Source: Nitrososphaeraceae archaeon (GTDB lineage Archaea; Thermoproteota; Nitrososphaeria; Nitrososphaerales; Nitrososphaeraceae). From it: a stretch of DNA of 36,398 nucleotides. The stretch covers positions 1 to 36,398 of the forward strand of contig WHTU01000033.1 in assembly GCA_009377575.1 (NCBI GenBank). Direction: 5' to 3'. Shown here piece by piece: positions 1-36,398 of the stretch; the first letter of the stretch is position 1; every line of letters begins with the position of its first letter. The notes beneath the pieces were generated by a model. The model was not told the origin of the DNA, made no database searches, and saw only the letters and a program-made list of their open reading frames with translations. A program made the translations under genes and the position numbers.

Positions 1-689
1 TAGCAAGTATAGTATACGTTCAGGGAATTCACATAGACATTCCTATCATCTCAACGAAGTACAGAGGGTTTAAGGCTGTATATCCTATTAAGCTCCTGTA
101 TACCTCGAATATTCCTGTTATATTGGCATCAGCATTGTTAGCCAATGCGATTTTTATGGGCCAAATGTTGTGGGCCAATTATAATCCTCAGAATTCCAAT
201 CCACTATTCAATTCCTTAGCACAGTATGATCCTGAAAATCCTCAAAGCCCAACTGGAGGAATACTGTATTACATGACCCCTCCACGAAGCCTTGAAACTA
301 CGGCCCAAGACCCTGTCCGTGCTGGAGTTTATGTTATATTCCTCACGACCATAGTTACAATTTTTGGAAAACTATGGGTTGAACTTGGAGGTTTATCTCC
401 AAAGGCTGCTGCCAAGAATTTGCTTGATGCAGATGTGCAAGTACCAGGATTTAGGCGATCGGAATGGTCTGTTGAAACTCTTCTAAATCGATATATTCCA
501 TCAGTAACAATAATTGGTGGTGTAGTAATAGGTCTACTCGCTGCGACTTCTGATGTATTGAATGTTTTCGGGTCAGGAATAGGAATTCTTTTGATGGTAG
601 ATATCCTCGTCAATTACTATAATCTACTCGTAAGAGAGCAGGTCGACATCCACATGCCAAAATTAGCGGCCCTAATTGGAAGGAAGTAG
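1..689 (+). CDS. secY: Preprotein translocase subunit SecY, C-terminal part (5' end outside window)
   Basis: This is the C-terminal half of SecY, the channel-forming subunit of the Sec translocon in the cytoplasmic membrane. The frame is open from base 3 and begins ASIVYVQGIHIDIPI, so the gene starts before the window. About 228 residues are visible, including KLLYTSNIPVILASALLAN (the TM8-loop region typical of archaeal SecY), the FRRSEWSVETLLNRYIP stretch, and two late hydrophobic helices (SVTIIGGVVIGLLAATSDV and IGILLMVDILVNYY). An internal TTG at 123 is not the real start because homology continues upstream. The stop overlaps the possible start of an adenylate kinase remnant, the usual archaeal neighbour. 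Intact as far as it can be seen. Confidence 0.93.
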   Translation, partial: ASIVYVQGIHIDIPIISTKYRGFKAVYPIKLLYTSNIPVILASALLANAIFMGQMLWANYNPQNSNPLFNSLAQYDPENPQSPTGGILYYMTPPRSLETTAQDPVRAGVYVIFLTTIVTIFGKLWVELGGLSPKAAAKNLLDADVQVPGFRRSEWSVETLLNRYIPSVTIIGGVVIGLLAATSDVLNVFGSGIGILLMVDILVNYYNLLVREQVDIHMPKLAALIGRK

Positions 690-831
690 CAATTCCAGTT
701 TCTCCAGGGTGATCATCGTCGGTGTCCCAGGCGTAGGTAAAACGACGGTTATCTGTAAAGCCGTTGGGATATTAAGCAAACGAGGATTAACCGCTCAAGT
801 GATAGTATTCGGTTCGGTGATGTTGGATTAG
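676..831 (+). pseudogene. adkA: Archaeal adenylate kinase (AdkA type), N-terminal fragment
   Basis: A TTG at 676, overlapping the end of secY, opens a 51-codon frame reading ...VIIVGVPGVGKTTVICKAVG and later VIVFGSVMLD, then TAG. The Walker A loop GVPGVGKTT followed by the FGSVM motif matches the first quarter of archaeal adenylate kinase, normally about 190 residues and often encoded right after secY. The rest of the kinase (lid, remaining nucleotide-binding residues) is absent: an unrelated secreted-protein fragment follows within about 10 bases. I read it as a gene truncated by a rearrangement. Because adenylate kinase is normally needed, an intact copy elsewhere is expected. The start codon is uncertain (TTG 676 or GTG 709). 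Confidence 0.75.
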
Positions 832-835
832 TGAA

Positions 836-994
836 GGAGGATTGGCAAATGCACAGGAACAACAGGATCAGAGTCCTTCAAATAGCACGATCGATGATTT
901 TACACTTAACATAGATGTACTTGGTGTTAACAGTGGAACTAGAAATTCCACAATATCAATTACTGGTTCTGATGATGAATCATCAAATCCATAA
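836..994 (+). pseudogene. Fragment of a secreted Asn/Ser-rich protein
   Basis: The frame reads GGLANAQEQQDQSPSNSTI... and ends SGSDDESSNP-like before TAA at 992. ANA-QEQQ looks like the end of a signal peptide and its cleavage site, but no hydrophobic core precedes it; instead the truncated adk lies directly upstream. The mature part (about 48 residues) carries NST and NSG-type stretches like many thaumarchaeal exported proteins. It is probably the 3' part of an exported-protein gene joined to the adk breakpoint. No function can be assigned. Confidence 0.45.
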
Positions 995-1261
995 AAGACT
1001 CCCCTTCCAAAACCCCCCATTAAAAGATAATAATACTCGCTCCTCCATATTAATACAGCAGGAAAAACTTTCTGTATTAAACATTTAGAAAATAACTTGT
1101 GCGTCAAGACTTGGACGAAGAATCTGGTCTCTGTGTGCTAGACGAATCAGAATAGCAGACATCTGAATAAGAACGACCATCTGAAGAAAACGACTCAGAA
1201 GAAAGTAGCAATAACTAATCGATTTTTAGTTACCACTTAAGAAGGACAACTAACAGTTGCG
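995..1261. other. Gene-poor stretch with acidic coding remnants
   Basis: No intact gene. Between about 1110 and 1215 the plus strand has stop-interrupted Asp/Glu/Ser-rich runs (for example SEENDSEESSNN), suggesting the decayed tail of an acidic protein, perhaps linked to the secreted fragment just upstream. Nothing else is recognisable. Confidence 0.3.
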
Positions 1262-1370
1262 TATTTAAACAATAATAACCTACGTTATAATGCAGTAAGG
1301 TCAGTGTGTCCGAAACTGAATAATTTCACTAGGGATTCGTTGTTGATACCCTCCAATCCTCCTGTTTTCA
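1262..1370 (+). ncRNA. Candidate small RNA gene, copy 1 (with TATA box)
   Basis: A TATTTAAA box (1262-1269) is followed by a segment that recurs on the minus strand at about 27540-27634. Shared blocks are AAACTGAATAATTTCACT (1313-1330) and GTTGTTGATACCC (1339-1351) with nearly the same spacing. The second block sits in the loop of a possible hairpin whose arms differ between copies but still pair (GGATT/AATCC here, GTTGGT/ACCAAC in the other). There is no conserved reading frame. A transcribed structured RNA explains promoter, loop conservation and arm covariation; a short dispersed repeat is the alternative. Confidence 0.4.
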
Positions 1371-1524
1371 TAAATTTAAACTGTCATAACAAAACGCAGG
1401 CACGGAAAGAGGCAGTAGGCCAAGAATGAAAACTACTACGGAAAAGGACCTGACCTACTGCCTGTATTGCTCAACAGTTATTATTGACACTATTTTATAA
1501 AAAATATTCTTTCATAAAAATGTA

Positions 1525-1543
1525 AGCGGCAAACTCAGCCGCT
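1525..1543. terminator. Hairpin AGCGGC/GCCGCT after pseudogene
   Basis: A perfect 6-bp stem with a 7-nt loop lies immediately beyond the stop of the minus-strand pseudogene at 1543, followed in that direction by an AT-rich stretch. It may be a relic terminator; archaeal termination relies mainly on T-runs, so this is tentative. Confidence 0.3.
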
Positions 1544-1866
1544 CACATAGAGGGTGGGTTTGCATTCACATGCATACTCTTTGCTGCTAACTCTGCTTCG
1601 TTCTTGAATATTGGATCCTCAAGGGAATTTGCCTGATAACAAATTGTCGGAAAAAGAATTGCCTTTCCCATGGGGGTAAGAACTTTTCGAGTTGGGATAT
1701 CCATATTTACAAAAGTCCCGGCTAGGAACCAAATTTTTTCATGCTCCTGGCCAACGGAAGCATTTCTACCCGTTTTGTCTATGGCAGGATTTTCTTTTTT
1801 CGGCTTTGAGAGTAACCATTGCCACCAGATGGTGTTCCAATTCCCATAAGTTAACTTCAGAATACA
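1543..1866 (-). pseudogene. Remnant of a conserved exported protein (WWQW...LAGTF...GKAILFP family)
   Basis: A 107-codon frame without an in-frame ATG, GTG or TTG near its upstream end reads YGNWNTIWWQWLLSKPKK, then EKIWFLAGTFVNMDIPTRK and PMGKAILFPTICYQANS. This resembles a family of thaumarchaeal and bacterial hypothetical proteins with the pattern W..WWQW..S.P, VWFLAGTFGG and GKAILFPI.N.ECS. The upstream end is closed by TAG at 1867 where a signal peptide would be expected, and the protein stops soon after the LFP motif, so both ends look truncated. Function of the family is unknown to me. Confidence 0.5.
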
Positions 1867-1869
1867 CTA

Positions 1870-2181
1870 TTCTAGATCTAGTAATGTAATGAGTAATCAA
1901 AAACACATCAAATTTATGGATCTTGTACGACTAATGAGAGGTGAGAGAGCTTAACTTAACACGACCCACTATTCTAGATTACCTGCTAGCATCTGCCTGC
2001 AGATTCTGAGGGATTTGGCTACATCGATGTCCAACTGCTATATTAACGAACTATATTTTGGATGCAGGTCAGAACAAAACCTCATTTAACAACCATTCAA
2101 GTTGACTGCCTAAAGAATCGCTAACTATGTTCATCATGACATAAATAGGGAAAGAGGTTAGATGTTTATCAAGTACTCATA
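1870..2181. other. Intergenic region, no gene seen
   Basis: About 310 bases without a supported gene. A weak TATA-like sequence (CATAAATAGG, about 2143-2152) lies some 30 bases before the ATG of the membrane protein at 2182. Nothing else stands out. Confidence 0.3.
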
Positions 2182-2619
2182 ATGGACGAGAATCATGGAG
2201 GAGATAGTACCAACGATAACGATGTTGGTATCAATGAAAGTAATGATGAATTAGCATCAATTTCGGCTAGAAATAACATCTTAGCCCTTATGGATAGTTT
2301 TATTGAACAGATTTTCGAGATAAGGAAAACTCTGTTAGGAGTCTCGATTTCTGCATTAATACTTGCTCCAATTGCGATAGGTCTGTCTATATATTTGATA
2401 AGACATCCATCTTTCTTTGCAGTAATGGAAATTGAGAATGAATTTGGAACTGTTTTAGCCTTTTTACTTGGAGCCGTGATTAGTATATCTTCCATATGGC
2501 TTTTTGCAGGTATAAGACAGTATATGAAAATCGGCTCATGGAATAAGCGGTATAGAGAATTCAGAGCAGAGAAAGAACAAATGGATCGTAAGCTTGCATC
2601 TCAATATGAATTGGAATAG
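2182..2619 (+). CDS. Two-helix membrane protein with acidic N-terminus and coiled C-terminus
   Basis: The 145-residue protein begins with an acidic, Asn/Asp-rich tail (residues 1-30). A stretch containing IEQIFEIRKTLLGVSISALI leads into a first membrane helix (about 54-74). After a short loop (IRHPSFFAVMEIENEFG) comes a second helix (FLLGAVISISSIWLFAGI), then a charged cytoplasmic-type tail (KIGSWNKRYREFRAEKEQ) likely to be helical. I know no catalytic motif for it; similar small two-helix proteins are common in Nitrososphaeria. The gene stands alone and converges with the regulator at 2724. Hypothetical, but composition and clean boundaries make it a real gene. Confidence 0.7.
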   Translation: MDENHGGDSTNDNDVGINESNDELASISARNNILALMDSFIEQIFEIRKTLLGVSISALILAPIAIGLSIYLIRHPSFFAVMEIENEFGTVLAFLLGAVISISSIWLFAGIRQYMKIGSWNKRYREFRAEKEQMDRKLASQYELE

Positions 2620-2723
2620 CAGATTAAAGAAATAGAAATGTTTCAAAAAGTTCTCGTATTATCAACACTGGTATTCTTATATTAATGAAATTATCTATTT
2701 GATTTCATCATCAAGAACCCATT

Positions 2724-3035
2724 CTATTGCCAATCTTTTGTCAATCTTTTTCTAGGAAACATCTTTTCATATGGCTCCAGAACGCTATTACAAAATTCAG
2801 TCCCTTCAACTGTCAGTTTATATACCTTAACAGCTCTTTTACCCACAAGTTTTTCAATTCTGCTAATCAGATTCTTAGATTCCATATCATCAAATATAGA
2901 TTTGTGCTTCTTTAAGTTGAGTCCACAAAAACTAATTAACGCAGTCTGGTTCAATTCACCATACTCAGAAAGCTTCATGATGATATCTTTCACGATATAG
3001 ATCCTGTCTCTATATGACACCTTTGAGCCAGACAT
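2724..3035 (-). CDS. One-domain winged-helix transcriptional regulator (ArnR1-like)
   Basis: A 103-residue protein consisting almost entirely of a winged helix-turn-helix. Helix 1 is RDRIYIVKDIIMKLSEYG, the recognition unit lies in NQTALISFCGLNLKKHKSIF, and the wing and last helix in ISRIEKLVGKRAVKVYKLTVEG. The closing ...TVEGTEFCNSVLEPYEKMFP is characteristic of the many thaumarchaeal wHTH proteins annotated as ArnR1-like or PadR-like. It probably binds DNA as a dimer and acts in the cytoplasm. The ATG at 3035 gives the expected family length. Its target is unknown; it diverges from the cupredoxin gene at 3225, which makes that gene a candidate. Confidence 0.75.
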   Translation of the reverse strand: MSGSKVSYRDRIYIVKDIIMKLSEYGELNQTALISFCGLNLKKHKSIFDDMESKNLISRIEKLVGKRAVKVYKLTVEGTEFCNSVLEPYEKMFPRKRLTKDWQ

Positions 3036-3224
3036 TTCTTTTTATTATCACAACTTGTTTAATCTCAGTAATACCATGATAATGAGTCTTTATAAACCAA
3101 TTATCGGTCCAACTAAAAGTAATCACATTATTCAACTTACTTGGTTGATGGTTAACAATGTTAAGCTTTGCATATATATTGCTGTAGCCGAGTTTCAAAT
3201 ACGACAAAGAAGTATACACGAAAG

Positions 3225-3716
3225 ATGCAATATGCTAGAAGTAGTAGGGTATCTAAAAAATGGCTGGCAATTGGTATTGGAATCGCAGCTTTGGTCGTTA
3301 CGTTGGGGGTGTTTTTTGGCACTCGTTCGCTCATACCTGTTAATGGCGATTCACCCGTGTTACTTCCACCAGAGAATATTTTTATAAAAGCATCACATTC
3401 CATGGCTAAGGGCTATGAGTATATAAGTCAAGCTAGTGGAGCAGTTAAGGGAATGAGAGCAACCGGTGCTGGAGGCGCTCACATAGATCCAAAATATATC
3501 TTCAATGTGGGAAGTCTTCAATCATTCCATATAATAAATGAAGATTATGAAACACATTCAAAACATAACTTTAACATTGATGAATTCAATGTTCACACAA
3601 AAGATTTAGGTTACTTTGAAACTCAGACAATTGCTTTTCTTGCAGATAAAAAAGGTACTTATGAGTATTATTGTACCATACATCCAGAGATGAGAGGGAT
3701 CGTTGAGGTATTATAG
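3225..3716 (+). CDS. Membrane-anchored cupredoxin (type 1 copper protein)
   Basis: A 163-residue protein from the ATG at 3225; an upstream extension to 3168 would add Cys-rich residues unlike the family. Residues 1-30 form a signal anchor (RSSRVSKKWLA then hydrophobic IGIGIAALVVTLGVFFG). The soluble domain has the cupredoxin copper ligands: a first His in THSKHNFNIDEF and the C-terminal cluster YYCTIHPEMRG, giving Cys, His and Met. Such outward-facing blue copper proteins are thought to carry electrons in ammonia-oxidising archaea. A TATA-like CATATATAT at about 3171-3179 suggests a leader of about 25 nt. Divergent from the winged-helix regulator. Confidence 0.85.
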   Translation: MQYARSSRVSKKWLAIGIGIAALVVTLGVFFGTRSLIPVNGDSPVLLPPENIFIKASHSMAKGYEYISQASGAVKGMRATGAGGAHIDPKYIFNVGSLQSFHIINEDYETHSKHNFNIDEFNVHTKDLGYFETQTIAFLADKKGTYEYYCTIHPEMRGIVEVL

Positions 3717-3835
3717 TAACACGCTTTAGTGCATAATTAATTCTAATATCATATGTCATTAGCCTAATATTGATCAGTTAACTTGATTAGTAAATCTTTA
3801 AATGTATTATCCTATTCTGGAGAGTTGTACTAAGT

Positions 3836-4018
3836 TTGCCGACCGGTTGTAAGGGATTATGTAATTTCTATCAAACTAGAGGAGGAGGCAATCATTCTGT
3901 CTATCAAGCAGGATATAAGAGGTGTACTGAATGCGAAGTATATATGAAGTGTGTAGAAAATAGATGTCCTTGTTGTAGATGTGTGTTGAGAACCAAAAGG
4001 CGAAACTATGTAAGATAG
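3836..4018 (+). CDS. Cys-rich zinc-ribbon microprotein
   Basis: Sixty residues starting from a TTG: MPTGCKGLCNFYQT..., then GYKRCTECEVYMKC and NRCPCCRCVLRTKRR. Pairs CxxxC, CxxC and CPCC form at least one, probably two, zinc-binding sites with a basic tail suited to nucleic acid binding. I recognise the pattern P.GCKG.C..Y, GYKRC..CE.Y and CPCC...LRTKPRN as a microprotein family repeated many times in Nitrososphaeria genomes; its role is unknown. A TTTAAATG element about 25 bases upstream fits an archaeal promoter. Confidence 0.75.
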   Translation: MPTGCKGLCNFYQTRGGGNHSVYQAGYKRCTECEVYMKCVENRCPCCRCVLRTKRRNYVR

Positions 4019-4086
4019 TAAAAGTCACAAAATACTATAATTATTGACATTAATGATACATTAAATCATATTAGATCGGTTTGCCT

Positions 4087-4356
4087 TCAGCAGAAACCTT
4101 TCCTGGTTAAAAAATCCAGCATATTCCTTAATTGTACTATCTCTTTCTCTATTGTTATGAGATCCATGTCATTGGACGAGCGCTTTAGAAGTGTTAGACA
4201 AGCTTCTATTTCAAATTTAATTATTTCCTTTTTATCCAAACAAAGTCCGTGATATGAATCAACGAATGCATATGCGACCATCTTTCCATTCTTGTCCTTA
4301 CAACTGCATGTCCTTGCAGAGATCGGCATTGGTATTTCGGATTCAAATATATTCAT
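4087..4356 (-). CDS. Hypothetical 89-residue protein, second gene of a two-gene operon
   Basis: Starting at ATG 4356, one base after the stop of the zinc-ribbon gene upstream, the protein reads MNIFESEIPMPISARTCSCK... A longer frame reaching to 4455 would overlap that gene by about 100 bases and is unlikely. CSCKDKNGKMVAYAFVDSYH resembles a small beta-rich unit, followed by a helical C-terminal half (KEIIKFEIEACLTLLKRSSN and TIEKEIVQLRNMLDFL). I do not recognise the family. The one-base spacing says it is co-transcribed, and probably translationally coupled, with the gene at 4358. Confidence 0.55.
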   Translation of the reverse strand: MNIFESEIPMPISARTCSCKDKNGKMVAYAFVDSYHGLCLDKKEIIKFEIEACLTLLKRSSNDMDLITIEKEIVQLRNMLDFLTRKGFC

Positions 4357-4357
4357 A

Positions 4358-4630
4358 TTAGTAATATCGCTCCTTGTTCTTAATTTCCTGTAGATTCTGT
4401 AGATATACTGACATTCGTACCACACTGGTATTTTTGCACCGAGGGCATAGACCAAAACGCTCTTCTATATCTAACAGTGATGCACACCAGAAGCATGATT
4501 CACATAACAAAAAAGTAATGTTATTTTCATTGTTCAATAATTGCTTGAAACCATCATTACGATCTGACGATATACTATACTGTTGTAGAGATAGCGAATC
4601 GGAGTTTGAGCTGAAGTCGGAGTTCTTCAA
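4358..4630 (-). CDS. Zinc-ribbon protein of the CESCFWCAS / CPRC type
   Basis: A 90-residue protein with a Ser-rich variable N-terminus followed by ITFLLCESCFWCASLLD and LCPRCKNTSVVRMSV. The two pairs CxxC(FWC) and CPxC would hold one zinc ion. It is a paralogue of the protein at 25596, which has CNSCYWCASYFG and CPICNSHNTELMPI. The family is common in Nitrososphaeria and its function is unknown; small size and lack of other domains suggest a regulatory or nucleic-acid-binding role. First gene of an operon with the gene ending at 4087. Confidence 0.7.
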   Translation of the reverse strand: MKNSDFSSNSDSLSLQQYSISSDRNDGFKQLLNNENNITFLLCESCFWCASLLDIEERFGLCPRCKNTSVVRMSVYLQNLQEIKNKERYY

Positions 4631-4726
4631 ATCTGTTCATCATCCTATTTTTGGTAATTATGATTATATAACTATAGACTAACTATGTTATGTTTCGCGT
4701 TTATAGTTTGTACGTTATGAAATTAG

Positions 4727-5260
4727 CATTCGATCAATGCTAATACTGGTACTAATGCGGGGGTTTTCTTTGTCTCAAGTTCTGACAATGGTTCAACGTT
4801 TGGGAAAGTATCTAAATTAAACACAGATGAAAATGGTTTTGGTAAACCTCAAGTTGCAGCAGGATATGATAATACTGTTTACGTAATTTGGGGAGGGTCT
4901 AGTGACAATCAGGTGAATAGCATATATCTTGTGGAAAGCGACGATAACGGTAGAGTCTTTAGTGACATGAAGAAGATTGAAGAGACCGAACAGGGTAAAA
5001 TAAACAATCCGTGGTCGATGAAATTAACAGCGTGGCAGGACAGGCCTGGAACAGCAGCAGCAGAAAAAGAAGAAGTCTTATCAGCAATCAGTCTTGATGG
5101 TGGTGAGTCATTTGAGAGTGCTATAAATATTAGCAATAATGCAGATACTTCTGAATGCCCATCAATAGCTATGAATGGAGATAATGTCTACATAACATGG
5201 GAGGATCTTACTCCGGGCAATCACGAGGTTCTCTACAGGCAAGGACTATTATCTTTATAG
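4727..5260 (+). pseudogene. BNR / sialidase-like repeat protein fragment
   Basis: A continuous frame of 177 codons with no credible start reads GVFFVSSSDNGSTFGKVSKL, QVAAGYDNTVYVIWGG, then a second S-D-x-G-x-x-F repeat (VESDDNGRVFSDMKK), a third (AISLDGGESFESAINISNN) and VYITWEDLTPGNHEVLYR. These are Asp-box (BNR) repeats of exo-sialidase-like beta-propellers that thaumarchaea export. Full proteins are several hundred residues; both ends are missing here (TAG directly upstream, TAG after LLSL). A decayed internal piece of an exported propeller protein. Confidence 0.7.
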
Positions 5261-5273
5261 TTCTTGGGAGTAG

Positions 5274-5522
5274 CGCTGTTCAGTTAACGATAGAGCTATA
5301 GCTAGCAATGGCGTACTTTCTCACAATGGTTACAAATATGACTACAAGACAGAGTTGACAGACATCTTTGGAAGATCGGGAACTATATACTGGCTTAAAG
5401 AACTGCAACTAGATCCAATAGACAGGGTAATCATGGATACAACATTATCATCAATAGAAAATCTTAACACGCAAATTGCTATCGTATCCAAAGAGATATC
5501 AAGATACGCTTGGAAAGGATAA
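5274..5522 (+). pseudogene. IS110-family transposase fragment
   Basis: The frame reads SNGVLSHNGYKYDYK, then DIFGRSGTIYWLKELQLDPIDR and NTQIAIVSKEISRYAWKG before TAA. The FGRSG..WL..L.L.PIDR...D stretch followed by a helical IE.LN.QI..V..EI..YA segment is characteristic of the middle of IS110/IS116/IS902 transposases. The DEDD catalytic N-terminus and the C-terminal transposase domain are not visible, and I could not define element ends. A dead insertion-sequence remnant directly behind the BNR fragment. Confidence 0.7.
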
Positions 5523-5724
5523 GGCAAATTAATAGCATATCTTCTTTCATCTGAAAATGAGCGTAAATAATTCTTAAAAGATGTTTAGATGAGTGTAGAA
5601 TCTTGTTAAGTTAACATCCATGAAAATCTCTTCTGCAAGTCAAGTATCCTTAGCTGTCTTGCGACCATTAATACCATTATAATATGGCTCAAACTAAACC
5701 CTCTGACTAACTAACTCTATCTGG
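5523..5724. other. Intergenic, nothing recognised
   Basis: AT-rich sequence between two pseudogene fragments; no gene, promoter or convincing repeat was seen. Confidence 0.3.
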
Positions 5725-6095
5725 AAAAGAAAGAAGTTTGTGTTTTGAAAGGCAATTATGACCCATCTGGCTTAAGTATGGTTAGGAAACTCGAAAGCGA
5801 ATTGTCTGCTATAGGAGTCAGTTTTATTCATGTTGCTATACCAAAGTAACAGATTGAAGAATTTGGATTATAACATCTCAGGAATCCCGATCCTGAGATC
5901 GTGGCTAAATTAAGATAGGATTCCAATGCCAGGGATGTCAGATTGCAGATGAAGGTGACTATTCCAGATGGAGATTGATGAGTTAGATGCACTTAGTCCG
6001 GATGATTTGGGGGATCTTGTTCTGGATAATATTGACCAATTCTTTGACGAAGTGTTGAAACTGCCTGGACTTTTCTTACAGAACGGTTCAATAAC
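5725..6095 (+). pseudogene. Toprim-like protein remnant (GxYDPSG motif)
   Basis: Two adjacent frames together read KGNYDPSGLSMVRKLESEL, FIHVAIPK(stop)QIEEFGL(stop)HLRNPDPE and, after a frame change, MEIDELDALSPDDLGDLVLD followed by DQFFDEVLK. This matches a family of phage and archaeal Toprim-domain proteins with the pattern Y.GD.DPSG..M.R......, a QI..Y.L.P segment and .ELDALPPDEL..L. At least three in-frame stops and one frameshift are present, and the first acidic residue of the motif (GD) reads as GN. It is clearly dead. Confidence 0.6.
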
Positions 6096-6250
6096 TATAT
6101 CCTGATTAAGACAGTCGAATCAACAATGGTAACTTCATAGTAGATAAGGATTCAGAATCGGAGATCTCTTTTCTAATAGACCGATGAGGGAAAAATAGAT
6201 CCCTTTCCGCAAAAGTAAAAGAGATAGTATCGCCCTGTGTGAAGTCTGCA

Positions 6251-6275
6251 AACAAATGATATTTATCAATTTGTT
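6251..6275. terminator. Hairpin downstream of the STAND gene
   Basis: AACAAA-TGATA-TT-TATCA-A-TTTGTT can fold into an 11-bp stem with one bulge, 16 bases past the stop of the minus-strand gene at 6291. A possible 3' end signal, not certain because archaeal terminators are mainly T-runs. Confidence 0.35.
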
Positions 6276-6290
6276 CTGGAGCTACATAAA

Positions 6291-9200
6291 CTAGCCATTA
6301 CTAATGATATTCTTATACTTTTCATGCTTTCTTATGCTGTCAAAAATATGTTCATCTTTTATCATCTGCAAATACTCTCTGCCTCCAAATCGTTTTGAAT
6401 TTGTCAAATCATCTAGACATCCGTCTACGTCTTTGAGCATAAGTCGGCAGATTGACCTTCCATAATACCCGTAGGCCGACGAAAGGGTCAGATTCAGAAT
6501 TTTGTCGAAGCATTTATTTCCTTCATTCCATTCTTTGAGCAAAATATGGGCGTGGCCCTTATTGGTCAATGCATACACATTATCTGGTTCAAGTTCTAGC
6601 GCAGTATTGTAACTCGCGATTGCCACTTTAAGGTCTCCTCTCTTAGAATAAGCTACACCCTTATTGACCCACGCTCCTGATATACCAGGCTCAATAATTA
6701 TCGCTCTTTCACTCAGCTCGATTGATTCATCTAGTCTATTAAGTTCCAAAAGCGCAATTGCTTTTTGACGTATTGCCGGAGCATGTTTAGAGTCTATTTC
6801 TATTATTCTGTCTATAAAATCAATCGCGTCGGTATATTTACCGATCATATTACTAGACCAGCCAGAATACAATAGTGCGCTAATATTTTTTGGTTCCTTT
6901 TCTAGAACAATTGATAATGTAGTAATCGATTGCAGATATTCCTTAGTAAAGAAAAAATAGATCCCTTTATTAGTCAATGCTCCGATATTATTTGGTTCAA
7001 TCGAGAGTGACTTTTCAATTGATTCTAATGCCTCGTTGTATTGACCCATAATAATTAATGGTCCAGCCATAGACGCCCATGCTCGGGCATCATCTTGATT
7101 TAATTCAACAATTTTCGCATAACACTTGACTGAAATCTCATATTGTCCTATATCACTACATACTATCGCTTTATTGTTCAATGCTTCATAATCATTTGGA
7201 CTAATCTCTAAAGCTTTGTCAAAGCAATACAAAGCCTGTTCGTATTTTTTCAAGACATATAATACACCCCCTTTGTTTAGCCATCCTTTCTCATTCCTAG
7301 CATCGATGTTTATAACCTGATCGTAACAATTCAAGGCGCTTTCTAATTTGCCCATCTGATGATATGCGTTACCTTTATTTAGCCAAGATATGGGATACTT
7401 TGGCTCGACCTCTAATGCTTTATCATAGCATTTTATTGCCTCTTCATATTGACCCAAATCTGTAAGTGAGTTACCTTTATTATATAGAGCCTCTACACGA
7501 TCTGAGTCGATCTCCAATGCTTTGTTGTAGCATACCAAAGCTTGTTGAGGCTTGCCCATTTTACTATAAACCGAACCCTTATTAACCCACGATGGAACAT
7601 GAAGCTGATTAATCTGAAGCGCCTTGTCATAAGCTTCTATCGCCTTGTTAAATTCCTTTGCCGAAGAATAATAGTTCCCATATCCAAAGCAATGGATATT
7701 CACAGTATCGGAACTTGTTAGATTTTCTGGAATTGTAGAATTATTTATCAATATGGATGCCAAAGATTGATACTTCATTTCGGATATAAAAGAAGAACAT
7801 CTATTCATAACTGTTATGATTGCGTCGGCATTGAGATTTTCTAGAAGGCAATTTATCATGCTTCCCAACCCATATGAATTGTTTAACGCAATTGCATCAT
7901 TATTAAAATACTTATAAAAAACATACGTCAAGAATTCGGTAGCCCATCTTTCATGCCTAACTTCATAATCGTCATTTTTGAATAGAAAACCTTCACTGAC
8001 GAGAGATATTAAATCGTTAGAATAGATATTACAATTAACTAACAATTCTCGCGTTAGCTTGATACCTAAAGCCCCAGCCAGGGAACAAAATATGGCGGGT
8101 CTCCAAAGATTCTGTCTACTATCAAGCATTAATTTTTTTTCAAGTATATCATTTTCTAGGAAATTAGTATTAACTGTTACACCGTCAGTGCTATCACGCT
8201 TTAGAAATTCCTTGAGAGCGTCCACAAACAATAAAGGATCTCCTTTTGAGTAACCAAATAGGGAATTTGCTAATTCCTCCGCAAATTGGCCAACCCGATC
8301 TGGATTCGAGAGAAATCTAAGAGATTTTTCTACCAACTTAATTGCATCCCTCTGACTGAAACTTGGTCGAAACATGCGCATATTTTGAAGAGCATATTCT
8401 ACTTCCCTAACTTCGCTCACATCCAATGATTCCTTAAATTTTACAAATTCGTTATCACGTGCCGAGAATAGAAATCTAATATATTGTGACTCTGGTTTAT
8501 CCAACTCGTTGTAGAATTCAAACATCTTTTCATTACCTCTTTTTTGCATATTATCTCCTATAATCATCAATTTAGAAGATTTGTATTTTCTAATTACGTT
8601 TTGAACAAGAGATCCAAGGAGCTCAAGGGATGGGTCCTTTAGCTCTTCCATATATAATACATTATAATCTTGAAGAATTTTTTCGAACATGACTCTTTTT
8701 AAGAGTGTAGTCTTTCCATAGTGAGAACGCGCTAAAATTATTGTTCCTCTATTGCTCTCCATAGAGCCTAAAATATCGTCCGTAATGTCTCTGCGGGCGT
8801 CAAAATATTCCTTAATTTCCGCATCGGTGAAGTGGGCTATTTTCCAACAATTCCTGTTTGGAGTTCGGAATGCAGAGGAGATTGTTACTAATTTAATACC
8901 TAGCCTTGACAGACATTCCCTAATTTGGACATCGTAGGTGTCGTCTAAAATGACTATGTTCATGTCTATAACCTCTTTGATCCTATCTTTGGTAATTCTC
9001 TTTGAATCAATTTCCACTTTCGATTGTTCCTTATTATAATCGGAAACAAAAGCTTTAACAACATCAAATGATCCCTCAACTTTTTTTGAGGACGCGTCGT
9101 AAATCATGTTTCTCAATAGCTTAAACACTTTTTCCAAACTATCATAAGAAACACTCTTTCCAATCACCTCAGGCAACTTAGTTAGACTATCAGATATGAT

Positions 9201-9752
9201 CTTAGAATCAATGTCTTCCATTCTTGGACCCGGAGAATCGCTTCCACTTTCTACCTTTCTTAATACATTCACAACCTCAACTGGGTTCGCCCCAACCTTC
9301 TCCTTCATATAATTAAAAAAGCTAGTAAGCTGTCTCTTGCTTTTAGAACCTTCAGAATAATTGAGTAACGCCGAACTATTTAGTGATAAATTTTCTCGGA
9401 TTCCGCAATTTGTTACTATAAGATATTTTGTTATGACATTTTGATATTTTCTTTCCGTTTTTATGAAGTTCGTGATGCTGCTTTTGATTTCGTCGTCATT
9501 CCATGAAAAAGAGCCACGATTTCTAGTTTTAACCTGATAAACTTCATATCTCCCGTCTTTCCTTTTGGCTAAAATATCCCCTCCTTGTTCACACAGCAAT
9601 TCTAGATATGGGAGTCTGCCGACATACATTTCAATTGCTATTAGACAAGTATAGGAATGTTGATAGGCAAATCCTCGTTGCGATATATCTCCACCATCGC
9701 TAATCGGATGGTCGTCTGGGACTCGCTCAGCATTACTTTCCGGAGAGGGCAA
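6291..9752 (-). CDS. Putative antiviral STAND protein: DUF4297 (Cap4-like) nuclease + P-loop NTPase + TPRs
   Basis: An 1153-residue multidomain protein. Residues about 25-115 resemble the DUF4297/Cap4 nuclease domain: GFAYQHSYTC, then CEQGGDILAKRKDG and YEVYQVKTRNRGSFSW, giving the D...(E/Q)xK pattern of PD-(D/E)xK nucleases. Around residues 330-410 lies a P-loop ATPase: GTIILARSHYGKTTLLKR (Walker A, GKTT) and SKLMIIGDNMQ (Walker B, one acidic residue). From about residue 690 onward there are 12-13 TPRs (WVNKGSVYSKMGKPQQALVC is typical). Effector-NTPase-repeat sensor order is that of STAND immune proteins such as Avs. The likely model is that TPRs sense a viral protein, the NTPase oligomerises and the nuclease cuts DNA. 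The start is TTG at 9752; no ATG fits. Single gene, flanked by pseudogenes. Confidence 0.8.
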   Translation of the reverse strand: MPSPESNAERVPDDHPISDGGDISQRGFAYQHSYTCLIAIEMYVGRLPYLELLCEQGGDILAKRKDGRYEVYQVKTRNRGSFSWNDDEIKSSITNFIKTERKYQNVITKYLIVTNCGIRENLSLNSSALLNYSEGSKSKRQLTSFFNYMKEKVGANPVEVVNVLRKVESGSDSPGPRMEDIDSKIISDSLTKLPEVIGKSVSYDSLEKVFKLLRNMIYDASSKKVEGSFDVVKAFVSDYNKEQSKVEIDSKRITKDRIKEVIDMNIVILDDTYDVQIRECLSRLGIKLVTISSAFRTPNRNCWKIAHFTDAEIKEYFDARRDITDDILGSMESNRGTIILARSHYGKTTLLKRVMFEKILQDYNVLYMEELKDPSLELLGSLVQNVIRKYKSSKLMIIGDNMQKRGNEKMFEFYNELDKPESQYIRFLFSARDNEFVKFKESLDVSEVREVEYALQNMRMFRPSFSQRDAIKLVEKSLRFLSNPDRVGQFAEELANSLFGYSKGDPLLFVDALKEFLKRDSTDGVTVNTNFLENDILEKKLMLDSRQNLWRPAIFCSLAGALGIKLTRELLVNCNIYSNDLISLVSEGFLFKNDDYEVRHERWATEFLTYVFYKYFNNDAIALNNSYGLGSMINCLLENLNADAIITVMNRCSSFISEMKYQSLASILINNSTIPENLTSSDTVNIHCFGYGNYYSSAKEFNKAIEAYDKALQINQLHVPSWVNKGSVYSKMGKPQQALVCYNKALEIDSDRVEALYNKGNSLTDLGQYEEAIKCYDKALEVEPKYPISWLNKGNAYHQMGKLESALNCYDQVINIDARNEKGWLNKGGVLYVLKKYEQALYCFDKALEISPNDYEALNNKAIVCSDIGQYEISVKCYAKIVELNQDDARAWASMAGPLIIMGQYNEALESIEKSLSIEPNNIGALTNKGIYFFFTKEYLQSITTLSIVLEKEPKNISALLYSGWSSNMIGKYTDAIDFIDRIIEIDSKHAPAIRQKAIALLELNRLDESIELSERAIIIEPGISGAWVNKGVAYSKRGDLKVAIASYNTALELEPDNVYALTNKGHAHILLKEWNEGNKCFDKILNLTLSSAYGYYGRSICRLMLKDVDGCLDDLTNSKRFGGREYLQMIKDEHIFDSIRKHEKYKNIISNG

Positions 9753-9782
9753 CTGGTATTCTAAGATAATATCATGGAAGTA

Positions 9783-9968
9783 TTAAGGGATTATCGTATC
9801 TACTAAGAAGTAGTATTGCCACTCTCTTGGTAGCATTCTACAGTATATGTTTTCACCGTCTACTGTAACTGGACCAAGAATCTCTGCCAATCTTTTAAAA
9901 TTTCGACTGTCCAGCACCACCCCGCCAACCATCCAAGACTCGAATTCAAATTTACCGGCTGCGCCAGG
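9783..9968 (-). pseudogene. Unidentified C-terminal gene fragment
   Basis: A 61-codon frame with no clear start reads KFEFESWMVGGVVLDSRNFK, AEILGPVTVDGENIYCRML and PREWQYYFLVDTIIP, then TAA. The protein-like composition suggests the tail of a real gene whose beginning is lost (TAG at 9969). It lies just upstream of the STAND gene on the same strand. I do not recognise the family, and it could be a short accessory gene with a non-canonical start. Confidence 0.35.
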
Positions 9969-10041
9969 CTATCTGAGTCAATCTCCGATACAGGCATGCT
10001 ATCAAACAGTTAAATAATAATTTGAATCGTTAGAGGAATCA

Positions 10042-10049
10042 CTTTTAAG
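10042..10049 (+). promoter_or_regulatory. TATA box of the thioredoxin gene
   Basis: CTTTTAAG is centred about 26 bases before the ATG at 10072, the spacing expected if transcription starts at the ATG of a leaderless archaeal mRNA. Confidence 0.5.
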
Positions 10050-10071
10050 ATTGTGATCTGGTACACAATAT

Positions 10072-10434
10072 ATGTCTTCGGATATAGCACAAGAAACAGA
10101 ATGGGATTCATTGGTATCACAGAAGAAGCTCGTAGCTGCTGACTTTTGGGCTCCATGGTGTCCGTATTGTATGAGATTGAAACCTATATTCGAATCCATC
10201 GCAAGTAAATACCCGGATATCGAATTCGTTAAAGTTAATGTTGATGAACAAGAGGGGTTAGCATCCAGTTATGGTATACAAGGCATACCTGTAATAAAGT
10301 TCTTCTGTGAAGGCAAAGAAGTAGGTGAGATTGTTGGATACGTACCTCAACAAGAATTAGAGAAAAAGATTGGTCAAATAAGTAGTGAAGCTCCAGCCTG
10401 CTTAGCAAATACCTCTAAAAGCAAGACCAGTTAA
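10072..10434 (+). CDS. trx: Thioredoxin
   Basis: A 120-residue single-domain thioredoxin that reduces disulfides in the cytoplasm. The active-site segment ADFWAPWCPYCMRLKPIFE carries CPYC (usual CGPC replaced by CPYC, a common archaeal variant), and the cis-proline loop is IQGIPVIKFF. FVKVNVDEQEGLASSYGI matches the beta3-alpha3 region. There is no signal peptide. An extra C-terminal tail with one more Cys (SSEAPACLANTSKSKTS) goes beyond the core fold. Leaderless start supported by a TATA box. It lies between the STAND gene and the replication element. Confidence 0.93.
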   Translation: MSSDIAQETEWDSLVSQKKLVAADFWAPWCPYCMRLKPIFESIASKYPDIEFVKVNVDEQEGLASSYGIQGIPVIKFFCEGKEVGEIVGYVPQQELEKKIGQISSEAPACLANTSKSKTS

Positions 10435-10799
10435 TGATATAATCCCTATGGATCTTTTGTACAAAAAATGAAAGTTTGTAACCTTTTTACGTTTGTCAGC
10501 CTGTTAGCTAGATAACATTCAGTTTTTGAAATAACTACTTCATGCTAATTGTTATTTCAGGAGTTAAACGGGAACTTCTGGGATTAGCAATCATTTTTAT
10601 GAATTCTGGAGTAGAAAGACTGGAAAGAGTATCAATGTAGTTATCTAGATGCTTTATAACCTATTTCAGGCTTCAACAGCAATGGCTCGACCATAAGGTT
10701 CCACGTGCATCAAATATCTGTTTTTGTATGTGTTGTGTTGATATGATGGTTGTAAAGACGATGATTATCTGGTGTGAATACATGCGTTACGGATCTAGA
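10435..10799. other. Intergenic region at the left side of the replication element
   Basis: No convincing gene. A 9-bp inverted repeat, CTAGATAAC (10508-10516) and GTTATCTAG (10640-10648), brackets 123 bases that contain a short plus-strand frame (KRELLGLAIIFMNSGVERL) not recognised. The left end of the integrated element may lie here, but I found no direct repeat matching the recombinase side to mark an attachment site. Confidence 0.3.
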
Positions 10800-11456
10800 T
10801 TATCTTTTCAGACCTTTAAACAATGAAAAATCTTTTCCGAACAATGTTTTATTGTTAAGTCGTGCTTGCAACATTGGATTAACCTCAGCCATCTTACGAA
10901 GATCAATCTCTGATAAACTTTTCTTTACATTCAAAAACGATTCTGGTCCAGCGGTCAGCCTTTGAAGACGGCTGTCATACATCTGCATTAAAAGCGATAT
11001 AGCATTCATCTTTTCTTTCCTGGTGGTATCTTTATTTTGAACCATCTCCCATAGCGTTCTAGTTATCTCATTAGAGCCTACTAGATAACGTAGGTATTCT
11101 AGCAATATGTCTTCTCTCATATACTTTTCTACATGCTTTTTTGATTCTTGCTGAACAAGGTGTAAATCTCTACTTACCGTAGACTGATCTATACGCAGCT
11201 CTTGAGCTATTTGTTCCTGGTTTAGGCCTCTACTATGCAGTCTAAGTACTGCTGATAGTCTATTTTCTCTTTCGATGTTTTCTAACTGCCTGCAGGTGGA
11301 GATCTTGAGGTCACCGACTTTCTCCAATGATTTTGTCGATGATGATACTTCTTCATTGTTATTTAACAGCAGACCTTGTTCTTCTGGCACTGGAATTAGT
11401 TTTACGGTGCCCTTTTTATGCACAGTCAAGCTCATTTTATGCAATATATTCTCCAT
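10800..11456 (-). CDS. HTH DNA-binding protein of the replication element
   Basis: A 218-residue protein, last gene of the minus-strand replication block. Residues about 64-100 (RLSAVLRLHSRGLNQEQIAQ then ELRIDQSTVSRDLHLVQQE) form a clear helix-turn-helix of the sigma-70 region 4 / resolvase type. The N-terminal 60 residues are polar and probably flexible; the C-terminal half is helical (IDLRKMAEVNPMLQARLNN). A regulator or origin-binding protein of the element is the best guess; terminase small subunits share this layout, but no large terminase is present. It is separated from the primase by 138 bases containing a perfect palindrome that could be its operator. Confidence 0.7.
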   Translation of the reverse strand: MENILHKMSLTVHKKGTVKLIPVPEEQGLLLNNNEEVSSSTKSLEKVGDLKISTCRQLENIERENRLSAVLRLHSRGLNQEQIAQELRIDQSTVSRDLHLVQQESKKHVEKYMREDILLEYLRYLVGSNEITRTLWEMVQNKDTTRKEKMNAISLLMQMYDSRLQRLTAGPESFLNVKKSLSEIDLRKMAEVNPMLQARLNNKTLFGKDFSLFKGLKR

Positions 11457-11550
11457 AAGTTAGCTTTAAGCATTTGTGTTTCCAAAAGAAATACGATGCT
11501 TATGACGAAAGGTGTCCAAATTATACCCTTAAACACTCTCATAAGTGCAA

Positions 11551-11562
11551 ATACAATTGTAT
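11551..11562. promoter_or_regulatory. 12-bp perfect palindrome ATACAATTGTAT
   Basis: A perfect inverted repeat in the only sizeable gap of the replication operon, 95 bases upstream of the HTH gene start and just after the primase stop. A dimeric regulator, possibly the HTH protein itself, could bind here. AT-rich short palindromes also arise by chance. Confidence 0.3.
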
Positions 11563-11594
11563 TCTTTAACTAATCGCAGCATATAACATTCGAT

Positions 11595-12710
11595 CTACTT
11601 TTTAGTTACTAAAATACTGTACAATTCTCCATTTTCTGTCTTCAAAGTTTTAGGTTCCTTCTCTGGATTATCTAGACTAATTGGCAAGTAGCCTCTATCA
11701 ACTGCATTAGTCAGACAATCATTTATCTTAGGTTCAGTATCGAAGTCCAATGGTTCTAGATCATCGCACTCGTTTAACCATTTGTCTATAATATCAAATG
11801 CTTCATCAAACGATAAACATTTGACATTGATAAGATAAGGTGCAAGAATTCTCCATATGCAATACTTCCTATGGTCTGATATAGGTGTTCTTAAAAGGTT
11901 TTCAATCCATGGTATAAAATACCCTTTTTTACTCTTAGCCCGTAGTTGATAAAACCTTTGTAATATATTTAATTGGGATGAATTGCTATTATTATTCGGT
12001 CCCCGATTTACAAGATATGTAAAGAATTTATCATAAAGCAAATATGCTGGCACTTTGTAAGTGCTATTCCATTTCTGTATAATCCGAACTTGCATGTTAT
12101 TCTTTGAATTGAAAGACGCAGGTATTCTCAACATACAATTATTGAAAGACATAGTTTTGTTGTGCCCACTATCACATTTACCATTAGAGAGATACCATTC
12201 TGCAAACCTTAGAAATTCCTTGCTAGGTTCTTTAGACTTTTTAAATTTTGACATTCGTTCTAAAATATTACCTTGAGAATCTGCAGGGATATAGAGATGA
12301 TAACCATTGCCCGACCATATCACAGTTGTTGGTTTAATAGATTTATTACGAATTCGAAATGCTGTTGATATCTTTGATATAGTCCTAGTTTTTGCCTTGT
12401 TCAATTCTTGTTTAGATTTGAACTTTGAGCGGTCAATGTCTATCATAATAAAATCAACTATCTCATTTCCCTCATTATAGGCACTAATTCGGCAATCTAG
12501 ATAATTCGAATCTTTAAAATATGATAATGCTTCTAACCTTGAATGCACTGTAAACTGCCGGCCCTCAGTTAGTTTGGTTGATATAGTTCTCGGCCAATAT
12601 GGCTTATTTAAATGACTTAGAATGAATTCTAAACCTTTCTCAACCTGCTTTTCAACAATAGTATTATTGGCAGAAGAATACTCTAAAGAATAGGAAGTTT
12701 TGAAATTCAT
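11595..12710 (-). CDS. Primase / primase-polymerase of the archaeo-eukaryotic (AEP) superfamily
   Basis: A 371-residue protein with AEP motifs: motif I in VDFIMIDIDRSKF (Asp91 and Asp93, DxD), motif II in TTVIWSGNGYHLYIPAD (SGxGxH, His138), and downstream CMLRIPASFNSKNNMQVRII, the R-P-x-S-x-N-x-K stretch of plasmid and viral PrimPol-type primases. The C-terminal 130 residues are helical (RKYCIWRILAPYLINVKCLS) and resemble the accessory helical domain of these enzymes. It would make primers for the polymerase encoded two genes upstream. The start, ATG 12710, lies 8 bases after the SSB-like gene, so they are co-transcribed. Confidence 0.75.
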   Translation of the reverse strand: MNFKTSYSLEYSSANNTIVEKQVEKGLEFILSHLNKPYWPRTISTKLTEGRQFTVHSRLEALSYFKDSNYLDCRISAYNEGNEIVDFIMIDIDRSKFKSKQELNKAKTRTISKISTAFRIRNKSIKPTTVIWSGNGYHLYIPADSQGNILERMSKFKKSKEPSKEFLRFAEWYLSNGKCDSGHNKTMSFNNCMLRIPASFNSKNNMQVRIIQKWNSTYKVPAYLLYDKFFTYLVNRGPNNNSNSSQLNILQRFYQLRAKSKKGYFIPWIENLLRTPISDHRKYCIWRILAPYLINVKCLSFDEAFDIIDKWLNECDDLEPLDFDTEPKINDCLTNAVDRGYLPISLDNPEKEPKTLKTENGELYSILVTKK

Positions 12711-12718
12711 TTCGAATT

Positions 12719-13213
12719 TTAATGATTCTTCTTTCTACCTTTTTCCATCTTTCTAGGTTCTTGATGTTCTAGTTCCTTTGCATAGTATTGTGTATCTGTG
12801 CCTGTACCTCTTGTCCACACATGCATTCGTGTTATACCCCCTTCGAACAATGAAAAGACTACTCTTAGTGCCCTGATGCTAGTTGTGTTCCAAATTCTCT
12901 CATTCCCACTTTCTGGTTCCTTCAATTTTATTTGCACACACGGTCCGAATTTTCCATTAGCCTCAGTGTCTATATCTAAAATTTCTATGGATTTCCCTTT
13001 ACCTGCAAACTCCACAGGTCTTACAAACTTGAGCTTTCCGGCCATGAATTCTTTTACCTTCTTGAGATTTGCTGCAGCTTTCGGGCTTAGTTTGGTTTTT
13101 TGGACTCTGGTACCTGTGCTTCTGTTGGAGATAGAGATAAGTTTATCTCCAACGGCCTTCCTTCTTTTTTTGGTGCTGCTAACACCTCTATTTTTTCTAT
13201 TTCTCATATTCAC
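12719..13213 (-). CDS. Probable OB-fold single-strand DNA-binding protein
   Basis: A 164-residue protein. Residues 1-55 are very basic (RNRKNRGVSSTKKRRK), then comes a beta-rich core: IEILDIDTEANGKFGPCVQI, KLKEPESGNERIWNTTSIRA, VVFSLFEGGITRMHVWTRG and TGTDTQYYAKEL. The order (strand, GKFGPCV, G-x-x-R-x-W, then G-x-G-T-x-T-x-Y) is that of OB-fold ssDNA-binding proteins of small replicons. It ends in another basic stretch. A role in coating template strands for the adjacent polymerase and primase fits well. Assignment rests on fold pattern and context, not on a sequence match. Confidence 0.55.
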   Translation of the reverse strand: MNMRNRKNRGVSSTKKRRKAVGDKLISISNRSTGTRVQKTKLSPKAAANLKKVKEFMAGKLKFVRPVEFAGKGKSIEILDIDTEANGKFGPCVQIKLKEPESGNERIWNTTSIRALRVVFSLFEGGITRMHVWTRGTGTDTQYYAKELEHQEPRKMEKGRKKNH

Positions 13214-13252
13214 TCATTCCGTGAGTATTTAATGCAGATTGGCATAACCCAG

Positions 13253-15202
13253 TCACACCGCGGGGAGGTTCTGCATAACGTGACCATCATTGTTGTTCTT
13301 TCTCTTGATAGTTCTAACGTCAAATTTTTCTGCTAACTCGTTAACTGGATATTTTGTAATTTCTAGTACTTCACTGACACTATTCCAGAGAGACTGCTTA
13401 TACTTTGAAATGTCGATATGTCTATAATTTTTGGACCAGCTTCGGCCAGTCTTCTTGATATTAGAGTCAAAGTATTCTACCAGTTCACCTTTCTTGGCAC
13501 CAACAGCCCTACCTATCTTAGCTGCTTGACATGTTTGGGATTTGTAATCTTTAGGATTCTGGCCGAGCCTAATTGATTTCTTCAATAGTTTTGGGTCTAC
13601 TTTACCTGACTCTAAAGTGTACATTGCTTTTTCCAGGGCCGGAATCGGGTTTGTGTTATTTTTGATAATGCTGTTTATTAAGCCATTAAATGTCTCTTTA
13701 ACAAATTCACACCTATCATTCTTTTTACCTTCATAACCTACAATGGCAACTAACCCATTTTCATAACCGATGTAGTGTTTTTTACCTGCACTCAAAATTA
13801 GTGTATTGTAAGTATTTTTCTCTTCATTTTCGATATCCAACTTTTCTTTGCATAACTTTTGAAACTTGGAAAGAGTAATTTTAGATGGCGGGTTATTTAA
13901 GAATAAGCTATCAGTATCACCATAGATAATATGAAAACCTAATTTCTTAGCAATGTCTTGCATTTTAGTAAGTGTATACCTACCATATGTTGTTACTAAT
14001 TCGGCTACCATTGGATTATAATAACTGAATTTAGTGTGTCCAAAGACACCATAACCACCATTAATTAAGATTTTTAATGCTAGTTGCTTTGCTCCATTAC
14101 CCAATTTTTTCTGTTGAAGCCTTTCATGTCTGAATATCTTTAATTTTTTAGGAAATGCACCTTCTCTTTTCTGGCATATCCAGCACTTATTTTTGCTAAT
14201 GAATTTACAACCTTTAAAAAATGTATCATTTAGCTTTACTTTTGCACGTGAATTATTTTTGCAGCATTTGCAATTGACTGTATCAAATGATAGATTGGAA
14301 TGTATTGATACGGTAGGGTACAGGCTTGCTGCATCTACAACAACTGTATTATGATATAATCCCTGTTTTGGGTCAAGGACTAATGCGCCTTTGTATTTTA
14401 CACTCTCTCTATCAAAAGTATTAAACGGTTCAGGACATTCACCATTTTGTATCATTTGGTCAAATAAAACCCCCCACCATGTGGTCAGATTAGTTCGGCA
14501 TACACGTTCGAAATCTAATCCTGTTATCTCGGATATTGCAAGCATAGCGTCCAGAACTTCGAAATTGCTATGCTTTGATAATTCCATTACTAATTCTGAA
14601 TCTCTAAGCGAATACTTCTTTCGATCTTTGATTGATAGTTTCAGGAAGTCTTTTCCACCCAACCCTTTGAATTTTCCATGTCTCAGTAGCGCTTTTGAAA
14701 CATCGTCTAGTTTGTGAGTTCTGTATGCTCGATTGTAAATCGTATTTTGCACCATTTGTTTATTGTAAACTTGGTACAAATCGATATGGTATAAGCCAGG
14801 TATGCTATAGTAGGCCCGGCTTCCTTTCTGAGATTTGAAAATTATGTTGTCTATACCATTAGTCTCGCACCTTTCATAAAGCACGCCAAGGTCACATTGC
14901 ACATCGTCAGCGATGAAGTTATCATTTGCTATATCATTTAAATTGCCTCCATTGGAAGTACCTCCATTATTATTATTTTCAAAACTAGTGTTAGAATTCC
15001 AACCTATAGACCAACTATATTCCAAAAGCTCTGCTTTGATATTTTCTAAAAGTGCGATTTCTGAATGTGAATTAAGGTATACTTTCTTGCTTCCAAGGTT
15101 GTTGACAAATGATGCTGCCAGCATAATATGTGTGGTGTTGTCCCATTCAAAGTCAAATGCAACATACTCACCTAATATCTGGCAGACTTTTGGTAATTTC
15201 AA
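13253..15202 (-). CDS. polB: Family B DNA polymerase with 3'-5' exonuclease
   Basis: A compact 649-residue PolB. Exonuclease motifs: ExoI YVAFDFEW (D17, E19), ExoII around SIGWNSNTSFE, ExoIII KKYSLRDSELV (Y197, D201). Polymerase motif A is VVVDAASLYPTVSI (from D290), motif B KILINGGYGVFG (377-388), motif C IIYGDTDSLF (YGDTDS 427-432). Between A and B lies a putative zinc-binding insert (CKCC near 311 and CKFISKNKCWIC at 332-343). There is no obvious extra TPR1-sized insertion, and a primase is encoded nearby, so a nucleic-acid-primed enzyme is favoured over a protein-primed one. It differs from the much longer chromosomal PolB. The start overlaps the helicase stop by four bases. Confidence 0.93.
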   Translation of the reverse strand: MKLPKVCQILGEYVAFDFEWDNTTHIMLAASFVNNLGSKKVYLNSHSEIALLENIKAELLEYSWSIGWNSNTSFENNNNGGTSNGGNLNDIANDNFIADDVQCDLGVLYERCETNGIDNIIFKSQKGSRAYYSIPGLYHIDLYQVYNKQMVQNTIYNRAYRTHKLDDVSKALLRHGKFKGLGGKDFLKLSIKDRKKYSLRDSELVMELSKHSNFEVLDAMLAISEITGLDFERVCRTNLTTWWGVLFDQMIQNGECPEPFNTFDRESVKYKGALVLDPKQGLYHNTVVVDAASLYPTVSIHSNLSFDTVNCKCCKNNSRAKVKLNDTFFKGCKFISKNKCWICQKREGAFPKKLKIFRHERLQQKKLGNGAKQLALKILINGGYGVFGHTKFSYYNPMVAELVTTYGRYTLTKMQDIAKKLGFHIIYGDTDSLFLNNPPSKITLSKFQKLCKEKLDIENEEKNTYNTLILSAGKKHYIGYENGLVAIVGYEGKKNDRCEFVKETFNGLINSIIKNNTNPIPALEKAMYTLESGKVDPKLLKKSIRLGQNPKDYKSQTCQAAKIGRAVGAKKGELVEYFDSNIKKTGRSWSKNYRHIDISKYKQSLWNSVSEVLEITKYPVNELAEKFDVRTIKRKNNNDGHVMQNLPAV

Positions 15203-17151
15203 TTTATTAGTAACACCTCTCTTTTTTTAGTTCTGTTTTTTAAAGTGTTTTTCTTGGAGGCAGTGGAGGCAGTAGAGGCAGTATTTGGCGATAAGCAAGC
15301 TTTTTTAATATAATTCTTGGAGTGCTTGTGTTTTCGATCTTTTCTTGAGTATCTCTGTTTGGATTTTAAAGAAAAACCGTGCTTACACCCAGAGACCGCC
15401 TCCACTGCCTCCACTGCCTCCCGCTTATTCTTAGTGCTATTGTTACCAATGATCCTTACTTTGATATCAGTTGGTGATTCATATATTCTTGATAGCTTTT
15501 CTAGATTCTTTGGATCAAACTTTAGATATCTTTCACCTTTCTTTAACCCATTGTTATGTTTTTTTCTCTCTGCACCAAAAATTTCTTGCAGCGACTTAGT
15601 TACACTACCTTGATAGATAATACCAAAATCTTCACATTCAAAAGACATTGATTTACCTACAATATCTCGACCCTGTAATTGGTCTTTTAAATTAACCCAT
15701 ATTAACTTAGATTTTAATTCTATAGTTTTCTCTCTTTTGATTAATTCTGTTATAACTTTGTATAGAGCTGCATGAAATGTGTTTAGACGTCTTTCTCTAT
15801 AATCGGAAAGATATTTATTAATTCCTAACTTTAATTCTTCTAATGCTCTGCGCGTCTTTTGGAACACTCGAAATGTAGGTTTAAACAATTGTTTTTCTCT
15901 ATCTTTGATATTAAGTTCTACATTTGGTATTTCATCGAAGTAATGTAATAGTCTATAAATTAACAACATATTCCTTAATTTAAATAAATCATCTAGTAGC
16001 TGCTGAAGTTTCTTATCCCCACCGGGTTCAATTATTTCAGCAATATCATATCTCGGGCTTCCATGAGTACAATTGAAAGTTATACAGCGCTGTCTGAACC
16101 CTTTTGCTTTTCTTACATCTGGCAATTCTTCAGCTGCAAATGCTTTAAAGCAAAATGTTTTGAATCTAAATTGTTTTCTACCGAAACTGATATCTGTCCG
16201 GAATACATTGATATTTGTAGTAGCCCCATCTTTGTAAATACCCATTTTTGTTCGGTCTTCGTCAATACTATCAGCCTCGTCTTCACATATAGTAACAACA
16301 CCATTTTTATCATTGCCAAGTAATTGATATATATTAGGTGCTGTCATATCTGAAGACAAAACATTTCGATATGCCAATATGTTGAACATGTGTAGATTAT
16401 TAGATTTGCCTGTTCCGTTGTCACCTACAAAAAAATCATAGTGTGTTGTCCCAAGTTTGTCCTGGAAGTATGTAAAGATGGTATCTCCAGTACACATAAT
16501 ATTATGTTCCTTTCCATTATCAATGTATAGGTTCCATTGTGCCTTTACTTTCTGGAACAGAGTATCTAGATTCTCTTTAGATTTTACTTGGTGTTCAATT
16601 TTTCTAAATTCTTTTTCTGAATCAAATTCGTAAGGTCTACTTCCATATAGATTGGCCGACAAAGGTAAGATAGCATTAACTTCATCTATTTGAATTTCAG
16701 TGCATAAAGAAATTCTACTCGAATTTGTTGACACTTTTGCGAAAAGAGGAATCCCATCAATAATTATAGCTTCATAGAGGGTTGTCTTATCAACATATAC
16801 TGTAGCATAAGTTTGATTAAGGGTTTCACTATCAGATTCATTTCCTGCGTTACCATTTCCTGGTTGTAAGTATTGGATATAATTATTATCAGGATGCACT
16901 AAGACATGTTCCATTTTGCTAATAATTCTTTCAGATAGACCTGCAGTGTTATTCAGGGCAGATTCTCTAAATCTCTCCATTGTCAGTCGGAATTCTTTTG
17001 GATGTCTATCGAAAGAGATAATCTTATCTTTGTTAACCACAATTTGTACTAACTCTCCTTGTGTAACGAATTTAGTAACTCCTAGATTTTTTAATTTGTT
17101 ATCAATAGGTATGTCTTCTGTTATAACCAACTTTTTTAGAAGCCCTCCCAT
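15199..17151 (-). CDS. P-loop replicative helicase / ATPase of the element (SF3-like)
   Basis: A 650-residue protein. The N-terminal 240 residues have no known motif. The ATPase core shows Walker A YDFFVGDNGTGKSNNLHMF (GDNGTGKS, about 243-250) and Walker B GVVTICEDEADSID (about 285-295). After it come conserved-looking KTFCFKAFAAEELPDVRKAK and FRQRCITFNC, the sensor/arginine-finger region of helicases that drive plasmid and viral replication. Position next to polymerase and primase supports a replicative helicase; SF3 or another AAA-like class cannot be decided by eye. The C-terminal 80 residues are basic and contain EAVEAVEAV and TASTASTAS, encoded by an inverted 9-bp repeat. Four-base overlap with polB. 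Confidence 0.75.
   Translation of the reverse strand: MGGLLKKLVITEDIPIDNKLKNLGVTKFVTQGELVQIVVNKDKIISFDRHPKEFRLTMERFRESALNNTAGLSERIISKMEHVLVHPDNNYIQYLQPGNGNAGNESDSETLNQTYATVYVDKTTLYEAIIIDGIPLFAKVSTNSSRISLCTEIQIDEVNAILPLSANLYGSRPYEFDSEKEFRKIEHQVKSKENLDTLFQKVKAQWNLYIDNGKEHNIMCTGDTIFTYFQDKLGTTHYDFFVGDNGTGKSNNLHMFNILAYRNVLSSDMTAPNIYQLLGNDKNGVVTICEDEADSIDEDRTKMGIYKDGATTNINVFRTDISFGRKQFRFKTFCFKAFAAEELPDVRKAKGFRQRCITFNCTHGSPRYDIAEIIEPGGDKKLQQLLDDLFKLRNMLLIYRLLHYFDEIPNVELNIKDREKQLFKPTFRVFQKTRRALEELKLGINKYLSDYRERRLNTFHAALYKVITELIKREKTIELKSKLIWVNLKDQLQGRDIVGKSMSFECEDFGIIYQGSVTKSLQEIFGAERKKHNNGLKKGERYLKFDPKNLEKLSRIYESPTDIKVRIIGNNSTKNKREAVEAVEAVSGCKHGFSLKSKQRYSRKDRKHKHSKNYIKKACLSPNTASTASTASKKNTLKNRTKKREVLLIN
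15256..15421. repeat. Inverted pair of 3 x 9-bp tandem repeats inside the helicase gene
   Basis: 15256-15282 holds three units of GGAGGCAGT (the third begins A), and 15395-15421 holds the same three units in reverse complement (one has a G instead of A). The 27-bp arms match at 25 of 27 positions and are separated by 112 bases. They encode TASTASTAS and EAVEAVEAV in the protein's basic tail. Iteron-like arrangement and strong potential to form a cruciform suggest an origin, a binding site or a packaging/resolution site; expansion of a low-complexity tail is the alternative. Confidence 0.75.
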
Positions 17152-17372
17152 TCTTTCTTTCTTCGATGAGACTTTGCTTTATAAGACGTGAAATACTCAC
17201 ACCTGCAGCCTGAAATCATACAGTGGCCTTGTTCAAGATCATCGTTTTTTGAGTGATCAATCAGGTGGTGGGCGCAGTTACAGATTGCATTACACCCACA
17301 CCAAAGGCGCTCGGAATCTTTATTAAAAACGTCAGATAAGTTATTAGTGGCACCTAAGGTCTCCTCGCCTCC
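17136..17372 (-). CDS. Cys/His-rich zinc-binding mini-protein without canonical start
   Basis: A frame of 78 codons lies between the 112-residue gene and the helicase, overlapping the first by 19 bases and the second by 16. It reads LWCGCNAICNCAHHLIDHSK, then QGHCMISGCRCEYFTSYK and a basic end. About six Cys and several His could bind two zinc ions. There is no ATG, GTG or TTG before the Cys cluster, but the frame is open into the end of the upstream gene. It may be made by frameshifting from that gene, by a rare start codon, or be a decayed gene. The tight overlaps argue it belongs to the operon. Confidence 0.5.
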   Translation of the reverse strand, partial: GGEETLGATNNLSDVFNKDSERLWCGCNAICNCAHHLIDHSKNDDLEQGHCMISGCRCEYFTSYKAKSHRRKKEWEGF

Positions 17373-17692
17373 TTATCTAATTCAGTCTGGAGTGCTTGGA
17401 TTGCTTCGGTTGTCTGTATTTGGTCTGGGTTCGGAGGGATCATTTCTGGGTGAACCTCCTGATCCGCCTCTTTGTTTCGTTTTGGGTTTACTGTTATGGT
17501 GATCTCCCTATGTTTTAGATGACTTGGGTCTTTGCATTCTATTTGCAGTCCTTTCCCAAGAACATCGATATAAGATCCTGGACAAGGTATCGTAAGGCAT
17601 TTGGTTATCTTGATCGTCGATTTGTGTTTCTTCGACTTTTGTTGATTGCTACCTTCTGATGACCCGTTTTTGTGTTTTACCTTGGGGCTCAC
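17354..17692 (-). CDS. Hypothetical basic/acidic small protein of the replication operon
   Basis: A 112-residue hydrophilic protein from a GTG that overlaps the stop of the zinc-ribbon gene by 4 bases (GTGA), which points to translational coupling. The N-terminus is Lys/Ser-rich (HKNGSSEGSNQQKSKKHK), followed by a small beta-like core (TKCLTIPCPGSYIDVLGKG and LQIECKDPSHLKHREITITV) with two to three Cys/His that might bind metal. The Pro/Glu-rich tail is probably helical (QALQTELDKEARR). Family not recognised. It may be extended by frameshift into the overlapping Cys-rich frame downstream. Confidence 0.5.
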   Translation of the reverse strand: MSPKVKHKNGSSEGSNQQKSKKHKSTIKITKCLTIPCPGSYIDVLGKGLQIECKDPSHLKHREITITVNPKRNKEADQEVHPEMIPPNPDQIQTTEAIQALQTELDKEARRP

Positions 17693-17877
17693 TTAACAGC
17701 AACATCTCCTGTATGCGATTTTTTCTTAGAGTGTAATCTTATCGTGGTATGACAGCGGGGACAACTGCACACATATTCAGCCTTGCCTGTAAAAAGCCAT
17801 TGATGCCCACATTTGCATGTGATAGGTCTTGCGCTTTTCTGTACAGTTGTAGGTTTACCTATTCTACTAACGGACAT
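17689..17877 (-). CDS. Zinc-ribbon protein, first gene of the replication operon
   Basis: A 62-residue protein with ITCKCGHQWLFTG and YVCSCPRCHTTIRLHSKKK. Two CxC/CxxC pairs form a classic zinc ribbon, flanked by basic residues fit for DNA or RNA contact. It is the promoter-proximal gene of the operon that leads to the helicase, polymerase, SSB-like protein and primase. An AT-rich TATTATTATAG (17885-17895) lies between it and the divergent gene, only 18 bases apart. Probably a regulator or replication accessory factor. Confidence 0.6.
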   Translation of the reverse strand: MSVSRIGKPTTVQKSARPITCKCGHQWLFTGKAEYVCSCPRCHTTIRLHSKKKSHTGDVAVK

Positions 17878-17895
17878 TCAGTCATATTATTATAG

Positions 17896-18897
17896 TTGAA
17901 GGCAAAAACAACTATTGTTTTGTCCCCCACAAAATTGAGAATAAATGGATCCTTTTCCTGTCCTAAATGCAAGAGGGTTGGGGGAAGACTGAAAATAATG
18001 ACAGAGAGAAGAAAAGGGCGAAATAACTTAAGAAGTGATTTCCCGAGACTTAAAAAGGTAGTTTACAACTATGGTAATGCCGATGAAGAAGCAAAGATTC
18101 CCATTAATAGGAAATTGCATCCTTGGAAATATTTAAGCATAGTTTATGCACTTATGGGTATGAGACCATCTAAGAATCCCTACATAAATCCTCCTTCTTC
18201 ACGCGAAGGCCCGCCTGCATTTGACAGAACACTGGATTCATTTATCGATTTCTTTAAAAGAATGTCTATATTGCATATGACGATCCCAAAAATACTCGCC
18301 AAGTATCCAGAGATCAACGGTTTCCTTGAAAAGTACGACCTTGTTGACGAAATAATTCATTATCAGGATATCTTATGTCGTTCTATCAATTCGGCAATCG
18401 ACTTTAGATACAGTAGAAGCCTTATAGAATGGTCAGAAATAGCAAGATTTGCAGATCAGAGAAGTGATAAAGCGGCGTCAAAGAAATTTTATGGAAGGTA
18501 TTGGGATAACGGTAAAAAAGTGCATTTATCAATAAGACAAATTAAGAAAAAGAGTCGAGTACTTAGAAATCATGGAGTATCTAGCAGTGAATTTGAACAG
18601 AAGATTCGGCGTTACATAGAACTTCTTCAGCCGTTTATTATGATAATCCAAAGAGACGAAGAGATATTTAAAGAATATAAAAAGATTGAAAGAGAATTCG
18701 AATTGCCACATAAGGACATTCGATACGAATATCAGTATTTTAAAATGATTCACTATGACCATGATCTGTATGAAAAGCAAAAGTTGGAATACAATAGCGG
18801 ATTAAGAAAATCTAAGCCTGATGGAAGGATCGAATGTCGTATTAACAAATCTGACATTCCTCCTCAAATATTTACTAATAAGGATTATATTCAGTAG
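17896..18897 (+). CDS. Unknown 333-residue protein with N-terminal CxxC, divergent to the replication operon
   Basis: The frame is open from a TTG at 17896, but later TTGs (17920, 17935) or ATG 17998 are possible; the segment before ATG 17998 contains SFSCPKCKRVGGRLKI, half of a zinc ribbon, which favours an upstream start. The rest is basic and helical, with conspicuous Tyr/Arg-rich stretches (DFRYSRSLIEWSEIARFADQ, KDIRYEYQYFKMIHYDHD). No catalytic motif was recognised. The divergent arrangement with an 18-bp gap suggests shared regulation with the replication operon. It converges on the recombinase gene across hairpins. Confidence 0.6.
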   Translation: MKAKTTIVLSPTKLRINGSFSCPKCKRVGGRLKIMTERRKGRNNLRSDFPRLKKVVYNYGNADEEAKIPINRKLHPWKYLSIVYALMGMRPSKNPYINPPSSREGPPAFDRTLDSFIDFFKRMSILHMTIPKILAKYPEINGFLEKYDLVDEIIHYQDILCRSINSAIDFRYSRSLIEWSEIARFADQRSDKAASKKFYGRYWDNGKKVHLSIRQIKKKSRVLRNHGVSSSEFEQKIRRYIELLQPFIMIIQRDEEIFKEYKKIEREFELPHKDIRYEYQYFKMIHYDHDLYEKQKLEYNSGLRKSKPDGRIECRINKSDIPPQIFTNKDYIQ

Positions 18898-18905
18898 TAT
18901 TTGCT

Positions 18906-18937
18906 AATAACAGTGTTATTGGTTGAATTAATTCAAC
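18906..18937. terminator. Two adjacent hairpins between convergent genes
   Basis: AATAAC-AGT-GTTATT (18906-18920) is followed directly by the 16-bp perfect palindrome GTTGAATTAATTCAAC (18922-18937), starting eight bases after the stop of the 333-residue gene. A transcription end or a protein-binding site are both possible. Confidence 0.45.
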
Positions 18938-18983
18938 GTGGAGAAAAGACTACGTCTTTAAATCCATATCGAGATCCTGAGTA

Positions 18984-19013
18984 TCCATAATCATGCTTCT
19001 TAATAATTATGGA
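18984..19013. repeat. Inverted repeat TCCATAAT / ATTATGGA
   Basis: Perfect 8-bp arms with a 14-nt loop in the gap downstream of the tyrosine recombinase gene. It could help terminate recombinase transcription or serve as a recombination arm site; neither can be shown from sequence. Confidence 0.35.
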
Positions 19014-19064
19014 GCCAGATCTAGGTAATACGATAACGGTTCAAGCATACGAAAGAATTTGATC

Positions 19065-20363
19065 CTATTTTTTAGCTTTCCTTCTCATCTCCTTCAGTAG
19101 TCCCGAAGAGAACATCATTTGCGACACCGTATTAAGCTGCTGTTGATCCGTTGTTTTGGAGAGACACGAAAGGAGGTTCCCCATCATCGACTGCATAGAC
19201 GAGAATTGTTCTGTTAAATTAAGTATCTGATCGTCCTTTTCCTGAAGCTTGCCTCTAATTATATATTCACTATCTTTGCTTTTCTGTTTTAGGTCAGCAA
19301 CTTGTTTTGTCAGCATAGTTTTGTCGTTACTGATGGTTAGTGATTCTACTGCCTTAAGATAATCTTCTAATACCTCACTTTCTCTAGGTTTGTAATATGA
19401 CGCCGAGACTCCAATATTATGACCTAGCGTTATCTCCACGTTGATTGGTCTCATTACTTGTTCCGCATGCGTCTTGTAAAACTTTCTAAAACCATGCGCT
19501 GATTTCCATTCGTGTCTCCTCACTCCATCTGGTAGTGATTGACGGATTCCTTGTTCCCATAATGCTCTTTCCAAAAGGCGCTTTATGCCACTACTCTTTA
19601 ACTTCTTTGGTGCTGTTGCAAGTCCCACCTTAGCTCCGTAATTTACGTTTGTGGTTTGCCATATGTCCCTCATTACCCACGAGGCCCCTGTGATCTTTTC
19701 TCCGTATGATGACCTAAAATCCATCCATTCCTTTAGCGCATTATATGCTTCAGGAGTAACGAACGTATAATATTCGTCCAGTTCTCCAGCATAAACGATT
19801 AACTTGGCAGCAATTAGGTTTCCCTTTTCATCACAAACTGCATTAACATGCTTCCACTGCAGATATTCCCATGCTCCCAGTCTTATGCCTGAAGATGCCA
19901 TCATATAGACAATTGGTTTTATTCTTCTGTCGGGATATTGTATCAGTTTTAGAATCTCTTCCCTTGTTGGTGCTCTATCATTAGCCGCCTGTCTTCCTCG
20001 AGGAACTCCTCGAGAAATTTTTTTCCAGCTCACTTGAACATCATTCATTTCACAAAATAACTTTATTGCTTTCAGGTAGTTCGGAATGGTCGACAGAGAA
20101 ATTTCCCCTCTCTGAGCTCTTTGAACCTCGTATGAAATGAATTGTATTATTCTGTCCTGAACCAGCGCCATACCTCCTTCCCTACATAAAGTCATGAACT
20201 GTTTAGCCTGTTCATCAGGGTTCCCAGGAAAACCTAAGAAATCAAAGACGACTCGCAATCTGTTAGGCCACTGCCTTTTCGTTTCAGGCGCCTTCAAGGC
20301 ATATAGAAATTGTGAAAGCGGATTAGCTGTTTGTTCTGTGATTGCCATGGATTTCCTAATCAT
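19065..20363 (-). CDS. Tyrosine recombinase / integrase
   Basis: A 432-residue tyrosine recombinase. The N-terminal core-binding domain (residues about 15-125) starts NPLSQFLYALKAPETKRQW and is followed by the catalytic domain: Arg I in MASSGIRLGAWEYLQW, the HxxR pair in KSAHGFRKFYKTHAEQ, LGHNIG, and the nucleophile Tyr in SASYYKPRE. A C-terminal coiled coil (TMLTKQVADLKQKSKDSEY) follows, as in many Nitrososphaeria integrases. It would join or excise the element through a covalent Tyr-DNA link. Start ATG 20363 is favoured by a TATA box; ATG 20348 (MAITEQ) is an alternative. The catalytic set is complete, so it may be active. Confidence 0.92.
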   Translation of the reverse strand: MIRKSMAITEQTANPLSQFLYALKAPETKRQWPNRLRVVFDFLGFPGNPDEQAKQFMTLCREGGMALVQDRIIQFISYEVQRAQRGEISLSTIPNYLKAIKLFCEMNDVQVSWKKISRGVPRGRQAANDRAPTREEILKLIQYPDRRIKPIVYMMASSGIRLGAWEYLQWKHVNAVCDEKGNLIAAKLIVYAGELDEYYTFVTPEAYNALKEWMDFRSSYGEKITGASWVMRDIWQTTNVNYGAKVGLATAPKKLKSSGIKRLLERALWEQGIRQSLPDGVRRHEWKSAHGFRKFYKTHAEQVMRPINVEITLGHNIGVSASYYKPRESEVLEDYLKAVESLTISNDKTMLTKQVADLKQKSKDSEYIIRGKLQEKDDQILNLTEQFSSMQSMMGNLLSCLSKTTDQQQLNTVSQMMFSSGLLKEMRRKAKK

Positions 20364-20383
20364 AACAATATACGAGCTGGGCC

Positions 20384-20391
20384 TAAATAAA
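20384..20391 (-). promoter_or_regulatory. TATA box of the recombinase gene
   Basis: Read on the minus strand the sequence is TTTATTTA, centred about 24-25 bases before ATG 20363, matching leaderless archaeal promoters elsewhere in the window. Confidence 0.45.
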
Positions 20392-20641
20392 GGGACAAGA
20401 TTGACATGGGCCCAAGGGGGTTTGGCAAGACTTTAAAGTGGTTTAAAAGACTTACGAGGAAATCTGTTCAAAATGACTTGAACCCAACATTCGACGGTAC
20501 CGATACTCGAAACTAATATTTAATGAACAACAACAGGTGCCTACGAGCAATAGTTAGAGTACTTTATATGAAAATCATGGCACTCTCCCTCGGTTCTTCG
20601 TATTGCACTGATTATATCGCAAACTGGCCAGTCATTGGTTC
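20392..20641. other. Intergenic region next to the recombinase
   Basis: No gene seen. This is the expected side for an attachment site, but I found no tRNA gene or tRNA 3' end, and no stretch repeated near 10.4-10.8 kb. Confidence 0.3.
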
Positions 20642-21160
20642 ATGCAAGAACACAAACTGGTGGAGTTGAATAAAATTATTGAAGAAAGAATTGGGTCTCT
20701 TAGAGAAGAAGTTGAAATAGGAACCAATGTGAAACTTAACCCGCTGTATTTGTTAGATCTCAAAGATGAAATAGTGTCTCTTCGGTGGACGACAAGAATT
20801 ATCAGTTGGATTTTAGATCGGGCTATCGACGGACAGCAGCAGCTTGGAGTAACCAAAAAGAGATTGGAATTAGAAGACACTAAAAAATTTGAAAATATGC
20901 TTGATGAAAAAAATCAGGAGTTAGAGATAGAGCTAGAAGATTCAAATACTGATAGAGAGGAAGAAATTCTCGTAAAAGAAATTGGCAATCTAAAATGCGT
21001 CTTAGGCCATCTGTTCAATCTGAAATCTGGTGGTGATAAAACACGCTCTATAGAGATTGCGGAAGCCAACGTTAACTTTCAGCAAGCAAATCGTCTAAGA
21101 AAGCAACTAATTAAGATCCAAGAGGTGAAGTCTGAGATTAGCGCACAAATACAAAATTAG
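20642..21160 (+). CDS. Coiled-coil protein of unknown function
   Basis: A 172-residue soluble protein, almost wholly helical and charged. Residues 1-30 (KLVELNKIIEERIGSLREEV) and 75-120 (ELEDTKKFENMLDEKNQELE) look like coiled coil. A Trp-containing segment in between (IVSLRWTTRIISWILDRAID) may pack as a bundle, and the C-terminus ends QLIKIQEVKSEISAQIQN. No catalytic residues or membrane segments. It may act as a structural or adaptor partner; its closeness to the recombinase suggests it travels with the element, but this is not shown. Confidence 0.6.
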   Translation: MQEHKLVELNKIIEERIGSLREEVEIGTNVKLNPLYLLDLKDEIVSLRWTTRIISWILDRAIDGQQQLGVTKKRLELEDTKKFENMLDEKNQELEIELEDSNTDREEEILVKEIGNLKCVLGHLFNLKSGGDKTRSIEIAEANVNFQQANRLRKQLIKIQEVKSEISAQIQN

Positions 21161-21185
21161 AGTTGACAGCATAGAAATTTGCTGA

Positions 21186-21416
21186 CTATATGCATCTTAA
21201 TAGAAAGCTACAGCTCTCACAGGAGTACACTAATTTATCGAAGTTCGAATGGAGCTCCATGATCTCATTACATCGTGGGCATTGAAATTCTCTGTCTAGT
21301 TTTGTTAACTCTGGCTCTTCTTTTTGTTCTGGTGGATTAGGTTCTTCTAATGTTTCAGAAACTTGATTTTCAGGTTCAGTTTTTGTTGATTGAGTAGTGG
21401 AGGATCTTATTGATTT
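21186..21416 (-). CDS. C-terminal zinc-ribbon frame lacking a canonical start
   Basis: A 76-codon frame with an N-terminal Gln/Glu/Pro/Thr-rich linker (TEPENQVSETLEEPNPPEQK) followed by a clear zinc ribbon, REFQCPRCNEIMELHSNFDK then YSCESCSFLLRCI. TAG lies directly upstream of the open frame and no ATG/GTG/TTG begins it. Either the gene was truncated at its 5' end, a frameshift separates it from an upstream start, or an unusual start codon is used. The linker-plus-ribbon layout suggests a DNA-binding adaptor. It converges with the coiled-coil gene. Confidence 0.45.
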   Translation of the reverse strand, partial: KSIRSSTTQSTKTEPENQVSETLEEPNPPEQKEEPELTKLDREFQCPRCNEIMELHSNFDKLVYSCESCSFLLRCI

Positions 21417-21553
21417 CTATTGAGACTTATATCATGAGCATAAGACAGTACAAAACAACAGGCGATATCAAGCTGTAACAGTAAATGCTAAGAAAATAAC
21501 AAACTGATAACAGACAGAAAAAGCTATCTGCAACGTATACCCATTAAAACATA

Positions 21554-22219
21554 TTGCAAGTTTTAAACAGCCAAGCGAAAGAGCAGTTAGTAATTAAGCT
21601 TCATCAGGAAGGTAAGACTATACGAGAGATTGCATCAGTAGCACATCTGTCGTTTACTGATATCAGTTCGATTATACGCAGAATAGATGGTAAAGTTGAT
21701 GATGGTGTCGACCTGAAAAACAAGTCCCCGGAAACGAAAGCGTTATCGCTATTTTCATCTGGCAAAAAACCAATCGACGTTGCAATAGAACTTAACCTAT
21801 CAGCTTCTGAAGTCCAAAACATATTAGAAGAATTTTGGGTACTAAATGAGATGGATGAATTAGCATTAGTATATCTTGAGATTAAGAATCATCTTACTCT
21901 GTTTCTCAGGTTATTTCATATAATGAAGAAGAACAGATTGATTAATCAAAAAGATATTCAGATTGTATTAAGATATGCTGCTTTTGATCTACCATCTTTA
22001 GAGAACAGGATTCAACGATCGACTAGTGATGTAATTGATATGGAATGGAAAAAGAAGCGATTAGTAGATGAGGTCATAAGGTTGAATTCGTATTTATCAC
22101 AACTAAAAAAGTTACTGAAGCGGCATAGAGTGCTTAGTCACTACGTCGATCTCATCTACACTCTGACTGTTATGTTTTATACCACTCCCTATACTTACCT
22201 ATGCCTGGAAAAGCACTAA
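21554..22219 (+). CDS. HTH regulator of the Nitrososphaeria LHxxGKTIREIA family
   Basis: A 221-residue protein from TTG 21554. Residues 1-45 (AKEQLVIKLHQEGKTIREIA then HLSFTDISSIIRRIDG) form a first HTH, and residues 60-95 (TKALSLFSSGKKPIDVAIEL then LSASEVQNILEEFW) a second HTH-like repeat. A helical middle (LEIKNHLTLFLRLFHIMKKN) and coiled coil follow. The family is abundant in Nitrososphaeria; a broken paralogue lies at 30107-30609. The last 25 residues run across the end of the opposite gene and look unlike the family, so the 3' end may be truncated near 22140. Target unknown. Confidence 0.65.
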   Translation: MQVLNSQAKEQLVIKLHQEGKTIREIASVAHLSFTDISSIIRRIDGKVDDGVDLKNKSPETKALSLFSSGKKPIDVAIELNLSASEVQNILEEFWVLNEMDELALVYLEIKNHLTLFLRLFHIMKKNRLINQKDIQIVLRYAAFDLPSLENRIQRSTSDVIDMEWKKKRLVDEVIRLNSYLSQLKKLLKRHRVLSHYVDLIYTLTVMFYTTPYTYLCLEKH

Positions 22220-22484
22220 CATCATTGATTTGAAAAATCTCTCCCTCCGGCATTGGCATATTAATTTTCTTCATCACTGGCAGTAATCTATTGTTTATAA
22301 AATTGTTTAAATGCTCTTGTGATTCCCAGATATCGGCCACACAAAAGTTGCCAGAGTCATCAAATGCACCTGCATGAAATACTGCACCGTCTGGGTGCTG
22401 ATGTTCCCAATCTACTTCTTTTCTTAATTCTTCGTACATTTGTTTTGTTACGGCATTAGTTTTGAAAATACCCAAGATAGCCAT
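22170..22484 (-). CDS. Small dimeric alpha/beta-barrel (monooxygenase-like) protein
   Basis: A 104-residue protein: MAILGIFKTNAVTKQMYEEL, then VFHAGAFDDSGNFCVADIWE and SQEHLNNFINNRLLPVMKK. The betaalphabeta-betaalphabeta order with V.DIWES.E.f..F....l.P matches the ferredoxin-like dimeric barrel fold of antibiotic-monooxygenase (ABM) and EthD-like proteins. These small cytoplasmic proteins often act on quinones, haem or stress compounds; the substrate cannot be told. A second, longer member lies at 23191. Converges with the HTH gene, overlapping by 50 bases. Confidence 0.7.
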   Translation of the reverse strand: MAILGIFKTNAVTKQMYEELRKEVDWEHQHPDGAVFHAGAFDDSGNFCVADIWESQEHLNNFINNRLLPVMKKINMPMPEGEIFQINDVSAFPGIGKYREWYKT

Positions 22485-22523
22485 TGTATCACTTTCTATG
22501 AAGCTCTTTTATTTAAGAGATGC

Positions 22524-22688
22524 TCAGATACTATCTAATCTACTCATAACAGTACCAGTGCCAGCCGGGTCATCGCATATTTCGTTAGCGGTCTTACCGA
22601 TTCGTTGAACTCATTCACGATCATCGGTAATATCAATCTCAATTTTCTTTTTGTCTTCACATTTGTGAATATTTGGATAATGGGCCAT
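22524..22688 (-). pseudogene. Small gene interrupted by one TGA
   Basis: From ATG 22688 the frame reads MAHYPNIHKCEDKKKIEIDI then TDDRE, TGA at 22613-22611, and continues in frame VQRIGKTANEICDDPAGTG to TGA at 22524. The protein-like sequence on both sides of one stop suggests a recent nonsense mutation in a gene of about 54 codons, or a sequencing error. Family not recognised. Confidence 0.45.
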
Positions 22689-22768
22689 CGCAAATAAAGA
22701 AGATAATGCCATTCAATATGAACTACATAGTAGTGAACTAAATATCAGATTGAATTGAAATAAGTCCA

Positions 22769-23140
22769 ATGAGTCAGACGCTGCAGCCGCAGCAGCAAGA
22801 ATTATCTATCACACAAATTTTGCGTATTTATGGAAAACAATTCAGACAAATCATAAAATTATATTCAGATGAACTTGATGGAAGATGTGCCATTGGCGTC
22901 ATTATGTCTTATTACGGATGGGACGGCAAAGTTCGCTCTCATATTGCGAATCAATTATTGGCTGCATTGAAATATGGAGGAATCGACAAAAACTTGATCG
23001 TTCAACTTAATGATTCTGGCATGGCAGATGAAATAGCGGATTATTTAGATCGACAGAATGAGTTGGCAAAATCAAATAATGATAACTGGATTGACCCGTT
23101 GAAGTGGGTCAAATTTCTGAAGATGGCTTTCGCCATCTGA
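22769..23140 (+). CDS. Conserved hypothetical protein (YSDELDGRCAIGVIMSYYGW family)
   Basis: A 123-residue soluble protein. After a Gln-rich start (SQTLQPQQQELSITQILR) comes YSDELDGRCAIGVIMSYYGW followed by a helical region (NQLLAALKYGGIDKNLIVQL) and NDSGMADEIADYLDR. I recall the signature DELDG.CA.GV.MSYYGW and LNDSGM...EIADYLD from other thaumarchaeal hypothetical proteins; no function is known to me. The last codons form a perfect 7-bp hairpin (AGATGGC-tttc-GCCATCT, 23121-23138) that could act as a 3' end element. Single gene. Confidence 0.65.
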   Translation: MSQTLQPQQQELSITQILRIYGKQFRQIIKLYSDELDGRCAIGVIMSYYGWDGKVRSHIANQLLAALKYGGIDKNLIVQLNDSGMADEIADYLDRQNELAKSNNDNWIDPLKWVKFLKMAFAI

Positions 23141-23190
23141 TGTTATAACTAGCTCATTATGTAATTCTTGTAATTGATGTAATACCTCCA

Positions 23191-23613
23191 CTACTCTACA
23201 CAGATCCCCTGGACTGCAACCTTACTGAAAAGGTGAGGAGATGCTACCATACTCGCAGGGTAATCTGATAGCTTGGCCTGGAATTGAGGATTATTTAAAG
23301 CCCGCTTGAACTGCGGTGTGGATTCCCAAACAGCATAGTTAATGAATGTACCACTATTGGCAACACCTCGGTGCAGTTGTGTCAAGATAAATCCAGGTTG
23401 TTGTTTCATGATTTCAGCGTCTGAAGCCCAAGCCTCTAGAAATTGGTTAACATCTTCTGGATCTAGATTGAATTTATTGATGAGAATAACTGGACCAATA
23501 TTTTCATCCAATTGTTTATTTAGAGTTATTTTATCGTCCATTTCAACGATTTCTACCATGGCTAAGTTTGGGGTTGTTTGATATTTCAGTATTGTTGATA
23601 GTCTAGCCTCCAT
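23191..23613 (-). CDS. Antibiotic-monooxygenase-domain (ABM-like) protein
   Basis: A 140-residue protein. The core reads IGPVILINKFNLDPEDVNQF, LEAWASDAEIMKQQPGFILT, QLHRGVANSGTFINYAVWES and TPQFKRALNNPQFQAKL. V.INKF......F...W......k.QPGFI.tqLHR......fvnyAvWES...f..a..np.f matches ABM/YgiN-type dimeric barrels. Role: probably oxidative detoxification or quinone handling in the cytoplasm. Residues 1-35 are a variable lead; a later start is possible. Upstream lies an 11-bp minisatellite. Confidence 0.8.
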   Translation of the reverse strand: MEARLSTILKYQTTPNLAMVEIVEMDDKITLNKQLDENIGPVILINKFNLDPEDVNQFLEAWASDAEIMKQQPGFILTQLHRGVANSGTFINYAVWESTPQFKRALNNPQFQAKLSDYPASMVASPHLFSKVAVQGICVE

Positions 23614-23661
23614 ATAAACGGCAGTTGACTGTAATAGTAAATGGACTATATTGAACAGTCA

Positions 23662-23738
23662 TTGAACGGCGGTTGAACGGCGGTTGAACGGCGGTTGAAC
23701 GGCGGTTGAACGGCGGTTGAACGGCGGTTGAACGCCGC
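23662..23738. repeat. 11-bp minisatellite TTGAACGGCGG, six exact units plus one variant
   Basis: Six consecutive identical copies of TTGAACGGCGG (23662-23727) are followed by a degenerate seventh (TTGAACGCCGC). It lies in the gap upstream of the ABM gene. The period is not a multiple of three, so it is non-coding. GC-rich units contrast with the AT-rich surroundings. Possible multi-site protein-binding array or slippage product. Confidence 0.95.
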
Positions 23739-23952
23739 CTAGGCAAATCTTTCTGAACACGTTGAACGTTCAGAATGTTCAGTGGAGCTCAATATCAAAA
23801 TATTATCGATAGCAAAAACACCAACTGATGAAAAATGGAATCGCTAATCTATCCATCGTAGAAAGATGACTACACCATTCAATGAGAATGGTCAGAAGAG
23901 GAATGTTTAGCTATGCGCTAAAATCTCTTTTGTTTTAATATAACATATATCA

Positions 23953-23960
23953 GATATATG
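23953..23960 (+). promoter_or_regulatory. TATA box of secreted peptide gene 1
   Basis: GATATATG is centred about 24.5 bases before ATG 23981. The third paralogue (24838) has GATATATC at exactly the same distance, so the pair supports a conserved leaderless promoter. Confidence 0.55.
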
Positions 23961-23980
23961 GACGCGTCCGATTTTGCGAA

Positions 23981-24256
23981 ATGCAGATAAAAATAACTCT
24001 CGCTCATGCTGGTAGAATGAATACTAAATATATGTTCATTGTAGCAGCAATGGCACTAATGCTCATCGGAGCAACAGCACTCGCAACAGAAGATGCATTC
24101 GCCGGAAAGAAGAAAGAATACAATCAGGCAACATCACAAGCTAACGCTTGTGGGAATGGTGAATTACCATTGAATGTCTTCTGTCAAAACATTGGCTCAC
24201 AAGTTCAAGGCGATGAAAACGCAGTAGCAGCTACTGGCAGCCAAAGCGCAGACTAA
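23981..24256 (+). CDS. Small exported Cys peptide, paralogue 1
   Basis: Ninety-one residues: an N-terminal extension, a signal peptide (MFIVAAMALMLIGATALA, cleavage near AFA-GKKK), then a mature peptide of about 45 residues, ATSQANACGNGELPLNVFCQ followed by IGSQVQGDENAV. The core N.CGNG..PLNV.CQN...Q.QGD.N is shared with the proteins at 24421 and 24838. Its two conserved Cys would form one disulfide outside the cell. ATG 23981 is chosen because of promoter spacing; ATG 24020 would give a shorter signal peptide. Surface or secreted structural peptide is an inference. Confidence 0.7.
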   Translation: MQIKITLAHAGRMNTKYMFIVAAMALMLIGATALATEDAFAGKKKEYNQATSQANACGNGELPLNVFCQNIGSQVQGDENAVAATGSQSAD

Positions 24257-24277
24257 CAATAAATCAACTTCTCTTTC

Positions 24278-24285
24278 TTTTTTTT
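24278..24285 (+). terminator. T-run terminator after secreted peptide gene 1
   Basis: TTTTTTTT about 22 bases after the stop, preceded by a pyrimidine-rich stretch; oligo-T is the standard archaeal termination signal. Confidence 0.55.
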
Positions 24286-24420
24286 GTATAGAAAACAGGT
24301 ATTAGATTGTTTCATCATTAAACATATTTCAATTATATGCTATAACAATTATGTGACTTCTGTATTCTATTGTTTTTTCCTAACTAACATAACCTAAGGT
24401 GTATTCAGTGATTACTAGGC

Positions 24421-24684
24421 ATGAAATACGGAGCAACGGCTGTATTTGGAGTGGCTTTGACCTTATTAGTCGCTGTCTCTTTTATGTTTCCTCATTTAGT
24501 ATTTGCAGGTAGTTATGAAAAAAAGAGTCAGATCATATCACAAACCAATGAATGTGGCAATTATTGGTTCCCAGTAAACGTTATATGCTCTAACATAAAT
24601 CCCCAGACCCAGGGTGACGAAAATAATGTTGCAATTGCAACAACTCCGAAATCTGACATTACTAATGGACCTCCGTTCCCGTAA
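24421..24684 (+). CDS. Small exported Cys peptide, paralogue 2
   Basis: Eighty-seven residues with a signal peptide (VFGVALTLLVAVSFMFPHLV, cleavage near FAG-SYEKK) and mature QTNECGNYWFPVNVICSN followed by NPQTQGDENNVAIA. It keeps the NECGN..PVNV.C.N...Q.QGDEN core but is the most diverged of the three (YWFPVNVI replaces GELPLNVF) and has an extra C-terminal tail rich in Pro/Thr. The conserved promoter of paralogues 1 and 3 is not obvious here, so it may be regulated differently. Confidence 0.7.
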   Translation: MKYGATAVFGVALTLLVAVSFMFPHLVFAGSYEKKSQIISQTNECGNYWFPVNVICSNINPQTQGDENNVAIATTPKSDITNGPPFP

Positions 24685-24809
24685 CCTGAATACAGTGTTC
24701 TAAATACAGAAAAGACTATTCTCGGGCTTCTGGAAGATTGTTAGGCGTGCTAATTGTATTAGGGCATGCAGGATCCGACAAAAACTCTGTTCTAATAGAA
24801 AAAATATCT

Positions 24810-24817
24810 GATATATC
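24810..24817 (+). promoter_or_regulatory. TATA box of secreted peptide gene 3
   Basis: GATATATC at the same distance (about 24.5 bases) before ATG 24838 as in paralogue 1; the sequences around the two starts (GAATGCAGATAAA / AAATGCAGATAAA) are also alike. Confidence 0.55.
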
Positions 24818-24837
24818 ATAGAGACTGAATTTGCTGA

Positions 24838-25113
24838 ATGCAGATAAACTACACCCTCTTTCCAGTACCAATAATGAACAACAGACATATGATAATTGTG
24901 GCAGCTATGGCAATAATGCTCATTGTCGCAACTGCATTTTCTACAACAGATAACGTATTCGCAGATGGAAAGAAGAAATACGAGAAGAGTCAGGCGGCTT
25001 CTCAAGTCAATGAGTGTGGAAATGGCGAGTTACCATTAAATGTATTCTGTCAGAATCTGTTATCGCAAATACAGGGTGACGGAAATGCAGCAAACATAAT
25101 TGCTGTACAGTAG
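24838..25113 (+). CDS. Small exported Cys peptide, paralogue 3
   Basis: Ninety-one residues; signal peptide MIIVAAMAIMLIVATAFS, cleavage near VFA-DGKKK, and mature SQVNECGNGELPLNVFCQ followed by LLSQIQGDGNAA. It is very close to paralogue 1 in core, length and promoter, so the two likely arose by recent tandem duplication. The two conserved Cys lie about 11 residues apart. No enzyme motif. Likely exported; possible roles include a cell-surface or extracellular matrix peptide, but this is only inference. Confidence 0.7.
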   Translation: MQINYTLFPVPIMNNRHMIIVAAMAIMLIVATAFSTTDNVFADGKKKYEKSQAASQVNECGNGELPLNVFCQNLLSQIQGDGNAANIIAVQ

Positions 25114-25132
25114 CAATAAACTCCCCGGCATC

Positions 25133-25139
25133 TTTTTTT
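25133..25139 (+). terminator. T-run terminator after secreted peptide gene 3
   Basis: Seven T residues about 20 bases after the stop, preceded by CCCCGG. Typical archaeal termination context. Confidence 0.5.
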
Positions 25140-25386
25140 ATACGTTCAAGCTACCAGTGTGCATATGGCTAGTATCATGTAGTTCAAGTTTAGAAGAAAA
25201 TATATGAGATAGTAGTGAGCCTGATTTTGTATAATACAGAGATGAGCTGACAAATTGGTTTGTGATAGATTATGTGTTTACTCTTAGTTAGTATACAACA
25301 AGTCTCATTTACATACTCTTAATAGTGATGATCTGGTTCTCCCACTAATCATTAATCCCAACGAAAAAATAAATCGCACACTCAGA
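25140..25386. other. Intergenic, nothing recognised
   Basis: AT-rich spacer between the peptide cluster and a zinc-finger microprotein; no supported gene or repeat. Confidence 0.3.
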
Positions 25387-25521
25387 ATGATAGAAGTCAA
25401 ACAAAATGGTCTATGTACCTCTTGTAGAGGACGGATTACACGTGATCATGCAGTCGTGAGTAGTGGAAGGCCAAGACATTATTATCATAAATATTGTGCG
25501 ATCAAACACAATATAATTTAG
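25387..25521 (+). CDS. 44-residue zinc-finger microprotein (intact copy)
   Basis: MIEVKQNGLCTSCRGRITRD, then VVSSGRPRHYYHKYCAIKHN. CxxC ...(HYYHKYC) supplies Cys, Cys, His and Cys ligands for one zinc, in a layout like small LIM or treble-clef fingers. A related copy at 29843 has the same order (NGRCISCKQRIT and SRGRPRSYYHKDCA) but an in-frame stop after codon 5. Two homologues with conserved ligands support a real gene in spite of the short length. Function unknown. Confidence 0.65.
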   Translation: MIEVKQNGLCTSCRGRITRDHAVVSSGRPRHYYHKYCAIKHNII

Positions 25522-25595
25522 CAGTCATTTAGGATAGGACGGATCTGTGGATATTACACTCAAAGTTACTCTTGCAATGAACACCTTTTAGTAGA

Positions 25596-25925
25596 TTACT
25601 GTCTGGCAACCACATTGTTCCTCTTATAAAATTCCATCTCCATACCTTTAGTAGTACTATATTCTATTCTAAATGATTCGTCAGTCGCGATAGGCATCAG
25701 TTCGGTGTTATGAGAATTACAAATAGGACAATCGAGAACATGCGATGATGATCCGGACAGAGATCCTAAATCATTAATGCCGAAATAAGATGCACACCAG
25801 TAACATGAATTACAAATTACAAAATAGATTTTATCGATAGGCTGCGATATCTCATTATCTTCAATAGTATTCGATGAGATCTTGGTTGTTTGCAGCAACT
25901 CATACACTATATTAAGTCTGGCCAT
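25596..25925 (-). CDS. Zinc-ribbon protein of the CNSCYWCAS / CPIC type
   Basis: A 109-residue paralogue of the protein at 4358. IYFVICNSCYWCASYFGI and LDCPICNSHNTELMPIATDE give the CxxC(YWC)...CPxC zinc ribbon, followed by FRIEYSTTKGMEMEFYKRN, a conserved beta-rich tail that the 4358 copy lacks. Nitrososphaeria carry many such genes; nucleic-acid binding or signalling is plausible but unproven. ATG 25925 gives the normal family length. It diverges from the response regulator at 26114. Confidence 0.7.
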   Translation of the reverse strand: MARLNIVYELLQTTKISSNTIEDNEISQPIDKIYFVICNSCYWCASYFGINDLGSLSGSSSHVLDCPICNSHNTELMPIATDESFRIEYSTTKGMEMEFYKRNNVVARQ

Positions 25926-26113
25926 TTTTACTACATTCCTAAGTCCTTTGATCGCAGCTATAGTTTTTATAGGTTATCGTGCGCTTAAATCAGTAGAAAA
26001 TCATTGTATATATTTGACGAAATCATGAAAGTTTGATAAATTATGAGTTCTAAAACAGCAGATCTTTTTGGTTTATTAAAGTTTTTAATATTTGGCTTAA
26101 TAATTTTAAAATA

Positions 26114-26521
26114 ATGTTAAATCGTCTCGCGAGTTATTCTGATACAGAGAAAAAAACAGTGATGATATGTGACGACGAGAGAGATTTGCTCAAATTATTT
26201 GGAAAAGCCCTCCAAACAAAATATAATGTAATTCTAGTTGGTTCTGACGAGGATTGTATTGAAAAGTTCATTGATGAAGAGAGCCGGGGTAATAAAATAC
26301 ATCTCATACTATTAGATTACAGATTAGGCGGTATGTTCGGCGATTCTGTTGCTAGGAAGATAAAAGAGTATAACGGCACAAAAATAATTCTAATATCCGC
26401 TTATGATTTAGATGGCGAGCTTGTGAAAGATTTGGAAGAGAACAAATACATAGCAAAATACATAGAAAAACCAATTTTCATAAATAGTCTAATTGAGTTA
26501 GTGGCAGATACAATAAGTTAG
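26114..26521 (+). CDS. Receiver-only response regulator (CheY-like)
   Basis: A 135-residue stand-alone receiver domain. Acidic pocket in VMICDDERDLLKLFG (Asp-Asp), phospho-acceptor Asp in HLILLDYRLGGMFG, Ser/Thr switch in IILISAYDLDGE, and Lys in YIAKYIEKPIFINSL. All key residues are present, so it should accept phosphate from a histidine kinase; no kinase or output domain is nearby. Such single receivers are common in thaumarchaea. A TTTTTAATA box about 28 bases upstream of the ATG supports the start. Confidence 0.9.
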   Translation: MLNRLASYSDTEKKTVMICDDERDLLKLFGKALQTKYNVILVGSDEDCIEKFIDEESRGNKIHLILLDYRLGGMFGDSVARKIKEYNGTKIILISAYDLDGELVKDLEENKYIAKYIEKPIFINSLIELVADTIS

Positions 26522-26870
26522 ACTGAAACGGTCTTACGGAGCTATTGTCGTTATGTCGATCCTATCAATCCTCAGATGTAGCGCCCAAATAGCATGTTGA
26601 TTAAAACTCTGGTAATCCATGATGCAGCAGTTCAAATTCTGTGAATATAAATGCGCCATGAATAAGCCCATAGTATTGATATTAACAGTTTTGGTCGGAT
26701 TTATGATGAGCGAAACTATAGTTGCCATATCTAAACTGAACGGTAACATTAGGAAGATATTTTAAATTATAATGCCATTTTCTCTCACATCCAATGTCGC
26801 AATCATATCTACAAGTCTATGATGTAACCAAAGTCATGTAGTAGAACAAATAACAACAAGGCACAAAACC
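26522..26870. other. Intergenic, nothing recognised
   Basis: About 350 bases; short open frames here show no protein-like pattern. No repeat or RNA gene recognised. Confidence 0.3.
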
Positions 26871-27341
26871 ATGGTGAGGAAAAATGCTATCAATAAATAT
26901 AAACTGCCTGTACCGAAAGATCAGTTACAGCGTATCGACAGAACTTCATCGCCAGCTCATTTGGGCAAACTTCGAAACGCCATTGATCTTATAGTTGATA
27001 AAGATACGCCCGTTCTTGCCGCAGCCGACGGAATAGTGACTTTTGTTAAAGATATCTCTGACATCGGAGGACCTAATCCAGCATATTGGGAGTATACAAA
27101 CTTTATTGTAATTATGCACTCAAATGGAGAATACTCACGATACGATCACCTAAGCTATAATAGTTCAACAGTGAAAGTTGGTCAGAATGTCAGAGCAGGC
27201 GAAGAGATAGCTAAGGTTGGAATGACTGGTTATACATATCTACCACACCTTCATTTTCAGGTTTTTGTAGTTACTGGATTTAATATGTGGACAGACTTCG
27301 AGACTTTGAAAGTTCAAGGTTTTAATATCTCTCTCCGATGA
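26871..27341 (+). CDS. M23 (LytM-like) peptidase-fold protein with altered zinc site
   Basis: A 156-residue protein with the lysostaphin/LytM fold: GKLRNAIDLIVDKDTPVLAA, ADGIVTFVKD, YSRYDHLSYNSSTVKVGQ, VRAGEEIAKVGMTGYT and the HxH motif LPHLHFQVFV. The usual first zinc motif HxGxD is RNAID, so the first His is missing while the Asp and the HxH remain. I recall archaeal homologues with the same NAIDF variant, which may have another activity because thaumarchaea have no murein. No signal peptide is seen, although substrates are usually extracellular. Single gene. Confidence 0.75.
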   Translation: MVRKNAINKYKLPVPKDQLQRIDRTSSPAHLGKLRNAIDLIVDKDTPVLAAADGIVTFVKDISDIGGPNPAYWEYTNFIVIMHSNGEYSRYDHLSYNSSTVKVGQNVRAGEEIAKVGMTGYTYLPHLHFQVFVVTGFNMWTDFETLKVQGFNISLR

Positions 27342-27537
27342 TGAAATTAACGCCACTATGCACGGCACATAAGGTAGGATGACAAGAGATTCTGTCTAAT
27401 CAGATGAGCCTGCTGACCGCCCTACCTAATCATAATGGTTCATAACAAACCACATTAGACACAAATTATTAGGCTCTCAATTGAAAAATGCTACGCACAA
27501 GTCGGATGGCTGGGATTCGTCTTCGCCATCAAGACAT
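27342..27537. other. Intergenic between M23-like gene and candidate RNA
   Basis: No gene seen; sequence ends at the 3' side of the candidate RNA copy 2. A small inverted CGAAT/ATTCG-type element is too short to interpret. Confidence 0.25.
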
Positions 27538-27634
27538 AAAATAGGAGTTGGTGGGTATCAACAACCAACCCCCGAGTGAAATTATTCAGTTTTGGAAAAC
27601 TGACTTTACTCACTACGCTATACCGATTTAAATA
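27538..27634 (-). ncRNA. Candidate small RNA gene, copy 2 (with TATA box)
   Basis: On the minus strand, TATTTAAA (27634-27627) is followed by AAACTGAATAATTTCACT (27592-27575) and GTTGTTGATACCC (27565-27553), the same order as in copy 1 at 1262-1370. CAGTTTT-CC-AAAACTG forms a perfect hairpin before the first block, and GTTGGT...ACCAAC encloses the second. No frame is conserved. The two copies point towards each other, 26 kb apart. Confidence 0.4.
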
Positions 27635-27827
27635 CATAACCACTACCTACCTACTATTTGCCTTGTCATAATATTCTCATTCTATGTTAGAAAAGGTTAT
27701 GTATTTTATGCGTCAAGCCAAATCACTCAAATGTAGGCAGTAGGTCATATGTCGGTTATAACAGCCGCTAATATATTCCGAATTCTAAACCTGTTCTTTA
27801 ACTACTAAGTTAATTAAATGAGCATGC
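27635..27827. other. Intergenic, nothing recognised
   Basis: Upstream side of the candidate RNA. AGGCAGTAGGTCA (about 27734-27746) also occurs inverted at about 1449-1461; a 13-bp match may be chance. Confidence 0.25.
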
Positions 27828-28148
27828 CTAGAACTCAAAATCTTTTAAAGAATCATCTGAAATGTTAAGAAAAATTTGGTTCTTGTCATAACGATCTATC
27901 TTCCGCTTAGGTATCAAATATTCTCGGTCTTTCTTGTTTTCACCGTCAATTACAACTAGATTGTCTTTGTATTCTGCGAATACTCTACCAATTTCTCTAC
28001 CTGGTACAGTACTCATTCCATCATTACTAATGATTTTATCGTTTATAATGACGGGGATTCGATAAAATATATAATAGTTCCAATCAAATGAATCGTTGGT
28101 ATTCTTCGTTTCATCATTCTCGATAGCGGCACTATGATCGTTCATCAT
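27828..28148 (-). CDS. PRC-barrel-like small protein
   Basis: A 106-residue protein: acidic lead, then RIPVIINDKIISNDGMSTVP, GREIGRVFAEYKDNLVVIDG and REYLIPKRKIDRYDKNQIFL. The sequence of strands G.eiG.V......l.V.dG......Y.IPk..v..yd...l.l.is matches PRC-barrel or DUF2171-type stress proteins, whose members bind RNA-maturation or photosynthetic partners. No partner can be named here. ATG 28148 fits; there is no signal peptide. Confidence 0.6.
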   Translation of the reverse strand: MMNDHSAAIENDETKNTNDSFDWNYYIFYRIPVIINDKIISNDGMSTVPGREIGRVFAEYKDNLVVIDGENKKDREYLIPKRKIDRYDKNQIFLNISDDSLKDFEF

Positions 28149-28343
28149 AAATACTATTCAGAAAGATATTTAACTATTATGAGATTTACAAATAGACCAA
28201 TTGTTGGTTACAAAATATCACATCGAATTAATACCTTAGTTCATAGCCGCCTGTACTAACATTATTGCCGAAATTAATAAGATTAATCCCATTACTCTTT
28301 TCATAACTATTCATGTTATTGTTATAAACACGATGGCGATCTA

Positions 28344-28417
28344 ATCATTATGGTTAAATGTACAACCAAATGCGGGTATAATCATTATGGTTAAATGTAT
28401 AACCAAGTGCGGGTATG
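28344..28417. repeat. 37-bp tandem duplication
   Basis: ATCATTATGGTTAAATGT and the following bases are repeated once after 37 bp (28344 and 28381), with three differences. Each copy contains the ATG and first codons (MVKC.TKCGY) of a micro-gene; the first copy stops after 14 codons. Confidence 0.85.
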
Positions 28418-28482
28418 ACCGGGATGAAGACCGGCAAGGCTTCCTCGATAAACTCCGTCAGATGAAGATAAAATTGTATTAA
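28387..28482 (+). CDS. 31-residue Cys-containing microprotein
   Basis: MVKCITKCGYDRDEDRQGFL then DKLRQMKIKLY. The CxxxC with a charged helix recalls other tiny thaumarchaeal proteins starting MVKC.TKCGY. The 5' part is duplicated in tandem just upstream, and that second ATG is followed by an early stop. Low length limits certainty. Confidence 0.4.
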   Translation: MVKCITKCGYDRDEDRQGFLDKLRQMKIKLY

Positions 28483-28700
28483 CCAAGCTACTTGATAGTT
28501 GCTATAAATATTCAGTTGCTATAAATAGCCAGGCACACTTCATGCACTGAAAGAGCTTTGTTTCACCTTCACTTTACGTTTTAAAAGATAACTATTTGTC
28601 GGCTTGGTACCCGACGGCAGTCGGTGGAAGTTACTGCAAAACTACTTAATAAAAATTTGGTTACTGCCGCATCAGCAGCAATAATCTCAATGACATTATT
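28483..28700. other. Intergenic with duplicated TATA-like unit
   Basis: AGTTGCTATAAATA occurs twice, 17 bases apart (28497-28510 and 28514-28527), a duplicated TATA-like element with no matching gene directly downstream on the plus strand. A GTCGG/CCGAC hairpin follows near 28598-28615. A short unannotated RNA here cannot be excluded. Confidence 0.35.
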
Positions 28701-28985
28701 TTATTGGCCTGGTAGGTAGCTTTTAGCTTGTTCACCGAGTTGTCCCAAGACTCCACCTGATTGATTACCAGTTTGGTTACCAGTTTGGTTACCAGTTTGG
28801 TTACCGCCTGTGAGCTGTCCCGCTGCTATTCTTTCTTTAGCTTGTTGACCCAACTGGCTCAAATCCTGAGCCATTGATGACTGGACAAACTGACTGCCAA
28901 CTACAAAAGAGCCGACAAGTACTGCTGCTGAAATTGCAACTAAGATTATTTTTCTCTCGCAATGTTCTTGATTTTTCTTATACAT
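28701..28985 (-). CDS. Exported protein with NQTG repeats
   Basis: A 94-residue protein with a basic N-terminus, a signal peptide or anchor (IILVAISAAVLVGSFVVG, likely cleavage after SSMAQ) and a low-complexity mature part: LSQLGQQAKERIAAGQLTGG, then four NQTG/NQSG units, then VLGQLGEQAKSYLPGQ. Each repeat holds an N-x-T/S sequon, so the short linker could be heavily N-glycosylated on the cell surface. LGQQAKERI and LGEQAKSYL are internal repeats at both ends. The DNA unit GGTTACCAGTTT is repeated, so copy number may vary. Function unknown. Confidence 0.7.
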   Translation of the reverse strand: MYKKNQEHCERKIILVAISAAVLVGSFVVGSQFVQSSMAQDLSQLGQQAKERIAAGQLTGGNQTGNQTGNQTGNQSGGVLGQLGEQAKSYLPGQ

Positions 28986-29114
28986 CTTTATAAGATAATG
29001 ATAGCTGTATTTATCTTGATCTTATTGAGAAACGGTAGATAACGTTTTGAAAACGAAAGATATCGCATAAAGTTCTGGTTTCGAGCTAATATATGCTGAT
29101 AAAGACGCGGCTTT

Positions 29115-29294
29115 TTGGAAAAAAAGGATGCGACAAGAAGCGATTATGAAAAGATAATGGATGAACTCATTAGTAAAACTGGTCTAGAAATGACTCTAGA
29201 ATTTCATTATAAGTTTCTGGTGTTGCTATACATAGAAGCAGATGATAAATTGGAGGCTCGTAAGCATTATTTTAGACTTACGACAAGAAGTTGA
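29115..29294 (+). CDS. 59-residue hypothetical protein
   Basis: From TTG 29115 (or ATG 29157) the frame reads EKKDATRSDYEKIMDELISK, then LEFHYKFLVLLYIEADDKLE and ARKHYFRLTTRS. Helical, charged, with a final segment like the second helix of a TPR. No family recognised; composition is protein-like but the start is weak. Confidence 0.4.
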   Translation: MEKKDATRSDYEKIMDELISKTGLEMTLEFHYKFLVLLYIEADDKLEARKHYFRLTTRS

Positions 29295-29429
29295 TTACTC
29301 ATGATATCAGATATACCATTATCAAGTCTATAACGCTCATTATCAATTTGACCTGCCCAAATCATACATTTGTGATCATGCCGCGCTTGAGATGTATCAG
29401 TAGTTAACATGTATGGGAATTTTGTTTAA

Positions 29430-29729
29430 CGTTTAGGTAGGCCATGTGCACAACGGGGACATGTTGGGGAGTTATACGTCTCTGGCTCGGGAATACAAAA
29501 TGATGTTATGGGTTTTATACTCGCGACAGCTGCTATGCTTGAACTAGAACGATCAGTACCACTTGACAGAGATCCACATCTAAAACGTAAAACAGATGTT
29601 ACAAATCTATTAGCTGATCCAACCAAAATCAAACAATTGGGCTGGGAACCAAAGAAAACTATTAAAGATATAATCGAAGACTTAATACATTACTATCTAG
29701 TACCAGAGCATAGAAAAAATGTATTGTAG
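29430..29729 (+). pseudogene. C-terminal fragment of GDP-mannose dehydratase / NAD-epimerase
   Basis: The frame reads GELYVSGSGIQNDVMGFIL, then RDPHLKRKTDVTNLLADPTK and IKQLGWEPKKTIKDIIEDLI. R..DV..LLADPTK.K.LGW.PK...... is the C-terminal hallmark of Gmd and related short-chain nucleotide-sugar epimerases, whose Rossmann domain and catalytic YxxxK are absent here. TAA at 29427 closes the frame upstream. A remnant of a surface-sugar gene; an intact homologue may exist elsewhere. Confidence 0.7.
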
Positions 29730-29850
29730 TAGATGTAACAAATACAAGTCCAAGATAATTATAAATGACAAACACTTCTGTGGAAGATGTTCCAATGTTA
29801 TCGCTTACCGTGGACTAAAGATAGCACATGGCCTGCCCAAGAATGATTGA
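29719..29850 (+). CDS. 43-residue zinc-ribbon microprotein
   Basis: ATG 29719 overlaps the end of the epimerase fragment. MYCSRCNKYKSKIIINDKHF, then CGRCSNVIAYRGLKIAHGLP. The CxxC...CxxC spacing (about 18 residues) defines a small zinc ribbon with a basic character. It runs 8 bases into the start of the broken zinc-finger gene at 29843. Function unknown. Confidence 0.55.
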   Translation: MYCSRCNKYKSKIIINDKHFCGRCSNVIAYRGLKIAHGLPKND

Positions 29851-30007
29851 AGCGAAATAGAATGGACGCTGCATTTCATGTAAGCAACGTATAACGAATG
29901 AACATATCATGGTAAGCAGAGGGAGACCAAGGAGTTATTATCACAAAGATTGCGCTAAAAAAACATCATATAATATAGTCCAACAATTAGGCCGAATTTC
30001 ACTATAA
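29843..30007 (+). pseudogene. Zinc-finger microprotein with in-frame stop
   Basis: Homologue of the intact gene at 25387: MIEAK, TAG (29858), then NGRCISCKQRITNEHIMVSR and GRPRSYYHKDCAKKTS. Where the intact copy has a Gln codon (CAA) this one has TAG, a single-base-class nonsense change. All zinc ligands are preserved after the stop, so the lesion may be recent, or the frame could restart downstream. Confidence 0.6.
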
Positions 30008-30106
30008 AATAACAACTAGTATCAGTCGGTAACAATAACCGTTACGGAGGTAGCAGGTAATAACAGATCGATAAAGCTATGTAGTTGTGATCGCCAATAA
30101 GACATA

Positions 30107-30609
30107 TTGTAAGTAGTATTAAACAAACAAGAGAAAGAAGAATTAGTCATCAAACTCCATAAACAAGGCAAGACTATACGTCAAATCGCACATGTTGCTC
30201 ACATATCGTTTACCGACATTGGGAAATTCATTAGGAAAATAAATGGCCAGAATAACAATAGTGGTATAGACTTAAAAGATAAATCAATCGAAACTCGGGC
30301 CATTTACCTCTTTTCGATTGGTAAAACTCCGCTTGAAGTTGCAATAGAGCTAAACATGCCCGCCACTGAGGTCCATGATATCCAAGAAGAGTTCTGGCTC
30401 TCAACCAACTTCATGAGCTGGCTTTTGTGTACAGCGAGATCAAAACCTTTCTGCCATCATTTCTAAAGTTATTTCATTTGTTGAAAGATTGTAAGATGCT
30501 GAATGAAAAATATCTCTTAGAATTTCTAAAATATGCAGGTCATGATATACCCGAATTAACTTATAGATTACAGTACCTTGCAAACGAAGTCGTAGACTAT
30601 GGAACTTGA
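30107..30609 (+). pseudogene. HTH regulator, broken paralogue of the gene at 21554
   Basis: TTG 30107 is followed directly by TAA where the intact copy has CAA, then the frame reads EKEELVIKLHKQGKTIRQIA, HISFTDIGKFIRKING and TPLEVAIELNMPATEVHDIQ. Between about 30395 and 30425 the frame shifts; the continuation is YSEIKTFLPSFLKLFHLLKD then LEFLKYAGHDIPELTYRLQ, ending early. Both HTH units are recognisable, so this is a decayed copy of the LHxxGKTIREIA family. Confidence 0.8.
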
Positions 30610-30636
30610 TGTAAATCTGTAATCAACAGAGAGACA

Positions 30637-30654
30637 AATTTTGCGCGCAAAATT
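30637..30654. repeat. 18-bp perfect palindrome AATTTTGCGCGCAAAATT
   Basis: The most complete member of a recurring TTTGCGCGCAAA family found only in the last 6 kb of the window. It lies 28 bases after the HTH pseudogene. Confidence 0.8.
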
Positions 30655-30689
30655 AACTAACTCCAGATAATTTATTTATAATCATGCAT

Positions 30690-31010
30690 CCATACCACTT
30701 TTGCGTCCTTAAATTCCTTGTTTGCATTTTCAGAAAGTAATCCACCTCGGATCCGAATGCAGTTTCCAACATTTGTGCCATCCAAATTCAGGATCAGGTC
30801 TTCAATTGTTCCATCAATGATATCATATCAACTAGGTTCCAACGTTCTACTACTTTGAATCACGAAAAGAAACTACTGTCATACCATTGACATTGAATTG
30901 TTTGTCGGTAGGCCGAAGATCCATAAATTCCCCTTTGTGCGTACCAGTCAAATAGTATCTACGTGCAACTTTATTTCCTTCGATAAAGTGAGATAGGCAG
31001 TGATCCTTTG
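30690..31010 (-). pseudogene. SnoaL-like (ester cyclase) protein remnant
   Basis: The minus strand reads FIEGNKVARRYYLTGTHKGE, then FMDLRPTDKQFNVNGMTVV and SFRDSK followed by two stops, with more homologous-looking sequence (DGTNVGNCIRIRGGLLSEN) behind. GTHKGEF.G..PTGK.F..NG....RF.dGKI is the signature of SnoaL-like ester cyclases in the NTF2-like fold. The N-terminal third and an intact reading frame are missing. It lies just downstream of the blue copper gene on the same strand. Confidence 0.65.
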
Positions 31011-31017
31011 AATTACA

Positions 31018-31686
31018 TTAACCCTCTACTACTACACTTCCAGTCATCCATGGATGTAATATACACAGATACCCATATGTCCCAGGTTTCTCAAATGTTA
31101 CAGAAAATGTATTGCCAGAACCAGGATACAGTCCTTCTTGTCCTCCAGGAAGAAACCATCCAGAATTGATATACTTCTCATCTCCTGTCATAGAGTATTT
31201 TGCATTGGGATTCATAAACTGAACTTCACCTTGTGAATCTATTACAGTAGGATTAAATGTTCTTGCATTGACTGCAATTAGGGTGTTCATTCCATCTTCA
31301 CCTGGTATTAAGATTGGTTCGTTATTCGAACCAGGAGGATTCGCTGCGAATTCTGTAGTGTTTGAGACACCAAGTGGAGAAACTACTCCTGCCATTGTAT
31401 TATTGTCTAATACAAAAGTTACAGTATGAGGTTCTCCTGAGTCTTCAGTAGGGTTACTCCATACTACTGTATCGCCTGACTTTATCGTTATCTCTTGTGG
31501 AACAAATACAGTCCATGGAGCAGTTGCATTGCCTCCTCCCGCTGCAACTGTTACTGTTTGCTTTTCTGAAGTAGTAGGTGCATTTGAGGCGTAGACGCCG
31601 TTTAATGAAATCTCAAAGGTTGCTATCATAAACACTATGATAAGAACCGTAGACAACATCTTTTTTGTAAACAAAAACTTTCTCAA
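31018..31686 (-). CDS. Exported blue copper protein (plastocyanin-like cupredoxin)
   Basis: A 222-residue protein: signal peptide (MLSTVLIIVFMIATFEISLN, cleavage near VYA), then a cupredoxin domain. FVPQEITIKSGDTVVWSNPT leads to the first copper ligand in EPHTVTFVLDN, and the C-terminal loop GTYGYLCILHPWMTGSVVVE supplies Cys, His and Met. An insertion of about 60 residues between the strands (TTEFAANPPGSNNEPILIPG) is usual in thaumarchaeal homologues. It probably carries electrons on the outer face of the membrane. Complete ligand set; single gene, start ATG 31686. Confidence 0.92.
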   Translation of the reverse strand: MRKFLFTKKMLSTVLIIVFMIATFEISLNGVYASNAPTTSEKQTVTVAAGGGNATAPWTVFVPQEITIKSGDTVVWSNPTEDSGEPHTVTFVLDNNTMAGVVSPLGVSNTTEFAANPPGSNNEPILIPGEDGMNTLIAVNARTFNPTVIDSQGEVQFMNPNAKYSMTGDEKYINSGWFLPGGQEGLYPGSGNTFSVTFEKPGTYGYLCILHPWMTGSVVVEG

Positions 31687-31820
31687 GTGTGAGAGAGTAA
31701 AGAAGTATTCATATCATTTGAATTTACTGTGTTCTAAATGTACATTACACCATCCATCTGTATGGAGCATCGTTAGGTGCTGGCCTCGCCGGTAGAACTC
31801 TTCTACTTTAGACCACATCC

Positions 31821-31828
31821 TTAAATAA
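31821..31828 (+). promoter_or_regulatory. TATA box deciding the start of the 31851 gene
   Basis: TTAAATAA is centred 26-27 bases upstream of ATG 31851, supporting a leaderless start there rather than at TTG 31839 or ATG 31845. Confidence 0.5.
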
Positions 31829-31850
31829 TTCCCGTCCATTGATAATGGAC

Positions 31851-32351
31851 ATGAAGAATCGATTCAGTTTCGGTACGGTTCGGTCCGTTGTTTTAATGTT
31901 AAGTTTTGCGGTTGCGGCAACAGGAGTGGCAAGTGCGTATGCCCAAAGAGATTTAGGGGAACCATTTTTTCAAGAGAGTGGCCTCATTACCAAACAGATA
32001 GAAACTGGACCTGGAGAAATGCAAATTTCTTTTTCTGCCAATGGAACTTTCAAAGACAATATAGAAATTACAAATAACGGAGATTTTGTTAGTATCTCAA
32101 AGGGCAATAATCTCACTTTTGGTCAAGGACAAGGAGTAATAACAAGTGGAGATGGAAGTGAAACGGCGAACTATACCTTCATAGGTGTAGGAAACGTGAC
32201 TGAAGAGGGAAAACCAGTGTTTCATGGGGCCGCGGCGTATAGTACTAACTCCACAGGTGAACTATCTTTTCTGAATAACATCCTTGGAATCTTTAATGTT
32301 GAAATAGATCAAACAGGAAGTTTTGTCTCCAATGAATGGGAGTGGAACTAA
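31851..32351 (+). CDS. Conserved exported protein (ends SFLNNILGIFNVEID...EWEW)
   Basis: A 166-residue exported protein. Signal peptide MKNRFSFGTVRSVVLMLSF then AVAATGVASAYAQ; the mature part is beta-rich and carries several N-x-S/T sequons (ANGTF, ANYTF, GNVTEEG, TNSTGELSF). VFHGAAAYSTNSTGELSF and LNNILGIFNVEIDQTGSF match a thaumarchaeal hypothetical family I have seen with the same ending; it probably forms a small beta-barrel or sandwich outside the cell. No ligand or catalytic residue identified. Confidence 0.65.
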   Translation: MKNRFSFGTVRSVVLMLSFAVAATGVASAYAQRDLGEPFFQESGLITKQIETGPGEMQISFSANGTFKDNIEITNNGDFVSISKGNNLTFGQGQGVITSGDGSETANYTFIGVGNVTEEGKPVFHGAAAYSTNSTGELSFLNNILGIFNVEIDQTGSFVSNEWEWN

Positions 32352-32587
32352 AGGACTGTACCTTTCCTTTTTTTAAACCCTTGAATGCATTGGTGTCGTA
32401 TTACAGACGTACAACAAGACGGAGGAATTATTCGTTAAATCTCGTTAGGCCGACGAACTAAATAATGTGAATTTGTGCGCAAAATAGTAATCGATATCTT
32501 TTAAGCGCGCAAAAAAATATGATATATGATATCAATACGCAATAGTTAAGGACAAAATTCGCGCGCGATATTACTTAACTCGATAAT
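32352..32587. other. Intergenic with three GCGC-core palindromes
   Basis: Contains ATTTGTGCGCAAAAT (32471-32485), TTTTAAGCGCGCAAAA (about 32499-32514) and AATTCGCGCGCGATATT (about 32557-32573), members of the palindrome family described separately. No gene. Confidence 0.5.
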
Positions 32588-32988
32588 TCACTCAGAAAGT
32601 AATGCCCCTGTTTGTTTTAATAAATTCAGTTGATCTATCACATCCCAATGTCCTGCAATTATCTCGTTTTCTATTCTATAAAGATCCGCAGATCTGATGT
32701 TCACTCGTTTATTTGTACGCGCTGCAAGATTATTTCTGTTCATGCAACCATGTATTCTATTGTTGTATGCATGTCAGGAAACGCCTTGAAGAAATCAGTT
32801 AAGAAAAGTCTGAATCCTTCGCCACCCTTGCCTGCCTGTGGATTGACTTCCATAGAATCTCTGCCGAAGTATTTTTCAATTGATGGAAGGTTGTGTTGGT
32901 TGAAGATTTCATCTATAAATGATCTTATTAGAGTCTTATTTCGTTCCTCAAGTGAAGTCGGTTTTGACGATGACATACGATAACACAT
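32588..32988 (-). pseudogene. SnoaL-like (ester cyclase) gene with internal lesion
   Basis: The N-terminal part (82 residues) reads SLEERNKTLIRSFIDEIFNQ then GEGFRLFLTDFFKAFPDMHT and TIEYMVA-stop. In another frame the end of the same fold follows: SADLYRIENEIIAGHWDVID then QLNLLKQTGALLSE to TGA 32588. N..l.r.f.deifN.hn...i..yf (start) and yRiEng.Ia.HWDV.D......Q (end) are the two ends of the NTF2-like polyketide/ester cyclase fold; the central strand region carrying GTH-type residues is deleted. A broken gene, second SnoaL-like remnant within 2 kb. Confidence 0.75.
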
Positions 32989-33250
32989 ACGGAGTCACAT
33001 TATTTATCTATTGAAATCACTTCTGCACGCGAAATTCAGTCACAAAACGAACACAATCTCTGCCTTTTCTATTTCTCCAAACTTTTATCGTCTCACATCA
33101 TCACCCTTCAACTGAATGATCCATCCAAGTATCAGTCCGAATCTAGTAATTCATTCTTATGTCTGATTCAAATTACGTGAGAGAATCTATATGATCTGAA
33201 GAATTTTAGGTGTGTTTGTCTGCCTCACGTTTGCCTTATATCAAGTGCCT
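32989..33250. other. Intergenic, nothing recognised
   Basis: About 260 bases; no gene, promoter or repeat convincingly seen. Confidence 0.25.
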
Positions 33251-33568
33251 CTATCTATTTATTTCTGGAGTCATAGAAGTACCATAATAACCATCATTGT
33301 AACCTATTTCATATCCTATGCACCACAGGATGTCATTGTCGCCTGGAGGACATCTATCATTATGTTCGTTACCACTTCGGAGATCCTCTCTTCCATGCAC
33401 AATTCCTATTTCGTATCCTTCTCGATAGTTCGGCGATATTGACTTATCATCATCATAATCATCTAATGATGCAGAAGTCATCTGATAATTGAATATCATG
33501 ATTGTTGTTGCATTTGTTGTTATTAGAACGACTATGATTACAATAACGTTCGGTATCTCGTTCAACAT
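33251..33568 (-). CDS. Small exported or anchored protein with RCPPGDND motif
   Basis: A 105-residue protein with an N-terminal hydrophobic segment (VIVIIVVLITTNATTIMIF), an acidic spacer (SLDDYDDDKSI) and a conserved domain: YREGYEIGIVHGREDLRSG, NEHNDRCPPGDNDILWCIG and YEIGYNDGYYGTSM. Repeated G..YG..G....DG-type glycine/tyrosine units and two Cys (RCPPG...WC) suggest a disulfide-stabilised small domain outside the membrane. I recognise related thaumarchaeal exported proteins with ..RCPPGHTD.fC.GY..GW..G. Function unknown. Confidence 0.65.
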   Translation of the reverse strand: MLNEIPNVIVIIVVLITTNATTIMIFNYQMTSASLDDYDDDKSISPNYREGYEIGIVHGREDLRSGNEHNDRCPPGDNDILWCIGYEIGYNDGYYGTSMTPEINR

Positions 33569-33759
33569 ACGACGTCTATATACAGAAATGACAAAGATAA
33601 GGATATCATATATCCTTCAGGATTTGCCACAAACAGTCATACTGATGTATATTCCACGATATCCATTTTTTGTGTTAAGAGGATTGACATCAATACGTAG
33701 GTCCATCCGAAATATTGATTGATCTTTCTATGTTTGAAATCGCCTTGTATGGTATGATA

Positions 33760-33773
33760 TTTGCGCGCGCAAA
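33760..33773. repeat. Palindrome TTTGCGCGCGCAAA
   Basis: A 14-bp perfect palindrome of the GCGC-core family, about 190 bases upstream of the exported protein gene starting at 33568 and just beyond the end of the minus-strand gene at 33835. Confidence 0.7.
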
Positions 33774-33834
33774 ATAAATAACGTAATCCAAGATTATACA
33801 CGTGAAAAAAAAGTAGAAATATTTTGTTTCTCTA

Positions 33835-34128
33835 CTATACCTTCATATTTGAAATTGCCTTCTTCAAATCATCTAGGTTCATCGCAGGGTGTATTTCGAC
33901 GTTGGCATCGAACCCTTGGAACAAAGGTTCTGCAATGGCAGGGATCATGTCTGGACTTGGCAAATCCAAAACAAAGACCATAGTTCTATTACCGTTTACC
34001 TCAGTAAAGTATGAGGCCTCGTAATTGAACTTTTGAATGTAGTCTTCGAGATTCTTCAAGAAACTAGGGTCTTTGACAATCTTATTGCCGGCAGTTGTTG
34101 GAATCATCGCTCTAACTAATACTCTCAT
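33835..34128 (-). CDS. DUF3303-like small protein
   Basis: A 97-residue cytoplasmic protein: MRVLVRAMIPTTAGNKIVKD, NYEASYFTEVNGNRTMVFVL then DLPSPDMIPAIAEPLFQGFD and VEIHPAMNLDDLKKAI. The pattern MrvLVr..IP...GN......l.......E..YFtev.G.Rt...vvdl.....ip...EPlf......ve..PaM...DL.ka fits DUF3303-like ferredoxin-fold proteins, abundant in Nitrososphaeria. Function unknown. It diverges from the PNPOx-like gene; the 125-bp gap contains GCGCGC and a TATA box. Confidence 0.75.
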   Translation of the reverse strand: MRVLVRAMIPTTAGNKIVKDPSFLKNLEDYIQKFNYEASYFTEVNGNRTMVFVLDLPSPDMIPAIAEPLFQGFDANVEIHPAMNLDDLKKAISNMKV

Positions 34129-34224
34129 ATTAATTCGTCAAATCACTGAGGTGTCTTCCTGATAATTAGTTTTTCGCCTAGGATGGTAATAAATAGCGCG
34201 CCCAATTTTGAGTCCCAAAAACAA

Positions 34225-34232
34225 CTTAAATA
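34225..34232 (+). promoter_or_regulatory. TATA box of the PNPOx-like gene
   Basis: CTTAAATA is centred about 25-26 bases before ATG 34254; AGCGCGCC lies about 30 bases further upstream, where an activator or repressor could act. Confidence 0.5.
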
Positions 34233-34253
34233 TGTGAACACGTCTTCTTCTCT

Positions 34254-34727
34254 ATGTTAAAGATTTTACATGGCAGTCCAGGATCCGGAACACCTCTTAG
34301 TGAACAAGACTTAAAGGATTTTTTAACAACGAAGGTCTTAATGTTACACCTTGGGACAGTAGATGAGAAAGGACATGCAAATATTCATCCTGTTGCATAC
34401 TATTACGATCCCGTTAACAACAAATTTTATGTTCTAACTGAAAAAGAGTCGAAGAAAGTCCACAATCTTAAAAAGAATGAGATGATTTACTTTTGTGTTG
34501 ACGATCCAAGTCCACCTTACAAAGGTGTACGAGGAAAAGGTAAGGTAGTAATACGAGAGGATTTAGATTTTAATATCTCAATTTTGGAAAGAATAATTCC
34601 TAGGTACTCAGGGAAACTAGAAGATCCAACCTCTCAGGCACTCCTGGAAGAACTAAAAAAAGGTGACGCAGTTGTTTTAGAAATCAGTCCCGTATATTTC
34701 TCAACTTGGGATTACAGTAGACAGTAG
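34254..34727 (+). CDS. Pyridoxamine 5'-phosphate oxidase-like flavin-binding protein
   Basis: A 157-residue split-barrel protein. Opening helix PLSEQDLKDFLTTKVLMLHL, then GTVDEKGHANIHPVAYYYDP, FYVLTEKESKKVHNLKKNEM and IYFCVDDPSPPYKGVRGKGK, ending VVLEISPVYFSTWDYSR. l.tvDekG.p.v.Pv.y.yd......l.t...s.K..nl..n..v...vd is the PNPOx-like fold that binds FMN, F420 or haem. True PNPOx residues for PLP are not seen, so the substrate is open; a redox or detoxification enzyme is likely. Leaderless start supported by TATA box. Followed by a DUF1059 gene. Confidence 0.85.
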   Translation: MLKILHGSPGSGTPLSEQDLKDFLTTKVLMLHLGTVDEKGHANIHPVAYYYDPVNNKFYVLTEKESKKVHNLKKNEMIYFCVDDPSPPYKGVRGKGKVVIREDLDFNISILERIIPRYSGKLEDPTSQALLEELKKGDAVVLEISPVYFSTWDYSRQ

Positions 34728-34762
34728 ACAGACCACCACTGGAAATCAGTCATTTGTTAGTG

Positions 34763-34975
34763 ATGTACGTACTGCGATGTCGTGAATCTGGCCTAGACTG
34801 CGATTTTGTCATAAAAGGTGACACAAAGGAAGAGTTCTTGAAAAATGGCGCAAATCATGCAACAGAAATACACGGTATGCGCGCAGAAGATATCTACCTA
34901 AACGATATTCCTGCAAATCTATTATGTCATTCCTTCAACGAAGAAACCAAAGGCAGACGACCGTGGAAGACATGA
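34763..34975 (+). CDS. DUF1059 family small protein
   Basis: Seventy residues from ATG 34763 (a TTG at 34754 would only add three residues): MYVLRCRESGLDCDFVIKGD, KEEFLKNGANHATEIHGM and LLCHSFNEETKGRRPW. C.d.G.dCdf.i.g.t.eE........Ha...HgM is the DUF1059 signature, a small cytoplasmic fold with conserved Cys and His. Function unknown; commonly near stress or redox genes, as here after the PNPOx-like gene with 35 bases between, so they may be co-transcribed. Confidence 0.85.
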   Translation: MYVLRCRESGLDCDFVIKGDTKEEFLKNGANHATEIHGMRAEDIYLNDIPANLLCHSFNEETKGRRPWKT

Positions 34976-35139
34976 TGTAAGTCATTGTAGTCGCCCGCCT
35001 TAGGTATCCTATATCCATGAATGTCCGTGTTTAATATGTAGAAATCAAATTTATGTGCTTTTGGTTATTAGATCCCATAGTTGAATATTTGGTGAACCGG
35101 ATAGAAGAAACTAATAAGTGTGAGGTTCGTAGTACGATG
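34976..35139. other. Intergenic with partial copy of the 110-bp repeat
   Basis: AGTCGCCCGCCTTAGGTATC at about 34990 resembles the right half of the element repeated at 35140 and 35913. No gene. Confidence 0.45.
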
Positions 35140-35246
35140 TTTTTTGCGCGCAAAGTTACGATAACCTAGAAATGTCAGTTGAAAAGGCAGGCGACGATGG
35201 TAAATGAAATGCCGATAGAGTCGCCCGCCTTTATGGTGTCTATTTC
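35140..35246 (+). repeat. Dispersed ~110-bp element, copy 1
   Basis: Starts with TTTGCGCGCAAA (35143-35154), then GAAAAGGCAGGCGAC, a ~25-base loop and GTCGCCCGCCTTTATGG. AGGCAGGCGAC and GTCGCCCGCCT can pair (one G-T). It also codes for KRQATMVNEMPIESPAFMVS in one frame; copy 2 encodes nearly the same peptide with several silent differences, so either RNA structure or a tiny peptide is conserved. Confidence 0.75.
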
Positions 35247-35349
35247 GATTAAGGGCGATTATTATATGAATTTCAACCTAATGGTCTTTTCGTTATTAGA
35301 TCATCTAGAATCACATATTCTCAAGTTGGAACATATGAGGGTTCTGTTT

Positions 35350-35363
35350 TCTGCGCGCAAAAG
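35350..35363. promoter_or_regulatory. GCGC-core motif upstream of the Gly/Asp-rich protein gene
   Basis: TCTGCGCGCAAAA about 60 bases before ATG 35417; a possible operator belonging to the palindrome family. Confidence 0.4.
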
Positions 35364-35416
35364 GTCAGTGAAATTTGACTAGTCGGACTCAAATCATAGA
35401 AAACCATCATAAATAT

Positions 35417-35878
35417 ATGAAAAAAACAGTCTTAGAATTTGTTTTAGGCGCAGGACTAGGGTTAATTATTTTAAGTACTACACAGGTGTCGGCACAACCT
35501 CTTACAATGGACACTCCAACCGGAAATTTAACTGGAGAAATAGATATTTCAATAGATCCTGCAGAACCAGTTCCTGCCAATGGAACTTCAACTATTAGTA
35601 CCGAGGGTGCAACAGATACAGACCTAAACGGATTTCCACCGGAAGGAGTTTACGTCATTATATCTAGTGATACCGTTACAGTAACGAATCAAACCGTAGA
35701 TCTCGGAACGGCTGAGGGACAGGGAGATGGATCTGGATCCGGTGATGGTGGATCTGATGAGGGATCTGGACCCGGTGATGGTGGATCTGATGAGGGATCT
35801 GGATCCGGTGATGGTGGATCTGATGAGGGATCTGGATCCGGTGATGGTTTTGATGATGAGGAGGAAGTAGAGGAGTAA
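35417..35878 (+). CDS. Exported protein with 11-residue Gly/Ser/Asp repeats
   Basis: A 153-residue protein from ATG 35417 (upstream TTG-type starts would add a non-signal lead). Signal peptide MKKTVLEFVLGAGLGLIILS, cleavage near VSA-QPL; a Thr/Asn-rich beta-like part (IDISIDPAEPVPANGTSTIS, YVIISSDTVTVTNQTVDLG); then about 3.5 copies of GSGSGDGGSDE and a very acidic tail (DDEEEVEE). The repeats are coded by nearly identical 33-bp units, so length may vary. An acidic, flexible, perhaps glycosylated or metal-binding surface protein. The gene lies between two copies of a dispersed 110-bp element. Confidence 0.75.
   Translation: MKKTVLEFVLGAGLGLIILSTTQVSAQPLTMDTPTGNLTGEIDISIDPAEPVPANGTSTISTEGATDTDLNGFPPEGVYVIISSDTVTVTNQTVDLGTAEGQGDGSGSGDGGSDEGSGPGDGGSDEGSGSGDGGSDEGSGSGDGFDDEEEVEE
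35720..35850 (+). repeat. 33-bp coding tandem repeat
   Basis: GGATCTGATGAGGGATCTGG and the following 13 bases recur about 3.5 times with few changes, encoding the GSDEGSGSGDG repeats of the exported protein. Confidence 0.85.
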
Positions 35879-35912
35879 AGAATGCGATGACTATTGTCTG
35901 AGTATCCTCTTT

Positions 35913-36022
35913 ATTTTCTGCGCGCAAATTTACATCATCCTGAATTGAAATTTGAATCGAAAAGGCAGGCGACCATGGTAGATTGGATGCCGACAGAGTC
36001 GCCCGCATTTATGGTATCTATT
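35913..36022 (+). repeat. Dispersed ~110-bp element, copy 2
   Basis: TTCTGCGCGCAAA, then GAAAAGGCAGGCGAC, loop, GTCGCCCGCATTTATGGTAT, colinear with copy 1 at 35140. The peptide frame here (KRQATMVDWMPTESPAFMVS) ends in TGA soon after. Confidence 0.75.
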
Positions 36023-36318
36023 GCGTGAGTAATTAGATATCAGTATATCATTTTGAGTATCTTCCGTTTATTAGAGTACCGATCGCATCGCAAGCACTCC
36101 TTGATTGTCAAGTGGCCTTACTGATTAGAGGCCAGTCCATAACTGTCCATCGGTTATCAAGGTATGTATGTGGGTCATCATATTCGGTGACTAGGCCAGT
36201 TCTACAGCATAATATCTACAACTTTCTTGCAACTGTACAGTTCATCGGTCCTACGGCCGCAGCGCGTAGTACAACTGCCAATCTAATGGATTGAGGGCCG
36301 CAGCGATTAAACCTAAAT
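36023..36318. other. Intergenic, nothing firmly supported
   Basis: A plus-strand open frame (36112-36294) has no protein-like pattern. GGCCGCAGCG occurs twice (about 36254 and 36297). No other feature. Confidence 0.25.
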
Positions 36319-36398
36319 CTACTTTATCTTCGCGATATCTATCCTAGTAACAATCTGTTGGAATTTAGACTCCATGTCCTCGCGTATGGCTTGTATCT
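36319..36398 (-). CDS. C-terminal end of a gene running off the window
   Basis: The minus strand reads IQAIREDMESKFQQIVTRID then IAKIK and TAG (36321-36319), a charged amphipathic helix typical of the end of a coiled-coil protein. Only about 25 codons lie in the window; the rest is outside, so nothing more can be said. Confidence 0.35.
   Translation of the reverse strand, partial: IQAIREDMESKFQQIVTRIDIAKIK

Follow-up and report, generated by a model that had tools for sequence, protein, structure and literature searches.

An integrated replication block in a soil archaeon

Does a compact block of replication genes beside a tyrosine recombinase gene in a soil ammonia-oxidising archaeon belong to the replication machinery of the chromosome or to a mobile element, and if the latter, to which kind? 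The block lies on contig 266 of a Nitrososphaeraceae draft genome (3.89 Mb). We analysed this contig at its full length of 36,398 nt (hereafter the window) against a data set of draft genomes that are split into short contigs, each species being represented by one genome, and with structure prediction from a shallow alignment. Our results show that the block is a mobile element rather than a chromosomal replication locus, and very probably a tyrosine-recombinase integrative element of Nitrososphaeraceae, equipped with a replication cassette of its own and located within an array of attachment sites derived from tRNA-Met. The ORF listing places all eight element genes on the minus strand between 10800 and 20363, with the following features in and around them (C33 denotes a second copy in the same genome, and G067:C530 a relative described below):

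6291..9752, minus strand: possible cargo, a Cap4-nuclease/STAND/TPR defence-like gene (membership putative)
10072..10434, plus strand: possible cargo, a thioredoxin gene (membership putative)
10800..11456, minus strand: HTH protein, possibly TerS-like, 218 aa (85% DNA identity to the C33 copy; relatives upstream of TerL-like genes)
11595..12710, minus strand: archaeo-eukaryotic primase (AEP) with a C-terminal PriX domain, 371 aa (PriX matches, motifs)
12719..13213, minus strand: g164, a 164-aa protein with no function assigned (ORF)
13253..15202, minus strand: family-B DNA polymerase (PolB), 649 aa (PF00136, motifs, tree clade)
15199..17151, minus strand: P-loop ATPase, probable helicase or replication initiator, 650 aa (Walker A/B)
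17354..17692, minus strand: g112, a 112-aa protein with no function assigned (similar stretch in C33)
17689..17877, minus strand: zinc ribbon, 62 aa (relatives upstream of the ATPase in L053, L058, L062 and L072)
17896..18897, plus strand: 333-aa ORF with a CxxC pair near its start, no function assigned (adjoins the recombinase)
19065..20363, minus strand: tyrosine recombinase (integrase), 432 aa (R, HxxR, H and Y motifs)
20369..20406, minus strand: recombinase-side arm "a", TCAATCTTGTCCCTTTATTTAGGCCCA (conserved in the C33 and G067:C530 copies)
20407..20422, minus strand: attachment core, the last 16 bases of tRNA-Met(CAT), AACCCCCTTGGGCCCA (recombinase-side end of the element)
20423..20489, minus strand: flank arm D1, probably belonging to a neighbouring element, as its distal end, rather than to the window element (D1-core is seen with right flanks a, b, c and others)

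The genes for the ATPase and PolB overlap by 4 bp, as do those for the zinc ribbon and g112, while the AEP and g164 genes are 8 bp apart. The initial annotation had read seven or eight minus-strand genes as overlapping or nearly touching; genes, strand and overlaps hold, but the recombinase gene is set apart from the others by the plus-strand ORF (17896-18897, 333 aa) and the HTH gene is separated from the remainder of the block by 138 bp. An opposite-strand ORF also adjoins the integrase in C33 and in G005:C28. Every window gene has an open reading frame, and complete catalytic motifs are encoded by those for the recombinase, polymerase, primase and ATPase; since these motif sets are complete and conserved family-wide, chance is excluded as their origin. 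Scans against PHROGs and Pfam, which covered the core genes and several of those flanking them, detected no virion morphogenesis or conjugation module, the window gave no capsid or TerL match, and no partition or conjugation gene was recognised in the element. This agrees with the earlier statement that no capsid, terminase or conjugation gene is seen. Nor was Cas1 seen among the window ORFs and proteins scanned, again as stated earlier.

The replication proteins

The window PolB matches PF00136 (Pfam, 2.9e-34), carries the motifs ExoI (FDFEW), A (DAASLYP), B (KILINGGYG) and C (YGDTDS), and has Sulfolobus PolB1 as its nearest solved structure, and from its sequence we assign it to the primer-dependent main type, PolB1-like. 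In a tree built by quick search without bootstrap, with several long branches and an internal order that is not resolved, 18 mobile-element PolBs grouped in one clade (SH-aLRT 99), separate from the phylum’s chromosomal PolBs. A grouping with chromosomal replicases had been named beforehand as evidence against an element, and the window PolB instead falls within this mobile-element clade. Its Cys insert, proposed earlier as a hallmark, is real but is no family hallmark, because the host’s chromosomal PolB has cysteines at the same place.

The primase contains the motifs DID and SGNGYH (DxD and SGxGxH are invariant among relatives), its PriX domain scores above the curated cut-offs in Pfam and NCBIfam, and PriX structures match its C-terminal domain at 2e-14. 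For the ATPase, Walker A (GDNGTGKS) and Walker B (ICEDEAD) are both conserved in the family, while Pfam returned no match and neither a PDB profile search nor a Foldseek fold search was significant. Matches to MCM, ORC and D5 were weak (E about 0.1 or worse) and were set aside as a basis for its class; the protein is too divergent for a confident family match. Its earlier naming as a helicase is thus suggested by P-loop motifs and gene position but not by any family, profile or fold match, and we regard it as a probable helicase or replication initiator. The SSB-like label once given to g164 was dropped: the protein has no Pfam, NCBIfam or PHROG match, its single-sequence AF2 model was unusable (pLDDT 41), and hhalign comparison with proteins in like position of other elements was negative. 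Among IMG/VR viral contigs the primase and ATPase had no match and PolB found only distant phage-type polymerases, and a phage collection gave no match for primase or ATPase.

The recombinase and its attachment site

The recombinase contains R (SGIRLGA), HxxR (HGFRK), LGH and SYYK motifs, which upholds the full catalytic set noted at the outset. Its match to XerA is weak (2.9e-7), and the protein is too divergent for a confident family match. Beside its start lies AACCCCCTTGGGCCCA, which is identical to the 3′ end (last 16 bases) of the genome’s own elongator tRNA-Met (C33:4528-4601), although the core in the window is not within an intact tRNA gene. Exact copies of this 16-mer are expected by chance about 0.0009 times in the genomes of the genus; allowing up to four mismatches, we found 39 distinct copies among the loci fetched, mostly in five genomes of the genus. 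Using flank classes and thresholds chosen after the sequences had been inspected, the left flanks were sorted into tRNA body, D1, D2, D3 or other and the right flanks into a, b, c, d or other, and they occur in many combinations, with the window being D1-core-a and the C33 copy D2-core-a. Because the core copies carry so many left/right combinations, repeated site-specific integration is indicated. The sequence following 20422 to the right probably belongs to another element, as its distal end. The 80-bp repeat at 20407-20489 was also considered as a MITE, an integron attC, a gene 3′ end or a promoter, and these were rejected given a core that is a tRNA-Met 3′ end and flanks that are exchangeable.

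Arm a follows an intact tRNA-Arg(gcg) in the same genome, a similar arm follows tRNA-Lys(ctt), and related recombinases in other genera adjoin intact tRNA-Lys or tRNA-Met genes. The pattern in the window is the one expected from published att sites of thaumarchaea, most of which are found in tRNA genes and whose median length is 17 bp (PMC6563490). The initial annotation had considered a block fixed at one site as evidence against mobility, and what we observed were copies at several sites with recombined flanks. Taken together, the motifs, the tRNA-derived core, the recombined flanks and the mobile-element PolB clade substantiate its central claim of an integrated element with its own replication genes.

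Relatives, module exchange and the left end

The second copy in the same genome, C33, has 85% DNA similarity to the window that is limited to 19224-20422 and 10805-11477, plus a short patch inside PolB. Its recombinase is 82% identical to that of the window, whereas its middle encodes MCM, a PolB and an AEP-PriX that differ from those of the window (28% and 29% identical, respectively), a zinc ribbon, and DprA-like and phosphoribosyltransferase proteins. Ends that stay nearly constant while the replication core between them is swapped document an exchange of modules between replicons within one genome, and in a circle the two conserved end pieces (recombinase and HTH) would be neighbours flanking attP.

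Complete relatives with a core at either end are 15.65 kb (G067:C530, with a broken recombinase), 16.5 kb (JALDRC010000002.1) and about 6.2 kb (contig C350 of the same genome) long. ATPase relatives were found in 23 of the 70 family genomes (up to nine matches in one genome) and once in Nitrosarchaeum, and at several loci the ATPase is paired with AEP without PolB. Where the context of PolB relatives is readable, an overlapping or touching ATPase gene, of several kinds, mostly precedes them and AEP-PriX follows in many cases; ATPase-PolB-AEP clusters also occur in other genera.

Searches of the window for the core, arms D1-D3 and direct repeats gave no second attachment core left of the HTH gene, so the window copy could be truncated. 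An 8-bp GGGGGTTT at 4759, which would make the element 15.7 kb, is close to chance expectation and is not claimed as its left end. In G067:C530 another 4.5 kb separates the HTH gene from the distal core, and thus the window element may extend further left and include the thioredoxin and Cap4/STAND/TPR genes. Both the thioredoxin gene and a partial secY, the latter located where the contig begins, are additional copies, which fits accessory DNA, their membership of the element being putative.

The HTH gene and its link to terminases

On about nine contigs, genes for relatives of the HTH protein (about 30-40% identical across residues 61-170) lie upstream of a TerL-like gene, which they overlap by 22-82 bp or precede within about 320 bp, and the TerL-like proteins match the phrog_2 terminase large subunit at 1e-16 to 5e-24. 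An HTH gene directly ahead of a TerL-like gene is the order typical of TerS-TerL. Because its relatives directly precede, and often overlap, TerL genes, the window HTH protein may be TerS-like, although direct TerS profile matches are weak (E 0.06 for the window HTH and 7e-4 for its relative in G068:C654). TerL is absent from the window and C33 elements and, in the sequence at hand, from the surroundings of many other HTH relatives; the window’s own long HTH subfamily (window, C33 and G068:C654) is without it in all three members. Among the other proteins scanned in C530, none matched a head or tail protein convincingly. One element with a TerS-TerL pair was reported, and left unexplained, by the 2019 survey of integrated elements in thaumarchaea (PMC6563490).

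Proposed mechanism and rival explanations

We propose that the attP of a circular element would lie between the HTH and recombinase genes, and that the recombinase would join it to the 16-bp tRNA-Met 3′-end core. After excision, the ATPase would open or unwind the element DNA, the AEP-PriX protein would make primers and the primer-dependent PolB would extend them. As the element supplies ATPase, AEP-PriX primase and PolB, little of the host replisome would be needed. Excision, the circular form, the ATPase acting as helicase, this division of labour and present activity are what we infer.

How such an element would travel is where the readings diverge. A plasmid-like integrative element without a virus link, moving as a plasmid or by uptake and using the HTH protein as a copy-number or transcription regulator, is in our judgement an evenly balanced proposition: virion genes are absent, the replication genes suffice for a plasmid, and published cryptic elements have been read as viruses or plasmids (PMC6563490), but no partition or conjugation gene was recognised and the TerL linkage of the HTH relatives is left unexplained. 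That linkage (about nine contigs with overlapping or adjoining TerL-like genes, phrog_2 1e-16 to 5e-24) is in turn what suggests a PICI-like virus satellite, which would replicate with its own cassette in the presence of a head-tailed helper virus, while an orphan TerS-like HTH protein steers its DNA into the particles of that helper. The window’s lack of a capsid or TerL match, an order of integrase, replication, terS and accessory genes as described for PICIs, and the occurrence of nearly the same recombinase and HTH in two elements whose replicons differ are consistent with it. We nevertheless consider it plausible but rather unlikely, as the window HTH is only 30-38% identical to the TerL-linked HTHs over about 110 residues, its own long subfamily is without TerL in all three members, it may be a regulator, and no helper virus was identified. 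The satellite reading is a special case of the integrative element that we favour, to which it adds a transfer mode. If true, these elements would correspond, in archaea, to phage-inducible islands and would carry a complete and exchangeable replicon of ATPase, PolB and primase in tRNA-Met arrays.

A decayed or domesticated provirus remnant that has lost its mobility would account for the missing second core in the window, and it draws on related loci such as C315, where TerL-like genes stand beside MCM-PolB-AEP, and on the broken recombinase of C530. We judge it improbable, since the window genes are all open with intact catalytic motifs and another site has a copy of the recombinase with 82% identity. 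The Cas1-less casposon relative envisaged by the initial annotation shares a PolB and integration into a thaumarchaeal chromosome; however, the polymerase is primer-dependent and PolB1-like with YGDTDS, mobility would rest on a tyrosine recombinase and a tRNA-derived core, and no Cas1 was seen among the window’s ORFs. Because PolB type, recombinase and att site all stand against it, we reject casposon kinship as scarcely credible.

Comparison with known systems

Casposons resemble the integrative element described here in encoding PolB and in being integrated in thaumarchaea, yet they use Cas1, inverted repeats and target duplications, none of which the window has, and their polymerases differ (pPolB in family 1; CDTDS in the PolB of A. 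boonei, family 2; YGDTDS in the window). PICIs and SaPIs (PMC6092414) likewise have an integrase at one end, a replication module and accessory genes in the absence of structural genes. Towards their other end lies a terS-like gene, for which the window’s HTH gene is a candidate; a terS homologue is present in some PICIs (PMC6092414). The window element differs from them in its PolB and its archaeal host. Phage-inducible islands and pipolins were not detected in archaea by the 2019 survey (PMC6563490), and we found no archaeal satellite of this kind in the literature searched, which left out most subscription papers and preprints.

Pipolins (PMC7385651) share a family-B polymerase of their own, a tyrosine recombinase, integration at tRNA genes and variable cargo. 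Their polymerase is primer-independent (piPolB), whereas the archaeal window element combines a predicted primer-dependent PolB, nearest in sequence to archaeal PolB1-type enzymes, with a separate primase and ATPase. The element is therefore no pipolin by its defining features, yet an own PolB joined to a tRNA-site tyrosine recombinase is a pipolin-like way of working.

The closest likeness is to the thaumarchaeal cryptic integrated elements (CIE, Krupovic et al. 2019, PMC6563490), which the same survey calls particularly enigmatic (PMC6563490). These have a tyrosine integrase, a short att derived from a tRNA 3′ end and mobile-type replication genes, with no virion or conjugation set, and the window block has the features of this class except for the second att site: of the two bounding att repeats it carries the core at the recombinase side only, while relatives carry both. 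The published PolB examples are a 98-kb element with MCM or a PolB-arCOG08101-RadA operon (PMC6563490), unlike the single cassette of ATPase, PolB and AEP-PriX in the window. We file the block as a variant of the cryptic elements. With its relatives it gives part of this class a recurring backbone of a tRNA-end tyrosine recombinase and an exchangeable ATPase/PolB/AEP-PriX set, to which several relatives add a TerS-like protein, and it makes two questions testable, namely whether tyrosine recombination is what moves archaeal elements that encode a polymerase, and whether virus satellites are among them.

Related elements and their accompanying genes

An arsR-type regulator and a gene for a 171-aa protein adjoin related ATPase-PolB-AEP (archaeo-eukaryotic primase) clusters in two genomes (loci L366 in G005:C28 and L367 in G008:C1), accompanied in G005 by a P-type ATPase, and these genes are possibly metal-resistance cargo. 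The borders of one related element are marked by 72-bp direct repeats that include tRNA-Glu; this 16.3-kb element (L065, G014:C47, 2710-19078) holds the ATPase and AEP inside.

The window's own genome carries a sister element on contig C33 (L067). Beyond the HTH gene of that element, at ~17290-18000, come a sequence resembling the C-terminus of Cas6, a short CRISPR array and then an HNH gene. On contig C315 of the same genome (L218), two genes for proteins resembling the terminase large subunit (TerL; 2249-3733 and 5933-7414) lie close to an integrase gene and a cluster of MCM, PolB and AEP genes, and apart from this pair no virion genes were recognised at the locus.

Genes flanking the element

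The following features lie on either side of the eight-gene block in the window.

6-689, +, C-terminal portion of an additional secY, where the contig begins
6291-9752, -, protein of 1153 aa that combines a Cap4-type nuclease, a STAND NTPase and TPR repeats
10072-10434, +, extra copy of thioredoxin
20581-22219, +, region of g172 and an HTH gene
20642-21160, +, g172
21554-22219, +, HTH gene (right of the element)

The g172 and HTH families occur in many repeats within the genus with conserved DNA, some copies lying near the D1 arm (in the window at 20423-20489, flanking the att core). The complete secY is on contig C111 and the other thioredoxin copy on C375, the surrounding stretch of which is conserved in two further genomes of the genus. 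The 1153-aa protein, whose defence-like gene adjoins the element, weakly matches LmuA of Lamassu.
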